This document shows, piece by piece, positions 1 to 43,485 of a stretch of DNA of 43,485 nt. The position numbers and the translations under genes are program-made. How positions within the stretch are numbered: the stretch's first letter is position 1; each line of letters starts with the position of its first letter. The notes beneath the pieces were generated by a model that saw nothing but the letters and a program-made list of their open reading frames with translations, was not told the origin of the DNA and ran no database searches. The stretch lies in IMG/VR virus record IMGVR_UViG_3300036861_000168, positions 1 to 43,485 of that record. One strand, given 5' to 3'. This DNA is from a virus.

Positions 1-73
1 TGCGCCGGTAGTCGGCCGACGGCTCGTCGTCCGCACGCCGCGGCGGCGGGCTGGGTACGTCCGAGCGCACCAC
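1..73 (-). CDS. Partial unknown gene cut by the left window edge
   Basis: A reading frame with two adjacent GTG start options (bases 73-71 and 70-68) begins three bases after the stop of the 479-aa gene and stays open to the window edge. It would start MVRSDVPSPPPRRADDEP, a Pro/Arg-rich N-terminus. Its position and strand fit the next gene of the leftward structural operon. Only 24 codons are visible, so no function can be given, and the call rests on tight packing alone. Confidence 0.4.
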   Translation of the reverse strand, partial: MVRSDVPSPPPRRADDEPSADYRR

Positions 74-75
74 GT

Positions 76-1515
76 TCAGGGCTGCGCTCCGCGAGTCAGC
101 ATGTCGCGCCCGAAGTTCACGGCGGCACCGGCTCCCGCGCCGACCATCTGGCCGGCCGCTTGGGGGTCCTGCCGCGCGAACTGCATGGCGGCAGCGAGCA
201 CCTGGTCGATCGTCATGGAGTGACCGCCGATGCGGCTATCGGCGAGCTGGCGGACGATGGCGCGGAGCGGGGGCGACATCATCACGTTCGTGAGAGCCTG
301 CGCTCCGAGGATGCCCACGGCTGGGCCGAGGAAGGGCTGGTCGGGAACCAGGGCATGGCCGAGCACGCCGCCGATCAGGCCCCTCTGGATGAAATTCGGG
401 TCCATGCCACCCTTCGCGCCAGCGCCCACTTGTGGAAGTGGGGCGAGTTTGGCGAAGGTCGCTCGGATGTCGTCCAATTCGGATTTGGGCAACCACTTCT
501 GGAGGCGTTCCAGAACCGGCGAGCCTTCCTGCATGACCTTGAGCAGCGCATCTCCACTGACATTCTCATGGCCGCCGACGGTCTTAGTCGCCCGGAAGAC
601 GGCCTCCTGCAACTCCTCGCCCGCCAGATTGCGCTTGAACATCTCCTTGGCTCGCGTGAGGGCCTCAATGCCCGGTCCGCTGCCGCGCTTGGCCGCCTGA
701 TCCAGCGCGTCGATCATGCCGTGATAGAGCGTGCCGAGCGCTTCCTGAGCGGGCCCGCCCTTCCGAGCCACGTAGCCGTAGATAGCTCCGAGCCGCTGCA
801 TGTTCGGCAGGAGTTGCGTGAGTTCCAGATCCCCGGCCGGTCCGAAGCCAGCCGATCCGGGTGGCTTGGCGAGTAGCTCGTAGACCCCGTTCAACCCGCG
901 CTTGATCGCGGCGAGCTGGTAAGACTTCACGATTTCGCTCTCGCCCTGCCCCACGGTCTCCGCCGCCTTGAGGATCGTGTCCTTTGGGATCACCGCACCC
1001 AGGCGTTCGGCCTCTTGGTAGAGCGCCGAGACCGCACCCGGCTTGGCGAGATATTGAAGCGGCACGCCGCGCGCCACCCGCGCCGCCATGTTCTGAACGC
1101 CAGCCTCGACGCCCGGCGTGATCCCCATGCCAAGCGTTCGCACGGCACCGGGGAGTCCCGACAGCGCCCCTGAGAGCGCCACAGCGCCCATACTCGGCTC
1201 GGTGAGCCCGACCTTCTGGTTCAGATACTCGCCCGCCGCGCCGCCTGCCATCGCACCCGTCACCGGATTGGCGATTCCGCCCGTGAAGGGAGCGGCTGCC
1301 GTCCCCGCCATGCCGCCGAGGAGGGTGCCCGCGGTCGGAAGCACTGATTGCTTCGCCATCGTCAGCGCCCGCGAGCCGAGTGACGGCTGCTCGGTCATAG
1401 GATTCAGCGGGGGCTCGCCCTTGAGGCTTGGCATTGGCGTGACGGACCCATCGACTTCCAATCGACCATACTCGCCGGTCAGCGGATCGTGCATGAGGGT
1501 TCCGGGCTGAGGCAT
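76..1515 (-). CDS. Probable internal virion (ejection) protein, 479 aa
   Basis: No family is recognised. Residues 55-105 are Gly/Ala-rich and hydrophobic with glycine-zipper-like spacing (for example LLGGMAGTAAAPFTGG), which suggests membrane insertion. Residues 160-360 are predicted mostly helical and charged, and the last 100 residues return to Gly/Ala-rich hydrophobic sequence. It is last in a run of five large, low-complexity proteins after the tail genes, where short-tailed phages often keep proteins injected with the DNA. The ATG start lies two bases from the stop of the preceding gene. The ejection role is inferred from position and composition only. Confidence 0.7.
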   Translation of the reverse strand: MPQPGTLMHDPLTGEYGRLEVDGSVTPMPSLKGEPPLNPMTEQPSLGSRALTMAKQSVLPTAGTLLGGMAGTAAAPFTGGIANPVTGAMAGGAAGEYLNQKVGLTEPSMGAVALSGALSGLPGAVRTLGMGITPGVEAGVQNMAARVARGVPLQYLAKPGAVSALYQEAERLGAVIPKDTILKAAETVGQGESEIVKSYQLAAIKRGLNGVYELLAKPPGSAGFGPAGDLELTQLLPNMQRLGAIYGYVARKGGPAQEALGTLYHGMIDALDQAAKRGSGPGIEALTRAKEMFKRNLAGEELQEAVFRATKTVGGHENVSGDALLKVMQEGSPVLERLQKWLPKSELDDIRATFAKLAPLPQVGAGAKGGMDPNFIQRGLIGGVLGHALVPDQPFLGPAVGILGAQALTNVMMSPPLRAIVRQLADSRIGGHSMTIDQVLAAAMQFARQDPQAAGQMVGAGAGAAVNFGRDMLTRGAQP

Positions 1516-1517
1516 CG

Positions 1518-3017
1518 CTATGGCCTCGCTGGCTTCCAGCGCGGATCAACCGGCTGGAGTTCCTGAATCTCAAACGGCACTTCCCGGATGATCTTCGCCT
1601 TTACGGCCGCCTTGGCGTCCTCGGTCAGCGCTTCGCGACCTGCCACCGACATGTAGCGCTTGGTCCGCTCATCAAGCACTTGGGCGTACTTTGCCCACTG
1701 GCGCATCTTCGTGACGTACAACTCCGGCTTATCGTTCTCTATGGTCGGGATCTCGCCGAGCAGCCGACGCTCCTCTTGGAGGGAGACCGCCGCGCCGGAC
1801 CGGACCTTGGTCTCGATATTTCGTAATGCGGCCTGAGCGGTGTAGAGGTCCTGGAGTTCCTGCGGGATTGGCCCCTTGCTGATCCCCATGGCGGTCACCA
1901 GGGCTTCGGGGCCACTGAACTGGACGACGCGTCGAACGCCCGACATGCCAGCGAGCGGCGGATTGATGAACGGCTTGACCACCGCAAACTTCTGCGGGTT
2001 GTCGAGGATCGACATGGCCCGCGTCACCGCGCTGTTCTGCTGCTCCACCAGCATGAGATCGGCTGTCTGCTGAGGCGTCACCGGCTGGTTGGCGACCCCC
2101 GCCGCCTGAATGGCGATCCGGTTGGCGATGGCGCGGTCAGCCGCCTTGTCTCGGTACTCCTGCGGCAGATCAATGTAGCGGTGGCCCTTCTTGCCGTCCG
2201 GTCCGACGATTTGGAGCGCCGCCGTGGCCACATCCTCACCGACGCCGGAGATCCTCACGTCCTTGAGGATCAGTTCCTTTTCGGCTTCCTGAACCTTGAG
2301 CGCATCGAGCCGCAACTCATCCGGGCTCTTGCCGGTCAGGATTCGTGTCAGCTTCGGATCATTGTTCTGCAGCGCGGTCGCCAGCGCCGTCACCAACGGC
2401 AGGGGGCGGTCCTGATTCTGGGCCACCTGCTCGGGCGGCACATTGGCGAGCAGCAGCGTGGCCGTGCGCTTCATCGAGTCCTGATCGAAGGGCTTGTCCA
2501 CGAAGGACTCGGCAAAGCCGGGCGGCACGGTCGCCCCCTTCTTGCTGGCCAGTGCGGCCATTGTCGTTCCGGCGAATAGACGGGACTGTGCGGACGGGAG
2601 CCCAGCCGCCTCCTTGGCAATCGTGAGGAGCGCGGTATCCCGCTTCTCTTCCTCGTTCACCTTCTGGTTCAGGGCCTCTCGCTCCTCCCGCTTCTTTTCC
2701 AGCTCGATCCGCTGGGCGGCCTGCGCCATGTTGGCCAGCGCGATCTGCCGCCCGAGGAGTTGCTCCCGCTGCTTCATCTCCTGCTCGATGATCGGATTGG
2801 CCTGCCCCTTGGTGCCGGCTGCGAAGCCCACGAGCATCCGCGCGATGTCTTGAAAGGGATTGGACACCTCCGGCACCGGCAGCGTGTTGTAGATGGCCCC
2901 GAGATTCCCAGTACCACCCGCAAGCCCCGCGAATGCCGCTGGCAAGCCTGGAGTCGTTGGCAGTGACGAGTAGGGGATGAGCGCTCCCGCGCCGGTCGGC
3001 AGATCGTAGTCGGCCAT
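1518..3017 (-). CDS. Probable internal virion protein with coiled coil, 499 aa
   Basis: No family is recognised. The first 80 residues are Pro/Gly-rich. Residues about 80-135 form a strongly charged segment (EMKQREQLLGRQI, then RIELEKKREEREALNQ) typical of a long coiled coil, and the rest is mostly helical. The start ATG overlaps the previous stop (TGATG). In this location such a protein could be a structural or ejected helical protein, loosely comparable to internal core proteins of podoviruses, but there is no sequence signature to prove it. It is too short and wrongly placed for a tape measure protein. Confidence 0.7.
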   Translation of the reverse strand: MADYDLPTGAGALIPYSSLPTTPGLPAAFAGLAGGTGNLGAIYNTLPVPEVSNPFQDIARMLVGFAAGTKGQANPIIEQEMKQREQLLGRQIALANMAQAAQRIELEKKREEREALNQKVNEEEKRDTALLTIAKEAAGLPSAQSRLFAGTTMAALASKKGATVPPGFAESFVDKPFDQDSMKRTATLLLANVPPEQVAQNQDRPLPLVTALATALQNNDPKLTRILTGKSPDELRLDALKVQEAEKELILKDVRISGVGEDVATAALQIVGPDGKKGHRYIDLPQEYRDKAADRAIANRIAIQAAGVANQPVTPQQTADLMLVEQQNSAVTRAMSILDNPQKFAVVKPFINPPLAGMSGVRRVVQFSGPEALVTAMGISKGPIPQELQDLYTAQAALRNIETKVRSGAAVSLQEERRLLGEIPTIENDKPELYVTKMRQWAKYAQVLDERTKRYMSVAGREALTEDAKAAVKAKIIREVPFEIQELQPVDPRWKPARP

Positions 3018-4303
3018 CAGCTGACTCCATAGGGATTGGGCTGGCTCATCCGCCCGATCCCCCCGAAGAGCCCGCCGACACCGCCGAGGAGCGAGGCCGT
3101 CGGCCCGAAGGCGTCCAGCAGCGACGGGCCGGGCGCGATTTGCGTGGTCTGGCTATTCGTGCCGCGGCCGGCGTTCATCGCGTTGTAGAGGCTGATCGGG
3201 GCCTGCGTCCGCATGGCGATTGGCGTGTTGTAGGCTCCCGCGATGCCCTGGAAGTTCTGCGAGCTCGCGAGGTTCTGGTTGAACGGGAACTGACCGAGCT
3301 GCGCGGCCTGGAGCGGGAGAGACTGGGCGAGCTGAATCTCCTGCGCCGCCCGCTGGCCAGCAAGGGTGCCACGCTGCCGGACCGCTTCCGCGAGAGCGGG
3401 CGCGAGGAGAGCCTGGCCCGGTCCCTGACGGAGTGTGTCGCCCACGCCGCCTTCCCAGCCCTGCTGGTTCATCCGGTCGCGCACCTGGGAGATGTAGTTG
3501 TCCAGCCCCCGTTCGATGTCGATGTTCCGTCCCTGATAAATCTGGTCGAGACGAGACTGGAGCATCGGGTCACCCAAGGCCGGCAAGCCCCCCATCGCCA
3601 TCCCGTAGGCGTTCTGGGAGAGCATCGCGTTCAGGTACGGGTCCGGCATCGCGGCGGTGTTCGGCAGATTGGCGAGCTGGCCCGCCTGAAGATCCATCAG
3701 CCCGTAGGGACCAGTGTTTTCGCCGATCCCTTGGCCGGTGAGCCCGAGGAGACCGCCGCCACCCCCATAGCCCGCCCCCTGCTGGCCGCCGTAGCCACCG
3801 AGGAGCGCCTGCATCTCGGGCGTCATGCCACCGGGCTGACTCGTGGTGGTCGAGGTGGTGCTTCGCCCCTTGCTGTCCCCGCCGAACTGATTGATGAGCC
3901 CAGCCGCGCCGATCCCGAGGGTGCCGGCGGCGAGGGCGGCTGCGCCACCCTTCATCAGGAAGCCGAAGGGGTCTTTCTCCCACGCGGCCTTGAGAGCATC
4001 AAGCATGCCGGGCTGCATGGGCGGCGTTCCCGTGTTGCCGTAGCCAGTGAACGGGCCCTGACCTGGCGTGACCGGCGTGCCCGGCACGCCGCTACTGGCC
4101 GCGTACTCCTGATAAGCCGCCGGGTCGATCTGCATGGCTTGATCCGGCGTGACCCACTGGCCCGTCATCGTGTCGTAGAGCATGTCCGTCCCTGCGCCGA
4201 TGTCGAAGCCGGCGTAGGGGTCGAACATGAACGGGTCGAAGCTGAAGTCGGTGGGCATCAGCCCCGCGTCGCCGTAGTCGAACGACTCGATCCCGAACGG
4301 CAT
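3017..4303 (-). CDS. Probable internal virion protein, 428 aa
   Basis: Unrecognised. The N-terminus is acidic/aromatic (FDYGDAGLMPTDFSFDPFMF). Residues about 118-145 form a hydrophobic membrane-like segment (GGAAALAAGTLGIGAAGLI), followed by a Gly-rich linker and a Gln/Leu-rich helical C-terminal half. A strong ribosome binding site (AGGAGG, seven bases before the ATG) precedes it, the strongest among these five genes. The mix of one membrane segment and low complexity matches the neighbouring candidates for ejection proteins; this is inference from composition and order. Confidence 0.7.
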   Translation of the reverse strand: MPFGIESFDYGDAGLMPTDFSFDPFMFDPYAGFDIGAGTDMLYDTMTGQWVTPDQAMQIDPAAYQEYAASSGVPGTPVTPGQGPFTGYGNTGTPPMQPGMLDALKAAWEKDPFGFLMKGGAAALAAGTLGIGAAGLINQFGGDSKGRSTTSTTTSQPGGMTPEMQALLGGYGGQQGAGYGGGGGLLGLTGQGIGENTGPYGLMDLQAGQLANLPNTAAMPDPYLNAMLSQNAYGMAMGGLPALGDPMLQSRLDQIYQGRNIDIERGLDNYISQVRDRMNQQGWEGGVGDTLRQGPGQALLAPALAEAVRQRGTLAGQRAAQEIQLAQSLPLQAAQLGQFPFNQNLASSQNFQGIAGAYNTPIAMRTQAPISLYNAMNAGRGTNSQTTQIAPGPSLLDAFGPTASLLGGVGGLFGGIGRMSQPNPYGVS

Positions 4304-4313
4304 TGAGTGCCTC

Positions 4314-5624
4314 CTATGGCCCGTTGACGCCCGGTGGCGGAATCATGAGCGTGGCCGTATCGCGCGGGCTCGGATACCGCTGGGCCGCGTACTGCTGGGC
4401 GAGCGCCGCCATCTCAGGACTCACCGCCTGGGTCGGGATGCTAGCGAACATCTGACCGAGCGGCGTCGCCCCGAAGTTCGGGATGTTGGCCCCCAATTGC
4501 CCACGGAGCCATTCGGTCATGTTGCCCGGTCCGATGCCCGAGGTATCGAGCCCAAGGCTGTACACGTCGAGCGGCTGGTTCGTGCGCGGATCGATTGGGT
4601 GGGCCGCCCCCGTGGTGCCCCCGATCAGTTGATTCAGTGTCTCCCGCGGATCCCGCATCGCGGTTCGCCACAGGAGATCCGGCTGGCCGGGATTCGCGCC
4701 CTGACCCTGAACGCCCGGCGGCAGGAGTTGGCCCGTGCGGGCGGCCTGATCCATGGCCTGCACCCACCCGAGCATCGTGTCCGTGTAGGCGGGGCGGAAC
4801 AGCGCTTCGGCCTGGCTCGTATCCGCCGGCTTCGTCTTGCTCTTGGCTCCGCCCTGACCACGCGTGGCGATGAACTGCTGAATGGCTGGAGCTCCGGTCA
4901 ACCCGGTCTCCAGCGTGCCCAGCGCTCCCCGGAGTTGCGTTGGATCGGTCGGAAGGTTCCGCGCCACCTCGGCCGCCTGGAGGAATCGCGGCATGTTCTC
5001 CGCGTAGCCGCGCCTGATCTGGCCCGATTCGATAGTCTGCTTCTTCACCTTCTGGGCGTCTTTGTGCATCCTGTTCATGAAGCCTAGGGATCCGACCGCA
5101 AGGAGGGGGGCGAAGGTCGCGCCGAGCCCGGCCAGCGTGCCACCTAAGCCCATCGCCGCAGCACCGGAGCCCGCTGCGCCGGCCGCGCCCGCAGCCCCCG
5201 CCGAGGCTCCTCCGGCCGCCGGAAAGAATGAGCCGCCGAGCGCGCCGAGACTGGCCCCGACCGCCCCGGAGCCTGCACTTAGCCCTCCCGCCCAGAAGGG
5301 AATCCCCGCCCCGCCAACCAGCCCATTCAGCCAAGGGGCGGCGGTGGAGGCCATGTTGGAGAGCCCGGAAGCCGCGGAGAACGGATTGCCGCTGGCAACT
5401 CCACTGGCGAGGCCCAATGGCCCCCCCGCGGCTTCGAGCCCCGCCCCGACACCAGGAAAGCCGACGAAGCGCGACCCCATGCCCGCGACCCCAGCCCCAG
5501 TCTTGGCGAGGCCGAGGAACGCGGTCGGATCGAAGCCGTCGCCGGCCCCACCAGATGCATCCGGCAGCGGGCCTACAGGGGCTCCTGTGGGCAGTTGGGC
5601 GGCCGAGATGAAGCGGGGTGGCAT
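4314..5624 (-). CDS. Probable internal virion protein, Gly/Ala-rich, 436 aa
   Basis: Unrecognised. Residues 25-190 are very rich in Gly, Ala and Ser with long hydrophobic runs (GLGGTLAGLGATFAPLLAVG), ending at a basic stretch (HKDAQKVKK). The C-terminal 240 residues are soluble-looking and helical. The start overlaps the preceding stop as TAATG. A large hydrophobic glycine-rich domain fused to a soluble domain is what one expects of a protein that crosses membranes during DNA ejection, but no homologue is identified from sequence alone. Confidence 0.7.
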   Translation of the reverse strand: MPPRFISAAQLPTGAPVGPLPDASGGAGDGFDPTAFLGLAKTGAGVAGMGSRFVGFPGVGAGLEAAGGPLGLASGVASGNPFSAASGLSNMASTAAPWLNGLVGGAGIPFWAGGLSAGSGAVGASLGALGGSFFPAAGGASAGAAGAAGAAGSGAAAMGLGGTLAGLGATFAPLLAVGSLGFMNRMHKDAQKVKKQTIESGQIRRGYAENMPRFLQAAEVARNLPTDPTQLRGALGTLETGLTGAPAIQQFIATRGQGGAKSKTKPADTSQAEALFRPAYTDTMLGWVQAMDQAARTGQLLPPGVQGQGANPGQPDLLWRTAMRDPRETLNQLIGGTTGAAHPIDPRTNQPLDVYSLGLDTSGIGPGNMTEWLRGQLGANIPNFGATPLGQMFASIPTQAVSPEMAALAQQYAAQRYPSPRDTATLMIPPPGVNGP

Positions 5625-6601
5625 TACGTCATCGCACCTATTTCAGGGCCGAGTTGCTCTGGACGATTGGCATAAAAAGCGCCGGGCAAATTCATGCCCC
5701 CGGCACTTTGCTGGAGAGGGAGCCCTGCCCCCCCTGTTCCGCCCAGCATTCCCCGCTGTTGAAGGAACGCGAGCGCCTGGGGCTGGCTATAACCCGCTTG
5801 GGACAGTTGGCTATTGATCGCCCCTGACTGGACCATCGGGGCCAGGGATCGCATCGCCCACGGATCACCGGCCGCGCCCATACGGATCATGTCAGCCGTG
5901 GTGAACGGGTTGCCGGTCAAATTGCCCATCGCGGCCTGCATCTCAGGCGTGATCCCGCCGCCGGCACTCAGCGCGGCCTGACGGAAATTCGCGAGATCAG
6001 TCGGCAGCGTGCCCATCGACTGGGACCGCTCGAAGTTCTGCTGGAGGTTTGGATTGCTCGCCACCTGCTGCCACTGGGCCATCGTGCCGGGGTTGCTGGG
6101 GCCGGTCGGCAGTTGCGGTGTGGCACGTGGAACACCGCCCGGCTGCTGGGCCATCCCGCCGGTCGGCGCGCTGACGCCTCCGAGCCCTCCGTTCTGGCCG
6201 CCGGGAATCAGCCCTTGCTGATTCAGCCCGCCCGGACTCGTCGGCATCCACGGGTTGAAGCCGCCGCCGTGGTACGCGCTCTGCCCCTGCATCCACGGCG
6301 GGCGCTGCATTCCCATTCCGAACGGCATCGGCATCCCGCCGAATCCGCCCATGCCCATGAACGGGAAGCCCATCATGCCGGGGTAGCCGCCCATCCCCAT
6401 CTGCTGGCGCATCTGCGGGAACATGCCGCCGCCCTGCATTCCGCCACCCGCCCCGTAGGTCGTCGGGAGGTTGAAGCGCGGCTGCATCTGCATGGGCATC
6501 TGCCCACCCATGAAGTTCGGGATGTACCCGCCCTGCGGCGGCATCCAGTTCTGCCCGTTGCCGAGGCCGAGCATCTGCGGAGTGATCATCGGGTAGGGCA
6601 T
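5624..6601 (-). CDS. Met/Gly/Pro/Gln-rich low-complexity virion protein, 325 aa
   Basis: Unrecognised. The first 115 residues are extraordinarily rich in Met, Gly, Pro and Gln (for example MGMGGYPGMMGFPFMGMGG), with very few charged residues; the remainder is Gln/Gly-rich and mildly helical. An AGGTGA ribosome binding site precedes the ATG. It belongs to the block of five ejection-type proteins. The Met-rich domain could be flexible or could bind metal, but nothing shows this directly. Confidence 0.7.
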   Translation of the reverse strand: MPYPMITPQMLGLGNGQNWMPPQGGYIPNFMGGQMPMQMQPRFNLPTTYGAGGGMQGGGMFPQMRQQMGMGGYPGMMGFPFMGMGGFGGMPMPFGMGMQRPPWMQGQSAYHGGGFNPWMPTSPGGLNQQGLIPGGQNGGLGGVSAPTGGMAQQPGGVPRATPQLPTGPSNPGTMAQWQQVASNPNLQQNFERSQSMGTLPTDLANFRQAALSAGGGITPEMQAAMGNLTGNPFTTADMIRMGAAGDPWAMRSLAPMVQSGAINSQLSQAGYSQPQALAFLQQRGMLGGTGGAGLPLQQSAGGMNLPGAFYANRPEQLGPEIGAMT

Positions 6602-6610
6602 GGCGTCACC

Positions 6611-7291
6611 TCATGCGGCGAAGGCGTAGGAGAATCTTGCTGCTGCGGCACCGCCGGGCGGGGTCGCATAAGCCACCTGTCGGAGGGTGAAACGGTATTG
6701 AATGGGCGGACCGTCGGTGAGTTTCGCACTGGCCGGAAAGAAGGCGTTCCAGTCGGGCACGTCCATGCTGAATGTCACGGTGTTGGTGCTGGACACTGCG
6801 GCGGCGATAGGGGCTCCGGCTCCTGTTCCCGTTGCCCAGCAGAGATCGTTCCCCGTTGGGCGCGTCACTGTCGGCGGGATGGCACCTTCTGCCGGCCATG
6901 TGAATGTCGGGGGCGGATTGTTCCCCGGGAGGAATGGATCTACATCGAAATCGAGCTGATCCCCCGCATTGGAGACCACAAACGCCGAGCCCGTATCAAA
7001 GCCAAGCCGGAACCGGAAGGCATTCCAATAGAGCGTTGCACCATTGGTGATATCGTCAGCGAAGTAGTATTCCGTGACGCCGCCTGAATCCTCCACATCG
7101 AACGTGATGTCCACCGCCCCGGTATGCTCACTGACGAAATCGGTCACGGCCGTGATCGTGGTCACCAGATTGGAGTTGTTTGTGGCGATGAGCGCCTCGT
7201 CATTGTTGACGATGGCCGAGGCGATGGGGAGATTCGAGGATGTGACCGTCCCTTGGCCTGCGCTGGAGCCGACCGCGATGATCTTGCCCAT
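6611..7291 (-). CDS. Virion-associated protein of unknown function, 226 aa
   Basis: The chosen start is the ATG of MGKIIAVGSSAG, which overlaps the upstream stop as TAATG, rather than an earlier in-frame codon. The sequence is rich in beta-forming residues, Thr, Ser and Asn with few charges (TSSNLPIASAIVNNDE; TVTFSMDVPDWNAFF), typical of phage tail, fibre or decoration proteins. It follows the fibre-like genes and precedes the ejection-type block, so a tail or fibre accessory role is likely. No specific domain is recognised. Confidence 0.65.
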   Translation of the reverse strand: MGKIIAVGSSAGQGTVTSSNLPIASAIVNNDEALIATNNSNLVTTITAVTDFVSEHTGAVDITFDVEDSGGVTEYYFADDITNGATLYWNAFRFRLGFDTGSAFVVSNAGDQLDFDVDPFLPGNNPPPTFTWPAEGAIPPTVTRPTGNDLCWATGTGAGAPIAAAVSSTNTVTFSMDVPDWNAFFPASAKLTDGPPIQYRFTLRQVAYATPPGGAAAARFSYAFAA

Positions 7292-7464
7292 TAGACTGCG
7301 CACGCCTCGTGATAGCGATAGTGGCTGTTCTCAAGAATCGCCAGCACCAGATCGGATTCGGACGTGATTGGCTGAGTACAGCGCGAGCATGGACAGGGAA
7401 ACGAGACCGGCCCATGATAGGGCACGTCCACCGCTCGCGCTACTGCTGCACTGATCGTCTTCAC
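7291..7464 (-). CDS. Small Cys-containing protein, 57 aa, GTG start
   Basis: A short gene between the 213-aa and 226-aa genes. Its GTG start overlaps the upstream TGA (GTGA) and its TAA overlaps the next ATG (TAATG), so it is coupled on both sides. The product carries a CPCSRC cluster at about residues 24-29 and another Cys near the C-terminus (HEACAV), which may bind zinc. The two overlaps make this a convincing gene despite its size. Function unknown. Confidence 0.65.
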   Translation of the reverse strand: MKTISAAVARAVDVPYHGPVSFPCPCSRCTQPITSESDLVLAILENSHYRYHEACAV

Positions 7465-8102
7465 GTCTTCGTCGCCTTGAGCGTCAGCGTGAGCTGCTTA
7501 CACGTCGTCACGGATTGCAAGCTCGCCACGAAGATGTCGCCGGCTGCGAAGCTGGTGGTCCAGCCAGTGAGTGTCGTATCCTGATTCTCCCGCGCCGATG
7601 ACAGGAGCGGCGTGGCCGACGCGGTAATGCTGTCGCTGGAGCTGCTGTTGAGAAAACCCGCGTAGGTGCTCTTTCGCACGCTGACGACGGCGGACCCGGT
7701 AGCATCGGCGACCAGCGTCCACTTCGAGAGTGTGCCGCCGAAATCGACCGGCAGCGCAATAGTCGTATGCTGGCTGGGGGCGGTCACGGCGTCTCCCAGC
7801 ACGAAATAGAGATTCGTGACGCGCGCCACACTGTCGGTCGCCGAGCCCCATGAGGTCACGCCGGCACCATCGGTCACGAGGGCCTGGCCCGAGGTGCCAT
7901 CCTGCGAGGGCATCTGGTACACCGGCCCGGAAGCGGTCGCGGGAGCGCCCCAGCCCACAGAGCCTGACGCACCGAAGAACTCGATCGAGCCCGGATTGAC
8001 GCGGTTGCCCACCTGCATGAAGCCCGTGGCTCCGGGCGTGTCGGCGCGCCCCACGCCGACGCAGCTCTGGACGCGGAACCACTGCTCGACCAGTTCGGCC
8101 AT
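7461..8102 (-). CDS. Fibre-like protein with C-terminal beta-sandwich domain, 213 aa
   Basis: The middle has the motif GTSGQALVTDGAGVTSWGS, a common fibre linker in phages. The C-terminal half (TLSKWTLVADATGSAVV, TLTGWTTSFAAGDIF, LTLTLKATKT) matches a beta-sandwich domain found at the ends of many phage fibre-like or receptor-binding proteins. It probably sits on the virion surface and touches host polysaccharide, though the ligand is unknown. The N-terminus is short and may bind the neighbouring 200-aa protein or the tail. Its start overlaps the preceding stop (TGATG). Confidence 0.75.
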   Translation of the reverse strand: MAELVEQWFRVQSCVGVGRADTPGATGFMQVGNRVNPGSIEFFGASGSVGWGAPATASGPVYQMPSQDGTSGQALVTDGAGVTSWGSATDSVARVTNLYFVLGDAVTAPSQHTTIALPVDFGGTLSKWTLVADATGSAVVSVRKSTYAGFLNSSSSDSITASATPLLSSARENQDTTLTGWTTSFAAGDIFVASLQSVTTCKQLTLTLKATKT

Positions 8103-8704
8103 CAGGCATACGAGATGACGGCCACGCGGAGCGTGCCGGAACCGACGTTCACTGCCGCTGCCGTGCCGTTGTAGAGACTCACCGTCACCGTGCCGGAACT
8201 GGAGACGTAGCCCGAAAGGATCATCGAGGCCATCGTCACGGCGGTATGGCTACAGACCACCATGTCGCCTAATGCGGCTCCAGTGACCGCGATCGTCGTG
8301 CTGATCGTGCTGCTGGCATTCTGAGCGGGCCAGACCGCCGAGCCGGTGGTCGTGACGATGCGCGGCCCGAGACCGAATGATCCGGGCGACGTGGCGATGG
8401 GCAACTGATTCGTGGTGCTCCCGTAGAGCGCCGGGATCATCCGAATCTGCGCGCCGTCGTCCAGCATGAGTTGCTTGGTCGAGGAGTCCCAGAACAGCCG
8501 CCCGGCTTGTGATGCGCTCGGCGTGGCCGTCCCGTTCTCCACCCGCATGTTCGTCAACTGCTTGTTATTGACATCGAAATTGCCGGTCAGCGGGGAGACC
8601 AGTGACAGGCCGTTGTTGTAGATATTGTCGAACTCGGTGATGAAGTGCGTCGTGTGGAGGATCGTGTCGCCCGCACTCGGCGTCGCCAGCCGGACCAGTG
8701 CCAT
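8102..8704 (-). CDS. Tail fibre or appendage protein, 200 aa
   Basis: The N-terminal 45 residues (TPSAGDTILHTTHFITEFDN) look like a virion-attachment segment. Next comes a fibre motif (GRLFWDSSTKQLMLDDGAQI) in which a printed value is set against a beta strand, common in phage fibres. The C-terminal 90 residues are Ser/Thr/Val-rich beta sequence. The gene begins directly after the stop of the beta-propeller-like tail protein gene and precedes another fibre gene, so it probably links or extends the tail appendage. Confidence 0.7.
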   Translation of the reverse strand: MALVRLATPSAGDTILHTTHFITEFDNIYNNGLSLVSPLTGNFDVNNKQLTNMRVENGTATPSASQAGRLFWDSSTKQLMLDDGAQIRMIPALYGSTTNQLPIATSPGSFGLGPRIVTTTGSAVWPAQNASSTISTTIAVTGAALGDMVVCSHTAVTMASMILSGYVSSSGTVTVSLYNGTAAAVNVGSGTLRVAVISYA

Positions 8705-10288
8705 TTAGGCATGCTCCATGGAGATCGCCTCTCCCGGCACCGCCCGCACGGCGTAGCCGTAGAGGTCACAGTCCTGGTTTGCGCCGCCCTGGACGTACTC
8801 CAGCTCGATCGCCCGGCCACGGCCTTCGATTGGCGTCTCCACGTAAAAGGCCGTGCCCGCCCCGCCATACGTCGCCGTGCCGAAGACGCCAGAGCCGAAC
8901 GTGCTGCCGCTCGACTGGAGATTGACCGTGTGGGTGGAGAGCCGCCCGTCGATCGTGACGTTGAGTTGCGCCGATGCCCCCGTGGCCGTCGGATTGAAGA
9001 ACGTCGTCACGGACTGGAAGGATTTCTCCACGAGCTCGTTCATCCCCTCGCCGAGCCGGATGTTGTTGGCCCACTTCGCCCGGTACTCGTAGGCCGAGCC
9101 CTGGTCATCGGTCAGCGTGGTCTGATCGCCAGCACGGATGAAGCCGTTATAGCCGCCGATGTAGAGCCGGGGCCGCCCCGTGCCCGCACCGAGCGGCGTC
9201 TTGGCGATCATGCAGGACGCCCCATTGAACCCGCTGAACCGCCAGACGGACCACAGCCCGAGGACGTAGTTGTAGACGAACAACGCCGTGTTCTGCGTCT
9301 GCCCGGCTTCCGGGACGAACCACCCGATGCAGTTTCGCGTAGGATGATAGAAGCTGACGACTTGATCTAGCGCGGGCGTCTGGAGCGCCGCCACCAGCGA
9401 CGTGATCCGATGCGAGATGAACGCCTCTTCCGTGTTCCCGTACTTCTGGGTGGCGGAGAGCGAATGGAAGCCATAGGACGACATCCAGTAGATGTCGTTC
9501 GTGGTGGTGAGGACCGAGCGGTGCGCGATGCAGGGTGCGGTATCGAGCATCCGATCATGGGCGAACTGGCACTGCTGCCGGCCGGAGAGCTCGTGAATGC
9601 TTCCGAGATTAGGCCCCTTGAAGATGTAGAGGCTGCCCCGGAAGGATTTCGAGATCCCCATGATCCGGTCGCCGTCGTCCTCATCGAACCGCAGTGTTCC
9701 CGTATCCGCCCCCGAGAAGTCCGTGATGTCTCCAGCGGCCGAATAGTCGAGATACGACTGATTGCTCGGGTCCACCGCGAAGATGCGCCTGAGGTGGTAG
9801 ACCCCGAACGGGTATGCCTTCGTGTTCGAGGCCGTGAGCGGGACGAGCGCACCGCCCGTGTAGCGTAGCGGCGCCTCGGATCCTAGATCATTGAAGAAGA
9901 TCGCCTGATTCTGCGCCGTGAAGATGGTGACGGCCGCCGCATTACTGCCCCACATGGACGAGGGCGTATTCATGATCGAGGTCCATGTGCCCGTGCCCCC
10001 CACATCCTCGTACAAGCGATTGCCGGCCGAGGCGACGAACCGCTGGCCTGGCGAGACGATCCCGTTGCGCCAGAAGTCGTGGAGCCCCGTGATGGTTGAG
10101 GTCGAACTATCAATCGCCGTCGCGTTCTGACGTGTGGTGCCCGGCCGCTTCTTGCGCGAGCCCGGATTGAAGTACTCCACGTTGTTGGCGGTCTGAAGCC
10201 AGTCCGGGGGCAGGAGGGTGGCCGCCGTCGTCACGTCGAGCCCGCCCTGCGCCGGGTGCACCACGAAGGGTTGCGCTTTGGTGGGCAT
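8705..10288 (-). CDS. Large beta-rich tail/stabilisation protein, 527 aa
   Basis: The start chosen is the ATG of MPTKAQPFVVHPAQGG, which overlaps the preceding TGA (TGATG); an upstream in-frame codon would add 11 residues inside the previous gene. The N-terminus runs into NNVEYFNPGSRKKRPGT, a signature seen in phage structural proteins with repeated beta blades (often annotated as tail or DNA-stabilisation proteins). The body contains repeated beta segments ending in Trp, Tyr and Gly turns, consistent with a beta-propeller. Located after the adaptor gene, it probably forms part of the short tail hub. The exact role is inferred. Confidence 0.7.
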   Translation of the reverse strand: MPTKAQPFVVHPAQGGLDVTTAATLLPPDWLQTANNVEYFNPGSRKKRPGTTRQNATAIDSSTSTITGLHDFWRNGIVSPGQRFVASAGNRLYEDVGGTGTWTSIMNTPSSMWGSNAAAVTIFTAQNQAIFFNDLGSEAPLRYTGGALVPLTASNTKAYPFGVYHLRRIFAVDPSNQSYLDYSAAGDITDFSGADTGTLRFDEDDGDRIMGISKSFRGSLYIFKGPNLGSIHELSGRQQCQFAHDRMLDTAPCIAHRSVLTTTNDIYWMSSYGFHSLSATQKYGNTEEAFISHRITSLVAALQTPALDQVVSFYHPTRNCIGWFVPEAGQTQNTALFVYNYVLGLWSVWRFSGFNGASCMIAKTPLGAGTGRPRLYIGGYNGFIRAGDQTTLTDDQGSAYEYRAKWANNIRLGEGMNELVEKSFQSVTTFFNPTATGASAQLNVTIDGRLSTHTVNLQSSGSTFGSGVFGTATYGGAGTAFYVETPIEGRGRAIELEYVQGGANQDCDLYGYAVRAVPGEAISMEHA

Positions 10289-11259
10289 CAGCGCGCGTCC
10301 GTTCCCATCCGGTCGAACCACGAACCCAAGTCCGCATTTGCCGCACTGATTCGCCGCCGCTGGAAGTAGCCGCGGTACTGATCCATCGGCGCGATGCGCT
10401 GCTTCTGGCCGGTCACCTCGCGGTTCTGCGCGGCCATCTTGGCGACGCCAGACTCGTATTTCTGCTGGAACGATGCCCCGCGCGTCTCATCCGCGAGCAT
10501 CGTGTAGTAGACCTGGGCCAGTGCCCCATCGGTCAGTACGTGCCGGAACTCTTCCGGCATCGCGGGCGCATCCGAATCGGCCACCAGGTCCGTCGCCTGC
10601 CGGCGGTAGTACACCTCCAGCCGATACGTCTTGTCGGGGTAGGGGTGGACCCACAGTTGCCGCTGGGTCGTGGGATCCCCGGTGGTGTCGTAATCCAGCA
10701 CCGTGTAACGCTGGGGGCGGCCGACGGTCGTATCCGATCCCTTAAGCGCCAGCATGTCGGCCGGGCCAACGGGCCTCGCCGGCAACTGATACCCGAACCG
10801 CTGCATGTCCACGAAGGACAGGAAATCGGTCGGCAGATCGTACTCGTCCTGGTAGATATGAAAGGCCGCCGCGCTCACGGAATCGGACGTGAAGGCAGCA
10901 TCCAGAAGTCCCGTCGCCGCGCTAGCGGTGTGGGTCGCGATCCGGTAGAAGGCCAGCGTGTCGGGCGTCCCCGCCGGAACGTGCAGTTTGCGGCCGACGA
11001 AGCTCCCCAGCGCCGTCGCCACATTGGAAAGAGTGAATGACGTGGAGCCCGACACGATCGTCACCGTCCCGTGGTTGAAGTCCGACGCCGTGTTGACCAC
11101 GTACCGCTTGATCGTCCAGTACCAGTCCTCGACCAGCAGCGTGGCCTTGTACACATCGTTGACGATCTGCTTCACGCGGGTGAGCTGCGTCGAATCGGAC
11201 GTGGGGAGCCGCGCCCGGTTCATCACCGCTGTGTAGATGGTCGAGAACGTCGTCGCCAT
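10288..11259 (-). CDS. Head-to-tail adaptor-like protein, 323 aa
   Basis: Residues 1-50 form a helical start (IYTAVMNRARLPTSDST, then VKQIVNDVYKATLLVEDWYW) typical of phage adaptor or tail-completion proteins that ring the portal. The middle has beta segments, and the C-terminal region (MPEEFRHVLTDGALAQVYY) recalls the helical arm that contacts the portal in podovirus adaptors. The gene lies between capsid and tail hub, the usual position. A GAGG site five bases upstream supports the ATG. The family assignment is by pattern, not by a search. Confidence 0.65.
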   Translation of the reverse strand: MATTFSTIYTAVMNRARLPTSDSTQLTRVKQIVNDVYKATLLVEDWYWTIKRYVVNTASDFNHGTVTIVSGSTSFTLSNVATALGSFVGRKLHVPAGTPDTLAFYRIATHTASAATGLLDAAFTSDSVSAAAFHIYQDEYDLPTDFLSFVDMQRFGYQLPARPVGPADMLALKGSDTTVGRPQRYTVLDYDTTGDPTTQRQLWVHPYPDKTYRLEVYYRRQATDLVADSDAPAMPEEFRHVLTDGALAQVYYTMLADETRGASFQQKYESGVAKMAAQNREVTGQKQRIAPMDQYRGYFQRRRISAANADLGSWFDRMGTDAR

Positions 11260-11268
11260 GGTGCCTCA

Positions 11269-11299
11269 CGGGGCGGAGGCCATGAGCACCCCCGCCCCG
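11269..11299 (-). other. GC-rich hairpin in the adaptor leader
   Basis: An 8-bp perfect inverted repeat (CGGGGCGG / CCGCCCCG) with a 15-base loop lies just upstream of the adaptor ATG and downstream of the 160-aa gene. No T-run follows, so it is not a standard intrinsic terminator. It could attenuate transcription, protect mRNA ends, or mark an RNA processing point. Confidence 0.4.
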
Positions 11300-11312
11300 A
11301 TCAGGAGTCCGT

Positions 11313-11795
11313 TTACGGCCCGAATGCTGGCTGACTCGTCGGATCGAACGTGCCGAAGTTGGTGTTGGTGCTATCCGGGTGCTGAGACAGGAAGCCCAGA
11401 ATCGTCACCTGGACGTGCACCGCATCGCTAATCGCCGACCCGATACCGAACCCAGCCGACGCCGTTGCCTCGATCACCTGAGCGGAGGTCGCCGTCACGT
11501 AGGCCGAGGTCAACGTGCCCTGGACGACCGTATCCGTGGCCAGCGAGATCTCCGATGACAGCGCGCTGGTCGTATCGATGAACACGTTGACGCGCCCCAC
11601 GTGCGTGGCTGCGCCGAGACTGCCGGAGGCTTGCGAATATGCCTGCGCGTTGACGATATGAAACCGCGCCCCCGTCGGGACCGTCCAGTTGCCGAGCACG
11701 CTGCCGGCCGCCGAGGTCGTGGAGACCAATTGCGTGCTGAATTGGATCGCGTAGTAACCGCCCCGCGTGGGGCCTTGCCCGCCGCCTCGTGCCAT
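11313..11795 (-). CDS. Probable head decoration or capsid-associated protein, 160 aa
   Basis: Unrecognised family. The N-terminus is Gly-rich (MARGGGQGPTRGG) and the rest is Ser/Thr/Ala-rich beta sequence with almost no Lys or Cys (FSTQLVSTTSAAGSVLGNWT). A strong ribosome binding site (AAAAGGAG) precedes the ATG. It would follow the major capsid gene directly if the homing endonuclease were absent, the common place for decoration or stabiliser proteins. The role is inferred from place and composition. Confidence 0.65.
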   Translation of the reverse strand: MARGGGQGPTRGGYYAIQFSTQLVSTTSAAGSVLGNWTVPTGARFHIVNAQAYSQASGSLGAATHVGRVNVFIDTTSALSSEISLATDTVVQGTLTSAYVTATSAQVIEATASAGFGIGSAISDAVHVQVTILGFLSQHPDSTNTNFGTFDPTSQPAFGP

Positions 11796-11820
11796 CTGTG
11801 GCTCCTTTTGACTTGTCGGT

Positions 11821-11847
11821 CAGCGGGGCCGCGAATCGACCCCGCTG
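11821..11847 (-). other. GC-rich hairpin between endonuclease and 160-aa gene
   Basis: An 8-bp perfect inverted repeat (CAGCGGGG / CCCCGCTG) with an 11-base loop. Without the inserted endonuclease gene it would lie straight after the capsid gene, where many phages have a partial terminator or mRNA-stabilising hairpin. No U-tract follows on the minus strand, so efficient intrinsic termination is unlikely. Confidence 0.4.
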
Positions 11848-11881
11848 CCGCACGCAGACTGAAGCGTGATTTCGGAGTCGT

Positions 11882-12460
11882 TTAGATCGGTATGCCGCGA
11901 CGGTTGAGATCGTGGCATTGCCGATAGAGCTCCTCTCGTTCCTGCTGGCCGACCAGATCACGCCGGCCGAGCGTGTCAAGACTCGCGAAATGACGCAGAA
12001 CTAAGTCGGCCTGAGCGCGCTTACGACGGAGATACGGGAGCAATTGAGGCAACACCCATCGCGTCTGGGTCGCATTGAAGCGAAGGATGTAGGCATCCTT
12101 GTGGTGCGCCTTTTGTTTGTTGGGATTGCTACGATCAACAGCTCCATTCCCTACCATCCTCTGAATCTCTTCCAAGAAAGGGCGGCTGGCTTGAGAGATG
12201 GTGAATGTCACCTTGGTCGTGAACCGGCTAACATTTCTCGCCCGTCTCTCCTTCCAGATACTTAGCGTGCCCTCGCCATCTACGAGGCCGGCGAGATACG
12301 CCGCATCCGCGACGCAGAGATGTCGCTTAACGACGTATCGCGCCTCATCTCGCTTACGCCGACATGACTCCGAACAGCACATGCGCTGTTTGCTGCCCTT
12401 GTATGGAGAGAACTCCGCCTCGCAAACGACGCAGCGGAGCGGAGACCAATATCGGCGCAT
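11882..12460 (-). CDS. LAGLIDADG homing endonuclease with zinc finger, 192 aa
   Basis: The product carries one LAGLIDADG motif (AYLAGLVDGEGTLSI, residues about 54-68), so it would act as a homodimer that cuts a specific DNA site and spreads its own gene. The N-terminus has a Cys cluster (CVVC at 10-13, then CCSESC) resembling a treble-clef zinc finger. The C-terminus (VLPQLLPYLRRKRAQADLV) is typical of small LAGLIDADG proteins. The start is set at the ATG nine bases after AAGGAG (12470-12475); an ATG six bases earlier is too close to that site. It stands free, immediately downstream of the capsid gene, and is not visibly within an intron. Confidence 0.88.
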   Translation of the reverse strand: MRRYWSPLRCVVCEAEFSPYKGSKQRMCCSESCRRKRDEARYVVKRHLCVADAAYLAGLVDGEGTLSIWKERRARNVSRFTTKVTFTISQASRPFLEEIQRMVGNGAVDRSNPNKQKAHHKDAYILRFNATQTRWVLPQLLPYLRRKRAQADLVLRHFASLDTLGRRDLVGQQEREELYRQCHDLNRRGIPI

Positions 12461-12480
12461 AGACATATTCTCCTTATATA

Positions 12481-13368
12481 TCAACCACCTGCAGTACCAA
12501 ACACGCCTCTAAAGTCACTCCACCCGCGGATGAACCGGAACCGAATCTTCACCTTCATGCTGCTCGACTCGAAGTCCCAGTCGTGCATCACGTTCGGCCG
12601 CTCCCGCCAGTACTTCCGCACGTTGTGCTCGCTGGGCTCGGCCAGGAGGACCCACGCATCCGCATCCGTCAGATACGGCCACGCCACGACCGTGAGCCCG
12701 TCCTGCTTGAAGGCGTTCTTGGCGCGGTCGCTGGTGTCGGAGCGGTCCACCGAGTTGATCAACTCATCCGCCTGCCACTTCAGCTCGTAGGGCACGAGCA
12801 GCACCTTGGGCCGGATGTGCAGCAGCTTGCCGGCGTCGTCCACGGTGTCGGCCCAGTCGTTAAGCGCGGTGCGAAGCGCGTTGGTCGAGAGATCGGCCGG
12901 CGTGGTGAGAGCGTTCTGCTCCGTGCCGCCGCTGATCAGCGGGTGAGCCGTCGAGAACAGGGCCACGCCGTCGGGGGAGCCCGTGGTGCTGGTGATGTTG
13001 TTGAAAAGCCCGGCGCAGTCCACCTCGACCGAGTAGCGGCCCGAGGAGCCGAGCGCGCGCGCGGCGTCCGACACCACCTCTTCCTGCTCGTCGTCCAGCG
13101 CCTCCTTGGACGCCCGGAAACCGAGCTCGTAGGTGTCGGGGGTGTATGTCTTGTCGAAGCCCTGCGCCAGGTCCTCGTAGGTGACGTTGGCCCCTTCCTG
13201 CTTGATCGGCACGATGCCGAAACTGCCGACGGTCGTGGTGGTCACGAAGGGCTTGTTGCCGATGTCGCGGACCTTCAGGAGCCGCTCGCTGATCTGATCC
13301 TCGATCGGGAACTCGTCGAAGAGCACGTCTTCGAGGAATGCGAGCCGGGAGAGATACAAATCTGGCAA
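12481..13368 (-). CDS. Major capsid protein (HK97 fold, Mu gpT type)
   Basis: This forms the icosahedral shell. It matches Mu gpT-type major head subunits in layout: an N-terminal segment (LPDLYLSRLAFLEDVLFDEF), an early domain with TYTPDTYELGFRASKEALDD, the characteristic GVALFSTAHPLISGGTEQN loop, then KVLLVPYELKWQADELI and a final GWSDFRGVFGTAGG. The listed start is the TTG at 13368. However, the reading frame stays open for nine more codons (LAIATLRST), and a perfect GGAGG site lies nine bases before an ATC at 13389. The true protein probably starts about seven residues earlier, from a non-standard codon. Genes for homing endonucleases abut both ends. There is no separate protease gene nearby. 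Confidence 0.9.
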   Translation of the reverse strand: MPDLYLSRLAFLEDVLFDEFPIEDQISERLLKVRDIGNKPFVTTTTVGSFGIVPIKQEGANVTYEDLAQGFDKTYTPDTYELGFRASKEALDDEQEEVVSDAARALGSSGRYSVEVDCAGLFNNITSTTGSPDGVALFSTAHPLISGGTEQNALTTPADLSTNALRTALNDWADTVDDAGKLLHIRPKVLLVPYELKWQADELINSVDRSDTSDRAKNAFKQDGLTVVAWPYLTDADAWVLLAEPSEHNVRKYWRERPNVMHDWDFESSSMKVKIRFRFIRGWSDFRGVFGTAGG

Positions 13369-13386
13369 TGTGGACCGGAGCGTGGC

Positions 13387-13403
13387 GATGGCTAGTTACC
13401 TCC
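13387..13403 (-). promoter_or_regulatory. Capsid ribosome binding site with atypical ATC start
   Basis: GGAGG (13403-13399) lies within the last two codons and stop of the upstream endonuclease. Nine bases later, in the capsid reading frame, is ATC (13389-13387). The nearest standard start codon is the TTG at 13368, 30 bases from GGAGG and too far for normal initiation. No ATG, GTG or TTG occurs at the right distance. Confidence 0.6.
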
Positions 13404-13929
13404 ACTGCCGATTGTGAATCCCATCAATGGCCGCGATAGCGGCTAGGGCCCGCTTCCGCTTGACGATGAGATACGGCAGCACTTGAGTCAGGAGAGATTT
13501 CACAGACCCGCGCCTATGCAGCCGCAGTGTCCATGCCGGTTTCCAATGGGGCTTGCCCTTGGTGTAGACCCTTTGTCGAATGTAGCTACCAGGCAGCCGT
13601 TGAGTCAGCCACGCAAGCAATTCAAAATCGGTGTTGGAAATGACTACCGAGACCGCGTGCCTTGTCTGCTTGCTGACGGTCTTCTTGCCGAGTCCGATTT
13701 CGATATGCCCTTCGCCATCAATGATCCCGGCGATGTAAGCTGTCTCCTCGGGAGTTAGGTACTCGTAAGTCATCGCTGGCTGGTGGGCACTCCAGCCATA
13801 GCGATACGCATAGTGAGTGATGGCGTGTAGGCTCCTGCCGAGGCGAGCGGCAATCTCTCTCCTTGGTATAGCCTTCCAGTTCTCCCGAGCAAACTGGATG
13901 TCTTCCGCCGACCACTCCCGCCCCGGCAC
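13396..13929 (-). CDS. LAGLIDADG homing endonuclease with HTH domain, 177 aa
   Basis: Residues 1-46 form a Myb/SANT-like helix-turn-helix (EWSAEDIQFARENWKAIP, then REIAARLGRS), followed by one LAGLIDADG motif (AYIAGIIDGEGHIEI, residues about 64-78). It probably works as a homodimer. GTG start at 13929 is preceded by AGGAGA. Its last codons (TGG AGG TAA) contain the GGAGG that serves as ribosome binding site for the capsid gene, so endonuclease and capsid translation are joined. It differs in its N-terminal domain from the second endonuclease, which suggests two independent invasions. Confidence 0.88.
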   Translation of the reverse strand: MPGREWSAEDIQFARENWKAIPRREIAARLGRSLHAITHYAYRYGWSAHQPAMTYEYLTPEETAYIAGIIDGEGHIEIGLGKKTVSKQTRHAVSVVISNTDFELLAWLTQRLPGSYIRQRVYTKGKPHWKPAWTLRLHRRGSVKSLLTQVLPYLIVKRKRALAAIAAIDGIHNRQWR

Positions 13930-14060
13930 GCCTACTCTCCTGATCTCATTGCCCGTCTCCTCTGCACGGGCGAATCCGGTTGCTCGCCCCTGCGGGGCCT
14001 CGCCGCATCACCTCATCGCGGCTCGCCAGACTCGGCATAGAGGTCGTCATGAACGGGGAG
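13930..14060 (-). other. Leader region with two hairpins upstream of endonuclease
   Basis: Between the 177-aa gene and the endonuclease are 131 bases holding two perfect hairpins: GCCCC-TGC-GGGGC (13986-13998) and GCCCGT/ACGGGC with a 9-base loop (13951-13971). A 34-codon frame (beginning MTTSMPSLASRDEVM) runs through it but lacks a ribosome binding site. I see no convincing group I intron core. Confidence 0.45.
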
Positions 14061-14594
14061 CTAGATCCCGACCTGCTGGTAGCCAGACCAGAGGTGGTTG
14101 TTGATGCCCACCACCCACTTCCGTTGCTGCCCGGTCGTGGTGGCGAAGCTGAGGTTCTCCAGCGGATGGAGCGCCAAGATCGACAGCGCCAGCGTGGACG
14201 TGGTGAACGCCGTGGACGAGTCGATCTCGTGAAGGGACTGAAGCGTGGTGGTGTCGCCGGTCGTCACCGTGATGTTGGCGCGCGCGCCCACCGAGGTAGC
14301 CGTCATGATGCCGGTGTCGCCGTCGTCCTGGGCGATGAACCGCTGATCGGGGTGGTCGAAGACCATGAAGTTGTTGTTGAGCGTGGAGGCGGCGTGGTAG
14401 GCGTGCGCCGCGCCGACGATGTTGACGCTGCCGGTGGACGCGACCGCGAGCCCTCCGTCGGCCTCCAGGATCACCACGTCGCCCGGATAGATCGCAGCGG
14501 CCGAGGCATCCTTGAGGTAGCGGGAGCAGCGCAGCGGCTCGTCATCGGGCCGGAAACCAAAGGGCGTGTCTGTGGCCTGGCGATACCAGGGCAT
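14061..14594 (-). CDS. Probable head decoration protein, 177 aa
   Basis: The start MPWYRQATDTPFGFRPDDE is set by a very strong ribosome binding site (GAGGAGGAGCCC before ATG); in-frame codons further upstream lie inside the neighbouring gene. The protein is beta-rich with segments such as AIYPGDVVILEADGGLAV and SFATTTGQQRKWVVG, like capsid-stabilising proteins encoded before phage capsid genes. No family is firmly recognised. It lies directly upstream of the capsid gene and the inserted endonuclease, so a head role is likely. Confidence 0.7.
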   Translation of the reverse strand: MPWYRQATDTPFGFRPDDEPLRCSRYLKDASAAAIYPGDVVILEADGGLAVASTGSVNIVGAAHAYHAASTLNNNFMVFDHPDQRFIAQDDGDTGIMTATSVGARANITVTTGDTTTLQSLHEIDSSTAFTTSTLALSILALHPLENLSFATTTGQQRKWVVGINNHLWSGYQQVGI

Positions 14595-14605
14595 GGGCTC
14601 CTCCT

Positions 14606-15247
14606 CTAGTCGTGCTCGCCGCTCTTGGCGACGAATTGGGTACGGGTGGGGAACTTCCCGCGGTCGCTGGGAGACCAGCCGCCGCGCACATGCGGTCCGA
14701 ATTTGCCGCGGTTGGCCTCGTCGCTGAACCGCTCTTGCAGATCCCTCGCGGACTGCGCCTTGAGCGCGGCCCGCTCCATCTTTTGGTCGATCTTGGCGTC
14801 CCACCAGTGGCGCGGCATGAAGCAGAGGAGGTCGCCGTTCAGCCCCCGGCGGATGTTGTTGGCCGCATCGCGCATCTGCGGCACCTTGAGCTTCACCAGC
14901 GGATTGCTGGTGGTGACGGGCATCCACCCGTTCCACCCGTTCCGATCAATGCTTTCCTGACTCCGCCAGCGCAGCGCCCACTCGTCAGGGCAGTCCACGA
15001 ACGTGCGCGCGTCCGATTCGCTGCGCCCCTTGCCCAGGACTTCCTTGGACCACGGCGGCGGCTGGCGGAGATCCACCACCGTGCCGTCGGGCGAAATCCA
15101 CGTCGTCTTGGCGTCCAGTCCGGCGTAGGTCGCCGGCGTGATCGTGCCGAGCACTTCCGGCTTCGGGAGATTCTCCAACTCTTCAGCAAGGCCACTCGTG
15201 GGGCGCTTGGCCCAGCGGTTCGGTGGGGTCCCGTTCTTCCAGGCCAT
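14606..15247 (-). CDS. Hypothetical protein between scaffold and capsid, 213 aa
   Basis: Unrecognised. Mixed charged sequence with many Trp (SKEVLGKGRSESDAR; WRSQESIDRNGWNGW; MPRHWWDAKIDQKMER) and no membrane segment. A helical patch lies near residues 130-180. It sits between the scaffold and decoration genes in the head-assembly block, so a role in head assembly is plausible, but nothing in the sequence defines it. Confidence 0.65.
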   Translation of the reverse strand: MAWKNGTPPNRWAKRPTSGLAEELENLPKPEVLGTITPATYAGLDAKTTWISPDGTVVDLRQPPPWSKEVLGKGRSESDARTFVDCPDEWALRWRSQESIDRNGWNGWMPVTTSNPLVKLKVPQMRDAANNIRRGLNGDLLCFMPRHWWDAKIDQKMERAALKAQSARDLQERFSDEANRGKFGPHVRGGWSPSDRGKFPTRTQFVAKSGEHD

Positions 15248-15250
15248 GAC

Positions 15251-16114
15251 TTAGAACTCCCCGCCGAGGGCGGATGAGATGTTGTGGTTGATCTTGGAAC
15301 TGCCGTCCTGCTGCCGTTTGATGAACCGCGCCTTGCGTTCCGCGAGGGCCTTGTCGGAGAGGTCTTTCAACCCCATCTTCTTGGCGAGCTCGCGGTCCTG
15401 CGGCGTGACCTTCACGAATGGTTCTTCCTTCGTGCGGGTGGGGCGGGACTGATACGACGACCCGCCGATCGACTGCGAGGACTCCACCGCGCCTTGACGC
15501 GCCGATTCCGCCGCGCTCGCCCGGCTCGGCTGGACGCCGAGCTTGATGATCGCGGACTTGATGGCATCACGCTGCGTGAGGATGTTCGGCCCGTAGAGCT
15601 GCGCCCGCTGCTGATAAAGCGCATTGGCTGTCCGGTACAACTCGGTCGAAGCGTCCTGCATCTGCGGATACTGCTGGTAGAGTTCGGCCAGCTCACGCTG
15701 CGCTTCCACCACCACCTGCTGCTGCGCCTGCTGCTGGCCCATCTGCTGCTGCTGCCGGGCCATCTTCCGGTCCATCAGCATGTCGAGCGCCGCCGAGTGG
15801 CCCTGGTTGGCCAGCGCGAGCAGCTCCTCGTCGGTATACTGCTTCTGCTGATCGACGGGGTTCGCCCGCTGTTGCTGGCCTTGGGCGAGCACATGCTGAT
15901 ACATGGCGGCCTGGCGCACCAGCGCGTCCTCCACCATCTTCTGCGCCCGGCGCTCCATCTCGGCCATGCGGTTCTTCCAGGGAACGCCTTGTTCATCCAC
16001 CTCCCCGGCGACAGGCGGAGTGACGGCCGCCTGAGCCGCTGCCGCATCGGTGGGGGGCGTGTCCTGACCGGGGGACGGGTCCGGCTGTACGTCCGTGTCC
16101 TGCTCGCCTGCCAT
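15251..16114 (-). CDS. Scaffolding protein, 287 aa
   Basis: The start MAGEQDTDVQPDPSPGQ is preceded by GAGGAGGCAGGAG; an upstream TTG start is less likely. The product is acidic and Pro-rich for the first 50 residues, then almost wholly helical with Gln-rich coiled-coil stretches (ARQQQQMGQQQAQQQ) and a basic C-terminus (LAERKARFIKRQQDGSSK), the usual pattern of phage scaffold proteins whose C-terminus binds capsid. It stands between portal and capsid genes, the canonical position. The assignment rests on layout and composition, which are strong together. Confidence 0.75.
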   Translation of the reverse strand: MAGEQDTDVQPDPSPGQDTPPTDAAAAQAAVTPPVAGEVDEQGVPWKNRMAEMERRAQKMVEDALVRQAAMYQHVLAQGQQQRANPVDQQKQYTDEELLALANQGHSAALDMLMDRKMARQQQQMGQQQAQQQVVVEAQRELAELYQQYPQMQDASTELYRTANALYQQRAQLYGPNILTQRDAIKSAIIKLGVQPSRASAAESARQGAVESSQSIGGSSYQSRPTRTKEEPFVKVTPQDRELAKKMGLKDLSDKALAERKARFIKRQQDGSSKINHNISSALGGEF

Positions 16115-16160
16115 CTCCTGCCTCCTCGGCGCGTGACGTGCGCCAGCCGTGGAATGGACA

Positions 16161-16198
16161 AACAAAACAGCCCGGAAGGGATTGCTCCCCTCCGGGCT
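16161..16198 (-). terminator. Rho-independent terminator upstream of scaffold
   Basis: On the minus strand a GC-rich stem (AGCCCGGAGGGG paired with CCCTTCCGGGCT, bases 16198-16169, with a 6-base loop and one or two mismatches) is followed by TGTTTTGTTTG. This is a good intrinsic terminator. It lies between the 55-aa gene and the scaffold gene, so head-assembly genes downstream would need readthrough, antitermination or a new promoter. Confidence 0.7.
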
Positions 16199-16233
16199 TC
16201 GGGTGCTCCGAGTGTCCCGGTGCTACTGAGGTG

Positions 16234-16401
16234 CTACTTCGCGGCTACATAGCCGTTCGTCTCCGCGAGCTTGTAGGACTGGCGAATGTTGACGTTCGTG
16301 AGCCCGCCCATGAAGACGTTGATCTCCACCTGGCCGCAGAAGTCACGGGGCAGGCACGGAGTCGCCGCGATCATAAGTTGCCGGACCCAGGGATCAGCCA
16401 T
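16234..16401 (-). CDS. Small protein, 55 aa
   Basis: The gene follows the 98-aa gene with TAGATG at the junction and ends 36 bases before the terminator. It encodes MADPWVRQLMIAATPCL..., with mixed polar and hydrophobic residues and the end VRNQSYKL-like segment NIRQSYKLAETNGYVAAK. The codon pattern and tight junction support it. Function is unknown; as the last gene before a terminator it closes the packaging operon segment. Confidence 0.6.
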   Translation of the reverse strand: MADPWVRQLMIAATPCLPRDFCGQVEINVFMGGLTNVNIRQSYKLAETNGYVAAK

Positions 16402-16698
16402 CTAGCCGATCGGCGCGTTCTTCGCCGCGTTCACCGTCAGGCTGCCGAACTTTCCGGCGGTCTTCTTCACGGGGCCGGCGTCCTTGAAGCCCTTCATGGT
16501 GCCGGCTTCCTTCTGGCGCATCTCGCCGATGTCGCCCTTCGGAGACTGGCCTGCGCCCGATGGCATGTGGCTCTTTGGCTTCATCGCGAAGTCCTCCAGT
16601 TTGGCCGCGCTCATCCCGGTTTTCGTCTTCTGACCGGCTCGCGCGCGGGCGAGGTCGGCCCCCATGAATCGGCGTTGCTTCTCGCTCACACTTGGCAT
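16402..16698 (-). CDS. Small conserved phage protein near portal, 98 aa
   Basis: The N-terminus MPSVSEKQRRFMGADLARA resembles a family of small basic proteins (MPS-K-QRRFMG type) found beside portal or head genes in many phages. It is rich in Lys, Ala and Met and has no membrane segment. A GTGAGG ribosome binding site precedes the ATG. The function of the family is unknown; nucleic acid or head binding is possible given the charge. Confidence 0.7.
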   Translation of the reverse strand: MPSVSEKQRRFMGADLARARAGQKTKTGMSAAKLEDFAMKPKSHMPSGAGQSPKGDIGEMRQKEAGTMKGFKDAGPVKKTAGKFGSLTVNAAKNAPIG

Positions 16699-16702
16699 GG
16701 CC

Positions 16703-16924
16703 TCACCCCTTCAGGATTGTCCCCCTCGCGACCTTGCCCAACCGCTCCAGCCGGTACTCGGGCCGAGTATACGCGCATGACTCGTTCCATACCTTTGGAT
16801 GGAGATAGCGCCCACACTGGACGCAATACCGCATCAACGCCAGGTTGGCCTCCGCCTTCGTCTTCACGGAGAACGGATCAACACCCGGCAGAATGCCTTT
16901 CTGGCGGTCGATCTTGTGGATCAT
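16703..16924 (-). CDS. Small CxxC protein, 73 aa
   Basis: ATG overlaps the upstream stop (ATGA). The product has one CVQC pair (YCVQCGRY) and another Cys (NESCAY) about twelve residues later, a possible partial zinc site. It lies within the small-gene run between portal and scaffold. Function unknown; the family is not recognised. Confidence 0.65.
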   Translation of the reverse strand: MIHKIDRQKGILPGVDPFSVKTKAEANLALMRYCVQCGRYLHPKVWNESCAYTRPEYRLERLGKVARGTILKG

Positions 16925-17169
16925 CGCCGCCGCGCGTTGTCGATCACCGCGTCCACGAAGTTCAGCATGTCCCGTGCGCCCATCCAGCGGCCCACGTTGC
17001 GCTCGAATTGCTCCTTACTCCCGTGCAGCACGTCCTGAACGCGGTCGATCAGATAGAGATCATATCGGCGCTTGAACGCCGCGAAGTACTCGCTTTGCTT
17101 CCACTCCGCGAGGAGTTGGGCATCCTCGTCGAGCCGCTGCTGCTCGAACACGTCGGCGGCACTAGCCAC
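16921..17169 (-). CDS. Small helical protein, 82 aa
   Basis: Mostly charged helical sequence (FEQQRLDEDAQLLAEWKQSE, then FVDAVIDNARRR) without Cys. It overlaps both neighbours by 4-8 bases. In this spot a head-completion or chaperone-like role is possible, but no family is recognised. Confidence 0.65.
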   Translation of the reverse strand: MASAADVFEQQRLDEDAQLLAEWKQSEYFAAFKRRYDLYLIDRVQDVLHGSKEQFERNVGRWMGARDMLNFVDAVIDNARRR

Positions 17170-17317
17170 GTCCCTCCACCTCCCGGATCGCCCGCTGAAG
17201 CCGCGAAGCCGTCAGATTGATGGCCGTCTTCGGGATCGGCCGGTCGGCCTCGGCGATGGCCATGAGCATGGAGTAGGCTTCGGCCCCGGCAGCAGTCAAC
17301 TCCGCCACGTCCGTCAT
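17162..17317 (-). CDS. Small helical protein downstream of portal, 51 aa
   Basis: The start chosen is the ATG of MTDVAELTAAGAEAYSML; an earlier in-frame codon would overlap the portal gene by 50 bases. The product is a single amphipathic helical region followed by a basic end (ASRLQRAIREVEGRG). No good ribosome binding site is visible, so coupling to the portal is probable. Function unknown. Confidence 0.6.
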   Translation of the reverse strand: MTDVAELTAAGAEAYSMLMAIAEADRPIPKTAINLTASRLQRAIREVEGRG

Positions 17318-17339
17318 GCGCGTGTTGAGCCAGCCGAGA

Positions 17340-19730
17340 CTAAGCAAACGGTCCCACCCCCATGCCCTGCGCCATCGGCGCGCCGGTTCCATTCCCGCCC
17401 TGCGGCTGTGCTGGCCCCGGTCCGAGTTGCGGCTGCGCCCGGCCGGTCTGTGCGTTCATTCCTTGAACGCCGCCCGGTCCCATCGCGCCGGCCTTGCCGC
17501 CCTTGGCACCGCCCATCTGCTGAGCCATCTGCATGACGAACGCCATCTGCTGGGTCTCCGCGATATGAGCGAGGAGCAGCTCTCGGCCCTCGGCGGTGAG
17601 GAACGCGCTCTCCGGCTGATCGAGGAAGAAGTAATGTTCCATGATGTGACGCTGCATGTCCTCGGCTGGCGAGGGGTGCACGTCCTTGCCCGCGCCCGAG
17701 AGGAACATCGCGTGCTCCTGCACCGGCTCCTTCGGGGGCACGAACTGCGGGGCCTGGAGGATGCGCAGGGGATCCCGCTCGCCATACGCCTTGAGAAAAT
17801 CCTTCGCCAGCTCGAAGATGCCGTTGAGCCCCATCGTCTGCGACTGGAGAAAGACGGGGTTCATCATCGTGGTGAGCTTGATCTGCGCCGTCTCCCGCAT
17901 GGACTGCTTGTTGAGCGTCTCCGTGGTCGCGGAGAGCCGGAGATCGAACTTCCCTTGAATCTCCGTGCGGTCCTGGATGCGGATCACCTCGGGCCGCCCC
18001 GTGACGCGGAACTCCTTGCCTGGCGGGAGGTACTGCTGATCGAGCGCGAGAATCTGGATGTAGATGCGCCGCCAGAACTCTTGGAAGCGCGACATGAAGA
18101 CCTTGAACCGGAGGCCGGATTCCGAGAGCAGTGAGGCGACGCCGGTTGCGGTCCGCGTCGCCCCCACGCGGTTCGGCTGGCGGCCCAGCGCCATGTCGGT
18201 CACTCCGGTCAGCCGCTCGTTGTACTGCTGGAGCAGCGCTTCCTCCTGGAAGCCGAACGCCGTGTTGGTGCGGAACTGGGGGAACAGGATATCGGTCTGC
18301 GGGTTATCCACCGGCACGCCTTCCCCTGGCCGGAGCCGATGCTGCGTCGGCTTCAGCATGGAGGTGGAGCGGTAGAAGTAGAACGGCAGATTGCCGATGG
18401 TCCCGTAGTCCACCCGCTGGTTGTGCATGGTGGACATCTCGTCCTGCACCTCGCGGATCATCTCGGGGAGACTGAGCCCGAGCGTCCGGTTTGGCAGCGG
18501 CATGAAGACTTCCTTCTCGAATGGCCGCTTGCCGGACGCGTTCACATTGTCGAGGTAGTCCCACCCGAGCGTCAACTTGTGGGGCTCGGCGACCCAGGAG
18601 ACGATTTCCTCCGAGTAGCCGTCCTCGTCAATGTCCTTCGCGCGGTAGTCCTCCAGCACGCAATACATGTCCGCCCGCATGTCCGAGGACTCTGGGTCCA
18701 CGCCCTCTTGGCGGTCAAGCGTCTGCCGCGCCCCGTCGGCGTCCATCACGTCGTCCATGCCAGTGGGACCGCGGCGGATCACTTCCTCCACGATCTCCCG
18801 GTCGAACTGGCCCCGCCGTGCCCGCTGGCGCAATTCGTCCTCGCTCATCCAGAGCCGATGCTGAAGCCAGCGGAACTTCTGGGGATCGCGTCCCGCGCGA
18901 GCCGGCGCGATCACGTCCTCGGGATCGGGAAACTCGACGGATGCGCCCTCGAACTGCAACTCCTCCTTGTCGAGGAGCACCTGGATCTCGTCCTCGAAGA
19001 ACGCGAACTCGGCCGCCACGTCCGTGCGCCGGCCGCCGGGCATCCTGAGCTTGCCCTTCCATACGAAGTCCTCGCCCGGCTGGCGCTCCAAGTCCTCCGG
19101 CACCGCCTGACCAAAAAGCGTCTGGAAGATGATGTCGAGGCTCGTGGTCGGGGGGAACTTCCGGATGGCCTTGATCTTTCGGTAGCGCCGATCCCACCGA
19201 ATCTTCCCCCATACGACGCCAGCCACGAGGAAGAGATGCGCCGATTCGTCCGCCAGCGCGAAGATGTCGAGCTCGGTGTCCACTTGCCAGTTGAGGAACA
19301 GTTCCGTCAGCTCGGCCTTGTCGTCATCCTCGGGGCCGACCGGGATCACGAGCACCTTCGGCTCCTGCCCGACAATCGCCTCGATGAGCCGCGGCTTGAG
19401 CGTCTCCACGTCCGTCATGGTGACCGGGGGATGAAAGTTGGCCGCGCCCTCCCACGGGAAGTCCTTCGGCGTCGTCTCGTTCAGGTAGCGCCGATACCCC
19501 TGGTCGAGCTTGTCTTCCCACTCGAGGCGATCGGAGAGCGCGTCCAAGTAGTCGCGATGCACCTCACTCGCATGATCGGCCAGATCGAACTCCGGCACGT
19601 CGTGGAGCTTGTCCGTGAGCCGGAGTCGCGGCTGCTCCTCAGCGGGCGGGGCCTCCACGGCGATCACCGTGGGGAGGTCGTCCACCGATTCGACCGGCTG
19701 CGCGGCGTCGAGTTGGGTGTTTTCAGCCAT
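17340..19730 (-). CDS. Portal protein, P22-like, 796 aa
   Basis: This forms the dodecameric ring through which DNA enters and leaves the head. The start MAENTQLDAAQPVES overlaps the terminase stop (TGATG); an upstream codon would add 42 residues lying inside the terminase gene. Length and layout fit P22-like portals: an acidic N-terminus, a core with DYLDALSDRLEWEDKLDQGY and RLIEAIVGQEPKVLVIPVG, the crown/stem region with TGVTDMALGRQPNRVGATRT, and a C-terminal Gly/Gln-rich tail from about residue 735 (MGGAKGGKAGAMGPGG) that resembles a flexible barrel extension. The large size favours a podovirus-like head. Confidence 0.85.
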   Translation of the reverse strand: MAENTQLDAAQPVESVDDLPTVIAVEAPPAEEQPRLRLTDKLHDVPEFDLADHASEVHRDYLDALSDRLEWEDKLDQGYRRYLNETTPKDFPWEGAANFHPPVTMTDVETLKPRLIEAIVGQEPKVLVIPVGPEDDDKAELTELFLNWQVDTELDIFALADESAHLFLVAGVVWGKIRWDRRYRKIKAIRKFPPTTSLDIIFQTLFGQAVPEDLERQPGEDFVWKGKLRMPGGRRTDVAAEFAFFEDEIQVLLDKEELQFEGASVEFPDPEDVIAPARAGRDPQKFRWLQHRLWMSEDELRQRARRGQFDREIVEEVIRRGPTGMDDVMDADGARQTLDRQEGVDPESSDMRADMYCVLEDYRAKDIDEDGYSEEIVSWVAEPHKLTLGWDYLDNVNASGKRPFEKEVFMPLPNRTLGLSLPEMIREVQDEMSTMHNQRVDYGTIGNLPFYFYRSTSMLKPTQHRLRPGEGVPVDNPQTDILFPQFRTNTAFGFQEEALLQQYNERLTGVTDMALGRQPNRVGATRTATGVASLLSESGLRFKVFMSRFQEFWRRIYIQILALDQQYLPPGKEFRVTGRPEVIRIQDRTEIQGKFDLRLSATTETLNKQSMRETAQIKLTTMMNPVFLQSQTMGLNGIFELAKDFLKAYGERDPLRILQAPQFVPPKEPVQEHAMFLSGAGKDVHPSPAEDMQRHIMEHYFFLDQPESAFLTAEGRELLLAHIAETQQMAFVMQMAQQMGGAKGGKAGAMGPGGVQGMNAQTGRAQPQLGPGPAQPQGGNGTGAPMAQGMGVGPFA

Positions 19731-20656
19731 CAATACCCGCCCCGTCGCCCCGCCGTGTAGGCGTAGGTTCGCGCACGCGCGGCCTGCTCGCCATGGCCTG
19801 GCCCGTAATGCTCGGCGAGATTTGAGAAGTGATTTGTCACGAGATACCGCAAGCACGCCTGAGTGTGCGAAAAGTAGCCGTCATCATCCGGTTCATCGTG
19901 GTACGTGCCGTCCGTCTTCATCTTGTACGTGTAGCCGCCGAGCATGCCCGAGATGATAATGGGACAGCGACGGGTGACGAGCAGGGCGGGGGACTTGTCA
20001 TCGCGCTCGCGAAGAAGCTGGTGGATGATGGCGCGTCCGGTCTTACGAGGACGCGGCGAGTAGGCGGGATAAATCCCGTAGCGCGCGAGCACCTGAAGCT
20101 CGGTCGTCTCGCTCTGCTCTGACATGATCGACCGTACTTGCGCGCCAGCCGGATCACAATAGTCGGCGTAACCCCATGCCGACCAGTCGCCGAATGAGTC
20201 CGCGCAGTACTGGATGACCTTCTGCGCAAAGCGGTCGATATCGAGGTCTCTGCCCTGTAACTCTCCGTAGAGGATCAGCCGGTCCCGCGAATCCACCTGG
20301 GCGATCACGACGGCCGGGTGGTGATAGCCGAAGTCCCAGGATCGGAGGAGCCGACGGCGACGGCGTGGCATCAGATCGGCCGCCAGCCGCCCCATATTCT
20401 GCTCGTCCAGTACGTGGTCCTGCTCGGAGAACTCGGGGAAGCACCGCTTGCCGGCAGTGACATCAAACGAGCACTCCATCTCACGCTGGAAGTCATTCGG
20501 ATCGAGATAGCGGAGCCGCTGCTTCTCAAGCCAGGCTCGCGCCTCCTCTGCCAACTCGGGATCTGCGGAGTGCGGATCGTGATTCGGAAAGAGACTGTAA
20601 TGCGCCCGGATACTGACCACGCCCAGGGGATTCTTCGCCAGAGTCAGCCCCCTCAT
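19730..20656 (-). CDS. Terminase large subunit, nuclease domain, 308 aa
   Basis: This holds the RNase H-like nuclease of the DNA packaging motor, which cuts the concatemer. Visible acidic positions: SWDFGYHHPAVVIAQVD (Asp at about 108), ADYCDPAGAQ (Asp at 165 or 168), and a C-terminal EPDDDGYFSHTQACLRYL, consistent with a three-acid active site. The ATG lies in the ATGA overlap with the ATPase gene; the sequence before it in the same frame has no start codon. Normal terminases carry both domains in one chain, so this is half of a split protein. See the partner ATPase gene. Confidence 0.85.
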   Translation of the reverse strand: MRGLTLAKNPLGVVSIRAHYSLFPNHDPHSADPELAEEARAWLEKQRLRYLDPNDFQREMECSFDVTAGKRCFPEFSEQDHVLDEQNMGRLAADLMPRRRRRLLRSWDFGYHHPAVVIAQVDSRDRLILYGELQGRDLDIDRFAQKVIQYCADSFGDWSAWGYADYCDPAGAQVRSIMSEQSETTELQVLARYGIYPAYSPRPRKTGRAIIHQLLRERDDKSPALLVTRRCPIIISGMLGGYTYKMKTDGTYHDEPDDDGYFSHTQACLRYLVTNHFSNLAEHYGPGHGEQAARARTYAYTAGRRGGY

Positions 20657-21393
20657 TGCTCGGTCGTTCCCGAGAACATCTGCCAGAATGCGTTCTGCTT
20701 CCCATTCGGCGTGGAGACGCAGATCAGCTTCGTCTGCTTCTGGATCGTCGGGAGCACGGCGGTGACGGACAGCCGCGCCTGCTCCATGAACGCCATCTCA
20801 TCCATCACGACCACCGATGGCGTCTTTGACCGCACCTGATGGCCACCTTCGGGAATGGCGACAACCTTGGAGCCGTTCGGCCACGTGATTTCTCCGTGAC
20901 CGAAACGCGCTCGCCCGTTGATCCACTCCGCGCCATTCCACGAGCGATCCCGCATCCAGGTGGGGAGATTCTGCTCTATGAACTCCATGCGCGCGGTGTC
21001 GTGGCGCTTCTCTCCGTGGCTTACCATGTCGATCGCGTCTTGCTCGCGCTTCGACTGCCAGACGATGAGTCGATTCGGATGGAAGCGCCCAACATGGACA
21101 CAGAACGAGCAACACTCCCACGACATCATGATCTGACGCGACTTCGCAATGGCGTAGAGGTTCTCATTCGGATCAGCTAGCGCGGTCCAGATCGCCTCAA
21201 GCTGCGCGAGATCCGGAAACGCCTTCACGCTCTCCTCGGCACCGGCCGCCTCGTCCCGCGTCTTCACGTGATTGACGACCCAGTACCAGCCGTCCTGACG
21301 GCAGCGCTCCAGCTCGGCCAGGATGAGGCCCGAGACAAGCTTCTGCTGCTCGTCGGGGGCCAGCACCTCGAGGTCGGGGGCGGTGAGGCTCAC
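20653..21393 (-). CDS. Terminase large subunit, ATPase domain, 246 aa
   Basis: This is the packaging ATPase. The GTG start (MSLTAPDLEVLAPDEQQ) overlaps the previous TAG by one base. A Walker A-like loop is seen at YAIAKSRQIMMSW (about 80-92), the Walker B with catalytic Glu at SVVVMDEMAF (about 193-202), and the coupling motif at CVSTPNGKQNAFW (about 225-237). The protein stops at TGA 14 residues after that motif, where a complete terminase would run on into the nuclease. It therefore covers only the motor half and must act with the 308-aa nuclease gene. Confidence 0.87.
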   Translation of the reverse strand: MSLTAPDLEVLAPDEQQKLVSGLILAELERCRQDGWYWVVNHVKTRDEAAGAEESVKAFPDLAQLEAIWTALADPNENLYAIAKSRQIMMSWECCSFCVHVGRFHPNRLIVWQSKREQDAIDMVSHGEKRHDTARMEFIEQNLPTWMRDRSWNGAEWINGRARFGHGEITWPNGSKVVAIPEGGHQVRSKTPSVVVMDEMAFMEQARLSVTAVLPTIQKQTKLICVSTPNGKQNAFWQMFSGTTEQ

Positions 21394-21782
21394 TAGATGC
21401 GTTTCTCCGCTTGGGTGGTGACCTTCAGGAGGCACGAGCCGCCGGCATTGCCATTCGTCGGAGCCGGGCGAATGTAGTAGGTCGCCTCCAGCACTTGCTT
21501 GATATTGGCGCTCGTGATGGAGAGCGCGGTCGTCCCGTCCACCTCATGCAGCGTCGCGTAGACTGCCGCTGCCGTCGCGATCGCGTTGGACCCCTCGATG
21601 TGGATGGTACCGTGCGTGGTGCCTGCTGTCTGGACGTTCCGGTCGGTGAGAATCGCGGCTTGCTGAAGCGCGAACTGATTGCCGTCGGGGAAAGCGACAC
21701 ACGTATCCCCGGAGGCGAAGCCCGACCAGTTCACGAGGTAGCCGCCCACGATCGGCGTGGCGGTGTAGTTGATGGTGGCCAT
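21393..21782 (-). CDS. Beta-rich virion-associated protein, 129 aa
   Basis: Ser/Thr/Ala-rich, with short beta segments (TATPIVGGYLVNWSGFASGD) and low charge. It is followed directly by the terminase start and preceded by the 71-aa gene, in the stretch between fibre and packaging genes. Likely a virion or fibre-associated protein; family unknown. It has no terminase-small-subunit HTH pattern. Confidence 0.6.
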   Translation of the reverse strand: MATINYTATPIVGGYLVNWSGFASGDTCVAFPDGNQFALQQAAILTDRNVQTAGTTHGTIHIEGSNAIATAAAVYATLHEVDGTTALSITSANIKQVLEATYYIRPAPTNGNAGGSCLLKVTTQAEKRI

Positions 21783-21785
21783 CGG

Positions 21786-22001
21786 CTATCTCCTCCGTGG
21801 ACGGAAGGCCGGGATGTAGGACGCGACAGTGGCGGCGGCTCCGCCATCCGCGACGGCATCGGCGAAGGCCCCGCGATAGCTCCACGCGATCTGCGCGCGA
21901 TCGCCGGCCGTAATCGCGCCATCCGCTACGACAGTGCGTGGGCGGAAGAACTTCGCCACGCTGGCGGCGCTCGCGCGCTTGCGGTGGGAATCCATTGGCA
22001 T
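21786..22001 (-). CDS. Small basic protein, 71 aa
   Basis: The product begins MPMDSHRKRASAASVAKFF and ends in RRR, with an Ala-rich centre. Its start is one base after the TAA of the 373-aa gene, and a second ATG six bases later is an alternative start. Function unknown; the basic ends could bind DNA or virion proteins. Confidence 0.55.
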   Translation of the reverse strand: MPMDSHRKRASAASVAKFFRPRTVVADGAITAGDRAQIAWSYRGAFADAVADGGAAATVASYIPAFRPRRR

Positions 22002-22002
22002 C

Positions 22003-23124
22003 TTATGGCCCCGCCAACATCTCGGCTTCGGTGTACGTCACGCCGTCATCCGTAATATTCTTCTTGAACACCACCGTGCCGGCATCGTTGTGGCCCTTCA
22101 TCACCGTCGCGCCGGCCGTCGAGTCGACGATCACCTGATTGCGCGTGAGCATCCACGTCATCATCGCGGCCTGATCAAGAGACCACGGGGTCGCGGGAGG
22201 AGCGGCCTGTCCGAGTTCCGTCGCGATCCAACTCACCGAGGCGCCGCTGCCGGCCGGGCGGAGGAGGAGCGCCGGCAGATTTCCGTTCAGCCCGCCATAG
22301 ACCAGCATGCCGGCCCCAATGCCGCTACCGACGTTGTGACCAAGCTCGACATATGATCCCGTGAGGCCGGCTTCGGCATGGAGCCCGGCGCTTCCGGCAC
22401 TATCCCCATAAAGACGGACGCCATGTTTTTGGGTGGAATTGGCTTCCACCGCGTAGTTGTTATCGGCGTAGGCGTAGATCGCGCGCACCGAGCCGCTCGC
22501 CCCCGCTTCAATGGCGGCCTTTCCGACACCCGCCGTGGCTTGCGCATTGATACCCGACCCGCCAGTCACTCCGCCAGAGACGCGCAGACCATCGCCCGTC
22601 GTGCCGCCCTGCCAGTGCATGGCCGCGCCCGAGCCATTGCCCGTTGCGAAGAGCGCCCGGCCGTTGGAGCCTGTGGATTGGAGGGAGACCGCATCTCCGG
22701 TTGAGTTGATGACGGTCAGCGACTTCAACGTCATCGTGGCGGAGGCGTTGCCCCAGTTCGGGGTCGCGTGGACGGCATTGACGATGGTGGCGACCGCGGC
22801 GGTGACGAGTTCCCCGATATGCACCGGATTCGTATAGAGGACTATTGGCGTCCCGCGCGCCCCGGAATTCGAGCACGTTGCCACCACCGCGATCGTCTGG
22901 CCATTCGTCTCTGTGCCCGTGAGATCGAGGTAGTACATGCCCATGGTCGTGCCGATCTCAACAGGATTGCTGGCGGTGTAGAGCGGCGACGCGGCATCGA
23001 TCGAGTAGATCGCATCCAGCCCGGTGCCGACCAGGATAGGGAGTCCCTGCATGTCGAGGAGCGGGAACGTGACCCGGTACGGCTGCGCCTTGATCGGAAG
23101 CGGGAACGCGTCAGCGGAGGCCAT
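22003..23124 (-). CDS. Tail fibre or receptor-binding-like protein, 373 aa
   Basis: Start MASADAFPLPIKAQPYRV overlaps the upstream stop (TGATG); an in-frame extension of 94 residues upstream is spurious, lying in the neighbouring gene. Residues 1-100 are an Ig-like beta domain (VEIGTTMGMYYLDLTGTETN), and residues about 150-300 are a Gly/Ala-rich repetitive region of short beta strands (VTGGSGINAQATAG, GDSAGSAGLHAEAGLTGS) like a beta-helix fibre. The C-terminus (KGHNDAGTVVFKKNITDDGV) resembles a common fibre end found in phages. It probably binds cell-surface glycans. The role is inferred from fold-like pattern. Confidence 0.7.
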   Translation of the reverse strand: MASADAFPLPIKAQPYRVTFPLLDMQGLPILVGTGLDAIYSIDAASPLYTASNPVEIGTTMGMYYLDLTGTETNGQTIAVVATCSNSGARGTPIVLYTNPVHIGELVTAAVATIVNAVHATPNWGNASATMTLKSLTVINSTGDAVSLQSTGSNGRALFATGNGSGAAMHWQGGTTGDGLRVSGGVTGGSGINAQATAGVGKAAIEAGASGSVRAIYAYADNNYAVEANSTQKHGVRLYGDSAGSAGLHAEAGLTGSYVELGHNVGSGIGAGMLVYGGLNGNLPALLLRPAGSGASVSWIATELGQAAPPATPWSLDQAAMMTWMLTRNQVIVDSTAGATVMKGHNDAGTVVFKKNITDDGVTYTEAEMLAGP

Positions 23125-23846
23125 CAGCGGGCCATGGCGAGTCGCCGGCCGGCATGCGGCACGCTGCCGTATCGGGCGAGACCGGGGTGAATGATCGCGG
23201 CATTCGGCGGATGCGAGGCCGTCGAGAGGCTCGTCCCCGTGGGCACGCGGTCCGTGATGATGTCGCGCACGTAATCCGACCCGTAGAGCGGCCAGAAGTG
23301 TGTCAGGCCGCGCGTGATGAAGCCGGGGCACCGGAGCCCGTCGTCCATCTCGCTGGCGGTGAGGAGCACGTTGAAGAACTGGTGAAACGCCAGAGGGCCA
23401 TCCCACGTCCGATCCGCCGCGTTTCGGTTACCGATTCCGTACCCCGAATTCGGGCTCACCGCCGTGCCCGACGGGGTGGTGCCCGTTGTGACGGTCACGC
23501 TCGCAAAGTTGATGCGCACGGTGGGATTGTTGGTGGTGGCGCTCCGATCGTAACTCAACGCAATGGCATTCCACTGGCCGTCGGTGGCCGCCCACGTCCA
23601 GACGCCCGTCGTGGTGTTGAACACGTACTGGAACTGAAGGGTGTTCGCCCCGACGCTGTGGAACAGACCGAACCCATTGGCACCGGACTGACCGCCGGCC
23701 AGCTCGTCGGCGATCAGGATGCGGCCCGCCGTCTCACCCACACTGTTGGCGCGCGCCCAGACCAATATCGTCATCTGGGCCACGTCGAATCCGGTCGCCG
23801 TCGTGTCCTCCAACTTCGAGGTCGTGCCATTGAAGAGGACGGCCAT
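23124..23846 (-). CDS. LamG/concanavalin-like lectin domain protein, 240 aa
   Basis: Pattern fits a LamG-type jellyroll: FNGTTSKLEDTTATGFDVAQM at the start, ILVWARANSVGETAGRI, WNAIALSYDRSATTNNPTVR and the final NRNAADRTWDGPLAFHQFFN. Such domains bind sugars and are common in phage fibres and appendages. It lies next to the fibre gene and the carboxypeptidase-like gene. Ligand unknown. Confidence 0.75.
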   Translation of the reverse strand: MAVLFNGTTSKLEDTTATGFDVAQMTILVWARANSVGETAGRILIADELAGGQSGANGFGLFHSVGANTLQFQYVFNTTTGVWTWAATDGQWNAIALSYDRSATTNNPTVRINFASVTVTTGTTPSGTAVSPNSGYGIGNRNAADRTWDGPLAFHQFFNVLLTASEMDDGLRCPGFITRGLTHFWPLYGSDYVRDIITDRVPTGTSLSTASHPPNAAIIHPGLARYGSVPHAGRRLAMAR

Positions 23847-23847
23847 A

Positions 23848-25113
23848 TCAGTTCGTCTTCAGCCACTCGTCCGTCATGCGGACGAAGTTCTCGCCTATCA
23901 GTCGCGCGGTTGTGGGTGTCGCCGCCTGCCCGTTCTCGAAGTCGGTCTGGGCTCCGGTCTCGAAAAGCGCGCAGTGGGGGATGCCCTCGGACTTGAGCAC
24001 GCGGTACGGGCCCGCGACCGTGCTGCCGAATGGGCCGGGGAAGCTGCCGGTCGGGAGCGCGTTTGGGTTCACGTTGGTCCCGCTGTAGTAGTTGCCGGGG
24101 TCAAACGTGGCGTTGGCGACCGGCAGCGTCGAGAACGCCTCGGGAGTCCCCTTCGCGACGACAACGAACATGCTGCGCGGGACCGGCGTGAAGCCGCCCG
24201 CGAAATCGACGGAGGTGTGCCACTCAGCGAGCACCTTTGGCACGCGGGCGAGGATGTCGGCGTGCAGGCACGACTGCTCCGGCCCCTCGGTCTGCGCATT
24301 CGGGCCGGTCACGTCGAAACGGGCGAACGCGATGCCCCCGGCCCCGGTCCGGCCCCAGCCGTTCACGTAGCCGTCCGGGTTGAGCCGCACCACGATGTCC
24401 CACACGCGGTCATCGAGGAGCGCCGGATGCGCCAGGAGGTAGTCGATCATTCCGGCCATCGTCCACGGGACGAGCCGCTCCTCCGTGTGGCCGGCGTCGA
24501 AGGCGTAGACCTTTTCTTTGCCGGAATCCGGGATCGCGGTGTTCGTGAGCGTGAAGCGGTAGATCGGCTCGCCGAGCACTGAGGTCGCGAGCGGATGACG
24601 CACGACATACTGCGTGAAGGCCATCCACCGCGCCATGTCCTCCTGATAGCGGAAGGTCGTGTACGGCTGGGCCTCGGCGACTCGCAGGAAGCCACCAGAG
24701 CCGGCGGGGATGGTGATCTCCGTTCGGTCCGAGAAGTACGTCTGCGTGGCCCGCGTCCAGATGGCCAGCGTCGGGTCGCGCGTGTACCAGCACGGCGCAA
24801 ACGTCGGGCCGGTCCGGTAGCCGAGCACGGCGCCCCAGGTCCGGTAGACCCGGAAGGTCCGCGCGCCCGAGCCACCGTGGAGCGTCTGAAAGTCGGGGAA
24901 CATGCTGAAGCGCTGATTGGGCACCGCACCCGTCGAGGGCGTCACCCACGGGGGTGCGGCGTCCGGCGTGCCCATCACGGGATCGGGCGCGCAGTAAATC
25001 GCCGTCACGCCTGGCGACACCTCGACCGCGTGATCGAGATTTCCGCCCTCGGGCGCACGGGTCCACAGGAGCTCACCGGGCGGGCCGGTGAACGGCGTGC
25101 GAACGCGCGGCAT
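23848..25113 (-). CDS. M14-like zinc carboxypeptidase, 421 aa
   Basis: The metallocarboxypeptidase fold is suggested by motifs in the right order: HxxE at DAGHTEERLV (His209, Glu212), the substrate-binding segment LNPDGYVNGWGR (about 244-255), AFARFD in place of the usual DLNR (Arg at about 265), a third zinc ligand His in LAEWHTS (about 299), and a catalytic Glu candidate in HCALFETGAQT (Glu385). An N-terminal beta domain, ending with QPYTTFRYQEDMARWM, recalls cytosolic carboxypeptidases. M14 enzymes remove C-terminal residues from peptides, including murein tails and polyglutamate. Its place among fibre genes implies a virion or envelope target. No signal peptide or ribosome binding site is visible. 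The assignment is by motif reading only. Confidence 0.65.
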   Translation of the reverse strand: MPRVRTPFTGPPGELLWTRAPEGGNLDHAVEVSPGVTAIYCAPDPVMGTPDAAPPWVTPSTGAVPNQRFSMFPDFQTLHGGSGARTFRVYRTWGAVLGYRTGPTFAPCWYTRDPTLAIWTRATQTYFSDRTEITIPAGSGGFLRVAEAQPYTTFRYQEDMARWMAFTQYVVRHPLATSVLGEPIYRFTLTNTAIPDSGKEKVYAFDAGHTEERLVPWTMAGMIDYLLAHPALLDDRVWDIVVRLNPDGYVNGWGRTGAGGIAFARFDVTGPNAQTEGPEQSCLHADILARVPKVLAEWHTSVDFAGGFTPVPRSMFVVVAKGTPEAFSTLPVANATFDPGNYYSGTNVNPNALPTGSFPGPFGSTVAGPYRVLKSEGIPHCALFETGAQTDFENGQAATPTTARLIGENFVRMTDEWLKTN

Positions 25114-25132
25114 CGTGGGGGCGGTGGGCAGA

Positions 25133-25438
25133 CTAGACCTCCGTCCAGGAAAAGCTGGAGACCTGTCGCGGCGCTCCGGGAATGGCCGGCGCGATGTGGT
25201 CGAGATGCACGCTCAGGGCTGGACCGGGCGCGCTTTCGTTCCCGTCCATGTCCTTCGTGGTCGCCGTGAACAGATACGTGCCGTCGTCAGGAATGGAGAG
25301 CCCGGTGAAGAGCACGGGGCCAGGCCCGCCAGGCGGCGACACTTCCACCACGAAGGCTCCGTTGCGGTGGAGCCGATACTTGCTGACATCCGCGTCCGGT
25401 ACTTGGTCGATTTCGAGGGCGCCTCCGGTCCAGGGCAT
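25133..25438 (-). CDS. Fibronectin type III-like small protein, 101 aa
   Basis: The sequence has the FN3 pattern of seven short beta strands: LEIDQVPDADVSKYRLHRNG, FVVEVSPPGG, GTYLFTATTKDMDGNESAP with the closing SVHLDHIAPAIPGAP. FN3-like modules are common in phage tail and fibre proteins, where they bind carbohydrate or other proteins. It is a stand-alone domain here, next to the carboxypeptidase-like gene and in the fibre block. Confidence 0.75.
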   Translation of the reverse strand: MPWTGGALEIDQVPDADVSKYRLHRNGAFVVEVSPPGGPGPVLFTGLSIPDDGTYLFTATTKDMDGNESAPGPALSVHLDHIAPAIPGAPRQVSSFSWTEV

Positions 25439-25448
25439 TCGATGTCTC

Positions 25449-25946
25449 CTACAGCCGTGCGCGCACGGCTTCGAGTCCCGCGTTCACCTCGGCCAGCTTC
25501 TCTTCCTTCGCGGTGATCTCCCGCGACAGCTCGGCCATCCGGCCGGCGTGCGCGGCGGTGAGCTGGTCCTTCTTGTCGGCGTACTCCTGATCGAGTGCGT
25601 CGAGTCGGACCTTCTGGCGCTCCTGTGCGGCCAGGAGATCGGCCGTCATCGCCGCGAACTTGGCCTTCGTGTCGTTCTCGGCCCCCTGGAGGGCCATCTG
25701 CGTCGCCGTATAGGCGGCCTCGGCGGCGTCCTTCAGGGAGACGGCCTTTAGCCGCTCGTCCTCAAGGCGCGCCAGCTCCGTCTCATATCTCTTCGCGTCC
25801 ACCTCCGCGCCTGCCAGCCATGACTTGGCCTCGTCGGCGGTGGCGAGCACGTTGCCGAGTGCGTCGAAGGCCCGAAGGATGCGGTTGAAGCTCTGAAGCT
25901 CCACACGGGCGGTCTGCCAGTCGATCGGCGTGCCGTCTTGGGTCAT
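25449..25946 (-). CDS. Coiled-coil protein, 165 aa
   Basis: From residue about 35 on, almost the whole chain is charged and Ala-rich with heptad-like spacing (AERYETELARLEDERL type: DAKRYETELARLEDERLKAV, then LAAQERQKVRLDALDQEYAD), a long coiled coil. It overlaps the next gene start as ATGA. Coiled coils of this type appear in fibre chaperones, fibre shafts and structural spacers; here a fibre-associated role fits the neighbours. Function unproven. Confidence 0.65.
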   Translation of the reverse strand: MTQDGTPIDWQTARVELQSFNRILRAFDALGNVLATADEAKSWLAGAEVDAKRYETELARLEDERLKAVSLKDAAEAAYTATQMALQGAENDTKAKFAAMTADLLAAQERQKVRLDALDQEYADKKDQLTAAHAGRMAELSREITAKEEKLAEVNAGLEAVRARL

Positions 25947-26239
25947 GCGGGTCCCTCCTGCGGGGCCGGCTGAGGCACCACGGCCTCGATCTTGTTGGCG
26001 GGCTGGACATGAAGGACCGCGCCCGCGTTGGCGGCCATCATCTGGGCGGCCACGAAGAGCGTGTTGGCGAGGTGGAGCGCCTGCTGACGCGAATCCCGGC
26101 CGGTGAGATTAATGTTCTGCACGGTCACGGAGTTCGGGTTGCTCGGGTCCACGAAGACGGTGATCTCCTCACCCGGCGTGAGGCCGAGGAGGTGGGAATC
26201 GCGGAGGAATCCTATTTCTCGTCGGAGTGAGGCGAGCAT
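25943..26239 (-). CDS. Small hypothetical protein, 98 aa
   Basis: The start MLASLRREIGFLRDSHLL is chosen because a longer upstream frame would overlap the preceding Cys-rich gene completely; even so the genes share 28 bases. The middle (GEEITVFVDPSNPNSVTVQN) is beta-rich and the C-terminus Pro-rich. An AAAGG site lies about ten bases before the ATG. Function unknown. Confidence 0.55.
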   Translation of the reverse strand: MLASLRREIGFLRDSHLLGLTPGEEITVFVDPSNPNSVTVQNINLTGRDSRQQALHLANTLFVAAQMMAANAGAVLHVQPANKIEAVVPQPAPQEGPA

Positions 26240-26430
26240 TGGCCCAGCGCCTTTGAGTGCAGAATGGCGATTGGCGAAGACAGAGCGATATCGGCCTCCT
26301 GAGGATCCTGATTCCAGATAAACATCGCGCACGAACAATTCAGGCACGACCCCTCGAGCACGCCGCCGTCGAACATGTCGGCGTGCTGAATCAGATTGCA
26401 CCCGCATACACACGTCGGCGTTCTGCTCAT
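26212..26430 (-). CDS. Small Cys-rich zinc-binding protein, 72 aa
   Basis: Starts MSRTPTCVCGCNLIQHAD, with two Cys clusters (C7-C9-C11 and CLNCSC at about 29-34), which suggest a zinc ribbon. ATG overlaps the stop of the O-antigen-type gene (ATGA), so the two are coupled. The C-terminal half is not Cys-rich. Function unknown; a small redox or DNA-binding accessory is possible. Confidence 0.65.
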   Translation of the reverse strand: MSRTPTCVCGCNLIQHADMFDGGVLEGSCLNCSCAMFIWNQDPQEADIALSSPIAILHSKALGQCSPHSDEK

Positions 26431-27452
26431 CCCAGCCCCCGCGCCATCAGCGCCACTACACACACCGTCGGCAGCGCGGTCTGCGGCAAATACAGCGGAA
26501 ACTGGCCGATCGAGTTCACCAGCATCGCGGCCAGCGCGCCTGTCAGGGGGTCACCCAGCGCGAAGGCGCGGGACGCGGAGGCGAACCAGAGGAGCACCGC
26601 CACCACGCCCACCGCCCCGGACTCGAATGCGACGTGGATCAGGTCGTTGTGCGCCTGGCGGTAGTGCTGCTGGGTCCAGCGCCGGCCGGACCACCACGCG
26701 GCGGCTCGGGGGAACCCGCCGTGGCCGAACCCCGTGAGCCGCGTGCGCCAGTCGGCGTGCCAGAGGGTCGCGAGCGCCAGTCGCCACGTCTGCGCCCGGC
26801 CCGTCCACGAGTCAATCGGATTGCCGCGCCAGTAGGTCAGCCCCGGCACCGCGAGCAACGCGGCGGGGACCAGACCGGGCGTCCACTCGGGATGCGCGAT
26901 GACCAATCCCACGAGCGCGGCAAAGCATCCAAGGTAGGAGTTCGTGACCGCCAGCCCGAGCGCGAGGACCGGGAGCGCCCATACCGGCGCGAGCGGCATC
27001 GCGAACGCGCAGTACGCCGCCACCACGACGCGGTTGCCCATGGTGCCGCGCGCCCACTCGCGGGCCTGATGAAGGGTCAGGCGATTCTTCCGCATCGCGC
27101 GCCACAGCAAGTCATACGCGGCCCACACGGCTTGGCCCATCGCGCCCGCGACGATCGCCGCTTTCACGGCCGGCAGCACCGACTCGGGGCCGTACCGGAC
27201 GCCCGTGTAGACGAGCGCCGCCGCGCCGATGACGAGCACCCCGTCGATTGTCCGCGCGTTGCGCCAGCGGAAGACGGCCAGCGCGAGCAAGAGGCCAAGG
27301 CCCGGCTCCATCGCGATGGCGCACGCCGCCGCGCCCCACGCCACGATGAGGAGCATGCGGTTCCGGATCTCCGCCGGCCACGGGGAGGCGACATTCCATG
27401 CGCAGAAGGGCAGGAGCAGGAGACCGAGCACGAGGATCAGCGTGAGGACCAT
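26427..27452 (-). CDS. O-antigen ligase/polymerase-like membrane protein, 341 aa
   Basis: The start MVLTLILVLGLLLLPF is preferred over a codon 29 residues upstream that would extend into the neighbouring gene. About ten hydrophobic segments are visible, and the region DSWTGRAQTWRLALATLW followed by a periplasmic loop with AHNDLIHVAFESGAVG matches the Wzy/WaaL pattern (S-x-GR...HN-x-L). Such proteins join or extend O-antigen or other glycans at the membrane. In a phage it could alter the host's surface to block other phages, but donor and acceptor are unknown. It overlaps a small TM gene by 16 bases. Confidence 0.7.
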   Translation of the reverse strand: MVLTLILVLGLLLLPFCAWNVASPWPAEIRNRMLLIVAWGAAACAIAMEPGLGLLLALAVFRWRNARTIDGVLVIGAAALVYTGVRYGPESVLPAVKAAIVAGAMGQAVWAAYDLLWRAMRKNRLTLHQAREWARGTMGNRVVVAAYCAFAMPLAPVWALPVLALGLAVTNSYLGCFAALVGLVIAHPEWTPGLVPAALLAVPGLTYWRGNPIDSWTGRAQTWRLALATLWHADWRTRLTGFGHGGFPRAAAWWSGRRWTQQHYRQAHNDLIHVAFESGAVGVVAVLLWFASASRAFALGDPLTGALAAMLVNSIGQFPLYLPQTALPTVCVVALMARGLG

Positions 27453-27640
27453 CGCGCCACCACCGAAAGCGTCCAGATGAGGCCCGCCAGCCCCCCCATG
27501 ATCATCGTGGTCCACACCAGCGCGCCCGCGAGGAACCACCAGTCCTCCCGTGGATTCGGATCCAGATCATGTTCGTCCCACGCCTGGTGCTGGCGGGCGT
27601 TGTCGAGGGCGTGGAGGCGACCGGCTTGCTTGGTGGTCAC
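27437..27640 (-). CDS. Small membrane protein, 67 aa
   Basis: The GTG start (MTTKQAGRLHALDNARQH) overlaps the radical SAM stop as GTGA. One long hydrophobic segment (WFLAGALVWTTMIMGGLAGL) runs from about residue 35 to 62, then a basic end. It could be a holin, a partner of the O-antigen-like protein or a linker; nothing identifies it. It overlaps the next gene start by 16 bases. Confidence 0.65.
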   Translation of the reverse strand: MTTKQAGRLHALDNARQHQAWDEHDLDPNPREDWWFLAGALVWTTMIMGGLAGLIWTLSVVARWSSR

Positions 27641-28701
27641 GGCTCGGTCTCGAGAACGTACGAATTGGACACACAGCGGGCGCACTCTCGATGCTCCATG
27701 TAGCGGCCTTCGCGATGGAGATGGCGGAGCTCAATCATCCCGTTCTTCCACGCCTGGGCGATGGGTCCATCGCTTTCGGCGGCGGGCTGATGCGTCGAGC
27801 CCACGGTGATGTGATCACCCTGGAATGCGCAGCACGGAGAGATCGCTCCATCACTCCGCACGCGCATCCGCTGGAACGGTTGCGCGCACTTGAAGTCAAA
27901 CGGCGGGCTTCGATCGAGGCTCGCGAGCTCGCCCTTCTCCGGGCGGTCGGGCCACGGATTGACGAAACTCTGCATCGAAAAAAAGTCCGCAAACGGCCGC
28001 CACGCGCGGATGAAGTCCTCCTCCTCGTCCGCGTTGTCCTTCATGCGGATGAAGCACACGCCCAGAACCGGAAGGTCTGTGGAGGGACCGCCCGTGCGCG
28101 CATGATCCGCGAATCGCACGCGCTCCTCACGGAACATCTGGATATTCGCGAGGACGGTATTAAGATCTGCGCCGACGCGAATCTTTCGATACGTGCTGTC
28201 ATTCACTGCGTCGAGTGAAACGAAGAGGCGCGTAAGCCCCGCGTCAATAAGCCGGCGGGACATGTGGCGCGTGAGCAATACCCCGTTTGAATGGAGTAAG
28301 ATGTCCAGCACGCCGAGCTCGCGCGCACAGGCGACGAAGTCGGGGAGGTCTTTGCGAATCAGCGGCTCGTTGACGCCGTTCAGCCCGACGGCGCGCGTGC
28401 CCATGGCCACGGCTTCTTTCATCACCGACCGGAAATGCTCGAGGCTGAGCCACGTGTCCTTGCCGCCGGTGGCGTCCTCCGAGCGCGTGCACATCGGGCA
28501 GCGGAGGTTACAGGACGCGTTCAGCTCCCAGTCGATCTGAAGCGGATACGCCCGGTCCTGAGCGGGGATGCCTTCCAGCCACTCGCGGCGGTAGCGGCGG
28601 AAGTCCTCGCGCTGGTGCGCGGGCAGCGCCATTGCGATCCGCTCGTCGAGGTCGGAGGCGGAGAGGAGCCGACTGTGCGCGCTCCGCTCAATCGTCTGCA
28701 T
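27637..28701 (-). CDS. Radical SAM/SPASM enzyme, 354 aa
   Basis: The radical SAM cluster motif CNLRCPMC is at residues 64-71, with a GGE-like region near LNGVNEPLIR and a TIM-barrel pattern (ILLHSNGVLLTRHM; RLFVSLDAVNDSTY). The C-terminus contains Cys272, CC at 290-291 and CARC at 340-343, a SPASM-type set that would hold an extra iron-sulfur cluster. These enzymes make radicals for peptide or sugar modification. The first 55 residues are charged and could bind a substrate. Adjacent O-antigen-like and methyltransferase genes suggest surface modification, while a Trp/Cys-rich neighbour keeps peptide maturation open. Confidence 0.85.
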   Translation of the reverse strand: MQTIERSAHSRLLSASDLDERIAMALPAHQREDFRRYRREWLEGIPAQDRAYPLQIDWELNASCNLRCPMCTRSEDATGGKDTWLSLEHFRSVMKEAVAMGTRAVGLNGVNEPLIRKDLPDFVACARELGVLDILLHSNGVLLTRHMSRRLIDAGLTRLFVSLDAVNDSTYRKIRVGADLNTVLANIQMFREERVRFADHARTGGPSTDLPVLGVCFIRMKDNADEEEDFIRAWRPFADFFSMQSFVNPWPDRPEKGELASLDRSPPFDFKCAQPFQRMRVRSDGAISPCCAFQGDHITVGSTHQPAAESDGPIAQAWKNGMIELRHLHREGRYMEHRECARCVSNSYVLETEP

Positions 28702-29023
28702 CGGGCTCCGACGAGACGCGGCCCTGCCGCATGAAGACGTGATCTCTCGCGCAGGCGAAGTACTCGATCCCGTAGCCGTACTCGACTTCCAGATACCAGA
28801 CCGCGTTCCAGTTCTCGGTGGGCGGCTTGAGCGCGAACGCCTCGCGCCACGAGGGCAACTGGCGCAGGCGGTCGCCGCACGGGTACGCGGGCGAGCAGAT
28901 CCAGCCGCGGGAGGTCAGCCAGCACTCCAGGCGCTCCACCCAGGCGTACAGCGCGTTCAGGCGCGCGCACGCCTGGGTCTCCCACCACCAGTCACAGAGC
29001 GACTCCCAGCGCTGGCGGGTCAT
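28688..29023 (-). CDS. Trp/Tyr/Cys-rich protein next to radical SAM gene, 111 aa
   Basis: The start MTRQRWESLCDWWWETQ overlaps the 44-aa gene as ATGA and shares 14 bases with the radical SAM gene. It is unusually rich in aromatic residues and Cys (LNALYAWVERLECWL; GWICSPAYPCGDRLR; ENWNAVWYLEVEYGYG). It is a candidate substrate or partner of the radical SAM enzyme, by position only. It could also be an independent phage protein. Confidence 0.6.
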   Translation of the reverse strand: MTRQRWESLCDWWWETQACARLNALYAWVERLECWLTSRGWICSPAYPCGDRLRQLPSWREAFALKPPTENWNAVWYLEVEYGYGIEYFACARDHVFMRQGRVSSEPDADD

Positions 29024-29154
29024 CCGAGGATCCGCTCCGGGCACGTCGGGCACGCGGGGTTTGGGGGGTCGGGGCCGAGGAGGATGTCGAGCAGGACCAC
29101 GAGCCCGATGCCCGAGATGACGCCACCGATGAACACGCCGAGGAGTTCGATCAT
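29020..29154 (-). CDS. Small membrane protein with CPTC, 44 aa
   Basis: Begins MIELLGVFIGGVISGIG with a single hydrophobic helix (residues 3-27), then a Pro-rich tail with a CPTC pair. The stop overlaps the next ATG (ATGA), which supports it. It resembles small phage membrane proteins such as holins or Rz-like partners, but is too short to classify. Confidence 0.6.
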   Translation of the reverse strand: MIELLGVFIGGVISGIGLVVLLDILLGPDPPNPACPTCPERILG

Positions 29155-29181
29155 GGCTCCGTGACCCACCGATCACGACCT

Positions 29182-29274
29182 TCATCGCCCCACCCGCCGG
29201 AGCCGCCAGTCGAGCCAGAGGAGCGCTCCGAGCGCCCGGATCACCGCGTACTCCCAGCGGCGGAGTTCAGGCAT
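29182..29274 (-). CDS. Very small amphipathic protein, 30 aa
   Basis: Encodes MPELRRWEYAVIRALGALLW and ends LDWRLRRVGR, a basic-hydrophobic-basic helix. It overlaps the upstream gene's stop by eight bases. Too small to be certain. A membrane-active or toxin-like micro-protein is possible. Confidence 0.4.
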   Translation of the reverse strand: MPELRRWEYAVIRALGALLWLDWRLRRVGR

Positions 29275-29434
29275 CAGCGGGACCGGGGCCGAGCTTCCGG
29301 TCAATCACGTCGAGACGCTGGCGCACGTCGATCAGCGCCTCGGCCAGGGCGCGGATATCCGGGTCGGCATGGCCCAGCGCCCACTCCAGCCGCTCGGTCA
29401 GTGTCTTGTCGCGCTTCGAGCCGGCCTGGACCAT
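29267..29434 (-). CDS. Small helical protein, 55 aa
   Basis: The start MVQAGSKRDKTLTERLEWAL overlaps the preceding stop (TGATG); upstream in-frame codons would extend into that gene. One charged helical region (DPDIRALAEALIDVRQRLD). Unknown function. Confidence 0.6.
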   Translation of the reverse strand: MVQAGSKRDKTLTERLEWALGHADPDIRALAEALIDVRQRLDVIDRKLGPGPADA

Positions 29435-29730
29435 CAGGACTCCAGTTCCTGCCCGGATGCGCCCCCACCGGGCTGACTGATCATGTGCCGATAGTCCGCG
29501 CCCCAGACGTGCCCGTGGACGCACGCGTGCTGTTCGACGTGATAGCGGTCGAGACAGCATCGGCACTCGTGCGTAGCCAGGAATTCACAGCGCTCCCGGT
29601 GCGGCGGGCGACCCTCGGTATTCAGCGCGGCCTCGAGGGCGTGGTGCGTCACCGAACTCAGCACGAATCGCCCGAGGATAAACCCGACCGCCAAGAAGGT
29701 CAGCGCGACAAAGGTCAGTTCCAGCGTCAC
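29434..29730 (-). CDS. Membrane-anchored Cys/His-rich protein, 98 aa
   Basis: GTG start (MTLELTFVALTFLAVGFILG) forms GTGA with the upstream stop. Residues 4-22 form a transmembrane helix, and the rest is rich in Cys and His (CEFLATHECRCCLDRYHVEQ, then HACVHGHVW), suggesting a zinc- or metal-binding domain. It may sit in the inner membrane facing cytoplasm or periplasm. Function unknown. Confidence 0.6.
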   Translation of the reverse strand: MTLELTFVALTFLAVGFILGRFVLSSVTHHALEAALNTEGRPPHRERCEFLATHECRCCLDRYHVEQHACVHGHVWGADYRHMISQPGGGASGQELES

Positions 29731-29918
29731 GGCATCGCCCCCACGTCCACCGGGGCCGGGAGGCGGCGGGCCTCCGGGTCCCCCATCGGCTCGGTCTCGA
29801 GATGTCGGCCGTCCCCGGTCGGCGGCGGGGAGTCCCCTGGCCCGTAGGCCCCGGCGACGATCGCCTCCATGCCCTGCTGGCGGGCGAGACAGCGCAGGAA
29901 CATGTCCGCCGCGTTCAC
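29727..29918 (-). CDS. Small hypothetical protein, 63 aa
   Basis: Overlaps its neighbours at both ends by four bases and starts MNAADMFLRCLARQQGMEA. The C-terminal half is Pro/Gly-rich and low complexity. No function evident. Confidence 0.55.
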   Translation of the reverse strand: MNAADMFLRCLARQQGMEAIVAGAYGPGDSPPPTGDGRHLETEPMGDPEARRLPAPVDVGAMP

Positions 29919-30160
29919 TCCCGCTCGAGGAGCGCGTCCAGCTCGGCGTCGCTGAACAGGCGTTCGAGACGTATGATGTCCCGCTCCAGCCGGTCGTGCT
30001 GTTCCCAGAGGGCGAGCAACCGCTCCTTCGCGGCGGCCCTTTTGAGGCCGAGCTGCTCGTTCAGCATCGCGGTCACCTGATCGATCTGCTCCGGCGTGAA
30101 ACCCGGAGCCAAGATCAGGCGCGGCTCCCAGTTGCCCTCCACGTCTTCACACGCCATCAC
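29915..30160 (-). CDS. Small coiled-coil protein, 81 aa
   Basis: Starts MMACEDVEGNWEPRLIL; the second codon is an equally possible ATG start. Residues 25-81 are charged and heptad-like (LLALWEQHDRLERDIIRLE). Genes on both sides overlap it by four bases. Function unknown. Confidence 0.6.
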   Translation of the reverse strand: MMACEDVEGNWEPRLILAPGFTPEQIDQVTAMLNEQLGLKRAAAKERLLALWEQHDRLERDIIRLERLFSDAELDALLERE

Positions 30161-30312
30161 TCCGCCTCCACGGTCGCCCGCTCGTCACACCGCGGACACC
30201 GCAACCACGGCTCCTCCAGCTCCACCTCGAGCACCGGACATAGCGGCCGGAGCGCCGTCTTCCCGTAGGCCCAGAGGATTGGGTTCGGGCGGCGGGACTC
30301 GTCAGCCGACAC
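30157..30312 (-). CDS. Small zinc-ribbon-like protein, 51 aa
   Basis: GTG start (MSADESRRPNPILWAYG) fits a strong overlap with both neighbouring genes. A Cys pair is at LCPVLEV and a second pair CPRC near the end, enough for one zinc site. Likely part of the small-gene run; function unknown. Confidence 0.55.
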   Translation of the reverse strand: MSADESRRPNPILWAYGKTALRPLCPVLEVELEEPWLRCPRCDERATVEAE

Positions 30313-30505
30313 TCGGGGTCTCCGTCTGGACCGTGTAGTCGAGTCCGACAAACGCCGCCCGGAGCGCATCGTCCAGGACGTTGCCTTGCGGATCACGAGC
30401 AAGCCACCACCGCAGCACCTCGTCCTGGACCCTGACGGTGACCGCGAAGCCGGAACGCTCGACGATCACCCAAGTCGTGTCCGCGGCCTTCTCACTCACG
30501 CCCAT
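30302..30505 (-). CDS. Small hypothetical protein, 67 aa
   Basis: Starts MGVSEKAADTTWVIVERSGF, a mixed alpha/beta sequence (FAVTVRVQDEVLRWWLARDP). Overlaps the next gene by ten bases. No family recognised. Confidence 0.55.
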   Translation of the reverse strand: MGVSEKAADTTWVIVERSGFAVTVRVQDEVLRWWLARDPQGNVLDDALRAAFVGLDYTVQTETPSVG

Positions 30506-30726
30506 ATCCCCCGCTTCCAGCTCGCCTGACTGCCTGGGGGTAACTTGTCGGCGATCTCTCGGCAGAACGGCGGAAACCGGACGGGACCCGATGGCGCCGT
30601 AAAGCCCTCCACCTTGAACGTCGCCAACAGGTCATCGCCCCGGTCATACAACGCGGCGAGATTCAGCCGCCCCGGCGCCTCCTTTTGCCCGCCGGGGGGT
30701 GGAGTCGAGGCCGGGGAGGGGGTCAT
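30496..30726 (-). CDS. Small hypothetical protein, 76 aa
   Basis: The start MTPSPASTPPPGGQKEAPGR is taken because the ATG overlaps the upstream stop (ATGA). The first 25 residues are Pro-rich and disordered; the rest is mixed (LLATFKVEGFTAPSGPVRF). Function unknown. Confidence 0.55.
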   Translation of the reverse strand: MTPSPASTPPPGGQKEAPGRLNLAALYDRGDDLLATFKVEGFTAPSGPVRFPPFCREIADKLPPGSQASWKRGIWA

Positions 30727-30974
30727 GTGACCGCCGCCTTCTGCCGAAACGCCTGCCCGGGCCGCGCGTGCTTGAGCCCCCACCGGAATTGCGCGAGCGG
30801 CACGCGATAGAACCGCCCGCTCACCTCCGTCCCACGCTTCGTCTCCCGCACGACCCCGATCCCCAGCCGCGCCAGCTTCCGCCACACCGCCGGGCTCGCC
30901 GACCACACGTGCACCACCCGCTCCTCCTCGTCCCACCGGATCACCGTCTCCCGCTCCGCCTTGATGAGCCCCAT
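30723..30974 (-). CDS. Small hypothetical protein, 83 aa
   Basis: ATG preceded by AAAGGG. Begins MGLIKAERETVIRWDEEERV, a basic and Trp-containing chain (WSASPAVWRKLARLGIGVVR) that could be a small alpha-beta domain. It is the first gene of the tight small-gene chain (27.4-31 kb); the preceding region has no compelling gene. Confidence 0.6.
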   Translation of the reverse strand: MGLIKAERETVIRWDEEERVVHVWSASPAVWRKLARLGIGVVRETKRGTEVSGRFYRVPLAQFRWGLKHARPGQAFRQKAAVT

Positions 30975-31131
30975 ACACCGGCCCTTTCCCGGCCCCTCAC
31001 CCCCAGGGCCGCTGTCTCGGTATGCCCGGTACCGCCCGCGCCCGGTTTCACGCGGCTACACCGACGATCCCTGAGGTCCTCGAGGCGATTTCAGGGCTGG
31101 CGGGAGAGACAGTGGGTGCCCCCCCACCTCA

Positions 31132-31329
31132 TCACGCGCAAATGGACGGCTGCCCACCTGCGGCCTCGGGGGGAGAGGTCAGCCCGCCAGCCGTCTCCCC
31201 CCGCCTCGCGCTCACCCGCTCCAGCCCGAGTCGCCAGGTCCGGGCGCATCGGGCACACTCCGCCGGCCGGTGAGGCGTCGCCCTGGCCGTGGTCACGGTC
31301 GATGACTCACCGCTCCAGCGGATTGACAT
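31132..31329 (-). CDS. Doubtful small gene, 65 aa
   Basis: A frame starting MSIRWSGESSTVTTARATP, with one CARC pair (ECARCARTWRLGLE). A weak AAGAGA site lies upstream and the C-terminal half is Pro/Gly-rich low complexity. The codon pattern is only moderately coding-like. The 157 bases between it and the 83-aa gene hold a weak GGCCC/GGGCC hairpin and no clear gene. Confidence 0.35.
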   Translation of the reverse strand: MSIRWSGESSTVTTARATPHRPAECARCARTWRLGLERVSARRGETAGGLTSPPEAAGGQPSICA

Positions 31330-31371
31330 AATATCTCTTAGCGGACGCCGCATCGCGTTTATCCTGTTATC

Positions 31372-31725
31372 TCACGTACTTGCAGAATGACGCGCCACTG
31401 ACTGTCCATCCGCTGACACCGTTTCAGCGTCCGTTGAGTGGTTTAACGCACCGCTCAGCGCTGGTGCATGTCGCCTCAACAGCCCGGCCAACTCCTCCGG
31501 CGTCACCGCCAGCACCCCGAGTTGATTCGTTACCTGGACGGGCTCCCGCGGGATCGGAGCCGTCCGCGCCAGCACGATCTCGGCGGCCTTCAACTGCGCG
31601 TATTCCTTGTCGGAACGCATCACGCGGGAGACCGTCTTTACAGCCCTCGCGTGGAGCGCGTCGAGACTGGCGCGGCGCGGATCCCGAATATGGTCCGGTA
31701 GCACAATCTCCGTGTAATAGGGCAA
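31372..31725 (-). CDS. Terminase small subunit-like candidate, 117 aa
   Basis: TTG start (MPYYTEIVLPDHIRDPRR) is the only long option; a GTG eight codons downstream is an alternative. Residues 20-60 are helical (HARAVKTVSRVMRSDKEYAQ) and then QVTNQLGVLAVTPEELAGLL, a pattern seen in small phage DNA-recognition proteins, including some small terminase subunits. It lies 10 kb from the large terminase genes, which is unusual. The assignment is weak; a general DNA-binding protein is just as likely. Confidence 0.45.
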   Translation of the reverse strand: MPYYTEIVLPDHIRDPRRASLDALHARAVKTVSRVMRSDKEYAQLKAAEIVLARTAPIPREPVQVTNQLGVLAVTPEELAGLLRRHAPALSGALNHSTDAETVSADGQSVARHSAST

Positions 31726-31782
31726 GCCGACAGTGTCAATCGGCTACAGGTTAGGTGGAAGGACGAGCCTCTAGATTCAGGC

Positions 31783-32046
31783 TCAGCGGTGAAGCGATTT
31801 CACGTGTCGGCTGATCATGTGCTGCTCGATCAGGGCGGCGTAGTCATCGCGGATGAGCAGGTGCTTCCGGGCGGCGTTCAACCGTTTCACGCGGACTTGA
31901 TCTGGTCGAGGTGGAAGCTGTCGTTGGTGGCGCATTTGCGAGAGGTAATTCCACACGACTTGGCGGGTGGTCTGCCAGAGGTCGGCGAGGTCTTTGACGG
32001 TGTAGTAGCGAGAGGGGCCGCGAGGTTCAGGCACGTGATTCACCAC
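31783..32046 (-). CDS. MerR/excisionase-like DNA-binding protein, 87 aa
   Basis: Contains the HTH pattern YYTVKDLADLWQTTRQVVWN at residues 14-33, typical of winged-helix excisionase or MerR-like proteins. It probably regulates phage transcription or DNA rearrangement. Two tandem GTG start codons are visible and no clear ribosome binding site, so the exact start is unsure. Confidence 0.6.
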   Translation of the reverse strand: MVNHVPEPRGPSRYYTVKDLADLWQTTRQVVWNYLSQMRHQRQLPPRPDQVRVKRLNAARKHLLIRDDYAALIEQHMISRHVKSLHR

Positions 32047-32067
32047 GGTCTGAGTGCTCGGGCATGC

Positions 32068-32136
32068 TCACAGCTCGCTGACGCGAGGCTGTTCGGAAAG
32101 CACACTGAGGTATATAGCACGGGGGTGAGAAGTCAT
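32068..32136 (-). CDS. Doubtful 22-aa micro-gene
   Basis: ATG preceded by GAGGAG. Encodes MTSHPRAIYLSVLSEQPRVS plus two more residues. It fills most of a 160-base gap. Very short, so only the ribosome binding site supports it; the gap also carries GTGCTATATACC on this strand, a weak -10-like sequence. Confidence 0.25.
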   Translation of the reverse strand: MTSHPRAIYLSVLSEQPRVSEL

Positions 32137-32207
32137 CGCATGCTCCTCATGGCTGGCATGGGCCGCTAAGTATCCGGGATTGCTCAGTGACGCATCCGGA
32201 CTTGACA

Positions 32208-32432
32208 TCACTCGGCGTCCAGCGCGGCAATGCGCTCGCGACTGAGCACTTCCCCTCGGGGCCAGTGATCCATCGGCGCATCAGCCGGGACGGGTGCGCC
32301 CGCCACTTCGCCGCCCGGATTGCAGCCCAGCACGTGGGCCATCGTGACCGCCCCGATCATGTCCTCGGCCGGCACGATGCACGCACCTAGAAACCCCGTC
32401 TCGTCGGCAAAGCTCAGATACCATTCGCTCAT
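32208..32432 (-). CDS. Small hypothetical protein, 74 aa
   Basis: The start MSEWYLSFADETGFLGACIV is supported by GAGGAA seven bases upstream, and it also overlaps the methyltransferase stop (ATGA). A mixed alpha/beta protein (EDMIGAVTMAHVLGCNPGGE). No family recognised. Confidence 0.65.
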   Translation of the reverse strand: MSEWYLSFADETGFLGACIVPAEDMIGAVTMAHVLGCNPGGEVAGAPVPADAPMDHWPRGEVLSRERIAALDAE

Positions 32433-33073
32433 GATGTCTTCCTCCCCACCACCCCAAATCCAAGCGTCCACCCATGAAACCGCCCGGCATCCAGTGGGCG
32501 GCGCTTCGCATCCCAGCGGCTCGTCCAGCGCGTCAGGCGGCTCAGGACAGCCGCCCGGCGGTGCGGGTAGGTCTGGTCATAGACAATCTGGAGCAGGCAC
32601 GTCAGCGGGCCACCCAGGGCCTCCAGGCGGTCGATCTGCCACCCCGCCGCAGTCGCCAGCTCCCGGAGCCCCCACGCCGTCACCCGCCAGCGGTCGTAGT
32701 ACTTGGGATTGAGCCGCGGGGATTCCCCGTGGGGCCGCACGAACGGGAGCGTCACCACCAGCCGGCCGCTTGGCCTGGCCACCCGCGCGCACTCCCGGAG
32801 CCCCACCTCGAGATCGGGCAGGAAGTACAGCACGTCAGTGGCCTTCACGATGTCGAACGTCTCCGTGGGCCAGGGGATTGTCTCCGCGCTGCCGCGAAGC
32901 ACAAAGCGCCCAGGGCTCGGCTCTATGTCGAGGCCGTACCAGTCGCCAGCACCGGGATCCCATCGCCCGCGCTCATGAACGCACCCCACGTCCAGTCCGA
33001 GCTGCCCGGACGCGGTGAGGGGCCCCAGCGAGAGCAGGAAGGCGTCGGCGAGTTGCCGATACGGGCTCCTCAC
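32429..33073 (-). CDS. SAM-dependent methyltransferase, class I, 214 aa
   Basis: The GTG start (MRSPYRQLADAFLLSLGPL) forms GTGA with the previous stop; a longer upstream frame is spurious. Motif I is LGLDVGC (about 25-31), the SAM ribose-binding acidic end of strand 2 is WYGLDIEPSP, and further motifs are TFDIVKATDVLYFLPD and ARPSGRLVVTLPF, typical of the Methyltransf_11 class. A substrate such as a glycan, protein or small molecule cannot be read from the sequence. The C-terminus holds a Trp/Arg-rich extension (LSRLTRWTSRWDAKRRPL). It could act on host surface or phage DNA, but is unlike typical DNA methyltransferases. Confidence 0.8.
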   Translation of the reverse strand: MRSPYRQLADAFLLSLGPLTASGQLGLDVGCVHERGRWDPGAGDWYGLDIEPSPGRFVLRGSAETIPWPTETFDIVKATDVLYFLPDLEVGLRECARVARPSGRLVVTLPFVRPHGESPRLNPKYYDRWRVTAWGLRELATAAGWQIDRLEALGGPLTCLLQIVYDQTYPHRRAAVLSRLTRWTSRWDAKRRPLDAGRFHGWTLGFGVVGRKTS

Positions 33074-33339
33074 TTCGCGCCTTTCAGGATCTCGTACACG
33101 TGCCCCCGGCTGATCCCCAACTCGCGGGCCGCTTCGGTGACGTTGCCGGCGTTGTTCACGATGGCCTGCTGCACGGCCAGCACGCGGAACGCTTTCACCA
33201 GATCCTTGAGCGTCACGCCCGTGATCCCGCCCACATGTCCTGTCCACCCGCACGTGACGCTCCGCTGCCCGGCCTGCACAGGAGCCAAAGGCGGCAAGGC
33301 CAAGAGCCCGGCCAAGACCAAGGCGGCGAAGCGGAACAT
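33070..33339 (-). CDS. Fis-type HTH protein with N-terminal signal-like segment, 89 aa
   Basis: The C-terminal 45 residues (VQQAIVNNAGNVTEAAREL then GISRGHVYEILKGAK) are a Fis-type HTH. The N-terminal 25 residues (MFRFAALVLAGLLALPPLAP) look like a secretion signal with an Ala-x-Ala-like end, an odd combination. No ribosome binding site precedes the ATG, so the true start could be an internal GTG (about residues 34 or 42), giving a plain DNA-binding protein. Overlaps the methyltransferase start as GTGA. Confidence 0.6.
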   Translation of the reverse strand: MFRFAALVLAGLLALPPLAPVQAGQRSVTCGWTGHVGGITGVTLKDLVKAFRVLAVQQAIVNNAGNVTEAARELGISRGHVYEILKGAK

Positions 33340-33369
33340 CCGGATGCGATGGAAGAGGCCGCGGGCACC

Positions 33370-33516
33370 TTAGGCCCCAGCGGCGGCGAGTTGGCGGTCG
33401 GGCGACCTCATATCGGGAAATTTTCCTTGTCGGACAGTTCTACCCGGCAACCCTAAAGGGAAAGAACTTGGCCGGGTAAGGGAAGACCAGACCACTTCAT
33501 GTATGGTCTGGCTCAT
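33370..33516 (-). CDS. Doubtful small gene, 48 aa
   Basis: Frame starting MSQTIHEVVWSSLTRPSSFP, close behind the helicase stop. Its start lies in AGGAAGATG, with the ribosome binding site too near. Proline-rich and basic with no known family. Its first codons overlap the inverted repeat at 33487-33511. Confidence 0.3.
   Translation of the reverse strand: MSQTIHEVVWSSLTRPSSFPLGLPGRTVRQGKFPDMRSPDRQLAAAGA
33487..33511 (-). terminator. Inverted repeat after the helicase gene
   Basis: CCAGACCA/TGGTCTGG, perfect 8-bp stem with a 9-base loop, ten bases past the helicase stop. Only TCTTCCCTT follows on the minus strand, so it is a weak terminator at most; it could also be a protein binding site in a control region. 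Confidence 0.4.
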
Positions 33517-33520
33517 CTTC

Positions 33521-34786
33521 CTAGGGTTGCCGACTATCGTCCGCCTTATCTTGCCGAGTAGCAAGTACGCGCATCCACGTCGTTTTCTCGCCTTTCCCCG
33601 TTCCTCCTTGTCGGACTCGCCGGGTAAGGCCGTCCTCCGCCATCTTCCGCAAAGCCCGTCCAACCGTCTCTTCATCGATTTGGAGCTTGGCCGACAAGGA
33701 TTCGACCGTCATGGCGTCATCCGGGTTCGTTGGGAGCTCCTGCAGGAGTCGCGCCTTCACGCCGCCGGCCGTGACGGCCGGAGCAGATTGCTGCCACGCC
33801 ATCCCGTCATCCGTGACAGCCAGGGTCAGACCGATCGGAGCGGGCTTGCGGTGGAGCAGGTTATTCTTGTCCACCCTGAGAGTCACGGCGAGCCCATCCG
33901 GTACCGCCTCATTTCGCCGCATCTCGACGTTGGCCCGCGGGAGGTTCCGCACGTACACCGAGCCGTAGGCTTTCCGGGCCGTCCCGTTCTGGGCGGCGTC
34001 GGCCTTCGAGACATGGGCGAGGACGAGCCGGGTACAGGTGGGGCCGAGCTGGCGGAGGGTCATCAAGGCCGAGATGGCGGCGAGGGCGCTCTCAGGCTCC
34101 CCGGCGCAGGCAGCTCCCAGAGAGTCGAGGATCACCAGATCGGCCTTGGTCCTCTGCTGCTGGGCCCGGATGGTCGGCCCCAGCTCGGCCAAGGGGCGAG
34201 CGGCCTGCAGGTAGTGGAGCCCAGCCAGGTCGGGGATCTCGAGGGCGCGGGTCAGAAGGGCCAGCCGGTGCTCGTGCTCCTCGGCCGTGGATTCGTAGTC
34301 CACGTACAGCACGCTCGAGAAGCGGGCTACGGGCCAGGAGCCGGCGAAGGGGAGCCCAGCCAAGCCGCAGATGGCGAGGGAAAGCGCCAGGAGGCTTTTG
34401 CCTGAGTCGCCATCCCCATAGAGCACCGTGGTCTGGTTCGCGGGGATCCAGTCCGTCCAGAGCCATGGGATTGCGCCGAGGGCCTTGGGCTTGAGTTCCT
34501 GCCAGTCCGGGGGTCTGCGGTAGAGCGCCACGGCCTCCCGGCAGGCGCGATCGAAAAGAGGGGCCGTGTCCTTGTCGAGCCGCTTGGCGAACTTCCCGCG
34601 GCTCTCGGTGGAGATCAGGAGCACTTGGCCCCACGCCACCTCACCGGCCGCCTCAGTGGTAACGCTCACCTCCGACATGAGGCCCCAGCGCCCGTCCAGG
34701 AAGTGGCCGAAGATCACGGTCACGCGCTTCGGCCAGATCACGAAGATCTCGTCGCCGAACCGCTGGGTCACCGGGCCAGCGCTCAC
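33521..34786 (-). CDS. RecA-fold replicative ATPase/helicase, 421 aa
   Basis: Walker A LYGDGDSGKSLLALSLA (Gly124-Ser131), Walker B ADLVILDSLG (about 215-224), and RLVLAHVSKAD downstream place it with RepA/DnaB-like ATPases that unwind DNA. The first 115 residues are a separate N-terminal region (DKDTAPLFDRACREAVALY) and the last 80 residues form a winged-helix-like module (MTVESLSAKLQIDEETVGRA). It overlaps the primase gene as ATGA and likely acts with it at the fork. No DnaB-specific C-motif is identified, so the exact polarity is unknown. Confidence 0.75.
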   Translation of the reverse strand: MSAGPVTQRFGDEIFVIWPKRVTVIFGHFLDGRWGLMSEVSVTTEAAGEVAWGQVLLISTESRGKFAKRLDKDTAPLFDRACREAVALYRRPPDWQELKPKALGAIPWLWTDWIPANQTTVLYGDGDSGKSLLALSLAICGLAGLPFAGSWPVARFSSVLYVDYESTAEEHEHRLALLTRALEIPDLAGLHYLQAARPLAELGPTIRAQQQRTKADLVILDSLGAACAGEPESALAAISALMTLRQLGPTCTRLVLAHVSKADAAQNGTARKAYGSVYVRNLPRANVEMRRNEAVPDGLAVTLRVDKNNLLHRKPAPIGLTLAVTDDGMAWQQSAPAVTAGGVKARLLQELPTNPDDAMTVESLSAKLQIDEETVGRALRKMAEDGLTRRVRQGGTGKGEKTTWMRVLATRQDKADDSRQP

Positions 34787-35250
34787 TCGGTCATCACGTC
34801 AGCCCAGCGAGCCCAGGTCTCGCGTGTGGCGGCATGCTCAAGAAGATCCCAGACCGCATCACTCTCGCCCAGCTCGCTCGCGGTCTGCCGTGCCGCACCG
34901 ACTAGGCGCTCGCTCTCGCGGAGCCAGCCATTTAGTTCAAGCTGGGGAAGCGCCTCCATGAGCGCCGCCAGCCGACGCTCGTCGGCCTGCATGACTTCGC
35001 GCCAGCCCCGAGCGGCCTCGGACTCCTGGCGGGTAGGGGGCCGCCCATCCTCTTCGCCCACGAGCTCGGCGAACCGCTTGAGCCCGCCCTCCTCGCCACA
35101 CCCGAAGCAATGGAACACACCAGCGTCGAGGTCCACGGAGAGGGAGGGCGTCCGGTCCTCATGGAAGATGCAGCGGACGACACCACGGCGATGCTGACGG
35201 AGGGGGGCTAGATCAAGGTGGCGAGAGAAGAGGCCGTCGAGCCCTGCCAA
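34783..35250 (-). CDS. CHC2 zinc-finger primase fragment, 155 aa
   Basis: Residues 20-60 match the CHC2 zinc finger of DnaG-type primases (VVRCIFHEDRTPSLSVDLDA, then FHCFGCGEEGGLKRFAELV; C27, H30, C48, C51). The rest is helical (DERRLAALMEALPQLELNGW). There is no TOPRIM or polymerase active site, so this is only the DNA-template recognition part. The TTG start is preceded by GGGAG. It may team up with the helicase and with a host catalytic primase. Confidence 0.75.
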   Translation of the reverse strand: MAGLDGLFSRHLDLAPLRQHRRGVVRCIFHEDRTPSLSVDLDAGVFHCFGCGEEGGLKRFAELVGEEDGRPPTRQESEAARGWREVMQADERRLAALMEALPQLELNGWLRESERLVGAARQTASELGESDAVWDLLEHAATRETWARWADVMTE

Positions 35251-35255
35251 CCGTG

Positions 35256-35270
35256 CTCCCCTACCAGGGG
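35256..35270 (-). promoter_or_regulatory. Hairpin over the primase ribosome binding site
   Basis: The GGGGAG that serves the TTG start is one arm of a CCCCT/AGGGG hairpin with a 3-base loop. If it forms in mRNA it would hide the ribosome binding site and lower primase output. Confidence 0.35.
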
Positions 35271-35349
35271 TAAGAGGAAAAGCGCGGCGGGCCGCGCCCA
35301 GTGGTAGCTGGTCGCGCTCACGGGTGTGCGCCCACCACCCGCCGGCCCT

Positions 35350-35379
35350 TTTCTAGCACCCCTATAAGAAATCAGTCAA
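35350..35379 (-). promoter_or_regulatory. Leftward promoter candidate
   Basis: TTGACT (35379-35374) and TAGAAA (35355-35350) with 18 bases between. It would transcribe the primase, helicase and all later leftward genes. Its -35 overlaps the stop of the small HTH gene, so transcripts of the two interfere. Confidence 0.45.
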
Positions 35380-35570
35380 GCGAAAAGACCAGAGCAGCGG
35401 GGCGGGCGGTGGAGGCTTGGGCGCCGCACGATCCCGCGCTTCCACTGATCCACGAGCGCCGACGACACACCGATCCGGCTGGCCATCGGGAGAAAGCGCC
35501 CGCGATGGTAGCGAAGCGCGAGATCCCGGATCAGCTCTTGGAACGTTAATCCGCGGATGTTCTGGGCCAT
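35376..35570 (-). CDS. Small HTH regulator, 64 aa
   Basis: The start MAQNIRGLTFQELIRDLALR has a very strong ribosome binding site (AAAGGAG, seven bases before ATG). Residues 22-45 include HRGRFLPMASRIGVSSALVD and fit a Cro-like helix-turn-helix with QWKRGIVRR. It is divergent to the plus-strand HTH gene, forming a switch-like pair. It probably represses or activates the early or leftward promoters. Confidence 0.7.
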   Translation of the reverse strand: MAQNIRGLTFQELIRDLALRYHRGRFLPMASRIGVSSALVDQWKRGIVRRPSLHRPPRCSGLFA

Positions 35571-35582
35571 TCGCTCTCCTTT

Positions 35583-35608
35583 CTGCCAGTCCTGGCAGGA
35601 GTCTGCCA
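35583..35608. promoter_or_regulatory. Operator candidate with CTGCCA half-sites
   Basis: A perfect 16-bp palindrome CTGCCAGTCCTGGCAG (35583-35598) is followed by a third half-site CTGCCA (35603-35608). It lies upstream of the small minus-strand HTH gene and ahead of the plus-strand promoter. The same half-site recurs in the 36.1-kb operators. Confidence 0.55.
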
Positions 35609-35636
35609 CGACTAGGCCACCACGTCAAAATAAGTC

Positions 35637-35665
35637 TTGACATAGATTTCTAGTAGGCCTATAAG
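35637..35665 (+). promoter_or_regulatory. Near-consensus sigma-70 promoter
   Basis: TTGACA (35637-35642), 17 bases, TATAAG (35660-35665). Transcription would start about at 35671-35672, exactly at the ATG of the HTH gene, giving a leaderless mRNA. Confidence 0.75.
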
Positions 35666-35671
35666 GAATGC

Positions 35672-35878
35672 ATGGTGCCTGTCCGTCACCGCCCGGCCTA
35701 CCAGCTTCAGAAGCAGCTCCGCCAAGCTGGCGTCACCCAGCTCGACATCGCGGAGCGCGCCCGCGTCTCTGAATCGCTGGTGAGTCTCGTGATCCGCCGA
35801 CGGCGCGTGTCGGCCGGTGCGGCGAAACAGGCGGCGATCTGGGCGGCGATCGAGCAGGCATTGAACGGGCGCGACTGA
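35672..35878 (+). CDS. XRE/Cro-like HTH regulator, 68 aa
   Basis: Residues 20-45 (GVTQLDIAERARVSESLVS) fit a helix-turn-helix of the XRE/Cro class. It is likely the phage repressor or Cro-like regulator, read from a strong promoter as a leaderless mRNA (as phage lambda cI is from PRM). No ribosome binding site is present. The stop overlaps the next ATG (TGATG). Confidence 0.75.
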   Translation: MVPVRHRPAYQLQKQLRQAGVTQLDIAERARVSESLVSLVIRRRRVSAGAAKQAAIWAAIEQALNGRD

Positions 35879-36075
35879 TGGACCGTCGCCCGCCCGTGAA
35901 GATGGAGAGCCGGGATGAGCGCATCACCTTCCGCGTGGCGCAATCGCTCAAGGACACGCTCGCCGCTGCCGCACTCGAATACGGCGACGAGTTGGCCCGG
36001 TACTGCCGTGACTGCCTCGTCATGGGCCACACGATGCGCGAGAGCCAGAAGATGCTCAAGCGGACAGTTGGCTAA
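35878..36075 (+). CDS. Arc/ribbon-helix-helix-like protein, 65 aa
   Basis: Residues 13-45 (ERITFRVAQSLKDTLAAAAL, then EYGDELARYC) resemble a ribbon-helix-helix DNA-binding domain, though with Cys in the second helix. Co-translated with the HTH gene (TGATG). It is followed directly by paired palindromes, which may be its binding sites. Confidence 0.5.
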   Translation: MDRRPPVKMESRDERITFRVAQSLKDTLAAAALEYGDELARYCRDCLVMGHTMRESQKMLKRTVG

Positions 36076-36077
36076 CG

Positions 36078-36118
36078 TTGGCAGCCAATGACCGCCAGCG
36101 TGGCAGCCAATGTCTGCC
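36078..36118. promoter_or_regulatory. Tandem palindromic operator pair
   Basis: TTGGCAGCCAA (36078-36088) and TGGCAGCCA (36101-36109) are palindromes embedded in a 12-bp direct repeat TGGCAGCCAATG (36079-36090 and 36101-36112). Their starts are 22 bp apart, about two helical turns. A further CTGCCG follows. They lie between the Arc-like gene and the conserved phage gene. Confidence 0.6.
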
Positions 36119-36138
36119 GAGAAAGGACAAGCCCTAAT

Positions 36139-36813
36139 ATGTGGACCCGCTACAACATCCGCTGGGAGTTCCTTACAGACCTGTGTGGGAGCGTGCCTGC
36201 CGATCCTGCACTGGTGAAGAAGTGGCTGGAGGCACGCAAGCCGACGGTCAAGCCGCCGCAGGGGAAGTCCATTGACGACATCGCCGCTGAGGTGGCCGCG
36301 ACGACGTTCGCGCCCGAAGAGGAGATGGAGCACAGCTTCCTGACGTTCCAGCGGGTCAATGGCGGGCTCGCCAATCGAGCGGCTACCATCCGTGCCCACC
36401 TGAAGGATTGCGCGACCGTACTCTCCTCGCTCTACGTTGGCAGGGTGGAGAAGGAGCGCAGTTTCGCGGTCAAGGTGAAGAACGCGCTCTACTGGCCACC
36501 GGACTGCTACTGGGTACCGATCCTCAACCGCGATGGCCAGCCGGTGACCGAGCCCACAGGCACGCGAGATGTGCCGGTCCATGTCATGACTCGCCAAGGC
36601 CCGATCAACGCACTCAAGACCTTAGAGTACGTGAGCAACGCGGTGATGGAGTTCCCCCTGCTCATCCTCACGCCGCCGAGCGGGAAACCGGTCATCAGCG
36701 AGGCCGATCTGAAGACGCTGATGATGTACGGCGGCACGCACGGCTACGGCGGGGAGCGGTCGCTGGACGGTGGGCGGTACGTGTTCAGTATCGCCCAGGC
36801 TGGCGACGAATAG
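36139..36813 (+). CDS. Conserved phage protein of unknown function, 224 aa
   Basis: Start MWTRYNIRWEFLTDLCGSVP with AAAGGA eleven bases upstream; a GTG or ATG further up would overlap the operators. The layout (DPALVKKWLEARKP; SLYVGRVEKERSFAVKVKNA; VPVHVMTRQGPINALKTLEY; GYGGERSLDGGRYVFSI) resembles a family of early proteins seen in several GC-rich phages, of unknown role. No nuclease or ATPase motif is visible. It is followed by the repeat tract. Confidence 0.65.
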   Translation: MWTRYNIRWEFLTDLCGSVPADPALVKKWLEARKPTVKPPQGKSIDDIAAEVAATTFAPEEEMEHSFLTFQRVNGGLANRAATIRAHLKDCATVLSSLYVGRVEKERSFAVKVKNALYWPPDCYWVPILNRDGQPVTEPTGTRDVPVHVMTRQGPINALKTLEYVSNAVMEFPLLILTPPSGKPVISEADLKTLMMYGGTHGYGGERSLDGGRYVFSIAQAGDE

Positions 36814-37520
36814 CGTCACGACGGGTCGTGGTGGGCCGTGAAATGGCGGGCGATGACGGCGAGTGCTGTGGGGCGGCGAAGCGTGGAGGTGCGATCCGCA
36901 ATGGCGTCGAGGGTTGAGTTCGGGGGTCATGATTCGTGGCGAAATGACGCCGAGAACTGATTGGTTGTGCCCGGCAGAGGCGTGACGGCGAGATGCGTAG
37001 CGGGGTGACGCGAAGATGCGGCGTCGTGGTGAGAAGCCGAGAAGTGCCGCGAGTAGAGGTGCGGTGGTGCGATCTGATCCGGCGACGAGTTCTGTGGTGT
37101 CGCGGTGCGGATGGTTGAGCGAGGGCGTGTAGAGATAGGGCGTCGAGATTCGATACGTATCGTTGCGACATGAAATGAGACGGCGACGAGAAGTGAGGCG
37201 AGGCGAAGCGCGCGGTGACGGCGACGAGTACTGTCACGAGCCGGACAGACACGCCGACGAGATGCGGGACGAACCGGTTCGAAGCGCGGTGCGGTGACGA
37301 CGGGTAGCGCAGACGAGTAGCGACCTGAGCCGTTGTGGCGACGAGAGGCGTCGCGTGGCGAAGCTGAGGTGAAGGGGCGTGGGGCGAGCCGTTGAGGCGA
37401 CGAGAAGTGTCGTGGAGTGCGGAGCGGTGACGGTGAGGAGAAGCGTTGAGCCGTGACGCCGAGGGGCAGCTTGTTGTGCCTGCGAAGTGAAATGGGACGA
37501 CGACGCGAAAGGAGAACATC
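36814..37520 (+). repeat. Degenerate purine-rich repeat tract, gene-free
   Basis: About 700 bases with no plausible plus-strand gene. G/A-rich units recur imperfectly: GGCGACGAGAAGTG (37182 and 37397), GCGGTGACGGCGACGAG (37212), GAGCCGTTGAGGCGACGAG (37386) and GAGCCGTTGTGGCGACGAG (37328). Two 34-base units, at 37166 and 37483, differ at only about eight positions, and a related unit starts near 36838. The last copy leads into the ribosome binding site of the next gene. A long minus-strand frame across it is compositional. It may be an origin, an RNA regulator or decayed gene matter. Confidence 0.65.
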
Positions 37521-37784
37521 ATGGCTGATCTGAAGACCTTGCAGGGCATCGGAGCGGCGCGCGAGGAGCTCTACAACAAGCTGGCCGCTGGGGAGATCCC
37601 GGAGACGCGGGCCAACATCATGGAGCGCGTGCTGCGCGGCCAGGTCGCGCTGAAGGGCGAGCTGCCCATGCGCTTCGTCAAGCTCGTCGCAGGCTACAAG
37701 GGCGGCAAGCTGGAGGGCTACGTCGCCTCCACCGTCGGTGAGATCGCCGGCTTCATCGGCGAGGGCAAGGCGCTGACGGAGTGA
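37521..37784 (+). CDS. Small hypothetical protein, 87 aa
   Basis: ATG with AAAGGAG seven bases upstream. Starts MADLKTLQGIGAAREELYNK, mixed helix and Gly-rich (KLVAGYKGGKLEGYVASTVG). First gene after the repeat tract and of a tight chain. Unrecognised. Confidence 0.75.
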   Translation: MADLKTLQGIGAAREELYNKLAAGEIPETRANIMERVLRGQVALKGELPMRFVKLVAGYKGGKLEGYVASTVGEIAGFIGEGKALTE

Positions 37785-37787
37785 GCT

Positions 37788-38075
37788 ATGACCCCCTGGA
37801 ACCGGGACGCCACCGCGCAGGACCACTTGGCGGCGGCGAGGGAAGGCAGCGTGCTGGGGCGGTGGGCGAATAATTTACCTGCCGTCGAGGTGCCCGACTA
37901 CCCCGCATTCATCATCGCGTACACCGACGGCTCCGGCTACCTGCTGTCGGTGCATCCGGCGGAGGCGCGGACGTGCGACGCATGCCGCACCGCCCACTGT
38001 CTGCTCGTCGTCCGCGAGACTGGCACGCCCGGAGTCAGGACGATGACGTGCATGGCTTGCGACGAGGACGCGTGA
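37788..38075 (+). CDS. Small zinc-binding protein, 95 aa
   Basis: Contains a CDAC pair (RTCDACRTAHC) and a CMAC pair near the end, fitting a zinc ribbon. Begins MTPWNRDATAQDHLAAAREG. Unknown function; a DNA/RNA-binding or host-takeover role is possible. Confidence 0.7.
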   Translation: MTPWNRDATAQDHLAAAREGSVLGRWANNLPAVEVPDYPAFIIAYTDGSGYLLSVHPAEARTCDACRTAHCLLVVRETGTPGVRTMTCMACDEDA

Positions 38076-38362
38076 TGGCCGGCCTTGTGTGCGTCGGCTG
38101 CATGGTGTTTCTGAAGATCAAGCGCAATGGCGTCGCCGTCGAGGAGGGAATGCCGACGAAGGCGGCAGACGGGTCCGACACGTGGGGGCCGTACAAGCTC
38201 TGGATGGGCGATCTTTACGAGTGCCCGAAGTGCGGGACGCAGTTGCTCACAGGATTCGGGCGCGGGCCGCTCGCGGAGCACTACCAGCCGACCTACGCGA
38301 AAACCGTTGCTCAGTTCAATCCCATCGGTCGCGTGGATGCCTGTGAAGGTGCGCGTCCATGA
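38075..38362 (+). CDS. Small zinc-ribbon protein, 95 aa
   Basis: The start MAGLVCVGCMVFLKIKRNG overlaps the previous stop (TGATG). A CVGC pair and CPKC pair (YECPKCGTQLLTGFG) make a likely zinc ribbon. Function unknown. Confidence 0.7.
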   Translation: MAGLVCVGCMVFLKIKRNGVAVEEGMPTKAADGSDTWGPYKLWMGDLYECPKCGTQLLTGFGRGPLAEHYQPTYAKTVAQFNPIGRVDACEGARP

Positions 38363-38445
38363 TCCTCGCCAGCATCGCAGGCGTCGTGATCTTCCTTCTG
38401 GCCCTCATCTACGCCTGTCTGGCGATCGACGCGGGGCAGCGGTGA
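38359..38445 (+). CDS. Tiny membrane protein, 28 aa
   Basis: Encodes MILASIAGVVIFLLALIYAC then LAIDAGQR; a single transmembrane helix. It overlaps both neighbours (ATGA before, GTGA after), which supports it as a real gene. Function unknown; too small to classify. Confidence 0.55.
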   Translation: MILASIAGVVIFLLALIYACLAIDAGQR

Positions 38446-38546
38446 GAAACATCGCTGGGCATTTCATGTGGCTGATACGGTTCGTCGGCGCGTGGGGCCT
38501 ACTCGAGACTGGCTGGCGCACGCTCAGCGCTTGGTGCCCGAAATGA
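38442..38546 (+). CDS. Tiny protein with hydrophobic centre, 34 aa
   Basis: GTG start in the GTGA overlap and a stop overlapping the next ATG (ATGA). Sequence starts MRNIAGHFMWLIRFVGAWGL, an amphipathic or membrane-bound helix. Function unknown. Confidence 0.5.
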   Translation: MRNIAGHFMWLIRFVGAWGLLETGWRTLSAWCPK

Positions 38547-38788
38547 CGAGCGAGCAGGCCCTCGCCATCTTGGAGCGCGCCGAAGCCCGCCAACCCACGC
38601 TCCTCGGCCTTCTTACCCGCCGGATGCTCCGCGCCGAAGCGATGGAGAACCGGCTCCACCGGGAGCGGAACATTCTGCGGCAGGCGTTGACGAAGTTAAG
38701 GATGGGCGTGGAGCCGGAGATCATCAAGGCTGAGTTGATCGCGCACGGGTTTCGGTGGCTCAAGAGCACGAGGGAGAGGAGCAACTGA
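38543..38788 (+). CDS. Small helical protein, 81 aa
   Basis: The start MTSEQALAILERAEARQPTL overlaps the previous gene as ATGA; an upstream GTG would add 25 residues inside it. Helical and basic (MENRLHRERNILRQALTKLR). Function unknown. Confidence 0.65.
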   Translation: MTSEQALAILERAEARQPTLLGLLTRRMLRAEAMENRLHRERNILRQALTKLRMGVEPEIIKAELIAHGFRWLKSTRERSN

Positions 38789-39693
38789 TGGCAAGCTTGG
38801 AACTGGCGAAGCGTGAGCAGGCAATAGCGGTGTTGCCCGCCGAGATGACCATCGAGGAGCTCGTGGCGCGGACGAAGAAGGTGACCGCTGCCATGCAGGC
38901 GGTCATGAAGGACGGTGAGCACTACGGCGTGATTCCCGGCACCAAGAAGCCGACGCTGCTGAAGCCGGGGGCCGAGAAGCTCGCCAACCTGTTCATGCTC
39001 GACCCGGAGTACGAGACTACGGAAACCTTCGATCAGGACCACCTGACCGTCGTGAGCCGCTGCACGCTGTACCACATCCCGACCGGGAACCGGCTGGGCT
39101 CAGGCATGGGCTCCTGCTCCACCAAGGAATCGAAGTATGCCTACCGCATCGCTGCCCGGAAATGCCCGAGCTGCGGCAAGGAAGCGATCATCCGGGGCAA
39201 GGAGGAGTACGGCGGCGGGTGGCTCTGCTTCAAGAAGAAGGACGGGTGCGGGGCCAAGTTCAAGGACGGCGATGCGTCGATTGAGGAGCAGGAGAGCGGG
39301 CGCGTCGCCAACGAGGACAAGGCCGACCAGTACAACACCGTGCTCAAGATGGCGAACAAGCGGAGCCTCGTCGCGGCGGTCCTGAACGTGACGGCGGCCT
39401 CGGACATCTTCACGCAGGATCTCGAGGATTCGCCGCCGGAGGAGCCCAAGCGACCGGCGGAGCGGATGACGCCTGAGCAGCTCTCGCCCCAAGCCGATGC
39501 CAACGTGCTGCTGGGGCGAATCCAGGCCGGCTTCGACTTAATGCGCTTCACGCCCGAGGAACGCCAAGCCATCTGGAAGCAGGCGTGTGGCGAAGCCGCG
39601 TTCATGACCGATGAGGCCGACGTGGCGGCGCTGGCGACATTGTACGAGACGCTGGCCGCGAGGCACAAGGCGGCGGTGAAGGGGAAGCGATGA
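38788..39693 (+). CDS. Conserved phage protein with zinc insert, 301 aa
   Basis: Start MASLELAKREQAIAVLPAEM overlaps the previous stop (TGATG). The segment EHYGVIPGTKKPTLLKPGAE and TGNRLGSGMGSCSTKESKYA, a CPSC/C-x(n)-C zinc module (ARKCPSCGKEAIIRGKEE, then GWLCFKKKDGCG), and LKMANKRSLVAAVLNVTAAS form a pattern found in many GC-rich phages. The final part is helical. The last motif recalls single-strand annealing proteins, but the similarity is weak. It may aid recombination or replication with the downstream nuclease. Confidence 0.65.
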   Translation: MASLELAKREQAIAVLPAEMTIEELVARTKKVTAAMQAVMKDGEHYGVIPGTKKPTLLKPGAEKLANLFMLDPEYETTETFDQDHLTVVSRCTLYHIPTGNRLGSGMGSCSTKESKYAYRIAARKCPSCGKEAIIRGKEEYGGGWLCFKKKDGCGAKFKDGDASIEEQESGRVANEDKADQYNTVLKMANKRSLVAAVLNVTAASDIFTQDLEDSPPEEPKRPAERMTPEQLSPQADANVLLGRIQAGFDLMRFTPEERQAIWKQACGEAAFMTDEADVAALATLYETLAARHKAAVKGKR

Positions 39694-39902
39694 CGCCGCA
39701 GGTACTGGCGCAGCGGATTGTGGATGAAGCCTTCGACTTGGCGAACATGGAGCGGGGCGTGCATCATCTGGACTTCGACACCGAGGGCGAGCGCATCTTG
39801 GTGGACCGGATCGCCTATATGCTGGAAAAGTACGGGCGTATGCACTACACCGAGCTGATCGACGCGGAGACGGATCAAAGGATCAGCGCCGATGGTGCCT
39901 AG
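39690..39902 (+). CDS. Small hypothetical protein, 70 aa
   Basis: Starts MTPQVLAQRIVDEAFDLANM, acidic and helical. The ATGA overlap with the gene before supports it. No family recognised. Confidence 0.65.
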   Translation: MTPQVLAQRIVDEAFDLANMERGVHHLDFDTEGERILVDRIAYMLEKYGRMHYTELIDAETDQRISADGA

Positions 39903-40251
39903 CGGCTTCGACCAGTTCTGCGCGCTCCACGGTGTCAGCGACACACCCGCCGAGTGGGACGCCCAAACACGCGACCTGTTCATGGCGTGGAAGCTGGCCC
40001 ACTTCCGCGAGAAGTGGCGGTGGTACATCGCGCACGGCTATCCCGACATCGTGCGGAAGCTGAACGGGCGGCAGGCGTTGATCGACCAGGTGCGAAATGA
40101 TGTGCGGGATGCGGTGGCTCCGGCCCCGTCGCGCGTATATGGAGCTGTGCGGATGCTGGAGGGGCGGTCTGATCCGCGAGTCATGCCCCCGGAGACGGTG
40201 ATTGAGGCGCTGGCGTTCATACGATCGTTCAAACCTGCGCGGCAGCGATGA
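39892..40251 (+). CDS. Hypothetical protein, 119 aa
   Basis: Starts MVPSGFDQFCALHGVSDTPA; mostly helical (AWKLAHFREKWRWYIAHGYP). It overlaps the neighbouring genes and could be part of the recombination/replication set. No motif identifies it. Confidence 0.65.
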   Translation: MVPSGFDQFCALHGVSDTPAEWDAQTRDLFMAWKLAHFREKWRWYIAHGYPDIVRKLNGRQALIDQVRNDVRDAVAPAPSRVYGAVRMLEGRSDPRVMPPETVIEALAFIRSFKPARQR

Positions 40252-40625
40252 TGGACGCCACGACTCGGGCCGTTGCCCGCGCACAGAAGGGCAAGCGGAA
40301 AGAGAGCGACCTTGTAGCTGCGGTCATCGCCTACCTGAACTCGCGTGGGGCCTTCGCTTGGCGCAATAACGCGGCCGTGATCCCGATCCCCGGCAAGAAG
40401 CGGCGCGCGATTCACGTGGGGCGGGCGGGATTGCCGGATGTGATCGGCACCATGCCGGCGCGTCGTGATGGCTGGGATACTGGTCGCCTCATCGCCGTCG
40501 AGTGCAAGTCCCCCGGCCAGCAGCCGACCGCGCTCCAGGCGGCGACGCACGCGGAGTTGCGGAAAAGGGGCGCGCTGGTGATTACAGCCTGGTCGTTGAA
40601 GGACGTGGAGGAGGCGCTGAGGTGA
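40248..40625 (+). CDS. VRR-NUC domain nuclease, 125 aa
   Basis: Active-site pattern GLPDVIG (Asp64) followed by LIAVECKSPGQQPTALQAAT (Glu85, Lys87) is the PD-(D/E)XK signature of VRR-NUC domains, here the stand-alone phage type. Such enzymes cut branched or structured DNA and may resolve replication or packaging intermediates. The N-terminus (MMDATTRAVARAQKGKRKES) is basic. The next gene overlaps as GTGA. Confidence 0.85.
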   Translation: MMDATTRAVARAQKGKRKESDLVAAVIAYLNSRGAFAWRNNAAVIPIPGKKRRAIHVGRAGLPDVIGTMPARRDGWDTGRLIAVECKSPGQQPTALQAATHAELRKRGALVITAWSLKDVEEALR

Positions 40626-40906
40626 AAGCCTACGAGTTCGAGGTCTACGCGGATCGGCTCTGTCTGATCGGGGTATGCAGCAACGCGCCGCCGGAGGAAA
40701 TCGTCCGCTGGCGCAATGCGACGCACAGCCGACGATGGAAGCTCGCGCCCGAGTTGAAGTTCCGCGAACCTTTCCTGGGCTACGAGGAAGGCGTGCTTGA
40801 CGGCAAGCCCTTCAAGAGGCCGACGTGGGGACCGCCAGAGGATCAACCCGGCGAGTGCCCCGACAAGCCCGAGACGCACAAGCACTACATGCTGAGGTCG
40901 TACTGA
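40622..40906 (+). CDS. Hypothetical protein, 94 aa
   Basis: GTG start (MKAYEFEVYADRLCLIGVCS) overlaps the nuclease stop (GTGA). Mixed alpha/beta; residues 42-70 include ELKFREPFLGYEEGVLDGKP. Function unknown. Confidence 0.65.
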   Translation: MKAYEFEVYADRLCLIGVCSNAPPEEIVRWRNATHSRRWKLAPELKFREPFLGYEEGVLDGKPFKRPTWGPPEDQPGECPDKPETHKHYMLRSY

Positions 40907-40956
40907 TGGAGCTCGCCGACGTCGCCGCGCCCTCGGAGGGGAATAGGAGAACGACG

Positions 40957-41442
40957 ATGCCACAGAAATGGGGCCATCTTGCAAACGCAGAGACCTTCGA
41001 GCGGCGGGCGTGTCTGATCTGCGACGCGCCGGATCCCACATATTCGTGGACCGACTACAGCGGCGAGGGCTACTGCACATGCTGCGGGACGCCGTATCAA
41101 CTCAAGTGGGGCGAGTTGAAAGAGGGCGAGAGTTACCCGCGACTGAACGTGGACGCGCGAGCCATCCCGATGCTGCGCCGTTACTGGACGGAGACCGGGG
41201 CCGGCAACGGGCTCGGCAGCTTCTTCCTTGGCTTCGATACGTATCCAGACCAGCTTGAAGGACGCCGCGGCTTCAATGCATGGTTCGACGCTCACAAGGA
41301 GGAATATCCAGAGTTCGTGAAGGAGGCTTCCCCGGCCCCCGGAGCCGGAGGGGGAGGGGGTGATGAAACAACAGCGGATGGCGTTGGATCAGCCGTGCTA
41401 CTTGGCCGGCGAGTGCGTCAACCCGCGCTACGCCGCCGGTAA
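40957..41442 (+). CDS. Small zinc-containing protein, 161 aa
   Basis: Start MPQKWGHLANAETFERRACL has AGGAG seven bases upstream; an earlier ATG at 40906 is another option. The first half has CLICDAP and CTCCG pairs (zinc-ribbon pattern), the second contains GSFFLGFDTYPDQLEGRR. The C-terminal 37 residues (Gly-rich, then Arg-rich) overlap the next gene by 80 bases and may be spurious, so the protein may really end near the G-rich junction. Confidence 0.6.
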   Translation: MPQKWGHLANAETFERRACLICDAPDPTYSWTDYSGEGYCTCCGTPYQLKWGELKEGESYPRLNVDARAIPMLRRYWTETGAGNGLGSFFLGFDTYPDQLEGRRGFNAWFDAHKEEYPEFVKEASPAPGAGGGGGDETTADGVGSAVLLGRRVRQPALRRR

Positions 41443-41800
41443 GTGGCCGCTGAGCGTGGTCCTCACCGTGAACGCCGGATACGAGTGACGCGAGGCCAAC
41501 TTTGGCGGGCCGGTCTGGCACGTCTCGGTTGCTCAGCACGGCGTGGATGGCGTCCTGCCGCTCTGGATGGTTAATCGCGCGCTGCTCTGGAAGATCGCGC
41601 ACGTTGCGCTCTGGGGCGTCGGGGACACCATCGCGGGCGAGTGGCGAGAGGAAGGCAAGACAGCCGTGCATTTGCGGCGGCGGCTGACGAAAGCGGAGTG
41701 GGGAGACCGGCCGTGGGGCATGGACTATCGGGGCACGCCCGAGGGCCACGCGCGACTGGCCGCGAATCAAGCGTGGCTTCCCGTCGGGTATCAGGAATGA
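41363..41800 (+). pseudogene. Conserved phage protein interrupted by an in-frame TGA
   Basis: Frame starts MKQQRMALDQPCYLAGECVN with GGAGGGGG upstream, stops at TGA 41486-41488, and continues in the same frame as REANFGGPVWHVSVAQHGVD to the stop at 41800. The motif on the far side of the TGA is a conserved-looking block typical of phage proteins. The two parts read as one 146-codon gene with one nonsense codon. Possibilities are mutation, sequence error, or readthrough. TGA serves as a normal stop elsewhere here. Confidence 0.6.
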
Positions 41801-41836
41801 CCGCCGCCCCGCCGCCCGGGGGAGGGAGATGAGGGG

Positions 41837-42193
41837 ATGAACGTCACGGCGATAGCGCGTCAGGTGTGGTCAGCGGCCGTTCCCGATAGAAACTGGCCGC
41901 GCGGGCTCGGCGTCTACTTGGTCGATCCGGCGACGAAACCGCCACAACTGTCGCGACGCTTGTGGAAGCTGCTCCTGCGCGCAGGCGGCCTCACGATCTG
42001 GTACAAGCGCGACATGATGATGATCTATTTGGTCGCCCGGCCGCTGGCCCGCGTGCTCTCGACGCTGCTGCACGAGTTCGCCCACGTAATAGCCGGTCCC
42101 GATGTCTACCATGAAGCAGCCTACTGGCAGATCGAGGAACGAATCGTCAGCGCCATCGCCGCATTCGACCGACGGCGAGGAGGGGAAGGATGA
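41837..42193 (+). CDS. HExxH metallopeptidase-like protein, 118 aa
   Basis: Contains STLLHEFAHVIAG (His79, Glu80, His83), a zinc-metallopeptidase signature, after a hydrophobic stretch (YLVARPLARVLSTLL). Followed by EAAYWQIEERIVSAIAA, which could give the third ligand. Such motifs occur in ImmA-type peptidases that cut phage repressors, but length and order differ. Unproven; could also be a chance motif in a membrane-like protein. G-rich ribosome binding site upstream. Confidence 0.55.
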   Translation: MNVTAIARQVWSAAVPDRNWPRGLGVYLVDPATKPPQLSRRLWKLLLRAGGLTIWYKRDMMMIYLVARPLARVLSTLLHEFAHVIAGPDVYHEAAYWQIEERIVSAIAAFDRRRGGEG

Positions 42194-42372
42194 GAGAGAT
42201 GAGCGAAGACTTCGGCTACACGATGGCTGTGCGTTGCCAGCGGTGCGATTGGTTCGTGGAGACCGATCCGTACAGCGATGCCGATGACCTCGTGACCGAC
42301 ATGAAGACGCTTGCGGCTGAGCACTATCGGAGGCGGCATGCGTCCTCGCCCCCGCCCGAGGAGGGGAGATGA
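42190..42372 (+). CDS. Small zinc-finger-like protein, 60 aa
   Basis: Contains RCQRCDWF and a His near EHYRRRH, consistent with a C2H2-like zinc site. Starts MREMSEDFGYTMAVRCQRCD in an ATGA overlap. Function unknown. Confidence 0.65.
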   Translation: MREMSEDFGYTMAVRCQRCDWFVETDPYSDADDLVTDMKTLAAEHYRRRHASSPPPEEGR

Positions 42373-42560
42373 GCGCGCATCTCCGGCCGCTTCAAGTGTT
42401 CTGCGAGGTGGGGGGCTGCAAGAGCCGCGCGGTCGTCGAGGCGTTCAACACCTACAACGCCGCGAGCGGGAAGTTCTGTCGGCGGCATGGAGAGCAGCGG
42501 GTGAAGGAGTTGCAGGCGGGTGAGAAGCTGATGCGCGATGCCCAGGAGCCTACGCGATGA
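42369..42560 (+). CDS. Small Cys-containing protein, 63 aa
   Basis: Starts MSAHLRPLQVFCEVGGCKSR, with C12/C17 and a later FCRRHGEQ, likely one zinc site. The end is helical and charged (ELQAGEKLMRDAQEP). ATGA overlaps both neighbours. Function unknown. Confidence 0.65.
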   Translation: MSAHLRPLQVFCEVGGCKSRAVVEAFNTYNAASGKFCRRHGEQRVKELQAGEKLMRDAQEPTR

Positions 42561-42833
42561 CCGCCCCCGTGGTAGGTGAGCCGCTGGACCTGGAGAAAAT
42601 CGACCGCGAGCTGCGGGCCCTCCACGCGATGCAGGGCTACGTCGGCGGATTCGGGGGGGGACGCGGAACGACTGCTTGGCTGCCTGCACGAGACACGGCG
42701 GGCGCTGGCAAACTTGGAGGAATGGGCCGTGCGAATGCAGAATCGTTTCGGGTATCGGTCGCCGGTTCAGATACCGCAGATCCGGGCGGCCCGCGCCGCC
42801 CTCGCGCTCGCGGTGGACAGAGAGGGGCGATGA
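42557..42833 (+). pseudogene. Small gene split by an 8-G frameshift
   Basis: Starts MTAPVVGEPLDLEKIDRELR and reads well until the run of eight G (42653-42660). With seven G the frame continues as DAERLLGCLHETRRALANLE to the TGA at 42831-42833, which overlaps the next ATG as ATGA. With eight G it runs into a poor frame and fuses to the downstream gene. An extra G in the sequence or real slippage are the likely causes. Confidence 0.6.
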
Positions 42834-42982
42834 GCGACGACGAGCATACATACTCGATCCGACTCCATCGACGTTCTTGGATCGGACGCGCCGTGCGCGT
42901 TCCCGCGCTTATCATTCGCCACCGACGTATGGGCATTCCATGGATCGCCGCGATTCGTCTCGCGCTCGTGATTCTCAAGTAA
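42830..42982 (+). CDS. Small basic protein, 50 aa
   Basis: Starts MSDDEHTYSIRLHRRSWIGR and ends in a hydrophobic helix (IAAIRLALVILK). Its ATG overlaps the stop of the corrected reading frame of the preceding gene, which supports both. Function unknown. Confidence 0.55.
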   Translation: MSDDEHTYSIRLHRRSWIGRAVRVPALIIRHRRMGIPWIAAIRLALVILK

Positions 42983-42994
42983 GCGGCCCGCCCC

Positions 42995-43147
42995 ATGACT
43001 GACCGCGTGGAGGGCCGCAAGATCGCCAAAGAGCGCGGATCGCGGATGCGACGGAGCGCCAGCAAGGCGAGGCGGCGCTGTCGAATGTGCGGAGGTTCCT
43101 ACCCGTGCCTCGCCCATTGGCCAATCCACTGGAGGCGCCGTCGGTGA
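42995..43147 (+). CDS. Small Arg-rich zinc-knuckle-like protein, 50 aa
   Basis: Starts MTDRVEGRKIAKERGSRMRR and has a CRMCGGSYPCLAH cluster (C-C-C-H knuckle) near its centre. Very basic, suggesting nucleic acid binding. The stop overlaps the next GTG (GTGA). Its first seven residues equal those of the following gene. Confidence 0.55.
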   Translation: MTDRVEGRKIAKERGSRMRRSASKARRRCRMCGGSYPCLAHWPIHWRRRR

Positions 43148-43163
43148 CTGACCGCGTGGAGGG
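42996..43163 (+). repeat. Direct repeat of a gene start
   Basis: The 19-bp sequence TGACTGACCGCGTGGAGGG occurs at 42996-43014 and 43145-43163, each just after the first base of a start codon. It encodes the same MTDRVEG at both gene starts, pointing to a local duplication or conserved translation start. Confidence 0.6.
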
Positions 43164-43485
43164 GGTGCAGGCCGACGTGGAGGCGATCCGGCGGCGACAC
43201 GAACATGTCGAGTCCCTACGCGAACCTGGGGCGTGGGGTTGGCAGGCGGTGCCACTGACCCTACTCGCTGAGGCCCACGCCGACCGCGCCGCCCTAATGG
43301 CCGAGGTGGAGCGGGTGGAGCGGGAGCGATGGGTTCGCTGGTTAGTCTACGTGGGCGATCCTGAGCAGCCTATTGCCGGATTCGTCTATGCCTCAGATGC
43401 TCAGCGCTATGGAGAATCGAACTACCGGGGGCGTTACCGACTTGTACAGCGAAAGTCTGACGATGCCCCCGCCCCCACGGAGCCG
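43144..43485 (+). CDS. Partial unknown gene cut by the right window edge
   Basis: GTG start (MTDRVEGVQADVEAIRRRHE) in GTGA overlap, open to the last base. Helical and Arg/Glu-rich at first, then ERERWVRWLVYVGDPEQPIA. At least 114 residues. Function unknown. Confidence 0.55.
   Translation, partial: MTDRVEGVQADVEAIRRRHEHVESLREPGAWGWQAVPLTLLAEAHADRAALMAEVERVERERWVRWLVYVGDPEQPIAGFVYASDAQRYGESNYRGRYRLVQRKSDDAPAPTEP

Follow-up and report, generated by a model that had tools for sequence, protein, structure and literature searches.

The window analysed here, 43,485 bases long, is an IMG/VR virus record from an uncultivated bacterial virus. The head genes resemble those of SU10 (portal PF23899, adaptor PF24175, and capsid protein PF25209). 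An open reading frame with an ATG start occupies positions 23848-25113 of the minus strand and encodes a protein of 421 amino acids. The GC content at codon positions 1, 2, and 3 is 0.63, 0.54, and 0.89, respectively, which matches the coding expectation for the window. Near 25.1 kb, the frame signal passes from the upstream open reading frame to that of this gene. A frameshifted fusion with the upstream FN3-like open reading frame was considered and rejected, because codon-position GC changes frame at the gene boundary. From the open reading frame, the coding GC, PF00246, a profile of bacterial cytosolic carboxypeptidases (CCPs), and Foldseek, we annotate the gene as that of an M14-type (CCP-like) metallopeptidase homologue.

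The gene is encoded on the same strand as its two immediate neighbours, the FN3-like and LamG genes, and is separated from them by 1-20 nt. Upstream, the gene for the FN3-like protein (101 aa, 25133-25438, minus strand) ends about 20 nt before the peptidase-like ATG. Downstream, the gene for a LamG/concanavalin-like lectin-domain protein (240 aa, 23124-23846, minus strand) begins 1 nt past the end of the peptidase-like gene, and it is followed by a fibre-like open reading frame (22003-23406, minus strand) that overlaps the LamG gene and whose true start probably lies inside the open reading frame. The sequence-only reading had placed the peptidase among LamG-, FN3-, and fibre-like genes. The LamG assignment is confirmed by profile (PF13385, E 9.9e-9; phrog_31148, E 1.3e-22). 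The FN3-like protein (no Pfam match) and the fibre-like protein (no database match) are named by inspection only, and neither has a convincing database match.

Further upstream are genes for a coiled-coil protein (165 aa, 25449-25946, minus strand, from the open reading frame list and domain scan) and for a polytopic membrane protein resembling O-antigen ligases/polymerases of the Wzy_C/WaaL type (26427-27539, minus strand). The latter has five hydrophobic segments and, in a pairwise comparison, aligns weakly with the O-antigen ligase of phage YPHTV-1 (E 0.028, over a GR..W / G.G / HN / E.G..G stretch); Wzy_C did not match it in Pfam. The same fibre-side block includes a radical SAM/SPASM protein (27637-28701, minus strand; PF04055, E 8.5e-19, with SPASM above its cut-off), and a Methyltransferase_11 protein (32429-33253, minus strand; PF08241, E 7.8e-10) is encoded upstream of it on the same strand.

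The proposal that the 421-amino acid protein is an M14-type carboxypeptidase homologue was borne out by Pfam, by phmmer searches of the PDB, and by a CCP profile. PF00246 matches residues 172-253 only, at 22.3 bits (E 1.1e-4), which marginally passes the curated cut-off of 21.6 bits; at E 1 in Pfam the only other match is a chance one to FAP42. Four of the five phmmer matches in the PDB are bacterial CCPs (3l2n, 4b6z, 3k2k, and 4a37, E 1e-4 to 6e-3), and these are the sole significant PDB sequence matches. Vibrio CCPs were matched by tblastn against plasmids (27% over residues 119-265, E 7e-4). Among 398 genomes of one phylum, the protein matched 17 places at E <=1e-5, and all 17 are in CCP-family proteins (compared with a Vibrio CCP, E <=3e-112). 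A profile built from 24 CCPs matches residues 118-265 at 38.5 bits, compared with 22.3 bits for the general M14 model (hmmsearch, E 3.3e-10 for a database size fixed at 10,000; hhalign was also run). We delimit this stretch (24319-24762, minus strand), which includes the highest AF2 confidence (within residues 150-250), as the region of secure homology to bacterial CCPs. On the basis of the Pfam, PDB, plasmid, genome, and CCP-profile matches, the protein is, as judged from its sequence, securely an M14 homologue in at least its first half, and a closer relationship to bacterial CCPs than to other M14 branches is supported.

Structure prediction, which the sequence-only reading had proposed as a check, gave a model resembling M14 enzymes when CCP sequences guided it. 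The AF2 model of the single sequence has a pLDDT of 31 and was discarded. When 18 bacterial CCP rows were supplied, the pTM was 0.61, and pLDDT reached 70-94 over most of residues 150-250. Confidence is good mainly in this stretch and in parts of two helices, and is low over 248 of the 421 residues. In Foldseek searches of the PDB with this model, which was built on the CCP alignment and is not independent of it, the bacterial CCPs 4b6z, 3k2k, 3l2n, and 4a37 came first (E 5e-14 to 5e-12), followed by CCP5 and then by carboxypeptidase A/B.

The reference for the active site is the bacterial BcCCP, in which the zinc ligands are His171, Glu174, and His268, the base is Glu344, the NPDG motif spans residues 216-219, and the substrate residues are Arg226, Asn235, and Arg236; residues like Arg127 and like the Asn144-Arg145 pair are conserved across M14 (PMC3940198). 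All of the motifs reported from the sequence are present in the order given: HTEE (residues 209-212), LNPDG (244-248), GWGR (252-255), EWHTS (297-301), and LFETGA (383-388). One detail needed correction, as LNPDG and GWGR are separated by three residues (YVN) and not by two. The full motif order and spacing did not arise in any of 20,000 shuffled versions of the protein.

HTEE (24478-24489, minus strand) aligns with HPGE of the CCPs, and H209 and E212 would be the first two zinc ligands (HxxE), corresponding to BcCCP His171 and Glu174. The NPDG motif (residues 245-248; 24370-24381, minus strand) aligns with the conserved CCP NPDG. R255 (24349-24351, minus strand), the counterpart of BcCCP Arg226 and CPA Arg127, is in an invariant alignment column and follows the NPDG Asn by 10 residues, the same distance as in BcCCP. 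The residues binding the C-terminal carboxylate of the substrate, an Asn-Arg pair (Asn235-Arg236 in BcCCP), read A264-R265 here (24319-24324, minus strand), by position as well as by alignment, in agreement with what had been noticed earlier; the Arg145-like residue is present, and the Asn is absent. Judged by sequence, the alignment of H209, E212, N245-G248, R255, A264, and R265 to CCPs is without doubt, and the replacement of the Asn by Ala264 is real.

The C-terminal half is a different matter. H299 (24217-24219, minus strand) falls on the invariant zinc-His column of the CCPs, and E385 (23959-23961, minus strand) lies at most two columns from the CCP catalytic Glu, in a part of the model with low confidence. 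Successive spacings are 10, 10, 34, and 86 residues here and 10, 10, 32, and 76 in BcCCP, the last two being R265 to H299 and H299 to E385. The H299 match was equalled in 28 of 200 shuffles, MAFFT placed both the His and the Glu equally well in 8 of 200, and for residues 266-421 alone the profile alignment had z 1.7, a score that 8 of 150 shuffles reached. Thus, among the M14 active-site motifs that had been claimed, HxxE, NPDG, R255, and R265 stand, and H299 and E385 are weakly supported candidates for the third zinc ligand and the catalytic base, respectively. Because the Asn of the pair is replaced by Ala264, we file the protein as an M14 homologue with an altered substrate site rather than as a proven M14 carboxypeptidase, noting that the Asn-Arg pair is not a Pfam family criterion.

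A CCP-like N-terminal beta domain had also been suggested. CCPs share three N-terminal motifs: I, F(D/E)xGx(L/I); II, W(F/Y)(Y/N)(F/Y); and III, P(F/Y)(S/T). Motif III is present as PYT at residues 150-152, inside the profile-aligned region and 59 residues before HxxE (58 in BcCCP). Motif I is present only as PEGGNL, with the Phe missing, and motif II was not found in the protein. PF18027, the CCP N-terminal domain, did not match it in Pfam (a Vibrio CCP scores 132.9 bits). Residues 1-118 carry no profile signal (z 0.6), and similarity starts at residue 118. From the N-terminal motifs, the z of 0.6, and the PF18027 result, a CCP N-terminal domain is weakly supported and not established, and the protein is best described, from its sequence, as an M14 homologue with a CCP-like core; we do not file it as a CCP.

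The protein thus resembles the bacterial CCPs of MEROPS M14D (BcCCP 4b6z, PaCCP 4a37, 3l2n, and 3k2k) in its core (residues 118-265), HxxE, NPDG, Arg127- and Arg145-like residues, spacing, and motif III, and they are its best structural match. It differs from them in having HTEE where they have HPGE, Ala instead of Asn in the Asn-Arg pair, no motif II, a motif I without Phe, no match to PF18027, and a C-terminal half that is unrecognisable by sequence.

We searched for relatives of the protein in viruses and found no close one among the annotated phages, viral contigs, or genomes searched. It belongs to no PHROG family at E 0.1, and a CCP query against annotated phages gave no match. Viral contigs were scanned with the 421-amino acid protein, a motif-masked pattern, and a DNA pattern for NPDGxxxGWxR, and no relative emerged by tblastn. 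A tblastn match at E=2 to Caulobacter phage 'lysis proteins' was discarded as chance, the matched protein being an ADP-ribosyltransferase polyvalent protein. Scanning viral contigs with a CCP alignment turned up two from IMG/VR, L111 and L112, that carry Vibrio-type CCP genes close to their ends. We rejected them as phage CCPs, as the proteins are near-intact Vibrio-type CCPs (78%) near contig ends, and the genes are most likely host DNA flanking prophages.

Kin phages of the window virus (L115-L121) were recognised via the portal protein (43-48% identity) and share the order of terminase and portal with the window. M14 was absent by profile from the loci of these phages and from 13 full records. 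Those kin phages that cover the region upstream of the terminase have neither M14 nor the genes of the fibre-side block, and in L116 the corresponding stretch holds mostly small open reading frames. Because the kin phages lack M14 and the other genes of the block, the stretch from 22 to 29 kb looks like variable, lineage-specific cargo.

M14 proteins have been described in phages before. A zinc carboxypeptidase domain in Clostridium phage phiCP24R was new to viruses when described in 2012 (review, PMC9234517), and carboxypeptidases are rarely produced by phages, according to a 2018 review (PMC6116005). The sequence-only reading had regarded a protease among adhesion genes as unusual. This is not borne out, as Moonbeam, Page, StB20, and YPHTV-1 all have annotated M14 genes directly beside tail spike, fibre, or tail genes, and PHROGs includes a 'zinc carboxypeptidase' family, phrog_4722, which the Moonbeam protein matches at E 7.6e-220. 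By tblastn, the Moonbeam protein was found in 35 phage records, mostly of Staphylococcus and Bacillus phages. In the Bacillus phages Moonbeam and Page, the M14 gene directly follows the tail spike. In Staphylococcus phage StB20, the M14 gene is flanked by those of tail proteins, and a poly-gamma-glutamate hydrolase is encoded two genes away, an arrangement that suggests a joint attack on a peptide-type surface layer. Halomonas phage YPHTV-1 has M14 between a tail protein and an O-antigen ligase, followed by an O-acetyltransferase, and in Stenotrophomonas phage BUCT702 the M14 gene directly precedes holin and amidase genes.

The window gene shares with the phrog_4722 group (Moonbeam, with relatives in Page, Palmer, and StB20) an M14 domain encoded among tail spike, fibre, and tail genes. 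However, that group is another M14 branch, which also matches DUF2817 and AstE/AspA, and BLAST matches between the 421-amino acid protein and those of Moonbeam, Page, and StB20 are at chance level, in addition to the lack of a PHROG match. The Gram-negative phages BUCT702 and YPHTV-1 likewise have an M14 domain in a tail/lysis module, but there it forms the C-terminal part of a protein of 728-759 amino acids; their best match to the window protein reaches 28% over 134 aa, with E 4e-5 when five sequences were searched. In all of the phage M14 proteins examined, including these two groups, the Asn-Arg pair is intact and PF00246 scores 64-88 bits. A likeness to YPHTV-1 is the O-antigen ligase adjoining M14 there, compared with the O-antigen-ligase-like open reading frame a few genes away in the window, and these are two cases only. 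Together, the comparisons suggest that phage tail-module M14s were drawn from more than one M14 branch. Such proteins are already known, and the window gene is of another, very divergent branch, with one altered substrate-binding residue.

The best explanation, tentative when taken as a whole, is that the protein is a divergent zinc metallopeptidase of the M14 (carboxypeptidase A) fold, and from its gene context only, its likeliest role would be that of a tail- or surface-associated peptidase acting on peptides of the host envelope during entry. H299 and E385 would complete the zinc site. The protein would be produced late with the neighbouring FN3-like, LamG, and fibre-like proteins, and, going by gene order only, it may be associated with the tail or surface. 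There it may cleave cell-wall stem peptides, a surface protein, or a polypeptide capsule, and cleavage may help attachment or entry. Because the lost Asn suggests altered recognition of the terminal carboxylate of the substrate, the protein may act on a non-standard substrate (D- or gamma-linked) or cut at sites that are not strictly C-terminal. A documented parallel is PghP (PF05908), a phage-encoded zinc-dependent enzyme related to carboxypeptidase A that strips a polymer from the host surface (PMC4497714), although the 421-amino acid protein has no match to PF05908, the poly-gamma-glutamate hydrolase family.

The Ala-Arg pair can also be read as a sign that catalysis has been lost, in which case the M14 fold would serve as a binding module (an adhesin or structural domain). 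The position of the gene among binding-domain genes fits this, as does a C-terminal half in which the third zinc ligand and the base are unrecognisable by profile. Against it, HxxE, R255, and R265 have been kept despite great divergence, and the His and Glu are at near-CCP spacing; we consider a dead module unlikely. Somewhat less probable is a role in lysis, in which the protein, as an endolysin or an accessory lysin, would cleave the stem peptides of peptidoglycan when infection ends. The BUCT702 gene order gives it a precedent, and no canonical endolysin domain was found among the open reading frames scanned with Pfam. M14 enzymes are mostly exopeptidases, however, and exopeptidases alone would not open the cell wall; moreover, no signal or cell-wall-binding domain was found in the protein, and its gene has LamG, FN3-like, and fibre-like neighbours with no adjacent holin-like small membrane gene.

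The closest relatives of the protein are cytosolic CCPs without export signals, and the S1' pocket of BcCCP suits acidic residues (PMC3940198), which raises the possibility of an intracellular host-takeover enzyme that acts on a host protein, trimming acidic residues that are C-terminal or gamma-linked. This is the most doubtful of the readings, as BcCCP itself has little deglutamylase activity (PMC3940198), the CCP N-terminal motifs are unconserved here, and the gene is in the fibre-side block and not in an early region.

A bolder reading is quite improbable as it stands: the phage would have recruited a CCP-type M14 into its host-attachment block, where both the N-terminal signature of CCPs and the Asn that binds the carboxylate were lost, and would use it with the O-antigen-ligase-like protein to remodel the host surface both peptidically and chemically. 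The pairing of M14 with an O-antigen ligase occurs also in the unrelated YPHTV-1, and the CCP branch was not found in any phage searched here. Far more work has been done on polysaccharide depolymerases than on peptidases encoded beside phage fibres. If the protein is active, a phage would carry a CCP-type M14, and this would point to a barrier of peptide or protein on the host. As no close relatives of the gene were found, its value is as a lead.

Several features elsewhere in the window were also recorded. The protein encoded at 8705-10321 matches phrog_5107 ('amidase') and was considered as a lysin, but was rejected since its matches extend to virion structural families and it is similar to the 'phage stabilization protein' of MW202601. 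The large terminase appears as two open reading frames that overlap by 4 nt (19730-20656 and 20653-21435, both minus strand), and its ATPase-like part belongs to phrog_5989. Kin phages L115, L116, L119, L120, L121, L123, and L127 match the terminase parts separately, about 20-980 nt apart, so that this lineage may typically have a split terminase, perhaps with insertions of introns or homing endonucleases. The major capsid gene (12481-13368) is flanked by LAGLIDADG-type homing endonuclease open reading frames (11882-12484 and 13396-13929, both minus strand), of which the second is a weak match (E 0.016).

Follow-up and report, generated by a model that had tools for sequence, protein, structure and literature searches.

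The window analysed here, 43,485 bp in length, is the whole of an IMG/VR virus record (IMGVR_UViG_3300036861_000168). Podovirus-like structural genes (portal, terminase, head) lie on its minus strand and a block of small genes on its plus strand; the carrier is an uncultivated tailed phage. A tract of 707 nt (36814-37520) separates the stop codon of the ORF at 36088-36813 from the start of the ORF at 37521-37784. The initial annotation had described this tract as gene-free and some 700 bp long, and it is: stops occur in all plus-strand frames (9-12 in each) and codon-position GC periodicity is absent (0.655/0.638/0.626 in the minus-strand reading; the upstream gene has, for example, 0.60/0.47/0.81).

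The portal protein retrieved one 97% relative (L002; 6.5 kb, without the tract region) and otherwise distant ones. The nearest of these, MW202601, has nothing but structural genes in common with the window except for a single weak match; the helicase-like protein retrieved none. A 14-mer scan of viral_contigs returned the window itself as the sole locus with a like tract, and blastn searches of phages and plasmids, with the tract or its flanking sequence as query, gave nothing or short chance matches. Single-sequence searches with the flanking proteins found none in viral_contigs, where the peptide patterns were too specific, and none in phages.

Elsewhere in the record, the large terminase is split into two overlapping minus-strand ORFs (19730-20656 and 20653-21435). 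L002 has the identical arrangement (3-779 and 776-1690), so that the split is probably genuine and a sequencing error improbable. Also on the minus strand, 27637-28701 matches phrog_21308 (a radical SAM domain-containing phage family, E 5e-10). On the plus strand, two small genes occupy 35672-36075, immediately ahead of the cassette described below; the product of the first is helix-turn-helix-like by eye and that of the second has a weak phrog_30270 match (E 0.0067). The plus-strand gene at 38755-39693 encodes a function-unknown protein that recurs widely in phages (E 3e-49 to phrog_10048), with up to 42% identity in Myxococcus phage Mx4.

A G lattice across the tract

The tract has a GC skew of +0.37, the most extreme of any 707-nt window in the record (the next outside it is -0.24), and is 64% purine. 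GG dinucleotides are depleted in it to 0.58 of expectation, for which reason a G-quadruplex or R-loop zone was rejected. The tract folds like shuffles (z 0.30), neither strand doing better than these, an Rfam search returned 0 matches and a promoter and terminator scan led nowhere. The second most skewed stretch of the record, 30450-31500 (plus strand C-rich, skew down to -0.24), encloses a gap of about 400 nt between called ORFs (30975-31371) and is absent from the periodic peaks. High-skew stretches in L003, L007, L008, L018, L066 and L091 were set aside as coding or different by eye.

The tract had been read as degenerate purine-rich repeats. Repetition and purine content hold, but the tract is a G lattice and not a loose repeat. 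Its self-similarity is clear: GGCGACGAGAAGTG occurs in two exact copies and GGCGACGAG in five, and there are 49 repeated 9-mer pairs compared with means of 8.9, 11.5 and 22.5 in Markov simulations of order 1, 2 and 3, which reached at least 49 in 0, 0 and 2 of 400 runs. The two nearly alike 34-base units reported 317 bases apart reduce to a 29-nt ungapped pair (37164-37192), 24/29 identical by eye, which is outscored by a pair at lag 59.

The feature missed by the initial annotation is the periodicity. Over the whole interval between the two flanking genes, stop codon to start codon, a G returns at steps of ~2.5 nt. Base autocorrelation peaks at lags 3, 5, 10, 13, 15, 18, 20, 23 and onwards, beyond 50, giving a quasi-period of about 2.54 nt that is carried above all by G; locally the pattern is GNNGN, with one G after 2 and then 3 nt. 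At f = 0.394, G has a Fourier power 33 times that expected at random, and the best phase bin is 97% G. In 80-nt windows the lattice power is 10-20 from 36800 to 37519, at most 4.7 in windows starting before 36800 and at most 6.5 in those starting from 37480; the signal spans the whole tract and falls at both flanking genes. In 400-nt windows it reaches 41.4 in the tract, compared with 14.6 for the strongest off-codon signal elsewhere in the window; among the other collected loci a few peaks, at period 6, are stronger. Markov models of order 1 to 3 attained the G power of the tract in 0/300 simulations each. Those of order 4, 5 and 6 did so in 2, 14 and 44 of 300; such models partly copy a 707-nt sequence.

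Units and handles

About 13 units make up the tract, with (NN-[G]-Y-G)n as their body and NCNNCGAG as their handle of 8 nt (Table 1). Units were parsed by splitting at the handle, with 8+5n as regular spacing. In the window, 13 handles leave 12 gaps, seven of which are regular (p 0.004) and five of which break the rule; the regular units hold 5-10 pentamers in about 33-60 nt. Across 15 loci of the family described below, 103/143 handle gaps are of 8+5n (p 7e-41), L249, L257, L266, L273 and L274 having been left out of this test as they apparently use other handles. Every gap conforms in L263 (11/11), L265 (11/11), L271 (7/7) and L270 (5/5). One handle, GACGCCGAG, is found in L155 and L236 as well as in the window. 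The ACGAGAA of the window's handle resembles the 5' tag of type III CRISPR RNA, a likeness to which we give no weight.

Table 1 Features of the cassette in the window
Feature	Position	Strand	Basis
RAMP (Cas7/Csm3-like by prediction), 224 aa, Vipr-like	36139-36813	+	homologues, predicted fold
Guide-like array, ~13 units, NN-[G]-Y-G pentamers and handle NCNNCGAG	36814-37520	+	G periodicity, handle/unit parse
Handle ACGGCGAG	36856-36863	+	unit parse
Guide-like unit, 8 pentamers	36864-36903	+	unit parse
Handle GCGTCGAG	36904-36911	+	unit parse
Guide-like unit, 7 pentamers	36912-36946	+	unit parse
Handle ACGCCGAG	36947-36954	+	unit parse
Guide-like unit, 6 pentamers	36955-36984	+	unit parse
Handle ACGGCGAG	36985-36992	+	unit parse
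Two irregular-length units (not 8+5n), handle GCCGCGAG at 37046-37053	36993-37081	+	unit parse
Handle GCGACGAG	37082-37089	+	unit parse
Guide-like unit, 10 pentamers	37090-37139	+	unit parse
Handle GCGTCGAG	37140-37147	+	unit parse
Guide-like unit, 7 pentamers	37148-37182	+	unit parse
Handle GCGACGAG	37183-37190	+	unit parse
Guide-like unit, 6 pentamers	37191-37220	+	unit parse
Handle GCGACGAG	37221-37228	+	unit parse
Guide-like unit, 5 pentamers	37229-37253	+	unit parse
Handle CCGACGAG	37254-37261	+	unit parse
Three irregular-length units (not 8+5n), handles at 37338-37345 and 37397-37404	37262-37455	+	unit parse
Last handle ACGCCGAG; lattice continues to 37520	37456-37463	+	unit parse, G periodicity
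Accessory gene of cassette, 87 aa, candidate vap-like	37521-37784	+	iterated hmmsearch family

Pentamers pooled over the family (n = 690) have near maximal entropy at positions 1 and 2 (1.97 and 1.98 bits). Position 5 is G in 0.99, position 4 is T or C in 0.82 and 0.13, and position 3 is G in 0.47, being nearly free in low-GC members. The 49 window pentamers have G at position 5 in 98%, C or T at position 4 in 74% and G at position 3 in 43%. From these biases we take [G]YG as the scaffold and NN as the part that varies. The handle turns the alternating 3-2 steps into 3-3-2, which would explain a period of 2.54 instead of 2.50.

A conserved RAMP-array-accessory cassette

The ORF upstream of the tract is open from 36088, and its homologues begin at the MWT of 36139. 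Neither Pfam nor PHROG matched the 36139-36813 protein, a PDB sequence search returned 0 matches, and a Pfam scan of 21 of these RAMPs gave only scattered single-member matches (best E 0.028) that we take as chance. An AlphaFold model built on 21 homologues (pLDDT 84.7, pTM 0.76) has Csm3/Cas7 proteins as its top Foldseek matches (best E 8.6e-7); VIA gave Z 13.5 over 176 residues at 4.5 A, and the best 50 PDB matches from Foldseek and VIA are all class 1 CRISPR complexes or their subunits. The second match in BFVD is a 'Cas system-associated RAMP superfamily protein' (E 6e-12), and the PADLOC Csm4 profile matches 3/21 members (best E 9e-4). A conserved C-terminal YGG-HGY-GER...GRY stands at the place of the G-loop, a label assigned by eye. 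By its predicted fold, the product is a RAMP of Cas7/Csm3 type.

The window RAMP is 47-50% identical to homologues beside lattices in L155, L196 and L236. A profile of three window-type RAMPs retrieved 25 viral loci and one locus in a Phycisphaerales MAG, and all 26 bear a G lattice on the sense strand of the RAMP gene, compared with 1/120 control loci taken from the 14-mer scan of viral_contigs. The lattice is at least 240 nt long in 24/26 and lies nearly always downstream of the gene. Six of the 26 are duplicates (L254, L258, L259, L260, L268, L272), leaving 20 distinct loci; L253, L255 and the L257 group are on contigs also fetched by the lattice pattern described below (L155, L236, L132), so that 17 of the 20 are loci which that pattern had not fetched. 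The suggestion that so long a tract is likely to have a function is supported by this conservation beside one protein.

The tract does adjoin the next gene, as had been noted; that gene, then called early, is an accessory member of the same cassette. Iterated hmmsearch places its family in 12/21 cassettes (E 2.4e-21 at the last round), between RAMP and array in L253 and after the array in the window and L257. As read from sequence comparison, the window holds a three-part cassette of RAMP, array and accessory gene at 36139-37784. Near-identical copies of the locus carry identical arrays, and for this reason guide turnover could not be seen.

Some more distant loci vary the theme. In the Phycisphaerales MAG (L274, CP070827.1, a bacterial chromosome record) the RAMP gene and array at 4989-5925 have a different handle, TGATCGGCG. 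In Microcystis phage Mae-JY09 (L277, PP395641.1; 2960-3420) a protein distantly homologous to the RAMP of the window is followed by a lattice with C in place of G (C power 12.8 at f 0.395), and a gut phage (L278, MT835477.1; 2301-2620) has a distant RAMP homologue with a G lattice upstream.

Scanning viral_contigs with a DNA pattern of 16 lattice Gs returned at least 120 stretches, many of them holding clusters of up to 20 pattern matches; among the matches listed, 86/120 have a clear spectral peak. Three that were read individually (L183, L230, L231) are pentanucleotide microsatellites, and others are intergenic lattices beside conserved genes. A second RAMP family, here L135-type, is encoded in 50/120 stretches (again among the matches listed) and has the same predicted fold as the window RAMP. 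In L135, L137, L148, L154, L156, L159, L166, L210 and L248 a RAMP gene is flanked by GYG/NN lattices, as in the window. The RAMP of these loci is of another family, of about 190 aa; several arrays surround the gene on the opposite strand (in loci read by eye), their blocks often starting CGTTGCGTTGCG, with A-rich spacers between. The lattice thus follows RAMP genes and not one operon layout.

The tract as a probable guide array

The nearest described system is VIPR (Viral Interference Programmable Repeat), known from a 2026 preprint (PMC13142463). As outlined there, Vipr is a phage RAMP that uses guide RNAs of GGY/NN pentamers from long intergenic regions and targets DNA by a 1-nt-skip code; the system is recognised by a single phage-encoded RAMP of about 20 kD with an RRM core and a G-loop. 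Seven types are described, with a 'related consensus' of repeats, varied array forms and accessory genes vap1-6. Type II, of Escherichia phage SUSP1 and a P. fulva prophage, has RNAs of 9-16 repeats with a conserved structured 3' tail. A literature search for gapped-code RNA-guided systems found no report besides this one. As a positive control, GGYNN arrays flank ALH47069 and ALH47068 in the SUSP1 locus (KT454805.2), in agreement with the preprint; these arrays were found only by the GGYNN pattern, the spectral test not having flagged them. We assigned ALH47069 as the SUSP1 Vipr from its position, size and similarity to L135-type RAMPs, of which L166 matches it by BLAST at E 1e-8; L150, outside the 50, does so at E 1e-12.

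The window has a single phage RAMP of 224 aa with a predicted Cas7/Csm3 fold, and a long intergenic region that starts at the RAMP stop codon. Its period-5 [G]YG/NN departs from strict GGY/NN and agrees with it as a 'related consensus' only. Like type II as outlined in the preprint, the locus has a small candidate accessory gene and several guide-like units. The scaffold is GYG, with one base loose, where type II has GGY; ~13 units form one dense array, unlike type II; and in place of ~100-nt RNAs with a pseudoknotted 3' tail there are units of some 33-60 nt whose 8-nt handle is unstructured. The accessory gene apparently belongs to another, unannotated family than that of type II, and the RAMPs are only weakly similar in sequence: hhalign of the window family with the L135-type family plus SUSP1 gave E 1e-4 over 126 collinear columns (probability 57.5), and without SUSP1 E 7e-4 (probability 26), where one unrelated control (portal) gave E 0.58. 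This modest link to the SUSP1/L135-type Viprs is suggestive only. Given 5-10 pentamers per unit, the 8-nt handle and shuffle-like folding, we do not file the window under type II; it may coincide with another of the seven types that the preprint describes. As a tentative proposal, which we hold at rather less than even odds, it would be a VIPR type additional to these: numerous short guides would be densely arrayed and cut at a linear handle of 8 nt, two to three bases of each pentamer would vary (NN[N]/YG), and the scaffold base would differ between lineages, as with the C lattice of Mae-JY09.

With Class 1 CRISPR-Cas (the type III Csm3 or type VII Cas7 backbone) the window shares the predicted RAMP fold and an array of handle plus variable segment. 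It differs in that identical palindromic repeats are absent and the variable part is interrupted every 5 nt. A CRISPR-Cas array was rejected: only the 8-nt degenerate handle recurs, the remainder being period-5 lattice, and Pfam and PHROG scans of the window ORFs given found no cas genes.

We propose that the tract is a variant VIPR-type guide array, densely packed, with GYG/NN as its repeat and a handle reduced to a minimum, and put the probability of this at about 85%. It would be transcribed in the operon sense as a G-lattice RNA of ~13 units, each ending in the 8-nt handle NCNNCGAG, at which it may be processed. The RAMP would bind this RNA and polymerise along a unit, as Cas7 does on crRNA, gripping the [G]-Y-G scaffold once per five nucleotides and exposing the variable NN pairs, which would then pair with a target in gapped fashion. 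By VIPR precedent the target would be DNA of a competing phage or prophage, which would be silenced, and the small protein encoded 3' of the tract would assist. Of the 107 parsed units, the 60 with 7 or more pentamers were searched against 2.6 Mb of collected loci with skips of 0-3, and no convincing target was found there. Units with at most one mismatch numbered 14, 15, 20 and 12 of 60, compared with shuffled means of 12.2, 12.5, 12.7 and 13.1. Skip 2 (20/60; shuffled mean 12.7, sd 2.7) exceeded all 30 shuffles as one of four rules tested; skip 1, the published rule, did not.

The absence of convincing targets in these 2.6 Mb speaks for a rival reading, in which the lattice would serve the RAMP as a platform of RNA or DNA (an assembly scaffold, decoy or autoregulatory leader) with no guide function. 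A G lattice alone would offer a Cas7-like protein a regular grip, and the identical locus copies lack guide turnover. We nevertheless regard a platform as unlikely. Positions 1 and 2 are near maximal in entropy across genomes of quite different GC while position 5 is 99% G; the units are handle-bounded and vary in number and length, as in guide arrays; and in the closest described relatives (PMC13142463) RNAs of this kind serve as guides. A decoy for a nucleic-acid-binding protein, as had been suggested, leaves two hypervariable bases in every five unexplained. Those free positions also tell against a functionless pentanucleotide satellite, grown by slippage and since decayed, since decay would strike all positions alike, and one stays 98-99% G. 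Pure microsatellites do occur among the pattern matches (L183, L230, L231), but the association with a single protein family in 26/26 loci, together with the unit rule 8+5n, makes such a satellite very improbable.

A cis element acting at the level of DNA, such as a replication origin or an iteron array, is just as improbable. The strand asymmetry is strong, and the genome's divergent junction and its zinc-finger primase and AAA genes are close by, but the spacing is irregular and in the window family the lattice is always on the sense strand of the RAMP gene; the origin proposed by the initial annotation found nothing in its support, the irregular units being tied to that gene. As for a minus-strand gene, frames of 254 and 299 aa are open across the whole tract, because TTA, CTA and TCA are scarce in it (0, 0 and 3 in 707 nt). 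With no codon periodicity in the tract and no PHROG family matched by either frame, coding can practically be dismissed. The earlier guess of a regulatory RNA comes nearest, although the tract would supply a RAMP with a whole series of guide RNAs, not a single regulatory RNA.

The position of the guide-like array between a RAMP gene and a small helper gene suggests that the phage probably carries an RNA-guided weapon of the VIPR kind. If the tract is a guide array, a plain 'gene-free repeat' of an uncultivated phage is a bank of about 13 guides, and the G-lattice signature finds such banks in raw DNA without protein homology. The 20 distinct loci would then provide a second, differently coded family in which to test which bases are read and how units are processed. 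Should the type indeed lie outside those described, the scaffold of RAMP-guided recognition would have been re-coded several times. As a guide-array family, it would also inform the relation of RAMP-guided systems to Class 1 CRISPR.
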